Positions 1-64,000 of a stretch of DNA of 64,000 bases are shown in pieces. Under the pieces are notes generated by a model. The model worked only from the letters and a program-made list of their open reading frames with translations, was not told the DNA's origin and made no database searches. The position numbers and the translations under genes are program-made. Origin of the DNA: Cercospora beticola (taxonomy: Eukaryota; Ascomycota; Dothideomycetes; Mycosphaerellales; Mycosphaerellaceae); the NCBI RefSeq assembly GCF_033473495.1, contig NC_088939.1, positions 5,113,382 through 5,177,381 on the forward strand. The letters are read 5' to 3'. Position 1 is the first letter of the stretch; each line of letters begins with the position of its first letter.

Positions 1-1611
1 ATGATTGGCATGACTGCCGTGAACCTGCCCCCAATCGTCGCTTCTTGGACACAGAACTTTCAATGGAGCATGGGTGTCATCCGCGTCGGCTTCTTGCAGA
101 CATTGGCCACATGGTATCAGCGCGCCACCGGTGGAACTCCATCGACAGTGCTATCGAACCTGAGCTCCGCATCTGTGCGCGTCGAGAAGCGTAGCTTGCA
201 GGATTACACTCAGCTCGCCTCTCGCGCTGTCAGCGCACTGCACAAGACGCTCACGAAGCGATCGAACGCTGGCTCCGCCTTCACCGATTCGTCGACCACG
301 GTTACTGTCCGCGGTATTGAGCGTGTTGGCTTCACAGCCGGCATCGAGAGAACCAACATCTTCATGACGGGATATGTCTTCTTCCTCATTTTCGTCATCT
401 TTGTCATTCTCGGAGTCTGCATCTTCAAGGGCATCTGCGAGCTGCTTGTTCGAGCTGGCCGCATGAAGGGCGAGAAGTTCCAGGACTTTAGGAACGGCTG
501 GACGACTGTGCTCAAGGGCATCATGTTCCGTATTGTGCTCATTGGCTACCCACAAATGGTCGTCTTGTGCTTGTGGGAGTTCACCCGCAAGGACTCGCCA
601 GCCATCGTCGTTCTGGCTGTCTTTACCCTCTTCAGCATGCTCGCCATCCTCGGCTGGGCATCGAGCAAGGTCATCCGACTGGCACGCCGCTCCATCGCCA
701 TGCACAAGAACCCCGCCTACATCCTCTACTCGGATCCAGTATCATTGAACAAGTGGGGCTTCCTCTACGTCCAGTTCAAGGCTACTGCGTACTTCTTCAT
801 CGTACCTTTCCTGGTCTACATCCTCATCAAGGGACTCTTCATTGGTGTTGTCCAGGGCAGCGGAGCCGTCCAGGCCGTCGCATTGGTCATCATCGAAGCT
901 TTCTACCTGATCGCAGTCTGTGTGCTGCGCCCATTCATGGACAAGAAGACCAACGCTTTCAACATCTCGATCTGTGTCATCAACTTCTTGAGCGCCATCT
1001 TCCTGCTCGTCTTCTCTGACGTATTCGGCCAACCGGTAAGCGGTCTGTTGTTCCAAACTGTAAGAGCGAAACTAACAACTGAATAGGGTATCGTCACTGG
1101 TGTCATGGGTGTGATTTTCTTCGTCTACAATGCTGCCTTCTCTTTGATCCTGTTGATCATCGTACTGGTTGCATCTATCATTGCCGTCTCATCCAAGAAC
1201 CCTGATACCCGGTACCAGCCGATGCGTGACGACCGTGGAAGCTTCATCAAGTCGCAGTCCGCGCTCAACACTGAGCTTGACGCATTGGGAGCTACTGCCC
1301 GAGGCGAGGACAAGCACGGCTACACCAACAAGGCTGCGCGCATCGAAGATGATGATGACAGCTGGTCCGGCGGTAGCGCCAGTCGGAAAGAAGGTGAGGC
1401 AGGTGGCTACGGTTACGCACAACCGCCTCGCAGCCCCATGGCTCCAGCAGCACCCTACGCCGGGAGCGATAACGGCAGCCAGAGGCATCTTCCCCCATAT
1501 GACCGAAGCACAAATGCCAGTCCGTTTCATGGCCAACAGCAAGCCAACCGTTTTCGTCAGCAAGGAGCAGGAAGTCCCAGTCCTTGGCAAAGAGGAGCTG
1601 GCTACGACTAG
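1..1611 (+). CDS. Flc/TRP-like polytopic membrane protein (5' partial)
   Basis: The 3' part of a fungal flavin-carrier/TRP-like (FLC family) membrane protein; the gene starts before the window. Exons 1-1035 and 1087-1611; intron 1036-1086 (51 nt, GTAAGC..TAG, phase 0), giving 519 visible residues. Directly seen: the family-typical segment AVNLPPIVASWTQNFQWSMG at the start, a Ser/Thr-rich luminal stretch, then at least seven hydrophobic helices (for example around residues 121-143 and 178-198), and a hydrophilic Gly/Ser/Gln-rich cytosolic tail of about 130 residues. Known of the family: Flc proteins sit in ER/Golgi or plasma membrane and are linked to FAD or calcium transport and cell-wall integrity. 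The N-terminal ML-like luminal domain would lie upstream. Which Flc paralogue this is cannot be decided. Confidence 0.85.
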
Positions 1612-3774
1612 AGGAGAGGACAAACCTTACCGACCACCTTTGTTTAGCGAAACGTCCAAAGAGACAGTGGACACGGCCATATTAACGATACCTGATTTTG
1701 TGAAGCACCAGCCTCCCAGCTACCTGATACATTGGTCTCACCAGGAGCAGAAGCACAGAGCCTCGGTCGACACGGTGGATAAGGTCATGGATCTGTATTA
1801 TCGATCTCGATCTCCTTCGCCGTACCGCGACAAGATATGAATTAGCGCTTCTCTGCCTCGAACACACACTATTATCACGCACAAATATAGACACGTCTGG
1901 CTCTTGCGTCCGGAGCGCGCCCACGATCAGTCAGGCTTTTTACGAATTTTCCAAAACTCTCATTGTTTTTCCCCTTTTTTGGAATGGTCAGTGGAATTGG
2001 TCTATGGACCTGGAAGCGCGTAGGAATGGAAAGGACTCTGTACATAGTGAAGAGAAACTGGAGAGATAACACAAAAGACAGCTATTCATGCTACTGCTAC
2101 TGCCGCGAAACTTGCATTGGGAAAATAGGCTTACTACAAACAAACAATTAGTATTAGTACTGCTGCGGGCACTGCGGGCTGATGAAGATCGATCAGGGCT
2201 TTTTATTGTTATTTATGATGCGACAGATGCGATGAGAGGTGAGGAGAGGTAGAACAATTACAACAACTATCGTTACAACTCATTATGAGGACTCCCGCTC
2301 ATTTCCCTTGGTCGTGGATTCTTGTTTGGAAGAAATGTCATGGTCCAAAGGGAAATGTGTTTTTGGCCGGTTGAGCTGACCATTTTCGATGCGCACTGGG
2401 GTATAGAAGGCTAAGGGCGCAAGAGCTAAAGGTCAACTCGATGTTTTGCTTTCGGTTTTGGCTGATGAGGATGAGAAAGTTGAGGACAGAGGTCTTTAAT
2501 TTCAATGAAAGATTTCCATGTATATATAGAGATAATGACAATCCAGAAAGGAGTTTGTGGTTGGTTGCGAAGCAGTTGTCGGGTCGGTTTGGTTGCTGTG
2601 GGGAGAGATGAGGATGATTGGAGGTGTAGGTAATGCGAAACGGTGCTTGAGAGAGGGATTCAGATTTGTGGGCGATTGTTGATTCGGTTTGGTAGGTCGT
2701 CCTCGAGGAATTGGGCAGCGTTTGATACGGTATAGTCGATTCTGGTACGATGGTTACAGCAGGTGGACCTGTAAGAAAAAGTAGGGAAATACTTGGGGTT
2801 GTGAGGGCAAATAGTGCTATTGGTGGAAGCGATTGTTGTTCTGGAGCGATAATATTAATATGGTATGGGTGGTTCGATAAGAATAAGACTTTTCTTGCGG
2901 ATATCTCTTGATCTTCTCGTATTCATGAAAGAGCAATTCAGAGATTAGCTATACTCTTCTTGCCTCTACGAGCTTTGGTTTTGGGCCGAACTTCTGTTTA
3001 TTCACTTTCCCGAGGAAGACGTTCGAGTCTACTTCATCTGTACTTTCAAGCTGACTATTACTATAAGAATGCAGCCTTACAGGCATTCTCAGCAGACTCT
3101 GAAGATCCGTTTCTGTTGTTGAAGTAGATAATAGGAAGCATATATTTCTTCTGATATATCGAAGCGGTCTTTCGAAAGCCATGTATACCCCCTACCTTTC
3201 TTGGTTTCTTTCTAGTAGAGATAAGCTCTACTTTATTGATAGAAAACGAAGCGGACTCGATTCACCTTGCTCAGTCAGATCACCTCTGTGTAGTAGTACT
3301 CATCTCATGCTTCCTAACGGTCTAGAGTCCCGAACCCCAGCTTCTCATCTTGCTAGTAAGCGTGGGGTGCCTCAATTAGAACAGAGACGGCAGGCTTTCA
3401 ATTGCCTTCCTTAATATGTTGTGAGGAGCCTCTTTACTATTCTCTGTAATGCTTAATGTCTCGATCTCCCCGCATATTGCTGAGCTTGGATTAGTTGCTT
3501 TCGAGAGAGATCCACAGTAGGTAGTGAACTCATCTGTTCATGTAGCCCAAATATCCCTAGAACATTCACTATCTTCTGCTAGTCGACTGAGCTCGAGTCT
3601 TCACCTATTGAAACCTGAAACAGCTTTGAAGTACCATCTGGGTTTAGAAGCGAAGGTCGTGAATTCAGCTACATTCCCAGTGCCTTTAATTCACTATAGG
3701 TCGAGTCATTGAATGGCTATATAACAAATTGCTAAGCCATAATTCGAGTCTCCATACCTTCAATAAATTCAGAA
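1612..3774. other. intergenic, no gene recognised
   Basis: About 2.2 kb between the Flc-like gene and the WKF gene. The first few hundred bases are probably the 3' UTR of the Flc-like gene. The rest has only short chance ORFs without family features. CA and TG dinucleotides are common, so this is not RIP-degraded DNA. No repeats or RNA gene were recognised by eye. Confidence 0.5.
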
Positions 3775-5625
3775 CTAGTCGCTATCACTGTCCTCGTCGC
3801 TGCTTTCATCACTGCTCTTAGATCGCCTCGCTTGTCCCCTGCCTGCCTCTGCACGTTTCGACTGAATGTCGGTGTATTTTGCCGGCTTTCCGAACTTCTT
3901 ATCCAATACAGCTGTGTCGAACAGCGGTGGAAGTTCCTTCGTGGGCAAAGGCTTCTTTTTCTTTGGCGCTGGTGAGTTACTCTCATCTGAGCTACTGTCT
4001 GAGCTGTCGTCGGAGGAAGACGAATCAGACTCTGAGGAGGAAGACACCTCTGTGCGTGATTTCCGCTTCCTCTTTCGCTTTGCACCCGTTTCGCCATTTC
4101 CGTGGTTCAGCGTCACTTCTGTGGTCGTGGATTGCCCCGGTGCCGTCTTCTGAATCTCCACTACTCTTGTGGCGCGAGGGATAGTCGTGGATGTTGCTGA
4201 GAATCCCGTGCTGGTGTTTGATGAAGGGGTGCTGCTTTTATCTGTCACCAGTTCGTTGGACAGCGCCTCCTTGAGGAACAGCTCTGCGCGCTTCCCTCGC
4301 TCGTGCTCGCGCAGTATTTCCCGCAATTGTTCATCTCCGTACTGAGTCCGTCCAGATCCAGACTCTTGGTACCTGTTGATGGACGCCTGTAGAGCCTCGT
4401 AGTAGGCTAGGCGTCTCTCTGCTGGCGAGTCCAACGACATTTGATCCGCGTTGTCGTTTTCACCTACCCAGATCGCTTTAAGTATTTCTTCCGACTGCTC
4501 TGCAAGTCGTCTTCGCGCTTGACCCTGGCTGGTGGATATGTACTCCACTAGGCTAGAGCTGTATTTGGACGGTATGCGATTGATATCGAACAGATGTTTG
4601 AACAGGTCGTTCTGCCTGTTCTTGCTGAATTTCCAGTTCGACTTGTCGTTCGCAAACTGCTCCAGATACTTCAGATAGCTCGGCACTTCTCCGCTTCCTG
4701 ATGGCTCGACTGTGCTGGAATCGGCAGCTTCCTTCGCCTTCTTCTTCGCCTTCTTCGGCTTGGGTTGCTTCGCCGCAGCTGATGGCGACGCAGGTTGTTC
4801 TGTGGACTCCTTAACAGCACTTTCCGCAGGGTCCTCTGAAGAGGACCAGGCCTTGAAGAGGTTCTGTGCTGAGAAGCTGTCTTCTTGCTTCGTGTCAGGT
4901 GTAAATGATACAGACTTGCGCGAAGTGGTCGGTGGAGGATCCTTGGGCGGAGTCGGAGGGTCTTGTGCTTGCTGGGCAGTCCTACGCATGTGTTAGTCAC
5001 CGTCCACTCTCATTCACGCTTTTCAGCTTCCGACTAGCATGTGGCTAGTTGAATGGCAGGGAATATGGCACATGAGAGGAAATACTGGCATAGCTCGAAT
5101 AGTGTTGACACGACTTCTGCGCCAATACTTCCAGCGTGTCGCCGAGCGTGGTAGCTTGCTAGTATTTTTTTTATCGGACCTCGAATGGGGTATCGTTGTC
5201 GCCACTTACTCCTCGTCGTCGCCGAACACTATGCGCTTTGCTGCTTGACCAGGGGCTTTGAAGACACCTTTGGGCCCAGGTAAACTCGAACGTTCGTCTT
5301 CTTCCCACACCTGTTGACCCGCGGTCTTGGTTTTCGGTGCGCTACCAGGAAATGGTTTTTGCTGGCCTGAAGACTTCGATTTCTCGACCTTGGTTCGTTT
5401 GGCGGGCGTAGAACTGTGATCGGGTTCCAGTGCGCGCTTCTGACTGTTCACGGGTGGAGCGGCAGGCATATGATCTGGAGCACCGCTTCTCGTCACTGAT
5501 GGGTTGGATGCATATTGGTCTCCGGCCTCCGCTTGAGCTGGGTTGTCCTTTGCATATTTGAGCTTCAGTCCGAGACGCTTCCACGCCGGTACACGGGCTG
5601 TTTCGGCTTGTGCGGATGCAGCCAT
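3775..5625 (-). CDS. WKF-domain protein (C7orf50-like), probably nucleolar
   Basis: Two exons, 5625-5210 and 4981-3775, joined across a 228-nt intron (GTAAGT..TAG); the codon GAG is rebuilt over the junction. 540 residues. The start is the ATG at 5625; an in-frame extension upstream begins only with GTG. Seen: N-terminal VPAWKRLGLKLKYAKD, a long Lys/Pro/Ser-rich linker with KKAKKKAKE, then the WKF block around SNWKFSKNRQNDLFKH, a helical region, and a C-terminal basic and Ser/Asp-rich tail (KRKRKRKSR, then runs of S/D). Known: WKF-domain proteins are eukaryotic, poorly characterised, and associated with nucleoli or ribosome biogenesis. Low-complexity charged tails fit that role. It is divergent from the proteasome gene, 286 bp apart. 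The intron is about four times longer than most in the window. Confidence 0.8.
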
Positions 5626-5911
5626 GACAGATCGGTGTAGCAAACGGTGCACATGAAGTGAGTTGACAGTTGCATGTGAAGGAAGGTGGTTGAACTTTTT
5701 TGGGCGGATGCCTCAGGCTGCAAGAACAGCTCGACACGAAGCTGGGGCGCGTCGTCACGACACAGCTGCCTCTGGATGAACGCTGCACTCCATCCGACAC
5801 ATTCAACGCCGCTCTTCCGTCCTCCCCCAGCCGTCCAACTCGATACACGAATAACATCGACTGAGAGTGCAAGTTGAAGCTCCGACCATCACGACATAAA
5901 CCACCGGCGCC

Positions 5912-6926
5912 ATGTCTGGTATGCAGAGCTCAAGCCATGGCCATCGGTAGCTGCGCTGACCGTCCATGTCTATCACAGGAAGCGCGGGTTTCGACCGACA
6001 CATTACCATCTTCAGCGATCAAGGGCGTCTCTATCAAGTCGGTGTGTAGTACCATGCGTCCCGGTGCGGTTGGGCTGAGGAGAAGACACAATTGCTGATT
6101 GGCGGCAAACACAGAATATGCATTCAAGGCCATTACCGCTGCCAACATCACATCCGTGGGTGTGCGAGGAAAGGACTGTGCTGTGGTAATCTCGCAGAAG
6201 AAGGTGCCGGTATGTTGTGGACAACTTGGGCGCAGAGCAAGAGGTGTGGTGGCTGATCAGGATGCGCAACCAGGACAAGCTCATCGACCCTTCGTCCGTC
6301 TCATACGTCTACAAGCTTTCGCCGTCAGTAGGATGCGTCATGACAGGGTCAATAGCAGATGCGCGCGCATCGGTGAACCGTGCAAGAGGCGAGGCTGCTG
6401 AGTTCCGATACAAGAATGGCTACGAGATGCCGTGTGATGTGCTGGCCAAGCGCATTGCCAACATCTCGCAGGTCTACACGCAGAGAGTGAGTACACAAGT
6501 AGCAGCTGAAGCGGTGAGCAGTGCTGATGATGGAAATAGGCATACATGAGACCCTTGGGTGTTGCGACGACACTCATCTCAGTGGACGAGGAATTCGGAC
6601 CACAGCTATACAAATGCGACCCTGCAGGCTATTACGTCGGATACAAGGCCACCGCATCGGGACCCAAGGCGCAAGAAGCGCTAAACTTTCTGGAGAAGAA
6701 GCTCAAGAACAAGGAGCATGCTGATGGCAGCTGGGACGAAGTCGTGGAACTTGCCATCACCACTTTGAGCACCGTGCTCAGCGTGGACTTCAAGAAGGGC
6801 GAATTGGAGATTGGTATTGTTGGTGGTCCAAGAAAAGACGGCAAGGAGGGCACAGACAAGGCATTCCGTCCACTTACGGAGGACGAAATCGATGAACGCC
6901 TGCAAGCGATCGCGGAGAAGGATTGA
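5912..6926 (+). CDS. SCL1: 20S proteasome subunit alpha-1 (PSMA6/Scl1)
   Basis: Alpha-ring subunit of the 20S proteasome core. Five exons: 5912-5918, 5979-6041, 6115-6209, 6274-6486, 6540-6926; all junctions keep phase and give 254 residues, the usual length. Seen: the alpha-type N-terminus [20 protein letters not shown] then YQVEYAFKAI, followed by the conserved core with [12 protein letters not shown], the [10 protein letters not shown] strand and a C-terminal Glu/Asp-rich helix. Alpha subunits lack the catalytic threonine; they form the gated outer rings. The first exon is only 7 nt (ATG TCT G), so simple ORF calling misses the start. Intron 3 (6210-6273) and the others carry GT..AG ends. 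Divergent partner: the WKF gene. Confidence 0.95.
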
Positions 6927-8048
6927 GCGTGACCCGCTTCAGCCCTGTCCCTGGCATGACATCTGCGCGTGGTGTAACGTCAGAATGGTCGTTGTTGCGA
7001 TATGCTGGCGGGTGGTGCTCTTTCAGAGCTGCGCGAGTTCGTCACTTCGCGCACTCCGGCACTAGCGAGCTCAGAGAGTCGCGTGGGGATTGGTCCGACC
7101 CAAGACGAGCTCACGTTTTCTTGAACCTTGTACCGCGTGCTTGCTAGCTGCAGCTTTACACAGCTCCGCAAGGTTCACTACTACTGCAGACACGATTGCG
7201 CTTGAGGCGCTGTACTATACCAACTTGTTCACCACGTCCTTGATACCAGCCAAACAGAGTCCAGCTTCGGTTCCTTTCGCTTCGGCTAGCAGCCGCGTGT
7301 CCTCCATCAGACCGCCCACAGTCCCGCCATTTGCTCGCTTTGGCAACGAGCTCTACCATGCACGTTGCAGGTTGGCATGCAGACGACAGGTCTTAGCGAT
7401 GGCACATGGATGGTCTGGCCAGCTGATCAGGCCAATGGTGATCGACACGCGCGAGAAGAGCCGCATCTTAAATGGAGGTGTTCGCCCGTTTGGGCGAAGT
7501 CCTTCGACTACGCCTCAAGATGGCTTGAACAGAGGCTGCCTGAGCTCCCCCGGCCAACTCTCTCTCGGCCCTATGAAGCCACATTGACGTATGGCGTTCT
7601 AAGCTAGGTAGCTCCACCGCACTGTTCTTGACGTTGTCATGCTAGCGGTATGCATAGACACACCTCCATTCTGAAGTCAATGATGCCGTGTTTTAGGGGA
7701 CTCTGACACCGCGGACCACGTTCCTAACCTTGCAGAGAAGCGGTCGTTGGCCCATGATCTCTCCTGTACGCTTCCGTAGCGCAGCAAGCGCAGCAAGCCA
7801 CGATACTACGAACCCCTCGAATATGCTGATACCAAGCGCACGAACAAGCATGTCTTTCTCCTCTTCACTAAATATGGTATACTGCGCGATGTCTTCATAT
7901 AATGTCCTATTGCCCTACGGCATGGCTGATGTCGCCACCACATTGATCACCAAAGCAGTCTTTGCACGAAGCCACAATACTACTGATGCAGTATCAGCGA
8001 AACGTTACAGCAAAAAAGCAGAAAGTGGTCTTTGCTTCTCTTCACATC
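6927..8048. other. intergenic, no gene recognised
   Basis: 1.1 kb between SCL1 and the small helical gene. ORFs up to 165 codons occur but show no family motif and overlap in several frames. It probably holds the SCL1 3' UTR and the downstream gene's promoter. Confidence 0.4.
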
Positions 8049-8740
8049 ATGGCAGACGGACGTGAGTCTCCGGAACCATCGCTCGTCAAACACAACAGTA
8101 CCAATACTAGGACGAACAACGTAACTGATGCTAGTTTCAACAAACAGTAAACACAGCACGAGCAATGCGAATAGGCGAGCTCATGACCGATTTTCGCACC
8201 TCTCAACAATTCATGTCATCTATCCGAGTCAGTCCTTCAGCAGAAGACTACAATGAAGAAGGCTTCCGTGTTCTACGACACTGTGTAGCTGAATCCCATC
8301 AAATGCTACAACAAGGCTTCGAGAGCATGAAGCAAGAAGACAACGAGGAAGCTGCAAAACAACAACTCAGAAGGTGAGTAATCGCTACTTATTTGGATCG
8401 TACATACTGGACAATAGGCACAATCAAGAAGCTAACATAATTGAACTGTAGGATACTAGCCGACGCCGCAACAAAACGCTTCCACGTCTACAAATTATAC
8501 TTACAAGCACAAGCTGCAATTCGGTGGGCTTCATACAGGCAAAAGATTCTACAAGGCCAAAGACCGCATGCCGGACATGCACAGGCTCTTGCACAATTGC
8601 AGGCGAATTTAAGACAAGAACTTCTTTCTTTATCGGATCAGAGAGTTGCAGCTTTGCTAAGACACGCGGACTTACAAGAAAGGAAGTGGATTGCTGAGGA
8701 TCCAAGTGTAGATGAGATGGTGAGGTGGAGGATGATGTGA
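8049..8740 (+). CDS. small helical protein of unknown function
   Basis: Three exons: 8049-8061, 8148-8373, 8452-8740, giving 175 residues. The first exon is 13 nt; joined, it reads MADGLNTARAMRIGELMTDF, and both introns have GT..AG ends and preserve phase (GTGAGT donors). The protein is almost entirely charged or amphipathic helix with many Gln, Glu, Arg and Leu, and has no signal peptide or membrane segment. A middle segment YLQAQAAIRWASYRQKIL and a Leu/Gln-rich C-terminal helix suggest coiled-coil or complex assembly. I do not recognise the family. The clean splicing supports a real gene; the function is unknown. Confidence 0.65.
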
Positions 8741-9433
8741 TGGAATAGCATCTCCTCAGCCTTCTCCCAAACAAGACATGCTGCAGGAGAAAGAGATGTT
8801 GCTTCTGGAAAGCAACACGCTCTCCTCTCCAAGGCAATTCTCAGTGGCAAAAGATGATTTCTGGTTTCCATTGCAGGGAATCTAGGATCGAATCATCAGT
8901 CTTCACCGCACAAAGACTGAAAACCAGGGCTACCGGACAAGCAGGACTTACCGAACCCTGATCTATCGAGTTCTTCTGCTGGATGCTGAGAATCGATAAT
9001 GCTGAACCGTTACACCACAATGGATTCGGCTTGGACTGATGAGAGGGCAATGCGGAGGGGCAATATGTATGTTGATTGAAAGAGATGGAAGGCGCGAAAG
9101 AGTGATGTGATCGATTTTGATGTGAAGTGAGCGTTAGAGCGAGCAAGCGAGTGATTGAGAGCTTATTCTGATTGAAGAAATATATCTGCGCTGGACGTGA
9201 TTGAAGCAAATGTACTTATTAAGAGCATCGCGAACTGTTCATCAAAGCTATTCTTACATTCAGAAGCCGTTACTGTCAAAATGCGTTGCTTGCGCACAGG
9301 ATATCTACCAAAAGCCGAACCAGAATTCCCAACTCCATGAAACCAGCCTCGTCCAGCCAAACCCAAAAACCCAACATCTGACTTCTCTCTGAACATTTAC
9401 AACATTGAACACATCTGCCCTTGAATCGATCAA
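8741..9433. other. intergenic, convergent 3' ends
   Basis: About 0.7 kb between two convergent genes. Nothing beyond presumed 3' UTRs was recognised. Confidence 0.4.
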
Positions 9434-10237
9434 CTAGTAAGTCGAGGTATACCTATAGCCCCCACTGCCACTCCCACCCTCCCTTCTCCCTCCATTCCCA
9501 CTCCTCTTCGGAATGTCCGCCTTGTGCACTTCTCTCATATGATCCACCATCTTATCTTTCCTTCCAAAACCGTAATTACCTTTTCGATGACAGCCTTGCC
9601 ATAGACAATCGTACATGGGAGCAGAGCTGCCTGGAGCAGGATGCATAGCGCGATAGTGTCGTTCGAGATCGGCTTTGCGGCCGGCGGCGTAGGTGCAGTT
9701 TGGCATGAGGCAGCAGTATTCGATTCTGAGTGAAGAAAGTTAGGAGATGCGAATGAAGCGGGCAGGAGAGATGTTGCGGACTTACGGAATTTGCAAGGGG
9801 ACTTGAGGACGAGGTGTTGTGGGGGATTGGTAGGTGTATGATGGCGAGGGGTAGTAGGATTGTTGTTGGTAGGGTGGTGAGGGTGAGTCGTAGTAAGTCG
9901 AAGCTGGTGAGGATGAGAGTGGTGAAGTTGGTGTTGTTGGGTAGCCATATGGCGCGATAGGTCGCGTTGTGTAGTAGGAGGAGCCGGACATCTGTCAAGA
10001 GGAAATATCAGGACTTCTGCTCCTGGAAAATATGCTACAGCTGATGTTTCGTAGACCTACGGTGACGACTTTGTGATCGTTAGGCCTGATCTGGCGAAAG
10101 CTCTTCCTTCTCGCAATACGTGGGTAAGGTGCAGGATGATCTATCACAGACTCAAGATCAAGTGCCTTATCGAAGAGACCGGCGAGCTTGTCGAAGATTG
10201 ATGGCGATGATGAGTTGTAGTAGTTGGCTTTGCTCAT
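9434..10237 (-). CDS. two-finger C2H2-like zinc-finger protein
   Basis: Exons 10237-10061, 9991-9786 and 9725-9434; introns of 69 and 60 nt with GTAGGT/GTAAGT donors; 224 residues. The first two exons join in phase 0, and the second exon also begins with ATG (9991), so an alternative shorter protein of 165 residues is possible. Seen: an N-terminal helical segment (FDKLAGLFDKALDLE), a Tyr/Pro/Ser/Gln-rich low-complexity stretch, then two zinc-finger-like units: CLMPNC..HYRAMH (C-x4-C..H-x4-H) and CLWQGC..HMREVH, and a Gly/Ser/Arg tail. The wide C-x4-C spacing and YGFGRKDKMVDHMREVH resemble fungal orphan C2H2 proteins seen near stress or secondary-metabolism genes. A DNA-binding role is inferred, not shown. 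Confidence 0.7.
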
Positions 10238-11523
10238 TACAGGTTTGATGCTTCACGATATATAGATGCGTTACACGCATAGCGACGATGCTGTACTTAT
10301 CATGTCAGATACCTTGAGGCCGCATGTGGCCTTCGGGAGCCTTCGTGAGGCCGTCAGTCACTTCTCACAAGCATCATTCGGAAGTGAGATGGAGGCGGCA
10401 CTCTGCACTGCCTTCGTGAAATAGTGAGGCAGACCAGGATTGCTGGTTTTGGTAGTCCGAGCCCGTTCGCAGTAGTTCGCATGAGGTTGACATTGAAAAC
10501 ACTGCCGCGGTAAGGAGTCCGTCAGCATGACAGCCATTAGAAATAAAGGGCTGTATGAATGACGGGAGGCAGCGAGAACAGAAATTCTTGCTTCGAACAG
10601 GATATCAAACCCGGGACTGCCTTCCTCGAGCGAAGGCAACATGCACATGACTGTTCACTTGGTAGTTCGCAGCAGCAGGCCGCTTCCTCGGTCTGCCCTT
10701 CGATGAGCAGGATCCTTGTCGAAAACTGGGCTGAGTTCTAGACTGTGACACCTGATCCGTGGCCTCGTGCGACAACCGAAGGCTCTGCGAGGACGATATG
10801 ACATGGCCATCCCAGTCGTGACTCACGAAGCCTTCCCGAACAAGGCTGAGTTGGAGGAAGTGGTTGCCTTCACGTCTCGAGCATGGGTGCTGTAGTCGGG
10901 ATAATTGAGTGGCCTCAGGCATCAGTACCGCAATAAGGCTGAAGGAGCGACGGATGGGCTGTGTCAAGAGCTCGATGAACACGAATGCTGTCGATGACTG
11001 GACACAAGGTGGTGCGGCCTGTAGGATCTGAAGGCCACGAAACCTTGTTTTCCGGCCGACCGGCTGCCGTGTGGAAGTTCGCAGTGGTGACATGAAGTGC
11101 TCAATGGAGCTTTGCGGCAGAGGCCGCACCTTGTCTTGGGAGGTTTTGGCGGCGGCGCAGCGCTTGCACCATCTGAGGAAGAGGTGGCTCGAACGTGGTC
11201 CGCGAAGGTTCGCGATAGGCGAAGCTGCAGGAGGTAGCGCCACGTTCCTTGCAGCCTCCATTCGTCCTGGGAAAGGTGATTTTTCGGCCCTGCGATTGGT
11301 CAATTGGAGCTCGTAAAGCGGTCAGCGAGACCGCAAAAGCTAGTTAGTGCAAAGTGAGTGGAAACTGGGAAGAGAGTCGATTGTTTGGTGCGAGCGCCAA
11401 AACGATTTGGCCGTGGTGTTCGATTCCCTAATGCTGAAGCCTGAGCGAGAAGCCTGGAGCTACTGTGATACGTCCAAGTGTGTGGAAGAAAAGAGCGGAA
11501 AGAGAGCAATGAGTGCACGTCTT
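10238..11523. other. intergenic, one doubtful ORF
   Basis: 1.3 kb upstream of the zinc-finger gene and downstream of NOT3/5. A 232-codon minus-strand ORF lies at 10605-11303, but it has no recognisable domain and odd composition (many Arg, Ser, Gln), so I do not call it. Short words such as CCTTCG recur here, but no regular repeat was found. Confidence 0.35.
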
Positions 11524-13610
11524 TCAGAGGTCATCCTCCAAAAACTTGTACGCGAACTTGAAGTCCGCTTTTCTCCTGTTCATCCTGCACGATACAGTTA
11601 GCACGCTATCGCAGCTTTTTCAGCAAAGTGACGACTTACCATGTCGATTCATAGTCGAAGAAGCGATAAGTGCCCTGCTCGAATTCCTCTGTGATGTTCT
11701 TAGGCTCCTCGTGCCGCTGGAACCATGTTTGGTATTGCTTGTGAAACCGCCAGCTTTGGCCCTTCAACGCCTTCGCAGCAAGATATTGTTGATACGTCCC
11801 TTGTCTGTAGTAGAATGCATAGAAGAGTGAATCTTGGTCTATCCGACTGTACAGCCTAGGATCGTCGAATATCCCCAGAGGCTCTTGAGGATAATGTGGC
11901 GGGGTGTACGCATATGGATTCTGCGGCTTGTAGTGATTGGGCTTCTCCGCATCCATTGGCGTCGGGCAGCTCAAGCGCGAAGCATTGAGCAGAGCCACAT
12001 CGAAGGGCTGATCAGACTTCGCTCGTTGCTTGGTCTCCTCGAATGAGCCAAGAAGATCTTGTAGTGATGAAGGCAGGTGGAAGATGCACTCCTCTTCATC
12101 GTCCTCCACCTCACCCCGCGACAATGCAATGCCTGAGATACCTGAGTACGGACTAGGTGGTTGCGGAATCTTGATAATGGGTGCTTCTGCTGCAGCAGGC
12201 TGTGCTTTCGACACTTGCGGTGAAGGCTTGACAGAGGACACTTTTGAAGCCTGTGAAGATGTTGAGGGCTCGGGTTCGGCACTCTTCGTTTCGGGCTGAG
12301 CCTGTTTAGTCGTATGCTCAGACAACTTGGAAGGTTGAGGCTCGGATGGCTTTGCAGGTGAGGGAGCCACTGGTTGCGCCGCTGTCACGGCCGGTGAAGA
12401 CGTTGCGCTCGATTTGACACCTCCTGGTGGGGGCGGAAGTGGTGCTATCCCCACACCGTTCTTATCACTAGCTGCCGCTGCAGCTGCCGCTGATGCGTAC
12501 TTCAGCGGTTGGCCTGTTGGTATCGAAGGTAGTGGCGCTGGCTTCATTGTCTCGGGAGCTTTGCTGCTGTTGCTATTCGGTATACTCTGCAAAGTTGCCA
12601 AAGGTGGTAGAGGTTGCGACGTCGATTTGAGCTGTACACTTGGCCTCCTCGCCGTGGTCTCTGATGTCGTTTTCGACTTTGTGGGCGGCTTCTTCACCGG
12701 CGCTGATTCTTCCACATCGGCAGGCTCGTCTTGTATGCTCTGAGTATCCTGACTAGAGACCTTGTCGTTGTCCGCGGGCATTCCGTACAGCCCTTCTTCT
12801 TCTTCCAGGTTCAGCGAATCATATAACCCTTCGTCTTCCATAAAGTCCAGTTCCTGATTCGATTCCACATAATACTTGATATCAGACTCCAAGTCTTTCA
12901 CCTGTTCGGCCTCAATGTTGTCATTCTGCACCGATCGCAGCACAAGCTCCAGCTTGCCAATGTGCCAATTGTGTGTTTCCACTCTCGACTCCAGCTCGGC
13001 TGTGCGATCTGACTTTCCCGAGTCCTTCTTGCCTTTCTTCAGGCCCGCCAGGAGCGACTCCGCCTCGGCTTCAAGAGCTTCAATCTGCCTGCCCAGCTCA
13101 TCGATCATCTCTTGCAAGAAGTCGCAGACGTCATTCTTCTCCTTCTCCTTGGGATCGAGCTTCGCGGCGGCATTAAGTCCTTCTTTGGAAAATGCTTTGG
13201 TCTTCATCTCCTTCTCGACGGCCTTGAACTTCTCCATTTGCTGCAGATGCACGTCAGTCACGGCTACACGTGGACTACCAGATGACAGGTGATGGACATA
13301 CCGTCTCGATGAGCTTCCGCTGGTCCTGCAGCGGCTTCTTGTCCTTGATATCATTTTGACTTGCCCAGCCCTTGATCTTGTCTCTACTCCGCTGCAGCTT
13401 CTTGATCTCCTTCTTTAATGAGTCCTCGAGCTTCTCCTTCTGCGAAGAATTGGTAGATTGTGTGAGCTTCTCGTAGATGCTCTCAAACAATTGCACGCCT
13501 TCGGCGACTTTCTTGAACTCCTGCACAAGCGGTCAGTACGCGTCCATGGGGAGGCAGTTCCGGGGCAGTCGTGCCTTCTCGATCTCCTGCTGCAACTTCC
13601 GAGCGGCCAT
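11524..13610 (-). CDS. NOT3: CCR4-NOT complex subunit NOT3/NOT5
   Basis: Scaffold subunit of the CCR4-NOT deadenylase complex, acting in mRNA decay and transcription. Four exons: 13610-13575, 13520-13302, 13240-11640, 11584-11524; 638 residues. Seen: the invariant N-terminus [12 protein letters not shown] followed by [18 protein letters not shown] and the long coiled-coil Not3 domain (to about residue 235), a Pro/Ser/Ala-rich linker, and the C-terminal NOT2/3/5 box ([20 protein letters not shown], then the last exon ending in KFLEDDL). The first intron (13574-13521, 54 nt) appears to start with GC rather than GT: the exon ends ATC GAG AAG and the next bases are GCACGA. No usable GT donor lies between the start and the acceptor. 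Divergent partner: DTD1. Confidence 0.93.
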
Positions 13611-14407
13611 GTCGACTGTGGAATGCGCGCGACACGCGGTTCTCGCAGCGGCGCGGGCTCAGGGCGATGGCGGAGTCGGTATGGGGATTCGGGGATGCAG
13701 CTCGTTTGCGGTAATGATGAGGTTGCGGATACCGGTGGAAATGTGTTCGTCGGGCGCGCGCGGGGGAGCGTCGTGTCCGATGCATTCGAGGGCCCGGGGG
13801 TGGAGCGGCGGCAGCAAACAACGACGGTCGGGCGATGGCAGCGTGTTGAAGGAGCTCCCTGTCCGCAGGCTCGCATGAGAGGGCAGCGGGAAGTCTGGCG
13901 CTGATCGATGCGCCAAGAAGCCTGCTGCGCTGCGCTTGTACCACGACGGCCACTGCAACACTGCACCTTTGTTCACTTCGCCAGAACACCCTCCCTCCCC
14001 CCATCCCGTGGCCGAAGCCAGAGCGTCGCAACTCCGTCCAAGCTCCGCGCCTCACTCTCGCATCTGCGCACTAGAACTACTCAGCCGCCACCCTGCTGCA
14101 TCTGCTTCCTTCTCGCCCCAGGCCTGGTAGCACCACATCACGCGACTCTGCAGCTCACGCGCGCCACACCCTGGCCTACTCTGCCTCCTTCTGGTGCAAA
14201 CAGCAGCGCGTCGGCCATTGCGACCAGGTTCACCGATTTGGCGACAGGGAAAGCTGTTTCCAAACCTGCGTTTCGTGTATCACGCAGCCCGCTTTTTCAT
14301 TGGACACCTCCCGCACCAAGATCGGCTGCGAGCATGAAAAGTGAGAGCTACCCAACCGATGCGTGCGGGACGATCGCTCTGTTTATCAAACATGTAGCTG
14401 ACTAGCA
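13611..14407. promoter_or_regulatory. divergent promoter region NOT3/5 - DTD1
   Basis: About 0.8 kb, GC-rich, between two divergent start codons. No TATA box is obvious, as is usual for housekeeping promoters. ORFs inside it overlap in several frames and look like chance. Confidence 0.5.
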
Positions 14408-15154
14408 ATGAAAGCCGTCATTCAGCGTGTCAAGTCCGCGTCGGTGACCGTCGATGGCCAACTCATTTCCAGCATTGGGAAGGGATTACTGATCTTGGCA
14501 GCCATCGCAAAGGAAGACACTGCCAAGGAGGCTGAATCCATGGCTTCCAAGGTGCTCAAAGTCAAACTCTGGGACGACGACCAAGGTGGCAAGTGGAAAA
14601 AGAACGTGCAGGAGATCGACGGGGAGGTCCTCTGTGGTGAGCACGAAATTGCATTCAGTCACATTTCACTCTCCCTAACATTACATGTAGTGTCTCAATT
14701 TACTCTCTTAGCCTCAACCAAAAAGGGCAACAAGCCTAGCTTTCACGCATCTGCCGACGCTGCGAAAGGAAAGGAGCTGTACGACCTCTTTTTTGGCCAG
14801 GTGCGGAAACTATATCGCGAAGACCGCGTCAAGGATGGAGTCTTCCAAGCCATGATGGACGTTGGTCTGGTCAATGATGGACCGGTGAGTGATGAACAAC
14901 CGCCCCAAGAGATGCCTACCACACCTTGTATCGGACTGGACTTCTCATCGCTGGACGAAGAGGTACAAGAAGCACAGCGTGGTTTCTCTGCTCCGTCTAT
15001 TTTACATTGGCTAATTTAGTTCCAGGTTACAATAGAAATTGACACCAATCCTCCCAACATGGACAACCCATCTGGCTTTCAGACGCCGGACAGCGAGACC
15101 TTCAAAGGCCACATGCATAAGACATTCGAGTATCCAGCCGAGCTGCTGGAATGA
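14408..15154 (+). CDS. DTD1: D-aminoacyl-tRNA deacylase (DTD)
   Basis: Removes D-amino acids (and glycine) wrongly attached to tRNA. Exons 14408-14636, 14691-14884, 15026-15154; 183 residues. Seen: MKAVIQRVKSASVTVDG at the N-terminus, the catalytic motif SQFTLLAS (78-85) and the second signature GPVT (140-143), which is split exactly at the exon 2/3 junction (CCG|GTT ACA). Both motifs are those of the canonical DTD1 fold, which acts as a homodimer in the cytosol. The C-terminus extends slightly beyond the bacterial length with a Pro/Asn-rich tail. The family call is secure. Confidence 0.94.
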
Positions 15155-15472
15155 GGCCGTGCCGTAAAATGGAGGACTAAAACCTTCAAAAGCTGTCACG
15201 ATGCCCTAAGTGAGCAATTCACCGAAGTTGGCGTGAGTGCCAAGAATCGCCTTCAGTCGTGATGCCACGACTTGACGACCACGAAACGAACACTGGACAC
15301 CATTAAAGCAGAAGTCACGATCTGGACATTTGCGAAGACCAGAAGTTGGTTCATCTCATCATTGGCATTATGCTCGCTATGCTCATCGACACTCGTCATC
15401 ATCATCTACAATTAAAAAACCGGAGGCCATGTAGCACTTGCTACAGCACTTTCGGTTGCGACCAATCATCAT
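15155..15472. other. intergenic, convergent 3' ends
   Basis: 318 bp between the DTD1 stop and the stop of the minus-strand dehydrogenase. Nothing recognised. Confidence 0.4.
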
Positions 15473-16587
15473 CTAGTTCTCTGGAACGAACACGCCGCGG
15501 TAGCGGACATTGCCCTCGTTCAGCTTGTCCATGGCCTCGTTGATGGACTTCTCATTCAGAGGGTACTTCTCCAGGATAGGCTCGATCTTGTGAAGAGCCG
15601 CAAAGTCCAGCATCCTTTGGTGGATGTAGCGAGACGCTACAACAGAACCCTGGACGGTCAAGCCGTAGGCAAGGAGGGGCATGTATGGGATTCTGAAATC
15701 GTTCTCGTCAACCGACAGTGGGTGGATTGTGGCGCCTGGTGCAAGTGCCGGCAGGATCTTCTGCCAATCTGGCTGCGCGGAAGTTGTGACGAGCAGGCGG
15801 TTGATTGGCCTGGAAGTCTTGATCTGGTCGACGTCCTTCGTGGCAACGAACTCATGCGCGCCGAGCTTCAGTGCCTCTTCCTTCTTTGAGTCGGATCTCG
15901 AGATAACGATCACGTTCGTTCCCATCTTAGCGGCGAACTGGATTGCAAGATGGCCCAGACCTCCGACGCCCATGACAGCGACTGTCTCCGTTGGCTGCGC
16001 ATTGTATGCATGCAACGCGTTGAAAACTGTGGCACCGCCGCACTACTCAGTCGTTAGCACTTGCTCGGCCTGTTGAACATCAGCCTCACAAACTCACCAT
16101 CAATGGAGCAGCTGCTTCATCGCTCAGCGAATCTGGGATCTTGAACAAATATGCTTCCCGCCAGACAGCATGGCTAGCAAAAGATCCTTGGTCCGTGTTC
16201 GCCATGGCGTACATCGCACGCTCTGGACAGTATGTCTCGTTGCCTCTGAGACATTCCTGGCAGTGTCCGCAGGAGTTGTGCAGGTAGCTAGGAATCATGT
16301 TAGCACCACACAATAACAACAGAACCTTGTTTCGCTGCTTGATCTTACCCCCAACCAACACGATCGCCCTTCTTCATGTATGTGACTTGTGGTCCGACAT
16401 CTTCAATTACACCCACGCCCTCGTGTCCCAACGCCATATCTGCGGTGCGGTAGTGGAGATCTGTTCCGCAGAGTCCGGAAGCTGTGACGCGGACGAGGAC
16501 TTGGTCGCGCTCGAGTTCACCCTTCTCGGTGGTGGCCTTGGTGACCTTGCCATCTTTGCCGCCCTTGTATACTGTGAAGGAGACCAT
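15473..16587 (-). CDS. zinc-dependent alcohol dehydrogenase (CAD-like, NADP type)
   Basis: Medium-chain dehydrogenase oxidising alcohols or reducing aldehydes. Exons 16587-16349, 16287-16098, 16042-15473; 332 residues, all phases consistent. Seen: catalytic zinc segment GLCGTDLHY with downstream GHEGVGVIEDVG, the structural-zinc loop CGHCQECLRGNETYC, the Rossmann motif GVGGLGHLAIQFA, then ISRSDSKKEEA; Ser-Arg-Ser after the second strand usually favours NADP(H). Closest families are cinnamyl-alcohol/YjgB-like dehydrogenases. A TATA-like element (TATATAAT, 16720-16727, read on the minus strand as ATTATATA) lies about 135 bp upstream of the ATG, which fits an inducible gene. The substrate cannot be read from sequence. 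Confidence 0.88.
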
Positions 16588-18087
16588 TTTGTTCGGACGT
16601 GCTGGCTTGTATTTGGTTGAATGAGGTTCTTCTTTGGAGGAAGTGAAGAGGGAAGGTGTAGTCAGGAAATTGTCAGTAAGGCAAGAGCAAGAGCTATGGG
16701 AGTCGATCAGGGAAGTAGCTATATAATCAACAAACAGCACAGCTACGCAACCCTTCTCACAGCTTCCATGCCCTGTCTTCTTTTCTAAACACCGATGTAG
16801 CCGTCGCCTCGGCAGCTTACATATCTTGCCTTGTCTCTCCACCATGACGTGAAGAGACACTAACTGAGAGGGAGGACGGACCCCAGCCGATACGATTTGA
16901 CACAAGCACTCCGTGCGTGAAGAACCAGAATCTAACGTTCTACGGCACCATGCAGAGCTATGAGCTAAGCACGATGCAGCAAAGCAGAATTTCCTCTTTC
17001 TTACGTCCGAACACGACATGCCTGTGACGCCACGAAATGAAACAGAAACAGATTGAGAAGTGCCTCCGCGGGTTTCCGGTATCTACAGTATTGGACCCTG
17101 GAGAATAGATCCATGATGATGCACAAGAGGGAAAGGCAAAAAGATGGAGGTCATCACGTATCGTGTAGGGCTGGCTCGCTTCGGAGATAATAAATTTTTT
17201 CACGCGTTGCTGGCGTGGAGTTGACGTGGAACGGATTGAGGTCCGGCTTGAGCATTGGAATTCGGAGGGTTGCGGATGACGTATGGGGTGCGAGATATGG
17301 CCGAAGGAGAGACGAATCACGATGCTGTTGGCGGATGGGCATGGACCTGGAGAATATGTTGTATGGTTCTGCGATACTTTGGTCGCAGTCCTCGTGGCAG
17401 TTGCGTGCGTAGGAACCTTGGGGAAGAGGCCTAGAATTGGAAGCTTACAGCAAGCATTCGAAGTTCACTAAACAGTTTCGCCTTCCTCTCAGGCAGATGA
17501 AAGACCGGTTCTTGCCTTCGCGACACGAGGTCTTATTATGCAGTAGCTTATAAAGACCTGCACGTTTGGAATCTCATCAATGCACAATGGTCTAGATCAT
17601 GAGCCATTTGGGGAGATTTCAGCAGAAAGTGACAAAGCATCCTTTCGCAAAATGGAATATGCTATCGCAGTCACTGCATGCACCAGGCGTGTGGAGCCGA
17701 TTCGTGGAAGACTGGGGATTTCATAAGCTCGCTTTACATCCGAGACACGCCTGGCATGTCAGCGGTCTCGCATGAGCACTTGCCTCGGTGTGTTCAGTGA
17801 TCACGTTCCTCGAACATACGTTCACTCGAATAAGTCGTAATGGAAAGGACATCTGATGAGACCAAGTCTTCGCTTTTGATAGATGGGAGAAGCTCTTCTG
17901 CTAGCTTCGATAGTTATACAAACACTTCCAAGAATTCTCGCGGCTCAGCTCCCTAGCTGCCTGGCGCTGCATCGTTCCCGCTATGTTCAATGCCAGCATT
18001 CTGCTCGATGGTCTGGAAGAAACGCTAAGTAAGCACCACATAGTTCTCAGCCTCTCTATTTGTTCGCCTGTCTGGTCCCAGGCTACT
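16588..18087. other. intergenic, no gene recognised
   Basis: 1.5 kb between the ADH promoter and the SPT6 stop. Only short ORFs in conflicting frames; no motif, repeat or RNA gene recognised. Confidence 0.4.
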
Positions 18088-21000
18088 CTACCGCCTACCA
18101 CCATTCTGTGTCGCCATGTTCGACATGATCAACTTGAAACCGTTCTTGAGCGCTCTGACGTCGGGATACTTGTTGCCTCTGAGTTCGAAGCCTTGCGGAA
18201 TGACCTTGACAGCCCAGTGGGCCAAAGGTGCGTTGAAGCCGGCTTTGAAGCAGAGGTAGAAGTAGCCTGGGTATTGGCGGTTCAGGCAGAAGGCATACAT
18301 CGAACGCTTGGGGTTTGCTTCGGTGTAGGTGGTCAACCATTGCTCTGTGGGGTCATGTTAGTAATGCTCCTTGGAACGAATACTTGCAATGATCGGACTT
18401 ACCTGTCTGCTCCTTCGTGCCATTCTGGAAGCGCTCATCGTTGGTCATCTCGTCAACCTTCTTCGCCATGGCCTGCACGTGCAGAACAATCAACTCGTCG
18501 AGATCTGAATAGTTGGCCTTGCCGACTTTCAGCACCTTGCCGACGCTGAACTCGTTTTCTTTGTTCATTTCCAGAACGTCAATATGCTGGTAGACACCCT
18601 CGGCAACCTTCCATGTGACAGCCAAATGATCAGTTCCCTTGGAAGAGGGACGAATGATGCAGTCTCCACGATTTTGCGACTGCAAAGCCTCGACGGCTTG
18701 TTGAGAGTTGAAGGGTCGGAATAATGGATGCTTGATGACTCTCACTTGCCGCCCAGTCTTGCTCTCGATAGCTTTCTTCATCGCCTTCTGATCTTGCTCT
18801 TCTTGCATGTCGTCCCACTCGTCCAGACCATGATCGAAGTTGCGACGGAATGGCTTGCGCAGTTCCGACTCACGCAGCGTCAGTTGTGCAGTGAACTTCT
18901 TGCGATCGATGAAGCTCAATTTGGCCTGTATGACTTGATGCGCGGACCACATCCGACGAGGCTCAATTTGCTGCCGCACCATGTCTTCTGGATATTCGGT
19001 CTCAGAGATGCCACCATCAATGCCACAGTCGAGCTTGACCTCAATGTGGTCTTGGAAGGTACGCTTGACCGAGACAGGGACGATCATGCCATCCATGAGT
19101 GACTCGCGGGTTTCGCCAGTGAGCTGGGTAAACAGCTCGTCAGTCGTCAACGAGTTCCAGTTTCGTCGGAGCTCCTCGTAGGGATTTTGCAGTTCGGCGC
19201 GAATGGTCTCCAGGGTAGCACGCTTCTTCTGCTGGAATCGATCCTCGAGTTGCTTGGCGTACTGCTCCAGCTCGAGATCGTTTACCTTGTCTTGCTGATC
19301 CTCCTTGACCAATCTACGCACAACGGCACCCAAGCCGTTATCATCCGTTTCGGCCTTGATGTCCTCTTCATCGAGCTCCAAGGCATCGGCAGCGATTTTT
19401 CGCGCGAGATCGTAATCTTCAGGATGTATCCTCGTGTTGTCAAGGTAGTCGGCCTCGGGGTCGTCGTTCCATATGAGGTACAGGAAACTGGCGCAGTTCG
19501 TGAACACCTTGGGTCCAACGGCTGGCCGGAGATGTCTGTCCAGGTCGCCAACCAGGTCAGAGCGGTTGACCACGTCGCCGCCATTGTGGCCCACAGCTTT
19601 GATCAAGTTGTCGGCCTTTCTCGGGCCTAGTCCACAAACGTAGGGAAGCAGATTGGCAGTGTACGGATCGTGGACTGCCTCGTTCACGTCAACACCAACA
19701 AGATTGACAATGTCAACCATTGCGGTGTCGAGATATCGCCTCAACTTATCTTCAGGTAGGAGATTTTGGTTGGGATCGAACGTGATGGAAGTGATGTCCT
19801 TCTTGAGCGCCGCGTATTGCTTCAGCGGATTTTGCATGTAGAGTGCCAAGGCAACGCAGTATCGTGTCAGGGGTGGCAGTCCAGGATGTTCTATAGCAGA
19901 ACGATCTGAATTGCGATACAGGCGGGCAACCTCATCTTGCGGAATCACGACATCGAGCGGGTCTGTGACCTCGCGGTCTTCGTCCGGATCTTCGTATGTA
20001 GGACCGTGGAGCTCGTGCTTTCTCACGATGTCCTTCAAGTCCTGATAGAGCTTGTACGTCTCGACAGAGAAGCCGGATACTGCGATCACATCGGGATTCC
20101 GACGTTGCACCACATCCTTCAGGTTCTCAATGTCCTTGCCGTCGGGAATGTACTTCTCTTCCTTTCCAGGTCGAAGATCAGCCCACTTGCCATTTTCCTT
20201 CACAGCACCAGTTTCGTCAACAAAGGCCCAGCAGATGGCATCGCCGCGGTTTCCGTCGCCGTGTGACAAAGCGAGAATTCTGGCGTACGTTCCAAGTTCC
20301 ATTCCTTTCGGCTTGTATGGCGCTTGGTCGAGCTTCTGTGTAAAAGCATCTCGGCAATATCCACCGATTTTGTTCTCACATTCGTTCTTGAGATTATCCT
20401 TGACGCCCTTTGAAATGATCTTATGCATCTTCGTTACGGCAGTGTCAAGGACTTCTCGTCGCAACGTATTCCACGCGTCCGCGACTGCTGAAAAGTTGTC
20501 GGATTCGATAGCCTTTTGCAACTCTGTTTTGATGCGCTTCTCGCCGCGCAGTTTGACCCGCACGTTCACGAGTCCTTCTGCCTCAGCTTTGAGCATACGC
20601 AAGAACAGTTCCGGCTTCTCAACGAGGAAGTAGCGGACTTCCTGATTGCGCAAGTACTTGAACTCGTAGTAGGGGTGTTGATCGTTGATCTGCTTCATGC
20701 CCTTCTCAGTACGATGACAGTCGAAGACCAGATTGTCGTAGTAAATCTTCCGCATATGCCTACGCATCCGCGGGCTCACCAGAATCTCCTCAACGAACAT
20801 GGACTTAGCTGACTGGAGAATATCTTCGCCAGTCTTGTAGTCCGGATCTCGAATGAGTGAGTCGGCAATGTCCTCAGGCGAGCGGTCTGGATCTTCCGTG
20901 TATCGTCGTCGACCAACAGCTTGATTCTCAGCGTTCTGCGCTACGCCGTCTGCTGTAATTCCGAAGGCTCGAACAAGGTGATACGCTGGTCCTGAACGTA

Positions 21001-22441
21001 CTTTATCCCATTGGGTGCGAGCGCCAGTGCCTGCGCGCTTCAGTGTGCCATTCGCCTCTGCATCAGCAATGCTGAGGTCCTTCAGCTGAAGTGAGTATTG
21101 AAAATTGAGGTAATCTTGCAAGTCTTGCAGATCGTCCAGCTGTGCAGCCAGTGGAAGAAGATCGTTGAAAATCTCATCGTTGAAGTCAGGCTCAATCTCT
21201 CTGAGCAATTCGACATTCCTCTGAATTGCGTCTCTTCTCTCTGCAAATGCCCGGTATTTCAGGTCCTGTTCAAACACGTCCCAGAGATCAGTCTGGTTTA
21301 GAAGCTTCTCGGCTTTGATCGTGAAGGGCGGTCCATTAGGGTCGTCATTGGGCACCTGCTCGGAGTGGATGAGATAATCTTTGCGGTTTTGAAAGATAAA
21401 TGCGGGCTCAAGGTCGTCCACATTCATGAATTGCAGTACCTGCTTGACTGCAGCCTCGAATGGTCCTCGCAAGTTTGGCTCCATCCGCTTCCTGGGGAAC
21501 AGAATGCTCGAGATCCAGCTTGCTTCTTCGGCGTTCCGAACTGCGATCTGCTCATCCGTCAAGTCGTTCAGGTCCTTGTACGGCGCACGGGCCAGTTGGA
21601 AGCGCTCCGGCACATCGTTGAGACGAATCTCGTTGTCCTTGTCCGTGAGCATGCGCTCCTCCAGTTGACTCGGCTCGAAAACGTCCTTAAGCTCCAGTGG
21701 CTTGTCTGGATCGATCGATTCTTCATTTCTGTCCTTCTCCGCTTCAAGTGCCCAGACGAATTCCTGCCCGTCGCCGAAAGCATTCATCATATCCTCGAGC
21801 TCTGCTTCGCCAAGCCCTGAATCTTTGAGGTTGTTGAAGTCCGGTACGCCAGCTCTACGCGGTGCGCGAACACCCAGGTCCTCGTCCATTTGCCCAGCGT
21901 CTTCATCGGGGAATTCATCTTGCTCGATGAAGCCGTCCATCTCGTCGTCGTAGGCACCAAAGGCGCGGCGGGGAGGACCCATGTCGCCATCACCATCTTC
22001 CTCGTCTGAGAATATGTCCTCCACGCCCCGAGATTCGCTAATGTCTCGATTGTCTCTGTGGCCGCGCTTCAGTCGCTTGAACTTGCTCTGCTGTTCCGGT
22101 CGCCGACGCTCGTCAGGTAGAGTCTCGCCGATCAGATCCAGATCTTCTTCGTCGAGCTCTTCCTCGTGCTCGCGCTCCTCGCGTCGTCGCTTCTTGCGCT
22201 CTCGTCTCCGCTCCCGCTTGGCCTCTTCATCCTCGTCCTCATCTTCATCCACAATGAAGCCTTCGCGGATGCGCTGCGCCTCCTCGTCATCATCGTCTTC
22301 CTCTTCTTCGCTCGAGTCGTCCATGTCCGCGCCATTTGCTGGCTTCTGTTTTTTGGAGACCACTTCGCCAGTCTCCTCATCGAACTCCTCTTCCTCGTCG
22401 TCCGAGCCGACCGCAGCAGTGGTATCGAAGAAGTCAGCCAT
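18088..22441 (-). CDS. SPT6: transcription elongation factor SPT6
   Basis: Histone chaperone that travels with RNA polymerase II. Two exons, 22441-18403 and 18344-18088 (58-nt intron, GTAAGT..CACAG), giving 1431 residues, the usual fungal size. The start is the ATG at 22441 ([19 protein letters not shown]); an in-frame open stretch continues upstream but is not conserved-looking. Seen: a very acidic N-terminus with a basic [17 protein letters not shown] block, the DNA-binding and YqgF-like core (for example [18 protein letters not shown]), the HhH region ([20 protein letters not shown]), an S1 domain, and C-terminal tandem SH2 ([11 protein letters not shown] with the phosphate-binding Arg; second SH2 in the last exon, [10 protein letters not shown]). 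Divergent partner: STE7. Confidence 0.95.
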
Positions 22442-23464
22442 GATGACGCGCGCGGTGAGGTTGGTGAGGTGGTGGTAAAGGTGCAGGCGGCGAAGTTGGC
22501 GATGAAGAGCGTGTGCTTCCTTTGGGTTACGCGACAAGTTCACTTCACTATCCGCATTTGGAAGTCGGTGATCGGTCAAAAGTGGCTCCGAACAAAGACA
22601 CCTGAGGCAGGGAGTCTGCTGTCTACTGCTACTGCCTATACCATCGTTCCCGCATTTCAGCCTCACGCATGCACAACTAAGGAGACATTTCATGCTTCAC
22701 ATCATCGCTTCTCGATCGAGAAAGCATGTAGCCGAGTCTGAGTCTCGCACGCGTGGCTTGCAACATTCCCTTTGTCACAACGCCCCTGCAGTGCTCGGTT
22801 CGAAAAAAGGCTCAAAGTCTCCGGTATTGTCTTTCCAGTAAATGAGAATACGGCATTTCCTTGTGTGTAGCTTTGGCACCAACACTTGCACGGCTCCGGA
22901 TCTTGGGCATCCGGACTTCTGCCCGACGACTCGCAACGTGCTCTCGGTGTATGTATCGTGTGCACGTATCGTGCGGCCAATACTCTGACACTTGTATTGG
23001 ATGCACGGGACCCCACAATCGGCCGGTTTCGCGGCAGCACCTGCAGCATCGCACCTGCTACGACTCCTGTTGCACCGAGAGGGCTGCGTGAAAGACGCCT
23101 CCTGCACTTGACAGATTCAGCGCACACGATATATATCATTCCCCCGACTGCCTATTGGAAGTGTTTTCGCCGCCCTCCAACTCGCCGCTTGCCGCTTCGG
23201 CTCCCTCCACGCGCACTTGCATGTTGGCTCCCGGCCGTCAATTGGCCAACTCCTGCTTCACTGCCGCCGCGAGATCCACGCACCTATCTGGTTGGGCACG
23301 GGCTTGACGCACATCATCCTGCCTGCTGAGACACTGCTCTGCTACAACACTCCTTCGCGCAGACGTGTTCCTTTCACTCCGCCACGACTGCCTCTTGACA
23401 CAGATCGAACTGTCCCCGCACCAAAGCTGCCAGTCGCCAGCCAGGGCGGACAAGCACCGCCAAC
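22442..23464. promoter_or_regulatory. divergent promoter region SPT6 - STE7
   Basis: 1.0 kb between two divergent start codons. The sequence is mixed, without a clear TATA box, and has pyrimidine-rich stretches near the STE7 ATG. No site was identified with confidence. Confidence 0.5.
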
Positions 23465-24895
23465 ATGAGCAACACCATTGGGACGGCTCGGACGATGAAG
23501 AGGAAGAATGTGAAAGGCCTGGCTTTGAGCGCTCCCCCTAAACCGGCAGTGCCTTCAGACGAGGACTCACAGCTCCCCGGAGCACTGGGCAACGACGGCA
23601 AGCGAGCAGATACGCTAGAGATAGGCGTCGAATTCAGGCCGGACTGGCGAAGCGAAGACCTCGAGGTGCTAAAAGAGCTAGGATCAGGAAATGGAGGCAC
23701 AGTCAGTAAAGTGCGGCACAAAGGCTGGAACATCGTCATGGCAAGAAAGATCATCCATGTTGAGGCCAAGAAAGAGATCAGGAAGCGGATTGTGAGGGAA
23801 CTACAAATCATGCACGAATGTAATTCACCGTACATTGTGTCCTTCTACGGCGCCTTCATGAACGAGTCGAACGATGTCACCATGTGCATGGAATACATGG
23901 ACGTTGGGTAAGACCAGCCTTGCGGGCGCGACCATGTTTTATTGCTGACCTTAACTGCCAGCTCGCTCGACAGCATATCGAGGAACTTTGGGCCTGTCCG
24001 TGTCGATGTTCTGGGCAAGATTGCAGAAGCCATCCTCGGCGGTCTCAAATATTTGTACCTCGCCCACAGAATCATGCACCGAGACATCAAGCCTTCCAAC
24101 GTTTTGGTGAACAGCAGGGGCCAGATCAAGCTGTGCGACTTTGGAGTGTCCTCCGAGCTGGAAAACAGTGTAGCAGATACGTTCGTGGGAACTGGAACAT
24201 ACATGGCGCCAGAACGCATTCAGGGTAGCCCGTACTCGGTCAAGAGTGATGTGTGGAGTGTTGGCCTGACGCTCATGGAGCTCGCGATTGGAAAGTTCCC
24301 TTTCACGTCTTCGGCAGACGATGGAGATGAGGAAGCAAGCGGGCCTCAGGGGATTCTGGATCTCTTGCAACAAATCGTCCTTGAACCCGCCCCAAAGCTG
24401 CCCAAAAGCGAGGCATTTCCTCAGATCCTGGAAGACGTCATTGCCAAGTGCTTGATGAAAGTGCCGGAAGAACGCCCAACACCACAGGAGCTGTACGACA
24501 CCGACCCGTTCCTGCAAGCAGCAAAACGCACGCCCGTGGACCTGGAAGCATGGGCGGTCAGCATGATGGAGAGACACAACAGGAGAAGCCACCTTGCGCC
24601 GCAATTGTCACCTTCCACGCGAGCACTGCTGCGTGGTGAGGATACACCGAGCCAAAGTTCTCATTCGAGCGTAAATGAACAGACACCCACGTCAGGCGAT
24701 ATTCCGATTTCCGCTTCCAATGGCGCGGGTCGACCGTTTCCTGTGCGCACCACCAGCGCCAATTATGTGCAACCACAGGTAAATCTCCCCATCCGACAAG
24801 CGCCAGGCAGCTCATCGCGCAGCAGACCTGAAACGTCCGGGAGCGATAGAAGCGACTCTTATAGGAGAGTAGCTCCAGGCTACGCAGCTCATTGA
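23465..24895 (+). CDS. STE7: MAP kinase kinase, Ste7 type
   Basis: Dual-specificity kinase of the mating/invasive-growth MAPK cascade (Ste11-Ste7-Fus3/Kss1; Fuz7/Mst7 in plant pathogens). Exons 23465-23907 and 23962-24895 (54-nt intron), 458 residues. Seen: N-terminal TARTMKRKNVKGLAL, typical of the Ste7 branch; glycine loop GSGNGG (73-78); catalytic Lys95 (VMARK); HRD 187-189 then IKPSN; DFG 207-209; activation-loop phosphosites Ser217 and Thr221 (SVADT); APE 230-232. A Ser/Pro/Arg-rich tail of about 90 residues follows the kinase domain. Known: homologues are needed for appressorium formation and infection. The gene is complete with all catalytic residues. Confidence 0.94.
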
Positions 24896-27800
24896 TTGCC
24901 CGATGCCGCCGTTGCACCGCTTCTGGGATGTCACAGCCATGTTTTTGCCACAGCTTGCTCGACACGTGCATGGCGGTGCTCCTCCACTTCCACGACATAG
25001 CTTGTTGTCTTTTGATGACTTGGCCTCGTGTGCAGAGTGCAAGTGTGGCACCAAGATTATTCACGGCTGCTGCGGAGCTCTCGGTCAGAATGCATTGGAG
25101 CGATACGGAAAGACCTCGGACACATCTTCACAACCATCGCCTCCCCACATCTCCGGATCAATTCTTTCAAGCTTCCAGCTGTATGCGGCACATGCTCGTC
25201 TGCCGCAGCAAAAGCTGGCAAAAGTGGAGAACCCGAGGCTCGTTGCACAGCTTCAAGCACATGCTTGCACCTCACAATTGCTGTGCGGTTTGAAATGGCT
25301 GGCTAATACCACGGGACGGCCCATCCAGTAATGCTCTTAGTCGCATCTAAGGACCATATTCACGTCACCGCTTTGCTGCACTGCCGCCATTCGCGTGTTT
25401 GCCATCGCACAATCGCACCTGCCAAATGAAGCCAGGCGTACAGAGCGCTGAAACTCCACCACGGTCTACTGTTCCCTAATTTCTGGTTTGCCATCACGTC
25501 CGATGTACGACGCGAACTGCACAAATTCGTGCGTCTTTCAAACGGACTTGCAAGCCTATGGTTTCTTTTTCTTATTCTGCGCGTACGGGCAGTACAGCAG
25601 CCGCATGCGCATGAGGCAGAGTGCAAGCGCAACGGGGCGTTTAGGTATTAATGCATCTTTATGTTGCACGAAAGAGGTGAGGCAGCAAACGATGCCGCTC
25701 GCTCGCTCGCTCGCGCTAGAAGTTTGGGTGCTTCAATTTTCATATGGGATTGCAAGGGTCTGGAGGAATGCATACTAGCTAGCTTGGGACATGAATGAAA
25801 AGGTTGCATGTAGATGTGAGGGAAATATTGCATTATAGGCTGAGAATCTACGGACGGCGTCATCGTTGTCGCTTGAGCTCTGCGTGACGACGCTGCGTGT
25901 ACTCTGACCTTCAAGATCCCGTCGTGCATGTTGGCGGCGCTCATGCTGCTCCTCTCGCCGCCACCGCCGTGAGCTACAACCGATGTGGAGGAGTACAAAA
26001 GGCACGCGTGAGCCGTCGTTGGCGGGCTGCTGATGTTCCTTTCGGAGGTATACATCGAGACATGTGCTCTGCTGTAGCATCCTCTCACGAGGTACCCGTT
26101 GACTCTCGTTGGCGGACATTCGGAATGCAAGGTGCTGACTACATATCGGAGGAAATACTTGTCGACGTTTTGAGGTTGTAGCCGTTGGGCGAGGATTGTC
26201 TTGGATGACGAGTGCCGATGCGTGTAAGGCACGAACGGCTCGTGGTTTTGTGGTTCGGGAGGTTTTGGCTGCTGGCCGCCTGGTGTGAGTGAGCTATACG
26301 AGTTTGGTAGGTAGGTGTGGTCACAGCCGTCCTTCCTTTTCGAATGGACGAATGCCAAGATGGTGGTGATTAGGCGAATAGACTAGACGTGGCGAGTGAC
26401 TACACGTGTTACCGCATGAATTTTCTATCGACCACAAAACGTGGCATGATCAACTATTCCCCACGATCTCGCGCGTGTAGAAGCGTGGTGTGAGTGGTAT
26501 CCTTGGCTTTCGCTACAGTAGCCCCACCTCGTTTGCCGCCGGTGATCGGCTGCACGACACAGCTGATGACCTTTTCCTTCTTTAATGAGTGTGGAGGACT
26601 TCTTCTGCAGGTAGGGTATGCCGAGCTGAGGCTGGCCAAACGGGTCATGCGAGCAGATGCAGTGACGATCCAGAGAAGCGGGAGTATGAGCTGTCATTTG
26701 AGGAGAATCGGAGCCGGTGAGGCTTCCACAAGCTAGGTCGAGGTCGTGCGGCTCTCTTGAGCCGTCGTCAAGCTGGCAACTGAGCTCTCTTCATGCAGGC
26801 TGTGCGTTGCTGACGACAGAGACACGTCGGAGGATGGGTAGACTTGTAGCTGGGCTGCGGTGAGATGTGTGAGAACTCTGTTTGAAGCCATCCGTGGTCA
26901 AGCATCGCGGACCGTCGCAGGCCGCGCTCGTGCCTGAACTCAGTGCCTGGTGCCTGAGAGAGTACGTAGACGTTCGTTCCTGACGCTGACGACGAGTGTC
27001 GCGTGAACAATGGAAGGGTGGGCAGAAGTGAGATGTCTTGCCCTACCCGTCGAGATGCGTGGAAGTGTGTATGCAGCCGCAGCGCAAGCGCCGAAGCAAC
27101 CTACGTGAAACTCGGCTGAAAGAAGCGCGGCTCCACACGCACAACTTCACGCTTTGATGTCAGCTGCCCAAACATTTGCTATACCACCGCTGCCCGCCAC
27201 CCAAATGCCCGCCGACACGCTCAACCGAGAGCTGCGACTGGTGCGCGCAGCCGCTTGTGAAGCCTCTCCCTCTCCGCTGCCTCGTTGGCACTCCGCTGCG
27301 GCCCGACTGTTCGGCCAGCGCCAGCGCAAGAAGCTGTCCTTACGCGAGGATGCTCGTGGGGAAAGATGGACAAAGCATGTGGCAGAAGCTACTGTAACCG
27401 CTTGGCCGATCTTCAGATCCTTTCGGCCCGCCATTCGTGAGCAGCAAGAGCCCTCTCTGCACGCCCTCCTCCAGTAGTTCGCCGTCAGCATCAGCCATCG
27501 GTTCGGCGCATGCGACCTCCTCCTCCTTTCCATCTCCGGTGGAGCTCTGATCACTGGCAAGATGCTGCGGCACTGCGCAACCTACGACAGCGGCGCTCCA
27601 TCTTCAGACCACAGATCGACATCCTACATCTTGCATGCAGGCGGCCAGCCGACAGCTGATCCCCGTCGAGCCCGAGGCTACAGGAAAAGAAGCTACACCT
27701 CCGCTTGGGTGCCCTTCTAGCGCGTAGTTGTCCTTCTATTGGCACCAGCACCTCGTTGTCTGCTGTCTGGCCACAACGACCCCAGTCCCTGCGTGCCGTG

Positions 27801-28274
27801 CTTGGTGCCCATCACCGCCGCTCCTTCACGACCAGTACATATTGCCATTCCGGGCGTTGGCGCCGGCTGACGAATATGAATTCACGCCTTGTGACGATGC
27901 CATGCGCGCACACATATGAGCCCGGCTGAAGGAGATCAAGGTGGTGAATGATGCAGAAATCAGACCTGCGGCTGCCTGCGCCGAAGCATAAAACCTGCCT
28001 GTGCCATTCGCATTATTCACCATTGATGAGCAAGTCCTATTGTCATATTCATCGCGGCTCTTCAGCTGGAAAGCCGCTAGCGCCCGTATGACCTGTGACC
28101 TACTCCACTTACCTTATACCCCATAGCTTCTGCGACCCTATACGTTGGCACTTACACGTTCTCAAACACACACAGCACCATTATAGTGGAACACAGCACA
28201 GACTTAAACCAGCACTCGCACTTGCATTCAGCCTCGAGGGTGTACGCCATTCGAGCATTCACATCTCTAACAAT
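24896..28274. other. 3.4-kb region without a recognisable gene
   Basis: The longest gene-poor stretch of normal base composition in the window. ORFs up to about 236 codons occur on both strands, but they overlap each other, have no family motif and do not join into sensible exons. CA/TG dinucleotides are abundant, so it is not RIP-mutated. The last few hundred bases should include the alpha-amylase promoter. It lies where the gene content shifts from housekeeping to accessory. Confidence 0.4.
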
Positions 28275-30000
28275 ATGAATATCGCCGGCATTGTCGCCCT
28301 GCTGGCATTGGCGCTATGTCAAGTCGCCCTCGCTGCCAATGGCGACGCATGGCGAGGAAGATCAATCTACCAGGTCTTCACTGATAGATTCGCTCGCACC
28401 GATGGCTCAACAACTGCATCGTGTGACACTGGTGCCGCTGACTACTGCGGCGGCACGTGGACAGGGTTGATCAACAGGCTCGACTATATCCAGGATCTTG
28501 GCTTCGATGCTGTCTGGATCTCGCCAGTCACTCACCAAGTAGAGGGTCAAAGCATCGATGGCTCTGCCTACCATGGATACTGGCAAGACGACATCAATGA
28601 AGTCAACGAGCACTTCGGCACAGCAGACGACTTGCGAGCTCTTTCGGCAGAGTTGCATTCCCGGAACATGGTATGCGAACGATCGTCCCGCAACGCCAAA
28701 CAGTAAGAAGAGTGCACAGTACTGACTTATGCGCTAGTTTCTGATGGTCGACATTGTTGTGAACCACCTGGCTTGGATCGGCGCTCCGGATACCATCGAC
28801 TACAGCCAATTTCCCCAGTTCAACAACGAGGACTATTTCCACCCATACTGCGTTAACAACTACAGCCAGGATAACATGGTATGCATTCCATCTCATCTCA
28901 AATTTGCTCAAGCCTTTCAAGTAGTCGCTAAGCATTCGGACAGACAAATACCGAGCAGTGTTGGATGGGCTCCACCAATGTCCCTCTGCCAGATTTGAGG
29001 ACAGAAGACTCAGACGTACAAAACATCTGGAATGCCTGGATCAGCAGGCTCATCTCCGACTACTCCATCGACGGTCTTCGAATTGACTCGGTCATGGAAG
29101 TGAACACAGGATTCTGGCCTTCTTTCCTCGACGCTGCCGGAGTCTACGCACTGGGTGAGGTCTACATGAACGACCCAGACTTCGTCGCAAGATACCAAGG
29201 ATACATGGACGGCGTTTTTAACTATGCGTAGTAAGTCGTACGCAGCTCTTATGACAGAGTCGTTGTTCGCTGACAGAACCCACAGCTACTTCCCTCTCCG
29301 CGGCGCATTCGTTCAGGGTGGCGACATCTCCTCGCTAGCCGAAATGATTGACAAGGTCAAAGCTGGTGCATATCGGGACACGTCACTTCTGGGATCCTTC
29401 AGCGAGAACCACGATCAGCCAAGAATTGGAGCGCTTAATCCTGATATGGCACTTGCCAAGAATGTGCTTGTTGGCACTATGCTGGTCGATGGCATCCCTG
29501 TCATCTACCAAGGCCAGGAGCTCCACTACCAAGCATACGGCGGGCAGAGTACTCCATTTAACCGCGAGGCGATCTGGCTTTCTGGATACCCTACCGATGG
29601 CGAGCTGTACCAGGCGACCAAAGCATGCAATGCAGCGCGCAAGAATGCTCAGGCCGACGATTCGAGTTACTTGACGTTCCAGAATTACCATTTCTATACC
29701 GATGGCGATACCCTTGCGATGCGAAAGGGCAAGATGGTCACGATTCTTTCTCAGCTTAGCTCGACTGGCTCGAACTACACGCTGAACCTCGACTCTGGCT
29801 ATGACGCTGGCACACAAGTCACGGAGCTGTTGACTTGCTCTGACCTCACCGTCTCGAGCAATGGAACGCTTGCCGTTCCTATGAGCGCCGGTCAACCAAG
29901 AGTCTATTACCCCACCGACTCCATCGGCTCGCAATGCGGCGGAAGTAGTAAGCGCATGATGCGCCGCTCTGCCAAGTTCCGCAACCAGCCATGGCAGTAG
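28275..30000 (+). CDS. secreted alpha-amylase, GH13 (Taka-amylase type)
   Basis: Extracellular endo-acting enzyme on alpha-1,4-glucans. Exons 28275-28670, 28738-28878, 28944-29230, 29286-30000; 512 residues. Seen: signal peptide (1-20, ending QVALA), QVFTDRFARTDGS near the N-terminus, and the four GH13 regions: DIVVNH; GLRIDSVMEV with nucleophile Asp227; GEVYMND with acid/base Glu251; ENHDQPR with Asp318. A C-terminal beta domain follows; there is no starch-binding module. Odd: after the nucleophile the usual Lys-His of Taka-amylase (DTVKH) is replaced by Met-Glu. That position normally contacts substrate and calcium, so specificity or metal dependence may differ. The short basic tail SSKRMMRRSAKF is also unusual. 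GH13 assignment is secure; substrate is inferred. Confidence 0.92.
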
Positions 30001-30400
30001 GCCATTTGACAACAACTTCTATTCTTTCATTGGATTTCAGGATACCCGCATATGGCGCTCGCTTCTTGTTTTCACTTATTACTTTTGGAGGTACTCATGC
30101 ACGATGCGAGATTGAGCTGTGAGGGGAAGGAATCTAGCGCATTGTCTTACCTCGCTGTCATTTACGTTGGGTGGCGGCATTTGGGTTGGATTGGGCACAA
30201 GGAGCACAGAACACGCCTCTGGAGCGTGGCACCGAACTTGTGGATGAAGTACATGAAGTTATGATAGCGAATAGGGATCAGAACTATCGCATCAGCGTAT
30301 CACGGACGCGAACACGGGCGCACAGAACACTTATCTACCATATGGAGGATTGGCATTGGCATTTCAAAATTTCATTCCTGCGACAAGCAGAGGTCTTGAT
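30001..30400. other. intergenic, convergent 3' ends
   Basis: 400 bp between the alpha-amylase stop and the stop of the minus-strand ferric reductase. Nothing recognised. Confidence 0.4.
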
Positions 30401-32491
30401 CTATGAGAAACTCTCAACATGCAAATAACACCCTTGAGCTCCGGTGCCTTTATGTATTGCTCTCGCGTCACTTTGTCGGACTAAAGTGTTCCTGACAGTC
30501 GATGTCAGCCCGAGCGGACCGCATACTGAGATCGCTGATTCTCCGCAAGCGCCATCGAGCAGGATTGAGATCAGTCGATCGACATCTGGTCGGCCAGAGT
30601 AGAATGTAGCACAGCTGAGGAACGGTAGTCGGATCCCGAGAGGTGTTTGATCTGGCAGTAGCTGCTCCAGAGACGGCGAAGACAGTTTCGTTTCAGCCTT
30701 GGGGATGGGTTTTGTAGGTGTGATCTTGTCTTCTTTGACAACTTGCTCGCCTTCCTCTTCTTCGTCGACTATGACACAGCAACAAGGACCTTTGGATTTA
30801 TCGCATTCGCAACCGCATTCTTTAGGTGCGAGACTGGTGCTCTGGTCGGTGAACTGGTCTGCGCAGGTCACGTATATGCTGATTTGGACGTTAATTCCTT
30901 GAGCGTGGAGTTTTTCGTAGGCGGTGGCGATCTCTTTGTTCAACCAGCGTGCTGAGGAGCTGCTTTTGACGCACCAGACTAGGTGGACTCGTCGGATTGG
31001 GAGTCTTCTGCCTTGGGTTGTGACTCTTTCGGCGAGGTGTTGGAGGATGGAGAGGTTGAATGTTATGCCTGTAGACCCTGATAAGAGCAGGGCAGAATCG
31101 AACGCTGCGAGGTCGGACTGTGTGCCGCCGTATGGGCCGTCGATGACCGCGACATGGGTTGCGTTGGCGATTTGAGCATTGCGTTCAATGTCGCTGTTGT
31201 CTTTCTTTTCTGAGATGAGGGCCTCGGATGATGTGTTGGCTCCGTGATAGATCTTCTTGGTGAAGCCGCCGTGTCCTTTGAGCAGGAACACCAAGTCGCC
31301 ATCATGCGAGTCTGGCGTTGACAAGATGGTAGCAGGATGACTTTGCATGAGGCCGAACTTTGGTATCGACAGTAGGACGTGTGAGCCAGGACGCCAGCTC
31401 TTGATGGTTCGAGTAGAGATTCGCAGCTTTGTGACACCGCCTTCCATCTGGATCATTGAAGCTCGACTGACACGCAAGTTGTTCCAAGCAACCATCACGA
31501 ATCGTAAAATGCGATCGAGCAGGTAAAGTCCAATCGGGATGTAGATGTACACCCGGCTTGATATTGCAGTGCTCGGCAGGTGGAGCATGATCGCCACGAT
31601 GAAGCCAAAGAATGTGATGATGTGCTGTGCCACGAAGAATTCGTAGGAGAGCTCTCGTAGCGGGGCTATTGTGCTGAAATTCATCCATAGTAGCAATGCC
31701 AAAGCTGCCATGCCGGTAGTTGGACAATCATCAGTCTGCCATTCCAGCTGCATAACCCCGAATTCTTGCCAGCCGGTGCTTTGGAAGGCGAAATGGAAGA
31801 CTGCGAGGAGAAGCATGATCCTGGCAGACCATCGGTGGAGCACATTGAGACGCTCCCAAGATGTTCCGGTCAAAGTGCCAATTACGCTGTTCTTGTTGAC
31901 CAGCAAGATGAGAAGTGGAGTTTGTGCTACAGCAAGCCAGCCAGCACGTACTCCAAGAGCTTGCCAGTATTGTGCTCCTTCAACGTCATTGTCAACGAAC
32001 TCAAGCGCCAGCACGAATGCCAGATAGGCGAGGACCAGGATGACTGTGCCAACAGGCGGAATCTTGAGGCCGGCTTTCTGGAATGGTGTAAACTGGTAAT
32101 AAGACATTTCTCGTCCCATCGCAGTGACAGTCGCAAACCACGTCACTGGGGTATGTTTCGGCTTCGATGGGTCAACTTTACGCCTCGCAGCTTCTCGTAG
32201 GCGTTTTTGCAATATGAGCCAGCGCATAAGTTTGAAGAGCATTGTCACGCCAATGAAGACCACAATTCCGTACCAGAAATACTTTGCATGATTTGCGCCG
32301 TCGATCTTGAGGTATGTGTCGTCGAGAAGGTCTTCCAGGAAAGCGCTTGCTTGAGTTCGGTTGGAGAAGTCCACGCCTTCTGCTGAGAGAGGCTCTATTG
32401 ATGAGGTAGAGCTCATGTCCATGGACATGTCCATTTCGGTTCCTTCGGTGTGGCCGCCGTGTCGCTTCCAGAAGCCTGAAAGCTGAGCCAT
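30401..32491 (-). CDS. ferric-chelate reductase (FRE family) with Cys-rich insert
   Basis: Plasma-membrane metalloreductase moving electrons from NADPH via FAD and two hemes to external Fe(III)/Cu(II). Single exon, 696 residues. Seen: extracellular Met/Ser-rich N-terminus (EMDMSMDMSS), TM1 about 71-93, then the ferric-reductase domain with the two His-x13-His heme pairs His219/His233 and His290/His304; FAD segment HPATI (385-389); NADPH segment GPYGG (452-456) and SGSTGITF; C-terminal YLHVESFS. Odd: between two NAD-binding strands lies a long insert with six cysteines at 559-572 (CGCEC..CCC) followed by an acidic EEEEGE run and a Lys/Pro-rich linker. It resembles a small metal-binding loop. 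FRE assignment is secure; a metal-sensing role for the insert is speculation. Confidence 0.92.
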   Translation of the reverse strand: MAQLSGFWKRHGGHTEGTEMDMSMDMSSTSSIEPLSAEGVDFSNRTQASAFLEDLLDDTYLKIDGANHAKYFWYGIVVFIGVTMLFKLMRWLILQKRLREAARRKVDPSKPKHTPVTWFATVTAMGREMSYYQFTPFQKAGLKIPPVGTVILVLAYLAFVLALEFVDNDVEGAQYWQALGVRAGWLAVAQTPLLILLVNKNSVIGTLTGTSWERLNVLHRWSARIMLLLAVFHFAFQSTGWQEFGVMQLEWQTDDCPTTGMAALALLLWMNFSTIAPLRELSYEFFVAQHIITFFGFIVAIMLHLPSTAISSRVYIYIPIGLYLLDRILRFVMVAWNNLRVSRASMIQMEGGVTKLRISTRTIKSWRPGSHVLLSIPKFGLMQSHPATILSTPDSHDGDLVFLLKGHGGFTKKIYHGANTSSEALISEKKDNSDIERNAQIANATHVAVIDGPYGGTQSDLAAFDSALLLSGSTGITFNLSILQHLAERVTTQGRRLPIRRVHLVWCVKSSSSARWLNKEIATAYEKLHAQGINVQISIYVTCADQFTDQSTSLAPKECGCECDKSKGPCCCVIVDEEEEGEQVVKEDKITPTKPIPKAETKLSSPSLEQLLPDQTPLGIRLPFLSCATFYSGRPDVDRLISILLDGACGESAISVCGPLGLTSTVRNTLVRQSDARAIHKGTGAQGCYLHVESFS
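30776..30823 (-). other. Cys-rich insert inside the ferric reductase
   Basis: Residues 557-572 of the reductase, with cysteines at 559, 561, 563, 570, 571 and 572, placed in the cytosolic NADPH-binding half. The pattern CxCxC-x6-CCC followed by an acidic run resembles metallothionein-like metal loops. Confidence 0.6.
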
Positions 32492-32918
32492 GTTGACGAG
32501 TGCAGCCCGAGCAGTCCAGCGATAAGTACTTCCTCACAGAGTCCAGCGCCAAGGCATGTAGGGACGAGTTCTTGGTGAACGACTGATTGGTGTCCGAAAG
32601 TGGCGACTGGAATGTGAGGACTTCAGCCTCTGCGGTTCGCGCCGACTGATTGAGAGCAACAGTATGAAAATGAGGTCAATACTTGCCTTGCACGACTACA
32701 GCAGACTTCTTTGTCTTGTCAAGTTCCGCTGGGACAAAATCGAGAAGCGTGAATGAGCAAGTTTCCACTTCGCAGCTTCTCGGCACGAATTCGTCCGCCG
32801 CGACATCAACCAAAAACGGAAAGGCTCTTTCTTGGCTACTATGCTCGTGATTCGGCTGAAGTGCTCTGTACAGTATTCTGTCTCATTGGTCTCGTAAAGC
32901 TCTATTCGACTTCTACAA
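32492..32918. other. intergenic, ferric reductase promoter side
   Basis: 427 bp upstream of the reductase ATG and downstream of the next minus-strand gene's stop. It must contain the reductase promoter. No GATA-type iron-regulator site was confirmed. Confidence 0.4.
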
Positions 32919-34338
32919 TTATGTTCTCAATGGGCGATCGGTGTATCTAATCAAGGCTGGCGAGCCGGCGCATGCTGGCGCAGAGAATCTGGTCTCCACG
33001 TACACCTTCTGCATGTGGTCCTCCTTCTTCTCGAACTTGTAGTAGACCTTGTCCAAGTCTTCCACGCGCACACGATGTGTGACCATTTTCAGAGGGTCGA
33101 TCTCGCCAGCTTGGATCTTCTTCAGAAGGTCCTCCCAGTATCGGTGCACTGGCGCTTGACCGTTACCGATGAAGCGGATGCCGCGCTCCATCAGACTGCC
33201 GATGTTGAAGTGGTTGGTATAGCCAACATACACACCAGTGATTCCGACACGACCAAAGTTTCTGACACTCTCGATCATCTCGTTGAGAATCTCGCTGGTA
33301 TCGGTCTCGAGACCCAGAGCCAGCTCAGCAGCGTGCATCCAGCCCTTCGGGTACTCGCCAGCCACACACTCGAGGGCAGCGTCTGGACCACGGCCATCAC
33401 ACATCTCTTTGAGCTTTGCGACGACGCCACCCTTGGTCTCCTTGAGCTGCGAGTAGTCGACTGTTTCGACCTTGGGATACTTCTCCTTCATGAAGTCCAG
33501 CCTCCAGTTGCTGTCAATGACGATGACCCTTCGCGCTCCCCTCATGAAAGCGAACTCGGCTGCCATCTGGCCGATAGGGCCAGCACCCCAGACTGCAACG
33601 ATGTCGCCCTCGTAGACCACGGTGTCGACCACGCAGTTCCAGCTGGTGGCGATGACGTCCGACAAGTAGAGTGCCTTCTCGTCCGGGACATCGTCCGGGA
33701 TCTTCAGAAGGTTGACATCGCCGTAAGGCACACGAGTGTATTCCGCCTGACCACCAGCGAAACCTCCCGTGAAGTGACTGTAACCGAACATGCCGGCCGT
33801 GCGACCGCCGTACATGGCGTTCTCAATTGTGTTGCTGTTGGTCTTCTCACATTGCGAGGACATTTTTTGCTGGCAGTAGTAGCAGTCTCCGCAGGCGATC
33901 TGGAAAGAGGCTACCACTCTGTCGCCCTTCTTGAGTCCCTTCACGGCGGAGCCCATCTCGTCCACAATTCCGCAGAATTCGTGTCCCAAAATGTCCCCCT
34001 TTTGTAATTCAACAACGCTTCCGTGGAGGAGGTGGAGGTCGGAGCCACAGACTGTTGAGCCAGTGACCTTGAGGATGACATCTCTCGACTCGATGATCTT
34101 GGGCTTGGGGCATTCAGCTACCACATGTCAGTCTTTCCCTCGACGTCGAAGGAATTCTGGTTTACTCACTCATCTCGACTGTGTTCTTGCCGTTCCAGAT
34201 CAAAGCGGACATCGTCTCAGACGGGTCGCCATACTTCTCGCGGTCCAGTCCTGGGTTCGTGACGTTTTGAATAGTTGTGGCATTGTCGCCGTGGCCGATA
34301 GCCTGCTCGAGCTTGCCTGCTGCTTGTGAGAGCGCCAT
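32919..34338 (-). CDS. zinc-dependent alcohol/formaldehyde dehydrogenase-like protein
   Basis: Medium-chain dehydrogenase of the threonine/formaldehyde-dehydrogenase-like group. Exons 34338-34170 and 34117-32919 (52-nt intron, GTGAGT..GTAG), 455 residues. Seen: an N-terminal extension (MALSQAAGKLEQAIGHGDNA) of about 45 residues before the catalytic domain, catalytic-zinc segment STVCGSDLHLLHG with GHEFCGIVDEMG, structural-zinc cysteines CGDCYYCQQKMSSQC, Rossmann motif VWGAGPIGQMAAEFA and an acidic residue after strand 2 (VIDSNWR), which favours NAD. The C-terminus is Ala/Pro-rich. Homologues in fungi are often stress-induced; glutathione-independent formaldehyde dehydrogenase is one option. 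The substrate is not readable. Confidence 0.88.
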
Positions 34339-35360
34339 GATGATTCGCGATTGCTGGTGAAAGATATGGCGAAAATGAAACTTGGACGGAGAACCTACGG
34401 AAGTGCCAGTTTGGCGTATATACCTTTGCGAATCATCTCGCCTCTCGTACAGCATCGAGAAGGGTGAACGTCATAGTGAGGTGGATAACAGGCGAGCTTG
34501 CGGCATGCAGCAAGCGGAGTGGAGGCCGGTAGATGATTGCTCCATCGAATACTGGACGTCATCTGCTCCTGTTGCTGATGCAGCGGATGATGATGATTGC
34601 GGTGTTGCGTTCAGATGTGGAGTGGTGGTGTGGGAGTTGTCGTTGACGTTCGGCAGTTCTTCGTTGAAGCCGCCGGCCATGCCAGGCACAGCCGCCTCGA
34701 TACCCACGCTCATTGGATCAGCAGACGATCCCGCTAGTTAGAAGACTACTCACTCTCTTGTAGGTGATCGAGAAAACACGGCGGACCGAGGGACATCGAG
34801 GGCCGCCCACCGCCGCAAGAAACCAGCTGCACCTCGTGTTAGTGCAGGGAAAAGGATCGTGACACGAGCGCTGCCAAATGCCGCTCGGTCCGAACGCGGA
34901 GAAGCAGCGTACGATAACCCTGTATTGTGTTAGTTCAAACCAAACGAGGATATTCAGCGCTGTACAGATCCCGTGGCGATCCTCTAGGTGCTCAGGTGCG
35001 CCGTGCGAGTGTTGGCACAAGGGCTGCGAAAAGCTTGATAGGTCAAAATGTCTAAACGATCTAAGAGGCCTGTTGCTTGTCCACGGGGTTTCAGTGGGAT
35101 AGACGACACTCCCGAACCCAACCCGGGGAGCAACGATAGTAATAAAGTCTAGTACTTGTTCAGACGAAATCCTAGTATTAGCTAGGATACTCGGATGGCA
35201 CGGTCCAGAAGATCACTCCACTGCGGACAGCATGCTGATAATATATAAGCAAGCAGCTGTAGTCTCGAATCTGTCCCCGCAACTGTCCTGAAAGTCCTAC
35301 ACCTACATCCAAATCCTGCGAATACGATCCGTGAAAGCCCTACCTCGAGACTAAGGAACA
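34339..35360. other. intergenic, accessory region
   Basis: 1.0 kb between the dehydrogenase promoter and the small secreted protein. An 80-codon Ser/Thr/Asn-rich minus-strand ORF (34471-34713) is not convincing. The right end holds the TATA box of the next gene. Confidence 0.4.
35242..35248 (+). promoter_or_regulatory. TATA box of the small secreted protein gene
   Basis: TATATAA at 35242-35248, 112 bp upstream of the ATG at 35361. A clear TATA box is uncommon in this window and fits a strongly regulated gene. Confidence 0.6.
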
Positions 35361-35582
35361 ATGAAGTGGCTTACTATTACCTCTACCTTCCTTCTCTGGA
35401 TGTCCGTCGAGACATTCGCCAACCCAACTGGACTTGAGCCAAAGGAAGCGCTGGTAGCGCGTGTCTGCTGCACCTGCAGGGACGGCCATCACACATGTGG
35501 AGGCGGCTGCTTCGCCAAAACCTGCTGTAAATCTGCTCCCATACCGACTTTTTGGCCTAAGGAGATGTGTCCCGAATACTGA
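35361..35582 (+). CDS. small secreted cysteine-rich protein, effector-like
   Basis: Single exon, 73 residues. Seen: a typical signal peptide (MKWLTITSTFLLWMSVETFA, cleavage likely after Ala20), a short pro-like stretch, then eight cysteines in about 36 residues in the pattern CCxC-x6-C-x3-C-x4-CC-x13-C, and a Pro-rich C-terminus. The even cysteine count suggests four disulfides. No known domain was recognised. Size, signal peptide and cysteine density are those of fungal candidate effectors or small antimicrobial proteins; a specific activity is not inferable. The TATA box lies upstream. Neighbours are a dehydrogenase and the Trk transporter, without an obvious functional link. The short length makes gene status less certain than for long ORFs, but signal peptide plus cysteine pattern argue for a real gene. 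Confidence 0.75.
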   Translation: MKWLTITSTFLLWMSVETFANPTGLEPKEALVARVCCTCRDGHHTCGGGCFAKTCCKSAPIPTFWPKEMCPEY

Positions 35583-35974
35583 CAGTTTTGGAATAGGTGA
35601 CCACCCACTTTGTTAGGGGCAGTCTAAACGATCGTTTATCAATGATTGGTTAGTTGGTTAATTCCTACACGGTTGCAGCCGCCACGAAGGCAGCTATGCC
35701 CAGATGCAGAGAATTGGCAAGCAGCCGACGCAACACCGGCAGTGTCAGCGTGCCCTACTTGAGCAGACCGGTCCTTTCCTTCATGCGGTGGAAGTGTGTT
35801 GTCGTTTGTCGTATACTCCGCGTTGTACGTCGCATGTAGCACGTGGGAGATTGGGTCTTGACAGAGAGCCGAAGTGAAAACGCAAGCAAGTTGGGAAAGA
35901 TGGTCGCTACCACGTCCGCATTGTTCCTCCAAGGCTGCAGACCATGAACTATTTCAAGACCGGCATCACTCGCT
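35583..35974. other. intergenic, convergent 3' ends
   Basis: 392 bp between the secreted-protein stop and the TRK stop. Nothing recognised. Confidence 0.4.
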
Positions 35975-38304
35975 CTACTGTGTACGAAACTTCCTTATCG
36001 GCACCCCCCTCCACTCCTGTTTCATTTCCCCGTCCGCCTCTGCAGCCAACTGGCTCTCATCACGGTTTTGCTCCTCGTACTCAGGCAACATGACTGCACG
36101 GTCCAGCGCATACGGCAAGCCCCTGTGACGACCGCGGATCATCATGGCACAAATGACCAACTTGCTAAAGATCGTGAACTCGCCGCTCAGACTCGCAGAA
36201 TTGGTAGGGTATCCCAAGGACAGTCCTACGTTGCCATAACCGCTCACGACTTCGAACATGATGCTGAAGACAGAGAAGGCCGGATCGGCATTATCAGCGA
36301 TTCGCCCTGCTTCGGCGGTTGTGATGCAGAAAGTTCCAAGGAAGATGTACCAGAGGTCGAAAGAGAGTTGATTCCGGATGTGTTTCATAAGGTAGCCCGA
36401 CTGGTTCGCATCGTCGTCAAGCTCCAATTCATGACTGTACTGTGCTACGGGCTTGTCTTCGTATGCGTTGCTGGCACGGACACTGATTGCGATGGGATAT
36501 ACGGCAACGTACATCATGACCAGCAAGCTGAACTGGACTGCGGGGCTGACGTTGGCGAGATTGAATGTCGCCGTGCCCGTGTGTCGGGCGGAAGCTGATT
36601 GGAAGAGCGCAGCGACGAAGCGGTTGGCTGGCTCAAGATAGTTAACAGCTGGGTTGTTGAGATCAAGAACAATGATGAGAATGATGTCGATGGCATTGAG
36701 AGCGAAGAGAATGAAGCCGAGGATCCATGTTGGTGTGCTCGGGAAGAGTAGTGTGTAGCATCGACGAGGATGATTGAGTAGAAATGCGAGAGGTTGCTGG
36801 ATCGACTTGTTCTTGGGGGTGATTTTGGCCATGACCCAGATTAGAAGTCGAAGGAGAATGGGGTAGCATGTGTTTCCGGCGTATGCGAGAAACGTCATGA
36901 CAAGTAATGGCCAGGTCGCGTCGGCGAAATGGACCATGGAATCTGGGGTCAAGGTGAAGCCTAGATTGCTGATCATGGTTTGCGACGTGTATATCGCCCA
37001 CCAAGCTCTGTCGTTCCCCTGCTCAGCGAGATATTCGTGATACTTTGCAGGGCTACGATAGATCCAAGGTAAGAGGCACAGCACACCAAGAAGATGTAGA
37101 CCGACAAAGTAACCTGAGCACACGTTAGCGTGGTACGTCGGTATGTGAAGCATGCGCTCGATCGTACCAACGGCCACTTTGAGCATTAACTTTAAGCTGC
37201 GATACTCAATCCCACCCATTTTGTCTGGATCCTCGAGTTCGTATTTCGGTGGTCGCTGCTCTCCACTGATGTTCGCAGCCCTCGTATCTGCTAGACTGCG
37301 TGACTGTGTCTTTCGCATAGGCGCTGTCTGTCCAATCACGAACAGAGACGAGGCGATTCGATCGACAGACACAGTGGTCGTGGCATGGCTGATCCGCTCG
37401 TGCAAGGAGCTATCGCGACGGTTCCTGCGGCCAAGCACGGAGATACGGTCGTCGTCTACACGAGAATCAGTACAGCTCATGTCTTGCTGACTTGAGCTCT
37501 TACCATTACGCTCGAGGTCGACCTCCTCTAAAGGAGCACCTGAGAATCGGGGTTGTCAGTACCTGCTTGCAGCGCACGCGGTGGAAATAGGTACCCCTTT
37601 CTCGATCACGAGGACCAGGCACTCGCAGTGCTTTGCCTTTGCCTGCATTGCGAACCTCCTCCGCCCACTGAATGGTGGCAACGCGAGACTCTTTGGGATC
37701 CACCGATGCTTGCTCAGAAGTATCTTGCACGTGGTCGCTGGGGACTTGTCGACCATCATGACGCTTTTCAAGCGTGGGAGGGGCCGTGGCAGTCTCGGAG
37801 GATGGCAAGGTGTCCTGGGCATCAGAGGCTGAGGTAGAGAATCGCACTGTCCTCGAGTCAGCAGCGGTCGTTTGGAGTCTTCCGCTGACCAAGACACACC
37901 ATGCTCGCGCATCGCCTTCTTGTACCATCGTAGCCTCGCGATGACGACGACGATGTTGACGAAGCCCACATTCGTGATGATGGGGAAGAAGTAGATGACG
38001 AGTTGTTGGTAAAGCTTGAGGGCTTTCACATCCACACTGGACAGGCATGAACGGCTGAGATGGCGGGACAGCGCTGGTTGATATATGACCTACGGGTTCA
38101 AGCCGGATTCGGTCGTACAGCTGGCGGCGAAGAAGAAGGCATCTGTCGTCGAGACATTCCCGTCGCCGACGAAGATGATGAAGGCGAGAAGAGTGCAGGT
38201 CAGGATGTAGGCATCTGTGTCGGCGGGTTAGAGGGTTGGCGGAGTAGCAGGGAAGTGCGGACTTAACAATGAAGAGACACGAAGTTCAGCGACGGCCGCC
38301 ACAT
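35975..38304 (-). CDS. TRK1: Trk-type potassium transporter
   Basis: Plasma-membrane K+ uptake system. Seven exons: 38304-38268, 38214-38094, 38036-37900, 37846-37595, 37539-37504, 37455-37168, 37113-35975; 669 residues, all six junctions in phase and most introns 48-57 nt with a CTAAC/CTGAC-like branch site. Seen: start MWRPSLNFVSLHYAYILTC, then the four pore loops of Trk/HKT proteins: ESGLNP, SNLGFTL, RHTGTATFN and SGYGNVGLSLG, each following a membrane helix. The long cytosolic loop between the first two units carries IQWAEEVRNAGKGKALRVPG and DDDRISVLGRRNRR. The last intron (37167-37114) is 54 nt without a stop, so retaining it would add 18 residues in frame. The usual large fungal loop is shorter here. 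Confidence 0.93.
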
Positions 38305-38683
38305 GGCTTGAGAGATGGTCGTCGGCGGATACACTTTCACCAAGCACGGTTCACAGAGTTGAGGGGAGAGATGTCCATCGGCGCAAGGAGTCGTCGTCCG
38401 GTGGGAAGAGTAGGCATGTCGAGGACGATAAATCGCGCACGCTAGACGCCATTGGGCCACGACGCAGGCAGAGGTGGGTGTGGGTGTGGGTGTGAGAGTG
38501 AAAGAAGCACGAGCAGATCCGAAGTCCTTCCCGAACCAAGTCAGGCGACACGTGATAGCGCGTCCAACTCGCGTCGTGCCATTTTGCCCCTCGCGTCCAC
38601 TGACGCGTCTTTCTCCTCCATCCATCGCCACAACTCCATCGCCCGAGGTGACAGCAGCGTTGCCACGATGAGCGGCTTCGGTC
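38305..38683. promoter_or_regulatory. divergent promoter region TRK1 - nuclease
   Basis: 379 bp between two divergent ATGs. Around 38474-38500 there is a short GTGGGT tandem run (about four imperfect units), a plausible protein-binding tract. No TATA box seen. Confidence 0.5.
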
Positions 38684-41017
38684 ATGTCCACCTTCGACGG
38701 CATCGTCGCCGAGTTCCCTGACATCCGCATCGACTACTTCCGCCAAAGCTCTTCGCAGCAGAATCGCCCTGCGCTTGCTTACTTCTTGAGCCATGTCCAC
38801 TCCGACCATCTGCAGGGCCTCGAGACATGCAGATCTCCCTTCATTTGGTGCTCGCCTGCCACGCGCGAGATATTGCTCCGCCTCGAGAAATACCCCCATC
38901 GCATGAATTTCGCCAGAGGCATCCTTGAAAGCAGACAACAGACTTACGGGCACTTGAGGAAGATACTCAGGCCAATTCCCTGCGAAGCTCCGACTGAGAT
39001 CGAACTTGTGCCCGGGCGCTCGATACGTGTCACTCTTCTCGACGCGAATCATTGTGTAGGTGCCTGCATGTTCCTGATCGAAGGCGATGGCAAGGCGATC
39101 CTTTACACCGGAGACATTCGCGCCGAAGTCTGGTGGGTCAATTCAATTACCCGCAACCCAGTGATGGTGCCATACGCTCGCCATGGGAGTGTGATGCCTC
39201 AGAAGCGACTTGATACGGTGTATCTCGATACAACATTTGCAAGCAAAAGCGATCGTTACCGCCACTTTCCGAGCAAAGCAGAGGGAATCAGCGAGCTACT
39301 GCAAAAGGTTGCGCAGTATCCGCCTGATACCGAGTTCTACATCGACGCGTGGACTTTCGGCTACGAAGAGGTCTGGCAAGCTCTTTCGCTCTTTCTCCGC
39401 AGCCAGATACACGTCGACGACTATCGTCATGCCCTTTACAGCTCTCTTCACAATGGCGCGGAGCCCAAGGCACCTGAGGCGTACAAACTCATTCGGACCA
39501 GAGTCGGCAACGAAGAGCGAGAGGCTTGCCTTTCTACTCGATATCAACGTCTCCACTCATGCGAACGTGGAACTGGGTGCACTGTCTTCAACAATGGTAC
39601 TGATTCGTCTACAGCACCGTTGATGATTCTCGCTAATGTGAGCAGATTTTGTGCGCATCACGCCCATCGTCTCGAGACACAACGGCCAAGAAATGGCCGA
39701 GCTCGGCGCTGGTGGCGGACAGGGAGATCTGAACCAGCAACACGAGCTCGAGATCGATGATAGCAGCATCTTCCAGAAGCTTATGTCGCTCTGCGTGGAA
39801 AAGCTTCATTCGCAACCTGAGCTGTTGTCCGGCGTCGTGCAAATGCTCACAGCAACTACATCTGCACGCGGCTCGGCGATTCCGCTCCAGCTTGCAGATC
39901 TAGCAAATGGCGATGGGACTAAGGATGTCACGCAAGATGCTGAGGACGACCTGCTTGAGGATCTCGACGAGTTGCCACTTGAGAAAGTCGTGTCTGTGCT
40001 GGCGAAGCGCGTATCAGATTCGAAGAGCGATGCACCCACCAACCCACGTCGCCCTGCAGCACGGCCCGGCAGCCTGCCAAAGCAGATCACATTTCCGTAC
40101 TCACGCCACGCATCCTATGGAGAGCTTTGTGTCTTCATGGACGCGCTTCTGCCAAAGGACATTTATCCTTGCACAGTGGACAAGAGCAGTTGGGGCCCAG
40201 AGCATTCCATGTCCTACCTCTTTGGTCATCTGTACAAGATCCCACCAGACTTTCGCCACGACAAAAAGATGATGCAAGATCTCAACGAGACTCACGGGGA
40301 GGATATTGCAAATATGCGCCAGACTCAGGCATCTGACGGAGAAACGCAAGACTCTGCCGTTCAGGACGACGAGCTCACTCAGATCTCCGAGACTCCAGTG
40401 AAGCCCAAGGTGCTATTGCCTATGACTGTGCATGAGACGAATAAGCGTGCTGCCGACACAGACAAGCCACAATATGCAAAGCGACCGAGAGGAACGCCAA
40501 AAGAACGTTCTCATTCGAAGCCAGTGGGAAGTCGTGTGACCCCTGGTTCCGCCACCAGCAGACCATCAGCCATGGTCTCAGGCATCGTCAAGAGCGAGGC
40601 TTGGCTCCGCACATCGATCTTGCCAAGCGAGAAGAATGCTCGGAGCCCCGGCATCATCGACGCCCCTCGCAGTTCGTCGGATGAATCCCCTCTGGCCAGG
40701 TCTATCCCGGAAACGGAGGCGTAAGTGGAACATAGACTTGCCGTCTGACTGATACTGACTGTCTTCGCAGCGTTATTTCTTCGAGGCCAAGCAACAATCA
40801 TAGACGGCGTACCACTTCGACCGATCATATCCATGCCTCATCCACGCCAACGCCTGTACGCCATCAACCAAAGACTTCGCAACAATTCACGGAGCTTGTC
40901 GGGGATGATCTGAAGGAGGCGCTTCAACGAAATGCATACGATACTGTGCTTGGCGATGGCAAGGAGTGGTCGTTGGTCAGCGTAGATGGTCACACGGTCC
41001 AGGAAGAGGAGTTGTGA
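38684..41017 (+). CDS. DNA repair metallo-beta-lactamase nuclease (Artemis/SNM1-like)
   Basis: Beta-CASP DNA nuclease. Exons 38684-39596, 39646-40720, 40771-41017; 744 residues. Seen: metal motif HVHSDH (37-42), DANHCVGACMFLIEG with His123, TGDIRAE with Asp144, and later beta-CASP elements (LDTTFA, EFYIDAWTFGYEEVWQAL, FVRITPIVSRHNGQE). The C-terminal half is acidic and Ser/Pro-rich, with a basic patch (KRPRGTPKERSHSK) that could be a nuclear signal. Known: Artemis/SNM1 proteins open hairpins or process crosslinked ends in repair. Fungal members of this architecture are often annotated Artemis-like; the exact orthologue is not decided. Divergent with TRK1. Confidence 0.9.
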
Positions 41018-41130
41018 TGCGCGCGCAGATGTTGCTCGCCTTCTGGACGCACTGTCAATCGTGTTGGGGTCGACCCAGAGTATATTCTGAGCATAACTAC
41101 ATTGCTTCGCTGGGATGTTTGCACAACCAA

Positions 41131-43995
41131 TTATGAGGACTTTGCCTCATCGTCAAAGGCAACAAGTCTATCTAGTACCCTTCTCAAGGGAATGCAAGCG
41201 CCTTTCGACATGACCGTCAATCCATCTGCCTCATCATTACCATTACTTCTCTCCAGCACTTCTTTCACATTGGCGATTGTCGCTTGGAGCAGCTTTGGCC
41301 CGCTTGGTTGAAGGTATGTCCATCGAATGATATCTTCGAGACCTTTCAGTCCCGGTGTCGTGTCGGTGCCCGATAAAGCCGTGATCAAAAAGCCTTTTGC
41401 GCGCAAAAACACTCTTTCGCTGTACAGTGCGCTTGGTCTTTTGCTTGCCTCATCTCCCACAAGAGCTTCATAGCCGGCTTCGTTGTAGTACGGTTCGCGA
41501 ACAAGGACCAGTCCCAGTAGTGAGACCATGACCTGTAGTAATGTGCTTCGTGTCGCACTCCAGCCTTCTCCTTTGCTTCCTTCCCAGGTTCCGAGAAGTG
41601 ATAGGCAGATTTTCCCGTCTTCGTATAGATTTGGGTTGACGCGGCCTAGAGTTCCAATGGCCGAGATGGTGGGCCAGGAGTGGAAGTAGACCTGAGGTGG
41701 TTCGGTGGGGAATTCGGAGGATAGGTAGAAGTCGACCACGAAAGGAGCGTTGGCGTATGGGGTGTCCGTGGGGCCGATGATCAAGCAGCGGAGGAGGTCG
41801 AGACGTGATTCCCAGGAGCGGATGTAGACACCTGTGGGAAGGGCGGAGTTGTTACGGAGGATCTTGTGCTCCTTTTGTGTGCGTTTTGTGTGTACAGAAC
41901 TCGAGGTGGTAGGCTCGTTGCGAAAGCGGTGGTCGAGTGGAACATCCCCATCGAGAATCGCATATGAGGGAGGAGCTTCGATGGTAGGCTCTGTAGGTGC
42001 TGCGTCCGTCTTCATCTTGTGCGCAGCCGTATCTATCGGCGATGCAGAGTGTGAGGTTGGCGGTGTGTGAAACTCCTGCGCATCCTCCATGGGCAGATCT
42101 TCAGTGTCCTCATCCGCCGACTCCCATTCGTCATTTTCAACCTCGTCCTCGTCCATTTCTTCACCATTCTCGTCCTCCCACCGGATAAGCATCTCCTCTT
42201 CCTCGCTTTCCGCGTCGCTGCCCCAATCGTCGTCGATCTCTTCGTCATCAGATACATCGTATTCATCGTCCATCTCGTCCTCGTTCCAGGCATCGACCGC
42301 ATGGCTCCCATCTGATCTCACAGCAACTACGCATTGCTCCCGACGAAGAACGACATCCTGGACCTGTGAAGCAGCTCCAAGACGCACAACTAGAGAGCCG
42401 TCGAGCGGGGTATCGATAAGTTCGCCGAGCCAAGTTCTATCACTCGGTCGGCCGTGAAGTGTGTTGTAGGGAGGACAAGAAATCAAAATGATGTCTCCTC
42501 GGCGGTAGTTCAGGGCAGCAGGTGCCTCAATGTCGTACAGACTGATCTGCTGCTCCTCTGCGTGTGCGGAGGAAATGGCATGTGACACAAGTGCTGGCGG
42601 CATGCCTCCATCTGGGTCTTTCGCATAGTGAATGTGTGAGTTCTCCAGCCATCGGACCTTTGCCATGCGGTCCACTGCGTCGACAGACTGGACCACGCCG
42701 ACTTGCTCAGGCTGCTCCACAAATGACATTCCAGGCACCGGCACAAGCTTGAGTGAGTGCGCGATCTCGCCCGGCCAGGCCGCATGCTCGTCGTCCAAGC
42801 TCGAATCGGGAAAAAGATTGATCGATCGCTCAGTAGTAATGGATAGATCCTGCCATTGGACTGAGACGGTTGTCTCAAATTTGGTGATATCGAACACATT
42901 CAAGTCATAGCCAAGATTCGCTTGTCTGTCGAGATGAGGGATCATATTGGGACGTTCGTTGCTGTTGTATTTTACGCGAGCGCCAGTCAGATCTCGGAAG
43001 CGCACGCGCAATCCTAGGCGAACATCGATCTCGGAGTTGGATTTAGTCGATGGAGACTCGGTGTGGCTGTTGGCTGGCCTTCGGTCGCGCTGGTAAACAG
43101 AAAATCCTGCCGACTCCAGTTCTTCCGATTCGAGCATAAACGGTGGTTCCTGTTCTTGGGTGCTGCCTATTCTTCGTTGCGCCCAGGCGACTTCTGCAGC
43201 CACGGTCCGCACAGCGACGACTGTGCCTACAGGAGGAGTGTTTGCATTGTAAGCACCATAGACCCACTTTCCAGTGCGAAGCTGGCCTTTCTTCGTCTTC
43301 GCAATGTCGCCAACACAGAAAGATCCGTAGTGCCCATCGGGATGCTCGCCAGCTTCGTCTTCAATTTCGACGACACAATTGTCGGTCAGCCGTACTTGGA
43401 TATTGTTCGTGATTGCTTCCACTTTCCCAATCCAGTCTTTGTAGATCACCAAGCAGTCCTCCGTGACCGTCTCAGCCTCCACTAGTTCCGATGCGGGTAC
43501 GTCTATGATGGGAGCAGGCCTGCCGTTTGGATATACACAATATTGCGAAGTGCTCGCATCGAAGTTTTCGTGAGGAAGTAGTCCCTTGAGCATCTTGGAA
43601 TCCTGGTAAGTAACGTCACACATCGGCTGCAGAGTGCATTTAGTGAATGTGTTGAGAACCACTCCCGACTGTGCATCCTGTACGGAGCGCTTGACGATGT
43701 CGCCGATGAGCAGTGACCGATCAACCAACTTGAGCTTGGTCACCGGCAGTAACTCGAGGTTGGGCTTGTTCTGCCATCGAACCAGAACTGTGTCTTTGGG
43801 TGGCGCTCCAACGCTCATGAATTTTCGGAAAGTGGAATGCGAGATTTCGCTGTCGCGATCGATGGGCTCGTCCTCGTCCTTGCCTGGAAAAGGGGTGTGC
43901 GTGTCGATATCACTGTGCGTCCGCTCTACAACGGCCAGGGACTTTTCATCGGCTTTACTCGCCACGATATCGTCGGGATGAAGGATCAGAGTCAT
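41131..43995 (-). CDS. E2/E3 hybrid ubiquitin-conjugating enzyme, UBE2O-like
   Basis: Large ubiquitin-conjugating enzyme that can also choose substrates. Single exon, 954 residues. Seen: an N-terminal half with several small beta-rich modules (SH3-like; for example WQNKPNLELLPV and GDIAKTKKGQLRTGKWV), a strongly acidic stretch at about residues 560-640 (EDEMDDEYDVSDDEEIDDDW), then a C-terminal UBC fold with FYLSSEFPTEPPQVYFHSW, the HPN-like NPNLYEDGKICLSLLGTW and active-site Cys797. Known: UBE2O works in quality control of unassembled proteins. All catalytic-site residues are present. Divergent with COG8 (259 bp). Confidence 0.92.
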   Translation of the reverse strand: MTLILHPDDIVASKADEKSLAVVERTHSDIDTHTPFPGKDEDEPIDRDSEISHSTFRKFMSVGAPPKDTVLVRWQNKPNLELLPVTKLKLVDRSLLIGDIVKRSVQDAQSGVVLNTFTKCTLQPMCDVTYQDSKMLKGLLPHENFDASTSQYCVYPNGRPAPIIDVPASELVEAETVTEDCLVIYKDWIGKVEAITNNIQVRLTDNCVVEIEDEAGEHPDGHYGSFCVGDIAKTKKGQLRTGKWVYGAYNANTPPVGTVVAVRTVAAEVAWAQRRIGSTQEQEPPFMLESEELESAGFSVYQRDRRPANSHTESPSTKSNSEIDVRLGLRVRFRDLTGARVKYNSNERPNMIPHLDRQANLGYDLNVFDITKFETTVSVQWQDLSITTERSINLFPDSSLDDEHAAWPGEIAHSLKLVPVPGMSFVEQPEQVGVVQSVDAVDRMAKVRWLENSHIHYAKDPDGGMPPALVSHAISSAHAEEQQISLYDIEAPAALNYRRGDIILISCPPYNTLHGRPSDRTWLGELIDTPLDGSLVVRLGAASQVQDVVLRREQCVVAVRSDGSHAVDAWNEDEMDDEYDVSDDEEIDDDWGSDAESEEEEMLIRWEDENGEEMDEDEVENDEWESADEDTEDLPMEDAQEFHTPPTSHSASPIDTAAHKMKTDAAPTEPTIEAPPSYAILDGDVPLDHRFRNEPTTSSSVHTKRTQKEHKILRNNSALPTGVYIRSWESRLDLLRCLIIGPTDTPYANAPFVVDFYLSSEFPTEPPQVYFHSWPTISAIGTLGRVNPNLYEDGKICLSLLGTWEGSKGEGWSATRSTLLQVMVSLLGLVLVREPYYNEAGYEALVGDEASKRPSALYSERVFLRAKGFLITALSGTDTTPGLKGLEDIIRWTYLQPSGPKLLQATIANVKEVLERSNGNDEADGLTVMSKGACIPLRRVLDRLVAFDDEAKSS

Positions 43996-44254
43996 GGCTG
44001 CGATGGCGGCGTCGCGTGGGCCTTTCCGTGGTATTTACCGGAGTGAGAATTTGGCGATGGTCATTCTGCTGGACTGTCTTTCTTATACGGTTCCTTTCTG
44101 CAGTTTGGTGCTGTGAATGTGGCCTTGAATGCACATGTCGAAGACTCCAGAAAGTGTTGAAAGTCAAAGGAAAGTGGGTCTGAGGCCGACATTATCTTAT
44201 CGCGGATCTCGCCGAGGATCGGCTCGTCTCCACTTTCACCAGTAGCCACGTTCA

Positions 44255-45850
44255 ATGGTAACGGACAGCAGCAGCAGTCGCAGCAGGAAGGTCGAGATGG
44301 CCGATCCGCTGTACGAGCTGCTGGCTCCCTACTTCGACAACGAAACATCACCTCCGTCTCCCCGAGATCCGCAGACGAGCGGCTATCTGGCGCGACTCAG
44401 CACTCTTTCCCTCTCCGACCTCAACACCACCGAGCCGGCCTCCCTCCTTCACTCTGCCCAGTCGCATCTACGCAACTTGCAGGCCCTATCCAAACGATCC
44501 CACAAGGCAGTCATATCCTCCTCGACACACGTCAGCCATTTGACGTCTTTACTACCAGAATTTGGGTCCCAGGCACAGTCGCTGAGCAAGAGTGTCCCAG
44601 AACTGGAGGATGTGGCGGCAGAGTTTGCGCAAAAATACGACAGAAGTACGGAGAATGCAGTACTGGATCGGAGGAAACGGGCAGCCTTGCTGGCACGCAA
44701 TGTGGACCGGGTGTCGGACGTGCTGGATCTGCCACATCTGTTGTCTTCCACTGTGACAGCGGCTCAGGCAGGCAGCTCCGGGAGCACTGCAGCAGGTGGA
44801 GCAGCCGCGACGTCTTATGCATCTGCACTGGATCTCCATGCTCATATCAGGAGGCTCAAAACGCTCTATCCGCAGTCACAGCTCGTGGCCGATATCTCGA
44901 CTCAGTCCGAGGGCGAAATGCAAAATCTGGCCTCCATTCTCATCACGTCTCTTCAAAGCCCTTCCTTGAAACTAGCTGCGGCGATGCGGACTATCGGCTG
45001 GCTGCGACGCGTCGCGCCAGATCTCACAGAAGATGGGAAGTACGCAGCGAAGCACGGCATTCTGTCTACCAAGTCCTTGAGCTTGTCGCCCAATCCTGCC
45101 AGCACCGACGGGGCTTTGCCCTCACTGTTCTTGGTGTGCCGGTTACGCATGCTTCACGAGACTCTTAACGCGTTGGAACCGCTTCGTGATTTAGCCGACC
45201 AGGAGACAGCGCAGCGCAAGACACCAGCCACCATGAATGGTAAACCTTCGAAAGCTGCTGCAGAGGTCTCCGTTGGCACGCAAAGCGAACGTTATCTGAA
45301 GCGCTACATTGAGATCTTCCGAGAACAAAGTTTCAACATACTGAGCATGTACAAGAGCATATTCCCATCAAATCTCCCAGAATCGGAACACAGTGCGAGC
45401 GAGGAGACCAAACGAGCAGCAGATGGAAACCCGTTACTTCCTCTGCCGTCTCCTGTCTCCACTTTCTCTTTGCATCTTGTGGACTTGCTTGAGTCTACAC
45501 TGCGCGAATACATGCCAAATCTCAACGACAAGTCTTCACGCGAGTCATTACTAACGCAAGTCCTGTATTGCGCCGGGAGTCTGGGACGACTCGGGGCAGA
45601 TTTTGGCATGATGATCGCTTTGCTAGAGGAGGACTTGGCGACAGACGAGGAATCTGTGCAAAATAATGAGGCCGGGTCTGAAGAGGCCAAGAGCGAGCCA
45701 GAATGGGTGCAGGTGATGAAGAAGCACCGCATCCAGGCGAGCAGGCTGGAAGTGCTTGCGAGGGGAGTCGGCATCTCTCGCAAGGCTGGCGGAGATGTGA
45801 TGTCGCCCACCGCGATCTCGCCCAGTGGCACTCCACCCTTGAAGACGTAA
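44255..45850 (+). CDS. COG8: conserved oligomeric Golgi complex subunit 8
   Basis: Lobe-B subunit of the COG tether for retrograde vesicles in the Golgi. Single exon, 531 residues from the ATG at 44255; the next in-frame ATG at 44297 (MADPLYELL) is a credible alternative. Seen: Dor1/COG8-like order: a Ser/Leu-rich N-terminal helix bundle ([20 protein letters not shown]), [68 protein letters not shown] and a C-terminal [13 protein letters not shown]. No membrane segment, as expected of a peripheral complex subunit. COG7 was considered, but the block order fits Dor1 better. Confidence 0.85.
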
Positions 45851-46176
45851 GATAATATGATAGGAGTGTTCAGACTGCGACTTGCACGCATGAAAGACGC
45901 CAGGGGCCGGAGTCGCCAGGCAATATTCATCATTGCTTCGCCGGGACACCGCAAGCGACACGTACGGCAAGACTCCATTGTATCGCATCGAAAAAACACA
46001 AATGCCGTCTCCACGGCGATCACCCCGGAAAGGCCCGCCTCAGACTACATTCACTGCGATTGCTACAGTCTCTGTATAAAGAGTATCGATTTGTGCTGTC
46101 AAGTCGCTACCTTTAAACAACTTCCCGCTCGAACGGTACAGCACGCACCAACGACACACAGACCTCTGCAACCATC
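45851..46176 (+). promoter_or_regulatory. intergenic with TATA box before the small orphan ORF
   Basis: 326 bp. TATAAA at 46075-46080 lies about 97 bp upstream of the ATG at 46177. This supports the small downstream ORF being transcribed. Confidence 0.5.
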
Positions 46177-46521
46177 ATGGCCAGAGAATGGTGGATGGAC
46201 GACAGGCAGTTCTGGAGGAACCACACTTCGCCACATCTTGAGCGACAAGGCAACTGGCAGGGTATGAATAGCGATGACTACAGTACCATGATCGACATGG
46301 GCCCACTGCACTCATACGGCACGTGGACGCAGTACGGATTGTTTCCTTGTGTTCAACCCAGCGCATTTTCGGCAGCCCAAGAGGCTCAAATGTTGCAACA
46401 AGCAGATGCAGGTGGAATGCTCATGGATTTCAGCGACTGCGGAGTGCCGATGGGAGGTTGGCGTGGTAGTGCTGGAGACATTGGAGTACCAGGTTGGCTT
46501 GGCTGGCAGTTCTATGACTGA
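46177..46521 (+). CDS. small orphan protein, unknown
   Basis: 114-residue ORF with a good start context (ACCATCATGG). Rich in Trp, Met, Gly and Gln (MAREWWMDDRQFWRNHTS at the start; PGWLGWQFYD at the end). No signal peptide, membrane segment or known motif. Not recognised. Trp-rich composition without basic runs is unusual. It is included because of the TATA box and start context; it could still be a chance ORF. Confidence 0.45.
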   Translation: MAREWWMDDRQFWRNHTSPHLERQGNWQGMNSDDYSTMIDMGPLHSYGTWTQYGLFPCVQPSAFSAAQEAQMLQQADAGGMLMDFSDCGVPMGGWRGSAGDIGVPGWLGWQFYD

Positions 46522-46900
46522 TAGCGCAGATAGTAATAGCCGTACGGGCAACTGAGAAGGGCCCAGTTGCCAACCTGTTCTCGATTGCCATTGTTCATGG
46601 AAAAGTCCCATGAAAACTCGGCATCCCCTGATCAAGCATGTGGCAAGTGCTCTGTACGCAGATTGACGACGGCACCATGGTACAGAGTGTGATTGCAACA
46701 AAGCTTTACTTGATGGCAAGTGCACACCACCGCGTCATGTGTCACATGCGCTCACTTGCTGTATACCATGTGAGTTTCCAATGGTCTTATGAGCAGGTGC
46801 CAACATTGCTGACATCCGCCTCCCAGTCCTCGAACCCATCCGCCTCTGAGCTTCAACACACTTCGCGAACATCAACTCACTGTCATCAGAACTGCCCACC
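46522..46900. other. intergenic, upstream of the SUR7/PalI gene
   Basis: 379 bp holding the promoter of the following gene. Nothing else recognised. Confidence 0.4.
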
Positions 46901-47711
46901 ATGAAGATGAAAGCTGGCACAGTGATCCACTTGTGAGTGCTACGGAAAGTGCATTCGAGGCGATGGTCTTGAAGCACCTTGGTGCTGACATCGCTAATCT
47001 TGGTCATCTTTTAGCTTCGGAGTGGCCCTTCTCTTCATCGCCTCCCTCCTCCTCCTCTTCGTCGCCATCTCCGCACCAATCATCAACCACCTCGGGCTCT
47101 TGCACGTCGACCTCGGCTTCATGGGAGACAAGAACCAACCCTATCGCTTCGTTTTCGGCACATTTGGCTGGTGCTGTCTTCATTGCGGCGTACACGGAGT
47201 CGATCAATGCAGCGGACGCCACATCGGCTATGAACCAAGCCGCCAATTGGCCACGAATCAGCAGATGCCCTATGAGGACATCAGCAGCGGAACATCTGAT
47301 GCGCTGACCCGAGTCATGGTTCTCCATCCCATCGCTTGCGGTGTTTCCTTTATTGCGTTCCTCCTCAGTATTGGCGGCGGCGTCATCGGATCTCTCGCTG
47401 GCGCTCTCGCTGCGGCTTTCGCTTGGATGCTGGTTCTCATCGTCATGGCGACGGATTTTACAACTTTTGGGATTGTGAAGCATCACGTCAATGAAAATGG
47501 GTTCAATCTCGTGACTGCGTCGTTTGGTGATGCGATTTGGTTGCTTGTTGCGAGTTTTATCCTATTGTTCATGGGTATGGGGATCGTGCTGTTCACTTGT
47601 TGTGTTTCGAGGAGGGAGAAGAAGAGGAAGGAGAGGAGGGACAAGGAGATTGCGAGTACGGAGCCTGTCGGGACGAATGCTGGAAGGAAGAAGAGGTTTG
47701 TTTTCTTTTGA
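46901..47711 (+). CDS. SUR7/PalI-family four-TM membrane protein
   Basis: Plasma-membrane/eisosome or pH-sensing type protein. Exons 46901-46932 and 47015-47711 (82-nt intron, branch-like GCTAATC), 242 residues. Seen: short N-terminal tail MKMKAGTVIHFFGVALLF leading into TM1, a luminal loop with FGTFGWCCLHCG (the family's Gly/Cys signature), three further membrane helices (about 110-132, 137-157, 182-206), and a basic cytosolic tail (RREKKRKERRDKE). Known: SUR7/PalI proteins organise membrane domains or signal ambient pH. Which subgroup is uncertain. Confidence 0.82.
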
Positions 47712-48173
47712 TGTCTCTGATCTCCTGTCATTCCAAGGGACGGACAAGTGGTGATCGAGATACATTGAGCGATTGATTTGGGCCGACTGACAAAATGCAA
47801 CAACACTTTGCGATGCAGATGAAATGAACGTTGGAAGACAATGACATAGACAACGACCGTGCTTGAATGAAGCGGGCTTGGCTTAGGTCAAGGATTGAAA
47901 CGAACCCGAAATGATGGACCTTCGCAGACTCGTTGTGAAAATTTCACGTTACACTCAAGTTCTACAACGACTTCGTAAAGCCTCAGCAGCTATTCAGAGC
48001 TTTTCCGCGCACAGCCACGGACGTCGGATTAGAGAGACGGGACCGTCCGCAACCTTCGTTTCGGTCTTTTTGGCCTTGCACAGGTGTACGGAAAAGCTTT
48101 ACACTATCGAGGAAACATGGAGCCAGATCACAGGATGGAGGCTGACAGTGCAGTATGTCTTACTCCTGGAGCT
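47712..48173. other. intergenic, boundary before the catabolic cluster
   Basis: 462 bp between the SUR7/PalI gene and the FAH stop, both genes running into it. No operator-like copy was found here. Confidence 0.4.
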
Positions 48174-49055
48174 CTATTCGAAAGTCATCTTGTTTTCGAC
48201 CTTGCCGATACCGCTGATCTCAACTTCGACCACGTCTCCATGCTTCAAAAAGTTGGGGGGCTTCTGGAACAGACCAACTCCTCCAGGCGTACCAGTCATG
48301 ATCAGAGAGCCAGCCTGAATTGTTTGTCCTTGACTGAGAAAACTCACAAGCGCCCTGACGCCGAACACAAGATCACCTGTGTTGGAGCTTTGCCTTGTTT
48401 CGCCGTTCACTCTCGTCTCTAGCTTGAGGTTATCAGCGGCTCCCAAAACTTCTGTGGAAACAATGCAAGGTCCCATCGGTGCGTATTTGTCATAAGACTT
48501 GCTGTATGACCACTGGGGAACAGGTCCGGCTTTCTCTGGCTCTCGCTGCCAGTCTCTGGCGGAGACATCGTTTGACGACAGGTATCCGGCAACATAGGAA
48601 AGAGCGTCGGCTTTGGACACGTTCTTCGCATCACGCCCGATGAGAATGGTGAGCTCTCCTTCATAATCGCATTGCGCTTGACCTCGTGGAGGAATCGGAA
48701 TGTCTTCGTTGGGCCCGGCAAGTGTTGTGGAAGGCTTGCAAAATATCGATGGATTTTCTGGCAGCGAACGACCTGTCTCCAGAATGTGCGTCCTGTAGTT
48801 GAGGCCGACGCATCGAATGAATGGCACTTCCTGAACACTCAATGGGCAAAGGACTTCTGCAACCTTCTCAGTGTCTGAGGTGACTGACGCTGAAAGTGCC
48901 GTATCGCCAGTGCAGATGTTCACTTTAAGACTGCCATCTCTTGCAAACTGTAGGACATCGCTGGTTCCTGTTGGAAGGATAGGTTCGCCGTACTTGACTT
49001 GTCCATCTGTGGACCTGTATCGAATCAAACGCTTCCAGTTCACCAGGCTTGGCAT
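48174..49055 (-). CDS. fumarylacetoacetate-hydrolase family protein (cluster)
   Basis: Metal-dependent C-C hydrolase, isomerase or decarboxylase of ring-cleavage products. Single exon, 293 residues from the ATG at 49055; the open frame continues upstream without ATG support. Seen: N-terminal WKRLIRYRS, then the FAH core with FIRCVGLNYRTH, the metal residues in CDYEGELTILIG, SSNDVSARDWQ and a C-terminal TGTPGGVGLF. The family acts on fumarylpyruvate, maleylpyruvate, hydroxyheptadienedioate and related acids. Next to a monooxygenase and an extradiol dioxygenase, cleavage or isomerisation of a meta-cleavage product is the natural inference. Divergent with the FAD monooxygenase, 356 bp apart, sharing the operator-like element. 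Confidence 0.9.
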   Translation of the reverse strand: MPSLVNWKRLIRYRSTDGQVKYGEPILPTGTSDVLQFARDGSLKVNICTGDTALSASVTSDTEKVAEVLCPLSVQEVPFIRCVGLNYRTHILETGRSLPENPSIFCKPSTTLAGPNEDIPIPPRGQAQCDYEGELTILIGRDAKNVSKADALSYVAGYLSSNDVSARDWQREPEKAGPVPQWSYSKSYDKYAPMGPCIVSTEVLGAADNLKLETRVNGETRQSSNTGDLVFGVRALVSFLSQGQTIQAGSLIMTGTPGGVGLFQKPPNFLKHGDVVEVEISGIGKVENKMTFE

Positions 49056-49411
49056 TTTGTTTGTGGTAGTGTGGAGGTTGTGCTGTGGCAATGGACGCGG
49101 CTCCAGTGGTGTACCCTTTGAATTGTCCAATTCTCTGCTTGTGGCAATGGAGCTGACCCTTCTCCAAACAGATCTGACATACGACCAGTAAGGTTCAGAC
49201 GACGTACGTTTATTGGACCTGTCAGAGTGGCTCCGTGGCACAGCGGGTAAAGTGGCAAGCTGAACAAAGCACGCCCACGGAACATCGCGCCCTTGACCAA
49301 AACCGCCAAGGCACGGCAGCAGCATACTCTTCGGGATTGAATAGCTAAGTAAGCGCGATTGATCAGAGTGAGTATCTCGGAGCCTTCCACTGATCACAAG
49401 TTTCCTTGGCA
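49056..49411. promoter_or_regulatory. divergent promoter FAH - FAD monooxygenase
   Basis: 356 bp. Contains the shared operator element (49244-49260, minus strand), a 12-bp direct repeat TGTGGCAATGGA (49084-49095, 49140-49151) and five GTGGC pentamers (49085, 49141, 49227, 49235, 49252). GTGGC is the reverse complement of the GCCAC core of the operator, so several weak sites may surround the strong one. Confidence 0.6.
49244..49260 (-). promoter_or_regulatory. candidate cluster operator, site 1
   Basis: Minus-strand GCTTGCCACTTTACCCG. It matches site 2 at 16 of 17 bases and the 13-bp core of site 3 at 12 of 13. Confidence 0.65.
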
Positions 49412-51239
49412 ATGTCGCGGTCAACAGGTAGATTCGAAGACCACACTGCCACTTCACAGTCACTAATTCGTTGCAGAAGTTGAGAACGTAGCAGTCCTCA
49501 TCGTCGGCGCTGGACCATCTGGTGCGACCACTGCCTTGTTACTGGCCCGCTATGGCGTCAAATCGTTGGTTATCTCTCGACATGTCGGGACGGCAAACAC
49601 TCCACGTGCTCACATCTTCAATCAACGAGCCATGGAGGTTCTACGTGATGCTGGGCTCGAGGAAACGCTCCGATCTGTAGCGACTCCTGCGAACTACATG
49701 ATGCATACAACCTGGTCTCACAGTCTTGCAGGAGAGGAGTATGGCAGAATGTACGCCTGGGGAAACCGGCCGGATCGCAAGGGCGAGTACGAGGCGGCCA
49801 GTCCTTGTGTCATGTCAGATTTACCCCAGAGTGTTCTGGAGCCGATTCTTGTGGAGAGTGCCACCCAAGCTGGAGCTGAGTTCCGCTTCTCGACGGAGTT
49901 CGTTGGGCAGGTGGAAACAGATGATGGAGTGGAAACTACCGTCAAAGAACGTCAATCAGGTCGTGAATATCGAATCCGTTCTCACTATCTGATCGGTGCT
50001 GATGGCGCTCGAAGTGCCGTTTTGGAAAGTCTAAGTATACCCGTCGATGGCCGGAGTTTGAACAATGCTTTCAATGTTCACATCAAAGCTAACCTCAACA
50101 AGTACCTCACCCACAGGCCCGGGACACTAAATTGGATTCTGAACCCAGATGCGCCCGAATGGTCGGCTGTGGGCAACTTTCGAGTAGTCCATCCTTTTGA
50201 TGAATTCGTTGTGTCGATGCATCCAGCTGCCAAAGATGGTCAGACTTTCGAACCTACCGAAGATGATATTCTGCAGCGACTGCACCAGATGATCGGAGAC
50301 TCTAACTCAAATGATCAAGTCGCTATCAAGATCCTTTCCAGCTTTCGATGGACAATCAACGATCAAGTGGCCCGTACGTGGCAGAAGGGAAACGTTATCT
50401 GCATTGGAGATGCTGTGCACCGCCATCCCCCGATCAATGGCCTGGGAAGCAATACCTGCATCAGTGATGCCATGAATATCTCGTGGAAACTGGCATATGT
50501 ACTTCATGGTAGAGCTCATGCTCGAATTCTCGACTCCATAACTATCGAACGGAAGCCTGTTGGCGACGGGGTTGTTCGTCGAGCGAACGCAGGAATGGAA
50601 GATCACCGTCGCCTTTGGGATCTCATCGGTTTGTCAGCTGAGGCTCGTGAGCAGGCCACGAAATTGATGGCGCAACCAACCCCGGAGGGCAAGAGACTTC
50701 GTCGACGGTTCCTGGAAGCACTCGAGCAGACAGACAACGAGCTGAATGCACTTGGGATTCAGATGAATCAAAGCTATACTGGTTCGCCACTGATCACAGT
50801 CGAGAGCGGGGACGCATCGCAACCCGACCTGGCTTCGATCAATCTTCTGAAGCAACAAGTGATATCTACTTTCCCTGGGCATCATCTACCACATGTGTGG
50901 ATCGCCAAAGACAGTCAGTCGAAAAGAATCTCCACTCTCGATGTGTGCGGACGTGGTGCATTTACTCTACTTACTGGCATCGGAGGCGATCCCTGGAGAA
51001 AATGGGCAGCTGACTTAGAAGCATCGCGAGAAGGGCTCATCGTCAACGTGGTGTCCATTGGCTGGCGACAGGACTACAAAGACTTATATGGCGACTGGTC
51101 ACGAGTGCGAGGGGTGGAAGACGAGGGTGCTGTGCTAGTAAGACCTGATCACTTCGTCGCTTGGCGATGTCAGTCTGCTTCTCGAGCTGGCTCGGCGACG
51201 CTGATGGAGGTGTTTGACGCTATACTTCCATGCCCATAG
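49412..51239 (+). CDS. FAD-dependent phenol-hydroxylase-type monooxygenase (cluster)
   Basis: Class A flavoprotein that adds oxygen to phenolic rings with NAD(P)H. Exons 49412-49427 (16 nt) and 49477-51239; the intron is 49 nt with branch-like CACTAATTC; 592 residues. The tiny first exon restores the complete N-terminus MSRSTEVENVAVLIVGAGPS (Rossmann GAGPSG, 16-21). Also seen: the DG motif (YLIGADGARS, Asp181-Gly182) and the GD motif (ICIGDAVHRHPP, 316-317). A C-terminal thioredoxin-like domain is present, as in phenol 2-monooxygenase, TfdB and MhpA. The likely role is ortho-hydroxylation to a catechol for the extradiol enzyme. It ends 77 bp from the convergent dioxygenase. Confidence 0.92.
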
Positions 51240-51316
51240 ATGTATAAGAAAGCAATGCTCTAAGATTAACTTCGTATCACTTGTCTACGACAGCACATGA
51301 ACTATTCATCGCAAGA

Positions 51317-52457
51317 TCAGAATTCCTCGGGCACAGGAGGTCCCCACATTGATAGTGTAGTCGGCCCACTCTGCTCATGTGCTACTGGTGTATCCTTGTT
51401 GACCAAATCTCCATCAGCATAGTGCTCCAACATGAACCCGCTGGTATCAAACCAGTAGTCGAACACCTAGACACGAATCAGCTAACGCTCCAAGGATGTG
51501 TCAAATCATCCCATCAGACGTACTTGACTTCCAAGCTTATGCCTTCCAACGCCCCAGCAGAGCTTGTAGCCCTTTGACGTAAGATAGTCGTGGCCTAACT
51601 GCTGAATGTCGATATCGTGTACCTCGAATGCTGAGTGAGAGACAGTTGGCTTCTGGCCCGGCTTCGCAGGCTTGAAATAGAAGGCATGGTGGTCCGTATA
51701 CTCCTCGTCACGATCGATATGGAAGAATGTAGTTACTGGTTCCTCACCGCGAAAGACGATGTCAGAAGGCGCCAATGCTAGATGCGTGGTGTACCAGTCG
51801 AACATGATCTGATAGGTCACTGGCGCAGTATAAGTGACGCCGTAGTGGCCCCATTTGTGTACCTGCGATTCTCAATCAGCGTACCGGTCCCGACATACGT
51901 CGTGAATTACCTACTGGTGCGGGTCCTGGCTTGAAGCGGTGAAACCTGCCTTTCCGTGGCTTCTCGTCTTCGAAATTGATCACAAGCTTCTGCAGCTTCA
52001 TCTCCTCTGTCGGTTTCTGATCCTGACCATGCACAAGGTGCACTGGAATGCCGCTCGGATCATGCAAAGTCAACATTTCCCCTCCTCCTGGCATGGCACT
52101 CATTGACTGGATTTCGGACGCGCCTGGTATACGAGAAGCTTTCTCGAGATCATCTCGGCTTTCGACCAGATATGCAGCACCACAGAACTTCGACTCGCCG
52201 GGTGTGCTTGATTTTCTGGCGAGATAGAGGAACGGATCCGGTCCATAGCCGGCGAAATATATTTCGTCACCGCCCTCGCTGCGTTGGACGACGTGAAGGC
52301 CAAAGTCCAGGAGGAATTGTTCAGCTTTGGCAAGATCTACATGCTCGTAGATGACGAAGGAAGTCTTGACCAGAGCCACTCGTGGGTCGTCCTTTGGAAT
52401 GGGCATGGCTACTTCTTCGATTTGTGGCTGCTTTGATGCCTTGCTGCTTTGGTTCAT
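51317..52457 (-). CDS. extradiol-type ring-cleavage dioxygenase, VOC fold (cluster)
   Basis: Catechol-2,3-dioxygenase-like enzyme opening a dihydroxylated ring next to the hydroxyls. Exons 52457-51915, 51862-51524, 51466-51317; 343 residues. The first donor is GTAGGT at 51914, chosen because it brings VHKWGHYGVTYT into phase. Seen: an N-terminal VOC half (HVDLAKAEQFLLDFG) and a catalytic second half with the metal triad His187 (WGHYGV), His257 (VSHSAFE) and Glu308 (FMLEHYADGD). All three ligands are present, so activity is expected; Fe(II) is the usual metal. Extradiol cleavage is far less usual in fungi than intradiol. Divergent with the P450; convergent with the FAD monooxygenase, 77 bp away. 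Confidence 0.88.
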
Positions 52458-52782
52458 TTGTATACATCGACTTAGTCCAGCTGCGGCGCACGTAATCTCA
52501 CCTGGAAATACTTCCACTCCAACACTGCAACATTCGCGGCTTGAGCATCAGTCAGCAGTGCAGACAAGCAGACTGCAGCCACTACTGGGCCGAAAGAGAT
52601 CGGCGTAGAGAGCTGGGAACAGCTTCTTGCAGCTTGCCACTTTATCCGCGCGTCGGCTGATCTCACTCAGTTGTCCGCTTCCGCGGTAAGCACGGCATCC
52701 CTCATATCACAGACTATGCAGTCCGAGTGAGTGAAGCACGGATATGTTCTAGTTTGCAAGCTGTTGCAGAAGATCACACAGC
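52458..52782. promoter_or_regulatory. divergent promoter extradiol dioxygenase - P450
   Basis: 325 bp with the operator element at 52632-52648 and a second GCCAC nearby (in GCAGCCACTACTG). No clear TATA box. Confidence 0.6.
52632..52648 (+). promoter_or_regulatory. candidate cluster operator, site 2
   Basis: GCTTGCCACTTTATCCG on the plus strand. It is identical to site 3 over the 13-bp core and to site 1 except one T/C. Confidence 0.65.
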
Positions 52783-54363
52783 ATGCCTTCGAAGCATAGC
52801 ACAAGTGTTGTTGGTGTTCAGAACAGGCCGGTAGAGCGCATCGTTGGCTATGTGCTGATATCATTCGCGCTGTACGCAATCTGGAAGGTACCTGACGTAC
52901 TGGTCATCATTTCCATGATTTCAATAGCTAAAGCTCGACAGATTGTCTACGCATATGTCTTTTCTCCTGTTAGGCATATCCCAGGACCCTTCTGGTCGCG
53001 GGTGACCAGTATACCATACCGCTTGGCCACCTTCAAAACTCGACGCAGCGCATATGCACATGATCTGGTCCAGAAATATGGAAGCATCGTGGTCATTGCT
53101 CCTGATCAAGTTCATACTAGCGATGAAATCGCGATGAAAACCATCTACGATCGCAGTTCAATCAAGACAAGCTTCTACTCCAACATGGGTTCCTGGAAGG
53201 GCGTCGTTACTACTCTTGGTAAACTGGACTATGCTTCAGCAGGACCGACGAGGACCAACTTGATCCAATGCTTCCAGAACCGTAACCTTGAAACACTTGC
53301 CGACAACATCGATAAGCACGTCTTCCAGTTCGTCGAAGTGATGAAGACCACAGCTGAGGCCGGAGAGAATGTCGATGGCGTCGTCTGGTTCAGGCTGCTT
53401 GCATTGGATATTGTCACAGATGTACTATGGGGAGAAGATACTGATCTCTTGGGTCACGCTGGAAGCGACACGCCAGAGCTTTTGAAACGCTTCTTCGCAT
53501 TCAGTCAATACAACGCCCTCAAAAGCTTTATACCGGTTGTCGAGCTCTTGGCCAAATATGTTGGACCGCCCAAGTTGTCAAAACTTCGACGAGAATGCCG
53601 CGATATGGATGTCACAGCTCGGCAAGCATTGACGCGATGGCATGAGAAGACATCAAAGACACACGACCGCGACGTCCTATCGATGTTGCTCAACTCGCAA
53701 ACTTTGGACGATCCAGAGAATCGCATCAAACCTGAAGACCTCCCGGCGTACATGGTGGAGATGATGGCAGCAGGATCTTCGACCACCTCCCATACAGCAG
53801 CATTTGCGTGCTGGGCTCTTGCAAATCATCCCGAGGCGCAAGAAAAACTGCGCAAAGAGCTGTTCAAAACGCTGCCAGATGCTACGCACTTTGACATGAA
53901 AGACTCTCAGAAGTGCGAATATCTTGATGCTGTGATCCATGAGACTATGCGACTGTGGCCAATGATCCCAGGACCACTCGAGCGGTATCTTGGCAAGGCA
54001 ATTACCGTTGATGGTTTGACAGTGCCACCAGGCGTAGTTGCATCAACATCCGCACTTACTTCTGGGCGAAACGCTGAAGTCTTTCCAGAGCCCGAGAAGT
54101 GGCTGCCCGAGCGATGGCTCAACGCGACAGACAGGATGAAATTGAATTGGACGCCGTTTGGATATGGCTCTCGAATCTGTCCTGGCAGCAACCTGGCAAT
54201 GACCGAACTGAAATATATGCTTAGTGCAACGTTCCGTAACATGCGGGCGGTGCAGCCGGTTGGAGTGAAATGGGAACCGATCGAACTCGCTGATGTCTTT
54301 GCTGCTGGCACGAAGACTGGGCACTGCTGGTTGCGTTTCGAAGTAGATGCGGAGCAACCGTGA
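52783..54363 (+). CDS. cytochrome P450 (cluster)
   Basis: Microsomal monooxygenase. Single exon without introns, 526 residues. Seen: an N-terminal membrane anchor (about 20-48), PGPFWSRVTSIPYRL proline-rich hinge, I-helix AGSSTTSHT (about 330-338), ExxR Glu387-Arg390 (ETMR), PERW (442-445), and the heme loop FGYGSRICPG with Cys466. The I-helix carries Ser/Thr in place of the usual acidic residue before the oxygen-binding threonine. The absence of introns contrasts with most genes here. Known: fungal P450s of this general type oxidise aromatic or terpenoid substrates. Divergent with the dioxygenase, convergent with the regulator gene (50 bp). Confidence 0.93.
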   Translation: MPSKHSTSVVGVQNRPVERIVGYVLISFALYAIWKVPDVLVIISMISIAKARQIVYAYVFSPVRHIPGPFWSRVTSIPYRLATFKTRRSAYAHDLVQKYGSIVVIAPDQVHTSDEIAMKTIYDRSSIKTSFYSNMGSWKGVVTTLGKLDYASAGPTRTNLIQCFQNRNLETLADNIDKHVFQFVEVMKTTAEAGENVDGVVWFRLLALDIVTDVLWGEDTDLLGHAGSDTPELLKRFFAFSQYNALKSFIPVVELLAKYVGPPKLSKLRRECRDMDVTARQALTRWHEKTSKTHDRDVLSMLLNSQTLDDPENRIKPEDLPAYMVEMMAAGSSTTSHTAAFACWALANHPEAQEKLRKELFKTLPDATHFDMKDSQKCEYLDAVIHETMRLWPMIPGPLERYLGKAITVDGLTVPPGVVASTSALTSGRNAEVFPEPEKWLPERWLNATDRMKLNWTPFGYGSRICPGSNLAMTELKYMLSATFRNMRAVQPVGVKWEPIELADVFAAGTKTGHCWLRFEVDAEQP

Positions 54364-54413
54364 GCTATTAAATGCACGGCAGACCATGTAGCGTAGCTTG
54401 AAAATACGCACCT

Positions 54414-56843
54414 TCATTGTTCCTGTGTATTTAAAGCAAACGGGTTGTCTGCTAGTGCTCTGACCATTTTTGCGAACGAGGACTGCTGTCCCCAAGACGA
54501 TGTTATCTTAGGGTACAGGTCCTCGAATTGATTCATTAGCACCTCAGTATTGTCCCGGCGCAAGAGGAAATCACCCGCTGAGCCGTCATTCTGGGCGCAG
54601 AAGCTCTGATCTTTCTGAGCCTCAGTACCAGCAACAAGCCACACAAGTGCTGCAGTGTGATGGAGAGCGATTAATGCTAAGATGTTGTACTTTGCCTGAG
54701 TTTTTTCTGATCTCGAAGTTTCAGTGTCGAGCATCTGCCATATTATTCGAGCATGATGTATCGCTTCGCGGGCCTCGGGCGTAAAGGTCCAGGCGGTGAT
54801 GTCTTCTGCCACAGCTGTATCGCTCGCACTAGGTTCATGCAACCGATATGCAGTCTGTTGTATGGAATTCAGAGGCGCACAGAGCCGAAGAAAGCTGAGC
54901 TCGTAGAGGATTAGTGCACTCAGATATATAGAACGATTCTCGGGCAAGGAATGCGACAATTGGCAGTGCGTCAAAGCGGCCTTCCACTTGTCCAACGCTT
55001 TAATCACGCGAAGATAGTCATTTTGCAGGCTACGCATTCGTCTTCCAGTGCAGTCCAGATGGTCCGGCGCTGACTTCAGACCCGATTCAGCTGCTGTTAA
55101 AACTGGCCGAGCTGTCTGTATCAATCGTTTGAATATGTCAGGATCATGGGAGAATCGCCACACTTCGTGTTGGAGTCCGAAGAGAAGCAATTCTACGTCG
55201 ACGGGCTTGAGAGCTGGTAGAACCTCGTCTTCGTCAAGTGCAATCCGCACGAGGTCCGAGAAGAGCATCTCGGTACGCTGCTCCGCTACAGATTCACTGC
55301 CAGAGATGGCATGGAATACCTCCCGCGCGTGGTTCGGACTTGGCAACGGCAGATTGATTTCCTCGTACGAAATGAGTGGTTTCTTGTTGAACAAAACGCT
55401 CATGAAAGTTTCTGCTCGCATTATGCCAAAGGCTAGCATCTTGCGACCTTGCAGCATGGAGTTATCGATGGGGCGAAAGACATCATGCTGATGACGATGG
55501 AAGAGAGTGGCAGGCTTCAAAGCGAACAATCGCATCCGCTGAGCGTGATCACTAAGCGTGGCACCCAGTCGCTGCGCCGCAGAGAAGGCTCCGTCCTGCT
55601 CAAAGTACAAAGCTGCGACTTGAGTCAGAAGCATTGATCTACCTATGTCCAAGGCTTCAGACTCGGTGGTCTGATCTCGTAAGCGCTCCGAACGTAGCAG
55701 CACTTCCCGAATCATTCCATGTAGAATGGAACCATATCTTGCCGCGGCGTTGGTGCCAGAGTACAGTGCACCAATCGAAGTCAAAGTCAAGTAGAGCAGG
55801 GGGTGAAGGACATCCCGGCTAGTGTCCCTGCTAGGCACAAACGGCCACAAGGGATGAAAGTGATCGAAGTACTGTTCTACTAAGCCATCTAAGAGATGAG
55901 GCTTCGGTGATCTGGGAGACTGACCTCCACGAGTAGAGATGAAGCTCGTCAGGCGTTTTGAAAAGTCTTCCCACTTGGCAGACATCGCAGTGAAATGAGC
56001 CGTTGTGGCATCTTCGACCATTGTACCCAATACGGTACGCAACGAAGGAGTTGAGACTGCAGAGTTTCGAAGCGATACGCCATCGCCGGGCAGAAGGCTA
56101 CCCAACGAGTCGGCGGCCTGAGGCAATGGCGCTTCGTGAATGGAGACAGGCAAAGCGTGCGAATCATTCTCCTGGAAATCGTGGTTCGTCTGCTCAGGTT
56201 CAAGAGCCAAGTCTGGGAGTGGATATACGAGATCGTCCTGCGCGAAGCCTCGCTGCAAGTAGAAGTCTTCATGTGTCCACTGCCAGCCCGTTGAGAAGCC
56301 CCAGAAGGCAGGATCCGTGTGGTCCACCATGTTGTCGCTTGGCAACGACATCAAAGTTTGAGCGACATCAACGTCTCGCATTGCATCTACGTCCGATGCA
56401 TCAGTGATCGAGAGGGCCGAGTCACCTGTTGGAATCCACGGCTCATCGCTTGTCGTTGTTGTGGACGCAACGGTGTCCAATATAGAAGAGTCTACTGTTT
56501 CCCGCTGACTAACGCGTTTGGGAGCAGAATGGTAGACACAGTCGCGAGCAGCCTTGGAGCAAGCCGAGCACGGCTGCCCGCCATCGCAGCGAACGCGCCG
56601 TCTCTGACATGCCTCGCACGCCGTGTGACATCTTCTACGCTCAGTTTGCGGACGCGACGATGATGGCGAAGCGTTCAATCTATCCTCATGAATTCGAAGA
56701 TGCCTTGAGAGCAGATCGCTCCTCCGGAAGGTGATGTTGCATTCCGAGCATCGGTGTCCAGCTGAGATGCTGTGGTTCCGCTGGTGCCGCATCAGAGTGC
56801 CCTTGGAGGAGTAAACTTTGCCACATTGTCCGCAGGTGTGCAT
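54414..56843 (-). CDS. C2H2 + Zn2Cys6 transcription factor (cluster regulator)
   Basis: Likely pathway-specific regulator. Start placed at the ATG 56843 (context CATCACCATG); another ATG at 56891 would add 16 residues and the open frame upstream begins with GTG. From 56843: 809 residues, single exon. Seen: two classical C2H2 fingers right at the N-terminus (CGQCGKVYSSKGTLMRHQRNH; CSECNITFRRSDLLSRHLRIH), then a Zn2Cys6 cluster (CEACQRRRVRCDGGQPCSAC then C), an acidic linker and a fungal_trans middle domain (YFDHFHPLWPFV). Dual C2H2/Zn2Cys6 factors are a known fungal class. It sits inside the cluster and its own promoter carries the shared element, which suggests autoregulation. Confidence 0.92.
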   Translation of the reverse strand: MHTCGQCGKVYSSKGTLMRHQRNHSISAGHRCSECNITFRRSDLLSRHLRIHEDRLNASPSSSRPQTERRRCHTACEACQRRRVRCDGGQPCSACSKAARDCVYHSAPKRVSQRETVDSSILDTVASTTTTSDEPWIPTGDSALSITDASDVDAMRDVDVAQTLMSLPSDNMVDHTDPAFWGFSTGWQWTHEDFYLQRGFAQDDLVYPLPDLALEPEQTNHDFQENDSHALPVSIHEAPLPQAADSLGSLLPGDGVSLRNSAVSTPSLRTVLGTMVEDATTAHFTAMSAKWEDFSKRLTSFISTRGGQSPRSPKPHLLDGLVEQYFDHFHPLWPFVPSRDTSRDVLHPLLYLTLTSIGALYSGTNAAARYGSILHGMIREVLLRSERLRDQTTESEALDIGRSMLLTQVAALYFEQDGAFSAAQRLGATLSDHAQRMRLFALKPATLFHRHQHDVFRPIDNSMLQGRKMLAFGIMRAETFMSVLFNKKPLISYEEINLPLPSPNHAREVFHAISGSESVAEQRTEMLFSDLVRIALDEDEVLPALKPVDVELLLFGLQHEVWRFSHDPDIFKRLIQTARPVLTAAESGLKSAPDHLDCTGRRMRSLQNDYLRVIKALDKWKAALTHCQLSHSLPENRSIYLSALILYELSFLRLCAPLNSIQQTAYRLHEPSASDTAVAEDITAWTFTPEAREAIHHARIIWQMLDTETSRSEKTQAKYNILALIALHHTAALVWLVAGTEAQKDQSFCAQNDGSAGDFLLRRDNTEVLMNQFEDLYPKITSSWGQQSSFAKMVRALADNPFALNTQEQ

Positions 56844-57133
56844 GGTGATGCAAGAAGCTTCGTGGAGTGAGGGCGCTTCTGGCCCGCGCATATATTGAGA
56901 GCTGCTGCTCAGAGTGCGGGTTGATCGTCGCCTTGGGGCGCCCAAAACATGGAGGAGAGTGCGGAGAAGAGGTGGAGAAGGTTTGGCCACACTATCCAGG
57001 GTCCTCCCAGGGTCGGGAAAGCCACTTTATCCGTACAGTGGCTCGTAACGCTGGACGTATTATGGTGTAGGCAAGATCCAGCAGCATGCCATGTAGCAAG
57101 CTCAATCCTGGTTAGCACAGCAAATCGTTCACG
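56844..57133. promoter_or_regulatory. divergent promoter regulator - PRISE reductase
   Basis: 290 bp with the operator core at 57021-57033. Here the core is part of an inverted repeat, GCCAC-N12-GTGGC (57021-57042), which could bind a dimer. Confidence 0.6.
57021..57033 (+). promoter_or_regulatory. candidate cluster operator, site 3
   Basis: GCCACTTTATCCG, identical to the 13-bp core of site 2, in the promoter shared by the regulator and the reductase. Confidence 0.65.
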
Positions 57134-58552
57134 ATGGGCAAAAGTGCACTGATTACGGGCGCCAATGGCATCAGCGGAGGAGCCATACTGGAATACCTGG
57201 TCAAGAATACAACTGCCGATGAATGGACTTCGATCATAGCCACGTCGAGAAGTCCGTTCAAAACGACCGTTGAAGACCCGAGGATCAAGTTCGTGCCTTT
57301 GGACTTTTCGAAGAGCTCAGATGCTTTGGCGACTGAGATGAAGGATGCGTGCGCGCATGTCACACACGCGTATTTCTGCTCCTATGTCCACAAGGACGAT
57401 TTCTCAGAGCTCAACAGCGCCAACGAGGCTTTGTTTGAGAATTTCGTCGACGCTCTTGAGCAGGTAGCGCCCAAGCTCGAGAATATCACCCTCCAGACCG
57501 GTGGCAAACACTACTATGTGCATTTGATGCCAGTGCCCTCGCCGGCGCGAGAGGAAGAGCCTCGTCTTGAGGGACCGATTCCGAATTTCTACTTTCCTCA
57601 GGAGGACAAATTGTTCGCCGCTCAGAAAGGGAAGAACTGGTCGTGGTACGTGATCGTGATCGAATTCTGCCGCGAATGTGCGCTCCAGCTTCTCGATCGT
57701 CGAGTGGTCGTCGAAATGGAAGCGTAGCGGCACCTTGAGGTGGAGATCAGACTGTGAGGAGCAGCTGCTAATCGTGTCAGGAATGTCATTCGACCCGAAG
57801 CAATCATTGGCGCCACATCGAAACCAAATGGCATGAACGAAGCGCTGACTATTGCCATGTATTTCTTGACGTGCCGGGAGCTGGGCACTGAAGCGCCAAT
57901 GCCAACAAATCAGCGTTACTGGGTGCGTATCCATGTCATGACTTTGGCATTTTGCAGCAGTAACTGACATCGACTTCGTTCTTGCAGGAGGGCACAGACG
58001 ATCTGTCGTACGCGCCGCTGATCGCTGACCTGACCATTTACGCATCCACTCACGCGAACTGCGCGAATCAAGCCTTCAACGTCACGAATGGGGACTACTT
58101 CTCATGGAAGTACTTGTGGCCAAGGCTTGCGGAGTACTTCAATGCTCAAGCGACACCGGATCAGAAGTTTTCGAAGCCGTACCCGAAGGAAGGCGATCTT
58201 CAGCTCGAGCTGAGCCTGCTTGAATGGTCCCAAGACAAGCGACAAGTGTGGGAGAAGCTCTGCGAGAAGCAGAATCTTCCATCGGCCAAGAGCACGTTCG
58301 ACTTCGGCACCTGGGTGAGTGTAGTCGTTGAGAGACGTCTTCGCCTTGCGAAAATTCCGTCGCGTCCATCCTCGTCCTTCCACTGACTCTCCCTGATAGG
58401 CCTTCCAAGACTGGGTGTTCCAAAGGACGTGGAGCGCCACGTTAAGCATGAGCAAAGCACGCCAGTTCGGCTGGAATGGCTACATTGACTCGTATCAAGC
58501 CTTCATTGAGACTTTTGAGACCTTCAAGAGGAATGGTCTCATACCGGCGTAG
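57134..58552 (+). CDS. PRISE-family SDR (progesterone 5beta-reductase/iridoid-synthase-like) (cluster)
   Basis: NADPH-dependent reductase of enones. Exons 57134-57645, 57781-57922, 57988-58314, 58400-58552; introns of 135, 65 and 85 nt; 377 residues. Seen: Rossmann MGKSALITGANGISGGAILE, ATSRSP after strand 2 (NADP type), the PRISE signature LQTGGKHYYVHL carrying the conserved Lys, IRPEAIIGA, NGDYFSWKYLWP and C-terminal FQDWVFQRTWSATLSMSKAR. In plant members the Lys/Tyr pair reduces 1,4-enones; here a ring-cleavage product or an unsaturated side chain would be a plausible substrate (inference). It is the last gene before the degraded subtelomere. Confidence 0.9.
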
Positions 58553-58984
58553 GTAGAAGAAGGATGGCGGCTGCTCTTTTGTGAATGTATAGACGTGTCT
58601 TCCTCCTCGTGCGCATAGGGTCCCAGGTTCAACGTAGAAGAGAATGTTTAGTGCGTGTCGTACGCACAGCTTCTGCCTCTGCTCCGTCTCTTGTTACTCT
58701 CGCTGCTTCGTCTCGAAGTACTCCGGGGTCTGCCGCGGTATGTTGGCATCGTGTCGTCGCTGTAGGTAGATACTGTCTCGCATCGCGTTGGCCGGGCGCG
58801 TCGTCGCATCGTCGCGTCGTTACGTCGTCGCAAAAATGTGTCGGTGGGCATTAGCTTTGCCTCTGCTAGCAATCGTATTCGGACCGTGTCTTTGTCGCTA
58901 CGTGTCGGTTCCGTACAGATAGTTGCGGCCGGCAAGGTTCGCTCGTCGCGTCGTAGACGACGAATCGTAACGCGTTAATCTGTT
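58553..58984. other. CpG-rich spacer before the AT-rich subtelomere
   Basis: About 430 bp with very frequent TCG/CGT words (for example around 58780-58830) and normal CA/TG content. No gene recognised; a 95-codon minus-strand ORF (58648-58935) is Arg/Ser/Thr-rich and unconvincing. Composition flips to AT-rich within a few tens of bases near 58,990. Confidence 0.5.
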
Positions 58985-58999
58985 CTCGCGTTCTTATAT

Positions 59000-61135
59000 T
59001 ATTTTAAAACTAGTAGTAGCTAGCAAATATTAATTAAATATAAGCTTAGTCTACTATAAAACTTAGTATTTCTATTTACTAATAAATAAAATCTATTAGA
59101 AAGTATAGTCTAGCTAGATATTCTAATAGATATTTTAGAGATTAGAATTAGATAATATAGGTTATATAATATTAGATTATATAGATAGATAGATAATTCT
59201 TATATACTAGTCTACTTCTTTTAACTAGAATAAGTAGTATATTCTATAGGTTTTAGTTAAAAGAAAAGTCTTCGAAAAACTCTTATATATTCTTTTATTT
59301 ATAGTCTATATAGCTACTTCTTTCGCTTCTATTTTCCTTCGAATAATACTAGATATCTAGTAAGTTCTTTTCTTATTAGATTCTATTCTTTTTTTTCTTT
59401 TTTTTTTCTTTTTCTATATTTCTTCTCTTATAAGTAAGAATTAGTTTAGAACTTCTTTTTAAATAAGCTACTTTACTATTATATATAGCTTTCTTTTTAT
59501 ATTAGCTAGATTCTTCTAGTTTATAAATACTTCTATCTAGAATAGTAAGTATTTTCTTTTATTCTATTTTAGATAGAATATATATATATATTTTAGTATT
59601 TTATATCTCTATTTATATTTATAGTCTAGTATAAAACCTAGAACTCTTCTTTTAGTAAAATATTACTTTATTCTAATATATTCTATTCTTAAAAGTATAA
59701 CTATTATACTTTCTAGTCTAGTAAGTTCTTTATATAGAGTTAGTTTAATAATAAAGAAAGTAGTAGTTTTCTATACTAGTAGTTATTTCTTTTCTACTAT
59801 TACTTTTCTTTTCTTTTTATTTCTTTTCTATTTTCTATTCTACTAGTATTTAGTCTACTATATTTTATAGTCTAAGTATATTTATATTATTATTTCTTAG
59901 CTTTATACTATTTAGAAGATTTTCTTCTATTTAGTTTAAGTTAGTAGTATAAGTTACTTAGCTCTCTTTTCTATTTATACTTATTTTTTAATTTCTTTAT
60001 ATCTATTTTTAATATACTAGTATATAGATTAGATATCTTACTTTTTAGATACTTATCTAGCTAGGTTCTAAATATATAAATAGAAAGAAATAATATTTAC
60101 TTCTTTTTCTAGAATAGCTATTATAACTAACTTATATACTTCTATAATATTCTTTAAAGTTTCTTTCTAGATCTTCTTAATAGATTTAATAAAGTTTCTA
60201 TAGTAGCTTTATATACTCTCTAGATTAGACTAGACTTAGTAGCTAAAAGTAATAGCTAGTTTTACTACTACTATATAGAAATACTTTACTTTTTAGAAAA
60301 ATACTTTCTATATAGACTTATATAGTCTCTAAAGTAATTATATTTAGTAGGCTTTCTTTTCTACTACTTATTTAATATATAGGCTCTATTTAAGTTTAGT
60401 ATCTACTTATACTTTAAGAAGTTTAAGTAATAGTAGTAGTTCTCTATTAAATCTCTAGATTTAGACTATAGCTTTAAAGTTATATTTTCTACTTCTAGTA
60501 AAGTAGATTAGCTAATATTTCTATAGTATAAATTCTACTCTATATCTTTTTATCTATTTTTTATATTTCTAGTAGACTTTCTTAAGTTACTTATAGTTAT
60601 TCTCTATTAATATACTATATATAAGGATATTAGAGTTATCTATAAACTCTATTACTAAAGTAGTCTCTTTATATAGTATTAGAAATAGAATAGAAGTAAA
60701 GAAAAGAAAGAGAATTAGAAATAGAATAGAGCTTTAAAAGATTCTTATATTTTAGAGCTTTAGTTAGTCTATAAATTCTCTAAGCTTTAAATAGATAGTT
60801 CTATCTTAGAGAAATAACTAAATAAAGCTAATAGTATAGTCTAGAAAGCCTTTTATTCTAATATTATAAAGTAGCTTCTAGTAGAAAACTTTATTAAATA
60901 CTTTTAAAATATTAAAGTAGAGTATAGATACTATAGCTTCTAGCTTAGTTTTCTAGATAGTTTTTACTTATTTAGTAATAAGGTCTAATACTAAAATAGT
61001 AGATCTACTAGGCCTAGTATCTATTTATTTTTCTAGAAAAAGCTTTCTTTTTTTTAGTTTTCTTAAATATTCTTTTAGTAACTATAACTTCTAGAACTTT
61101 TACTATTATATTAAATAGAAGCTCGGATAATAAAT
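59000..61135 (-). mobile_element. RIP-degraded Tad1-like LINE, reverse transcriptase part (5'-truncated)
   Basis: On the minus strand, allowing for C-to-T/G-to-A change, a continuous non-LTR reverse-transcriptase frame can be read from about 61,130 down to 60,480. In order: a LLNTIGKVLE-like block (reads LLFNIIVKVLE), a GRST..ALDL-like block near 61,000, the PQGSPLSPILFLF motif near 60,741-60,690 (reads F*SSILFLILFLF), the catalytic FVDD at about 60,637-60,650 (reads FIDN), and KYELIHFTR near 60,500 (reads KY*LIYFTR). Many in-frame stops from RIP make it dead. There is no sign of indels across the RT core. Downstream (59,000-60,450) should be the RNase H and 3' region, not resolved by eye. 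The 5' end stops inside the RT, typical of LINE truncation. Confidence 0.8.
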
Positions 61136-61139
61136 TAAC

Positions 61140-63794
61140 GAAAATAGAATATAAGTATACTCTAGTAGATAATAATAATAATAGTAGAAGGCCTCGAGGC
61201 CTTCTAATATATAATAATACTCTCCGACTAATACTATAATATTATAAATAGAAAAGAAAGTCTAGAAGAAAGAAGTTATATCTCTAACTTCTAGATAGTC
61301 TAAATCTACTTATAACTACTTCTCTCTAGTTTTCTAAACTAAAAAACTAATACTAATACTAATAATCTAAAAATAATAATCTAAAAGAACTTAAAGATAT
61401 TTATAGAATAGATCTAGAACTACTTTAACTTCTAGTCGACTCTATTTCTTTTTCTAACTTTTCTTTTTCTTTAGTAGGTCTAGTAGACTTTTCTCTACTA
61501 TACTCTTTACTAAGTAGAGTCCTAGACTCTATAAATAATCTAGAAAACTCTCTAGAGCTATCTAATATCTACTACTACTACTCCGAAAATATAGGCCTAA
61601 ATAGCCTAATTTAGATATATAATACTAAAGCTATAGCTTTAAGTATTTATAACTATTTTAGTAAAAATAGAAAACTAAAATAAAAGAGAAATAGTAAAGA
61701 AGATAAGCTATAAAGAGCTCCGATAGATACTCGAAGTATAGTAATTTAAAGCTATATAAAAACTTCTAAATAGAAATTTTAAAGTTATTCTTTATAGAAA
61801 GAAAAAGAAAAGCTAGTTAGAAAAGAACTAATTATAGCTTAAAGCTATATACTTAGAAGCCTAAGTAGCTTTACTAAGTATATAGATAATTATATATAGT
61901 ATTAGAACTTCCTAGAAGCTAGAGAATACTAATAGCTAGATCTAGCTAGACTAGAATAACTTTATCTAGTTTCTAGAAAAACTTAAAATTAGAAAAGCTT
62001 TCTAGCTTAAGATCTAGAAAATAAAAGAAGAAACTAACTTCTTATTAGTTATAATAGTAGTATAAGATAGATAAACTATAAAGAAAATATATAAGAAAAG
62101 TATAACTATTAGAATAATATAGTATATTATAGAACTATACTATTTATAATAGAGAATAGTATAGTACTTTAAATATAATAGCTTTAAGTATATTACTATC
62201 TACTATAGAGCTATAGAAGATATCTATAGAAAGTATATAGGAAAATATAGAGTAAATAACTATAAAAAAAAGAAAGTTAAATACTATAACTATAGAGAAG
62301 ATTATAAAGTATACTTCTTTAAATATAGTTATAAAGTAGCTATAAAAGCTAAAGCTAGAGCTTTCTTAGAATAGTTTAAGAAGTAATAGAAAATAACTCT
62401 AATTCTAATATAAAATAATAAAGCTATAGAACTTTTAATTCTTAAAAGAAAAGCTCTACTAACTAAACTAATATAAAAAGATATTAGATATAAAGATAGA
62501 CCTCTAGGTACTATAGTAGTAATAATAGCTAGTAGAAAGTAAGTAAGTAAGCTCTATTTTCTCTATATATAGAAGAAAGAGAATACTTAAAAGAAAATAG
62601 ATACTTTCTAAAAAGAAATAGATATCGATCTAATTAAACTTCTTTTCTAAGTTTTCTATAAGTAGCTAAATTCTAATAATCTACTAATATAATATTAATA
62701 GATTAAATACTACTTAAACTTTATTACTAGATAGCTAAGTATTAAATAAAGTAATAGTAATAGTACTATAAGAACTATAGCTTAATACTATAAATAGTAA
62801 AACTAAAACTAAGTAAAGATATTTTATAGTTCTTTTACTATAATAGAACTTAAAAGTAGTAATACTTATATTAGATAAGATTAGAACTAATAGCTAGAAA
62901 CTACTTTTCTATAATATAGATAACTTAGTAACTATCTAGATCTAGATATCTATAGGAAATATTTCTATTTATAACTACTATAACTTTTTAGAACTATAAA
63001 GCTATAAATAAGAAAAGACTATTACTATACTTTAAGAAGCTCTTTTATAAACTCTAAGAGATACTACTACTAGCTATATAGTAGTAGAAGACTTTAACTT
63101 CTACTATTTAAAATAGAAAGAAAATATAATTTAGACCTAATATATTATAGTAGATAAACTTATTAAAATAGCTATAGAGGCTAATTTATAGCTAGCTCTA
63201 GAACTAGAAATAATTATATAAGAAAAGTATATAGTAAGCTACTAAATACTAGACTTAGTTTTTATTAGCTTTTTTCTCTAAAACTTAATCTAAGAATATA
63301 AAGCTCTTTTAGAAGAAATATATAGCTCCGACTATATCCTTTTTAGAATAACTTTCTATATTAACTTCTAAGAGCTAATAGAAAAAAGCTAAAGAAAGTA
63401 GTAGAAAGTAGCTAACTAGACTAAAATCTAGAAACTTATAGCTAAGAATATTAGCTAACTTAGCTAACTTCTAGTCTATATAAAGAAATATCTAGATATT
63501 TTAGTAAGTAGAATATAAATCTCTATCTAAAAGATTATAGAAGAGATAGTTCTAATAGCTAGACTATTATACTATAGAAAGATAATATAGATCTAAAAGT
63601 ATAGAGATAATATAAAACTTATAAAGAAAAGAAAAAAGAAATAAAAAGATTATAAGATAGAATAGAGCTATAAATAATATCTTAAAATATTATATATAAG
63701 AAGTAGAGCTATAAGAAAAGAGTAAAATCTAGTATAAAGAAAACTAGTAAAAAAAGCTATAAAGAACTCGAAGAAGATCTAGAAGATAGCTAAA
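61140..63794 (+). mobile_element. RIP-degraded Tad1-like LINE, ORF1 and endonuclease, cut by the telomere
   Basis: On the plus strand, a gag-like ORF1 zinc-knuckle region is readable at about 62,165-62,340: CFKCNSFGHI-like and KCCNCGEDHK-like units with Cys changed to Tyr throughout (YFKYNSFKYI, KYYNYREDYK). ORF2 follows: an APE-type endonuclease signature GDFNLHH reads EDFNFYY near 63,088-63,108, and a DLVF block lies near 63,255. The frame continues through the linker that precedes the reverse transcriptase, then ends directly at the telomere repeats. The RT is therefore missing. The element's 5' end is near 61,140-61,400; the exact border is not visible. Confidence 0.75.
61186..61205. repeat. 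20-bp perfect palindrome with GC-rich core
   Basis: AGAAGGCCTCGAGGCCTTCT, a perfect inverted repeat around CTCGAG, in otherwise AT-only DNA at the junction of the two LINE remnants. It has no CA or TG, so it would survive RIP. Confidence 0.6.
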
Positions 63795-64000
63795 TTAGGG
63801 GTTAGGGTTAGGGTTAGGGTTAGGGTTAGGGTTAGGGTTAGGGTTAGGGTTAGGGTTAGGGTTAGGGTTAGGGTTAGGGTTAGGGTTAGGGTTAGGGTTA
63901 GGGTTAGGGTTAGGGTTAGGGTTAGGGTTAGGGTTAGGGTTAGGGTTAGGGTTAGGGTTAGGGTTAGGGTTAGGGTTAGGGTTAGGGTTAGGGTTAGGGT
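63795..64000 (+). repeat. telomere, (TTAGGG)n
   Basis: TTAGGG array to the end of the window, about 34 units. The first unit is TTAGGGG; the rest is a regular hexamer. The G-rich strand runs 5'->3' to the right, so this is a true right chromosome end. Confidence 0.98.

Follow-up and report, generated by a model that had tools for sequence, protein, structure and literature searches.

Six adjacent genes beside a telomere of Cercospora beticola very probably act as one functional ring-opening unit. They were found in the window, i.e., the whole stretch of 64,000 nucleotides that was analysed, which forms the end of contig C5 (genome of 36.07 Mb, 10 contigs). The genes encode a FAH-family hydrolase (FAH), a class A FAD monooxygenase (FMO), a putative VOC-type extradiol dioxygenase (VOC), a cytochrome P450, a candidate regulator and a PRISE-type reductase. 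They are not chance neighbours, because a promoter element is shared among them, four groups of the FMO, VOC and FAH trio exist in the genome, and the linkage is also found in other fungi and in bacteria. The probable explanation is an extradiol-FAH route as a whole, encoded by a co-regulated catabolic cluster that would open a polyhydroxylated aromatic ring by meta cleavage. For the more specific reading, with a trihydroxybenzene as the ring that is cleaved, the balance is about even.

Gene order and encoded families

The features of the locus were as follows.

48174..49055, minus strand: FAH-family hydrolase, 293 aa, one exon
49056..49411: divergent promoter 1, FAH/FMO, 356 bp
49412..51239, plus strand: class A FAD monooxygenase (FMO), two exons (49412-49427, 49477-51239)
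51317..52457, minus strand: putative VOC-type (type I) extradiol dioxygenase, 343 aa, three exons (52457-51915, 51862-51524, 51466-51317)
52458..52782: divergent promoter 2, VOC/P450, 325 bp
52783..54363, plus strand: cytochrome P450, 526 aa, one exon, heme motif FGYGSRICPG
54414..56843, minus strand: candidate regulator, 809 aa, two C2H2 fingers, Zn2Cys6 cluster, Fungal_trans
56844..57133: divergent promoter 3, regulator/PRISE, 290 bp
57134..58552, plus strand: PRISE-type short-chain reductase, 377 aa, four exons (57134-57645, 57781-57922, 57988-58314, 58400-58552)
58990..63795: AT-rich, RIP-saturated repeat between cluster and telomere, a boundary outside the pathway
63799..64000, plus strand: telomere, 33.7 copies of the 6-base unit

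The sequence-only reading had described six genes of strictly alternating strand, convergent gaps of 77 and 50 bp, divergent gaps of 290-356 bp, and a position next to the telomere. The gene models bear out the alternation, and the gaps were reproduced exactly (356, 77, 325, 50 and 290 bp in order). The last cluster gene stops 5.2 kb short of the (TTAGGG)n telomere at the contig end. Alternation of six strands has by itself a chance of 1 in 32, so it was not counted as evidence for a cluster. Several in-frame GT-AG combinations were possible, 36 for VOC and 648 for PRISE, and we selected the splice sites from these. The six family assignments are supported by Pfam, i.e., PF01557 for FAH, PF01494 with PF21274 for FMO, PF00903 for VOC, PF00067 for P450, zf-C2H2, Zn_clus and Fungal_trans for the regulator, and PF22917 for PRISE (E 4e-35). 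All catalytic motifs searched for were present in the cluster proteins.

FAH matched PF01557 with E 6e-67 and carries the motifs HxxE (residues 90-93), DYEGEL and NDVSARD. The FAA_hydrolase domain with the HxxE dyad and an acidic metal site places it in the FAH superfamily, and the dyad and acidic residues presumably have their usual role in FAH enzymes. The top NCBIfam model was NF053535, 2,4-didehydro-3-deoxy-L-rhamnonate hydrolase, at 175 bits, far under the cut-off of 500. The second was the HpaG C-terminal domain (147.3 bits, cut-off 276.4), and the best PDB match was the HpaG-type 1gtt (E 1.4e-52). Membership in this family, as judged from sequence, cannot alone separate a hydrolase from a decarboxylase or isomerase.

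FMO (PF01494, E 5.5e-92) shows the FAD_binding_3 domain with the GxGxxG, DG and GD motifs of class A enzymes. It had been called phenol-type at first, and this part of the description was dropped. The closest PDB entries were 2-hydroxybiphenyl 3-monooxygenase (E 1.2e-123) and 2,4-dichlorophenol 6-monooxygenase (E 1.7e-117), whereas phenol 2-monooxygenase 1pn0 gave only E 5.4e-11. On these scores the phenol-hydroxylase reading was rejected, and FMO is outside the fungal phenol-hydroxylase subfamily.

VOC scored 31.2 bits against PF00903 (cut-off 20.6). A Cercospora zeina protein, P0001, is 92% identical to it over 95%, which backs the splice choice. The putative metal ligands are H187, H257 and E308, i.e., H178, H248 and E299 in P0001, and these were invariant in 36 of 36 aligned relatives, picked by us from 120 listed. 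In the alignment, the final Glu and the GRH motif have counterparts in homoprotocatechuate dioxygenase. The conserved residues agree with the 2-His-1-Glu metal site of type I extradiol dioxygenases, as judged by the metal-binding residues of homoprotocatechuate dioxygenase. In the AlphaFold model of P0001 (pLDDT 87.9, pTM 0.87), the two-domain VOC fold was recognized, with TM (query) of 0.71-0.75 to 1mpy, 3lm4 and 1q0o. The best fold match in PDB was 3b59, titled Mn(II)-bound glyoxalase (Novosphingobium), followed by catechol 2,3-dioxygenases, DHB dioxygenase 3lm4, AphC and homoprotocatechuate 2,3-dioxygenase. The name trihydroxytoluene oxygenase was given to 2 of the 120 listed relatives (P0032 and P0068). 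On plasmids, 60 records with VOC relatives were found, all below 60% identity, and among the 25 rows listed these were named VOC family protein or unnamed.

A VOC tree of 40 rows was built from 25 of the 120 listed fungal relatives, 12 of the 80 bacterial relatives and three own copies, of which the C4 copy was represented by its first exon piece. All 12 bacterial rows were on one side of a branch. The window and C4 copies group with separate fungal subclades, and the placement of the C6 copy, which has a long branch, is unsure. The tree is not used here to argue for a direction of gene transfer.

The matches to HpaD and HpaG speak for a different route, i.e., catechol-type meta cleavage of the homoprotocatechuate kind, in which FAH would be a decarboxylase/isomerase or a hydratase. 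HpaD (TIGR02295) is the best curated dioxygenase model for VOC, and FAH has the HpaG matches given above. However, the HpaD score is 50.9 bits against a curated cut-off of 321.4, the HpaG score is likewise far under its cut-off, and FAH is slightly better on the rhamnonate hydrolase model. An HpaE-type dehydrogenase is missing from the six genes, and FMO is near to 2-hydroxybiphenyl and dichlorophenol hydroxylases. To our knowledge, an FMO of that type is not close to the enzyme forming homoprotocatechuate. The homoprotocatechuate-like route is thus quite unlikely. A 2,4-dioxo product derived from a trihydroxybenzene fits the FAH-family enzyme better than the product of a simple catechol, so the term catechol meta pathway is too general. 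The earlier idea is supported in part, for an aromatic ring-opening cluster beside the telomere with its own candidate regulator.

Promoter element and recurrence of the gene trio

A 13-bp element, GCCACTTTAYCCG, was found in one copy in each of the three divergent promoters (3/3).

49244..49256, minus strand: element copy 1, GCCACTTTACCCG, promoter 1
52636..52648, plus strand: element copy 2, GCCACTTTATCCG, promoter 2
57021..57033, plus strand: element copy 3, GCCACTTTATCCG, promoter 3

The distance of the copies to the ATG of the minus-strand gene is 178-189 bp, and that to the ATG of the plus-strand gene is 101-156 bp. Genome-wide (36 Mb), GCCACTTTAYCCG has six exact copies and the reversed pattern has one. 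None of 2000 order-2 Markov shuffles had a 13-mer shared as closely, and the same was true of 5000 random window triplets (0 of 5000). A weaker control is the longest exact k-mer common to the three promoters, which is 9, a length reached by 1 of 300 order-1 shuffles. Within the window, copies with two mismatches were found at 56820, inside the regulator gene, and at 11888. Such a shared cis element in the promoters is one of the features of a co-regulated metabolic cluster in fungi.

Two of the three exact copies outside the cluster are within open frames of 301 and 508 aa, and the third, C2:526215, borders an open frame of 127 aa; no tie to aromatic genes was established for these three. A FAH locus (C2:532640-533622) is found about 6 kb away from the copy at C2:526215.

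The FMO, VOC and FAH trio recurs at C4:126147-132436, C6:2948127-2954407 and C1:405071-409606, so that the linkage of hydroxylase, VOC extradiol enzyme and FAH exists in three other groups of this genome. Three of the four trio sites are within about 140 kb of contig ends. When 12 FAH, 17 FMO and 7 VOC loci were placed at random, 0 of 50,000 runs gave even two linked FAH genes, and four were observed. A PRISE relative is 3.5 kb from the C4 FMO. The P450 and the regulator have no close relatives in the C4, C6 and C1 groups; the P450 of the C4 stretch is only 32% identical over 76 residues to the cluster P450, and the C4 regulator differs from that of the cluster.

Near the C4 group, no element copy with two or fewer mismatches was found over 30 kb. 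The C6 and C1 groups have one copy each, at two mismatches, and that of C1 (405174) is beside the start of the FMO match. Co-regulation of the three groups through the same element was sought and not found. Because C4 has a different regulator and no element, the regulatory claim is limited to the telomeric cluster.

The sequence-only reading would have been refuted by a lack of co-occurrence of the genes in related genomes together with a lack of co-expression; as far as the searches go, co-occurrence is not lacking. Searches in other fungi covered VOC, FMO and P450, and these three are linked there. VOC and FMO relatives (120 listed each) had 29 contig sizes in common, and 10 contig sizes were common to VOC, FMO and P450 relatives among the matches listed. 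In 10 named fungal species, again among the matches listed, two or three of these proteins have locus tags that are neighbours. The core trio recurs both within the same genome and in bacteria. Within 10 kb of 80 bacterial VOC relatives, a FAH relative was found in 71, an FMO relative in 56 and both in 54, and P450, regulator and PRISE relatives in 0 of 80 each (E 1e-8).

Among the bacterial loci, 15 have the closest FAH. In these, a malonic-semialdehyde-reductase relative was found in 12 (directly after VOC in 11), an aromatic-acid MFS relative in 9, and a methylmalonate-semialdehyde-dehydrogenase relative in 6. Semialdehyde enzymes beside FAH are expected if the FAH step frees a three-carbon semialdehyde. 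A full-length close FMO was present in only 2 of the 15 (41-42%), and locus L076 adds a match of 68 residues. The remaining 65 loci have an FMO relative in 53, with only 24-30% identity, the semialdehyde reductase in none and the dehydrogenase in two.

Subtelomeres accumulate oxidoreductase genes, and the P450 and regulator lack close relatives in the other trio groups, so a loose collection of unrelated genes or mere chance neighbours might be considered. The common promoter element, the recurrence, and the linkage conserved across fungi and bacteria make this very improbable.

Proposed route and its meaning

In the favoured route, the P450 and/or PRISE may prepare a phenolic derived from plant or fungus, which is the weakest step. 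FMO, whose class is clear from its sequence, would then add a ring hydroxyl and most likely produce a trihydroxybenzene. VOC, by its fold and residues, would cleave the ring beside a hydroxyl, using a metal bound by H187, H257 and E308. Because the ring would bear a third hydroxyl, the predicted ring-opening product is a 2,4-dioxo (acylpyruvate-like) acid. As hcdABC, the dnt route and the gene neighbours in bacteria suggest, FAH would cleave this acid in two, one part being pyruvate or a pyruvate-like fragment and the other a small acid or a semialdehyde. The candidate pathway regulator is the C2H2/Zn2Cys6 protein, which may act directly or indirectly through GCCACTTTAYCCG.

The same enzymes could serve detoxification or tailoring, i.e., ring opening would make a plant phenolic harmless or modify a fungal metabolite, and the products would not enter central metabolism. 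P450s and short-chain reductases often act in tailoring, the cluster has a subtelomeric position and no final dissimilatory steps, and the accessible text of PMC8896014 gives two scenarios for extradiol enzymes of fungi, one of which is detoxification without full metabolism. However, no PKS, NRPS or terpene cyclase was found in the ten flanking ORFs scanned, a hydrolase after a dioxygenase is typical of dissimilation, and in bacteria the closest loci have semialdehyde enzymes alongside the VOC/FAH pair. This function is rather unlikely, and it overlaps with the catabolic reading, so the two are not exclusive. The domains in the ten flanking ORFs were UBE2O-type, Dor1, SUR7, metallo-beta-lactamase, DRMBL, TrkH, ferric reductase, SPT6, NOT3 and WKF. 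A secondary-metabolite cluster was rejected for lack of a backbone enzyme in these ten.

The route is familiar from bacteria, and its fungal version is not worked out in the literature examined. A literature search over titles and abstract openings, with most subscription journals outside its coverage, gave no description of the six-gene set. It is an evenly poised question whether Pezizomycotina carry a widespread, previously unrecognised VOC-based meta-cleavage pathway for trihydroxylated aromatics, missed by inventories based on PF00775, PF02900 and PF04444, with four modules in C. beticola, the telomeric one being served by a regulator and a promoter element of its own. If the cluster works as proposed, it would be a genetically compact fungal meta pathway with regulator and cis element, an inroad into how leaf-spot fungi handle plant phenolics, and a source of catalysts for polyphenol conversion. 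Whether fungi perform meta cleavage would then become testable with three enzymes produced in E. coli.

Comparison with known systems

In the portions of the sources available, the fungal meta (extradiol) pathway was called uncharacterised in 2022 (PMC8896014), and according to another paper only intradiol cleavage had been described in fungi (PMC10512348). In this latter work, 17 Aspergillus niger ring-cleavage genes, chosen through PF00775, PF02900 and PF04444, were deleted (2021 deletion; PMC10512348). PF00903, the family of the Cercospora dioxygenase, is outside that selection as described (PMC10512348). CDO3 of Ceratocystidaceae is an extradiol dioxygenase of plant-associated fungi, with expression up on caffeic acid (data not shown in that paper), but it is a class III enzyme (subunit B) similar to 4,5-DOPA dioxygenase, i.e., of a different family from the Cercospora VOC (PMC8896014, accessible text).

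The Scedosporium gentisate cluster, as far as the available text describes it, comprises MFS, P450, a ring-opening dioxygenase, monooxygenase, FAH and a Zn2Cys6 regulator (PMC8283699). The clustering of P450, monooxygenase, dioxygenase, FAH and Zn2Cys6 regulator is alike in both fungi. However, the ring-opening enzyme of Scedosporium does not belong to the VOC family; it has a three-His site and is a gentisate 1,2-dioxygenase, and PRISE is unnamed in that text (PMC8283699). By Pfam, no gentisate 1,2-dioxygenase gene is among the six, and the ring-opening enzyme matches PF00903 only. The degradative-cluster cores of Gluck-Thaler and Slot 2018 include an aromatic ring-opening dioxygenase and phenol 2-monooxygenase, but a VOC-type extradiol enzyme is unnamed among the 13 cores as excerpted (via PMC10735191).

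In the Burkholderia 2,4-dinitrotoluene route, dntB-D-G-E encode a monooxygenase, trihydroxytoluene oxygenase, bifunctional isomerase/hydrolase and CoA-dependent methylmalonate semialdehyde dehydrogenase, and the route ends in pyruvate and propionyl-CoA (PMC10602510, PMC3757077, available portions). The monooxygenase, ring-opening and hydrolase steps are alike, but dnt is described as a xenobiotic bacterial route begun by a multicomponent dioxygenase. Unlike dnt, the Cercospora cluster has no semialdehyde dehydrogenase gene; the six genes include no downstream semialdehyde enzyme, no transporter and no classical quinone reductase. We take DntD to be VOC-type and DntG to be FAH-type.

The hcdABC genes of Pseudomonas mandelii 7HK4 (7-hydroxycoumarin route) are three adjacent genes for a class A flavin hydroxylase of about 62 kDa, a type I extradiol dioxygenase and an FAA-hydrolase-family protein, and the operon as described has no downstream semialdehyde enzyme either (PMC6222606, accessible text). 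Hydroxylation to a trihydroxyphenyl acid and then extradiol opening to 2,4-dihydroxy-6-oxo-dienedioate were shown, and the HcdB product vanishes with HcdC present (PMC6222606). HcdB also cleaves plain catechols (PMC6222606), so VOC does not demand a trihydroxy ring. Because HcdA was active on only two of the substrates tested and HcdB was inactive on 1,2,4-benzenetriol (PMC6222606), this precedent fixes no substrate for the Cercospora enzymes. Unlike the Cercospora cluster, hcdABC is a one-strand bacterial operon with an established substrate, and P450, PRISE and Zn2Cys6 regulator are undescribed in the text available for it. Both systems link a class A hydroxylase, a type I extradiol dioxygenase and a FAH-family gene, and by gene families and described chemistry hcdABC appears to be the nearest characterised precedent.

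Organization of the subtelomeric cluster

The six-gene arrangement described at 48174-58552 in the sequence-only reading was borne out, with gaps of 356, 77, 325, 50, and 290 bp. The predicted products are, in order, a FAH-family hydrolase (FAH, minus strand), a flavin monooxygenase (FMO, plus), a VOC-type protein (VOC, minus), a P450 (plus), a regulator (minus), and a short-chain reductase (PRISE, plus). Splice sites were selected among 36 in-frame GT-AG options for VOC and 648 for PRISE. The VOC choice is supported because the resulting protein was 92% identical to a C. zeina protein. In protein searches, FMO was 93% identical to its C. berteroae and 87% to its C. zeina match, and P450 was 96% identical to that of C. 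kikuchii; together with the VOC match, these nearest relatives put the fungus within or close to Cercospora.

Pfam families were clear for the six proteins, with VOC at only 31.2 bits against a cut-off of 20.6, and the active-site motifs sought in the cluster enzymes were present. Judged by sequence, FMO is a class A enzyme like 2-hydroxybiphenyl and 2,4-dichlorophenol hydroxylases. The presumed metal ligands of VOC were kept in all 36 aligned fungal relatives, which we picked from 120 among the matches listed. The predicted fold of the C. zeina VOC relative (pLDDT 87.9) matched best a Novosphingobium protein titled glyoxalase, followed by a long run of extradiol dioxygenases. In sequence comparisons, FAH resembles 2,4-dioxo-acid hydrolases and HpaG about equally, i.e., NCBIfam ranked the former first (175 vs 147 bits), and the PDB search ranked HpaG first. 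The regulator carries two C2H2 fingers, a Zn2Cys6 cluster, and Fungal_trans, and the last gene was assigned by Pfam as a PRISE-type reductase.

The window forms the right-hand end of contig C5 (genome 36.07 Mb, 10 contigs), and its last bases are filled by the following feature.

63799-64000, telomere repeat

The closest long ORF ahead of the cluster encodes a SUR7/PalI-type membrane protein (46998-47708), and Dor1 and UBE2O-type genes were placed farther inward; the cluster therefore adjoins ordinary genes. Between PRISE and the telomere, the first 0.4 kb (58553-58990) has a high CpG observed/expected ratio of 1.64, 55% GC, and few CpA (13) and TpG (31). The next approximately 4.8 kb (58990-63795) is RIP-saturated, i.e., GC 21.5%, CpA 1, TpG 0, and TpA/ApT 1.73. 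The portion searched (~59180-60600) matched a dispersed genomic repeat with at least ~40 long copies at 86-91% identity, and the telomere therefore seems to sit on a dead repeat.

A common element in the divergent promoters

The element GCCACTTTAYCCG was common to all three divergent promoters, with one copy in each.

49244-49256, minus strand, copy 1, promoter 1 (FAH/FMO)
52636-52648, plus strand, copy 2, promoter 2 (VOC/P450)
57021-57033, plus strand, copy 3, promoter 3 (regulator/PRISE)

The copies stand 178-189 bp from the start codons of the minus-strand genes and 101-156 bp from those of the plus-strand genes. No further copy of GCCACTTTATCCG with up to one mismatch was found in the window, and two were found at two mismatches. 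Genome-wide, on both strands, six exact copies were counted (one for the control pattern, the element read backwards), so half of all copies fall within the 971 bp of the three promoters. Because the element was discovered by inspecting these very promoters, the appropriate test is the shuffle control rather than the genome count. When the three promoters were shuffled 2000 times (order 2), or 5000 triplets of segments were drawn at random from the window, no set had a 13-mer in common with at most one mismatch. The exact-match control was weaker, i.e., the longest common exact k-mer was 9, equalled by 1 of 300 order-1 shuffles.

Recurrence of the trio in the same genome

Three other FMO+VOC+FAH groups were found by protein searches and Pfam scans of the retrieved stretches.

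C4:126147-132436, FMO, VOC, and FAH with best-piece identities to the window genes of 61, 57, and 52%, respectively
C4:121265-122609, a PRISE relative at this locus, with a Fungal_trans gene between
C6:2948127-2954407 (stretch L049-L050), VOC 41%, FAH 35%, FMO of another type, plus a short-chain dehydrogenase
C1:405071-409606 (stretch L051:5071-9606), all on the plus strand, FAH 48%, distant FMO

The C4 group lies ~121-126 kb and the C6 group ~133 kb from contig ends, and the C1 group stands 405 kb in. As read, the C6 FAH piece has two in-frame stops, perhaps unspliced introns. The C1 VOC is unlike that of the window; it was overlooked by the whole-protein search and detected by Pfam only.

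Random placement was simulated with 12 FAH loci, at least 17 FMO (18 of 99 candidates scored), and 5 VOC loci in addition to the copies in the window and on C4, which the Pfam search had overlooked. Two FAH genes each with both partners within 10 kb arose in 0 of 50,000 runs (0 of 20,000 with 40 FMO and 20 VOC); four such FAH genes were observed. Since the copies share descent at least in part, the recurrence shows conserved linkage more than independent assembly.

Bacterial counterparts and the proposed route

From a profile scan of GTDB genomes, the best 80 of 584 relatives were kept. Among these best 80, FAH relatives were found in 71, FMO relatives in 56, and both in 54, whereas relatives of P450, regulator, and PRISE were found in 0 of 80 each at E 1e-8. 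Relatives of malonic-semialdehyde reductase were found in 12 of the 15 loci of this set with the closest FAH (10 from Pseudomonas), and in 11 they come directly after VOC; aromatic-acid MFS relatives were found in 9 of the 15 and methylmalonate-semialdehyde-dehydrogenase relatives in 6. In the remaining 65 of the best 80, the reductase relative was found in none and the dehydrogenase relative in two; FMO relatives were present in 53, with only 24-30% identity to the window FMO. Two closest-FAH loci (L063 and L064) encode an FMO that is 41-42% identical to that of the window over 591-592 residues. The Pseudomonas locus L063 (3489-12964) holds two divergent VOC-FAH sets: one has the 41% identical FMO beside the second VOC and second FAH, and the other has the malonic-semialdehyde-reductase and aromatic-acid MFS relatives.

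The chemical logic of the route combines established knowledge with inference. Substrates of FAH-type hydrolases are 1,3-dioxo compounds, and a 1,3-dioxo extradiol product requires a third ring hydroxyl in the right place. In the dnt route, the trihydroxytoluene oxygenase is presumably VOC-type and the isomerase/hydrolase FAH-type. A three-carbon semialdehyde product would fit the semialdehyde enzymes that neighbour the closest bacterial VOC-FAH pairs. PMC6222606 describes for hcdABC a class A hydroxylase that forms a 2,3,5-trihydroxyphenyl acid and a type I extradiol enzyme whose ring opening of that acid yields a 2,4-dihydroxy-6-oxo-dienedioate; this product is no longer seen when the FAA-family protein is present, and the split products were proposed there, not identified. 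PMC10602510 describes the dnt oxygenase and bifunctional isomerase/hydrolase leading to pyruvate and propionyl-CoA. From the dioxo-acid chemistry, the semialdehyde neighbours, and both precedents, the trio can be read as follows: FMO would be the ring hydroxylase of the route, VOC a predicted trihydroxyarene dioxygenase, and FAH a predicted dioxo-acid hydrolase. P450 and PRISE might, as a conjecture, act upstream, e.g., in ring or side-chain oxidation and enone or quinone reduction.

In openly licensed literature, judged from titles and abstract openings, no published description of the fungal set was found. PMC8896014 calls the fungal meta pathway uncharacterised, and the CDO3 that it describes belongs to class III (subunit B). 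According to PMC10512348, intradiol cleavage was the sole kind described in fungi until then, its 17-gene deletion used genes picked by families without PF00903, and the NahG-like monooxygenase GacA was required for gallate use; the present cluster is therefore not claimed to explain gallate use. One trihydroxytoluene oxygenase gene is listed for a Scedosporium strain in PMC5716253, so the annotation is already in print, there without a pathway. All the enzymes of the cluster fall into known families, and bacteria already provide examples of the trio.
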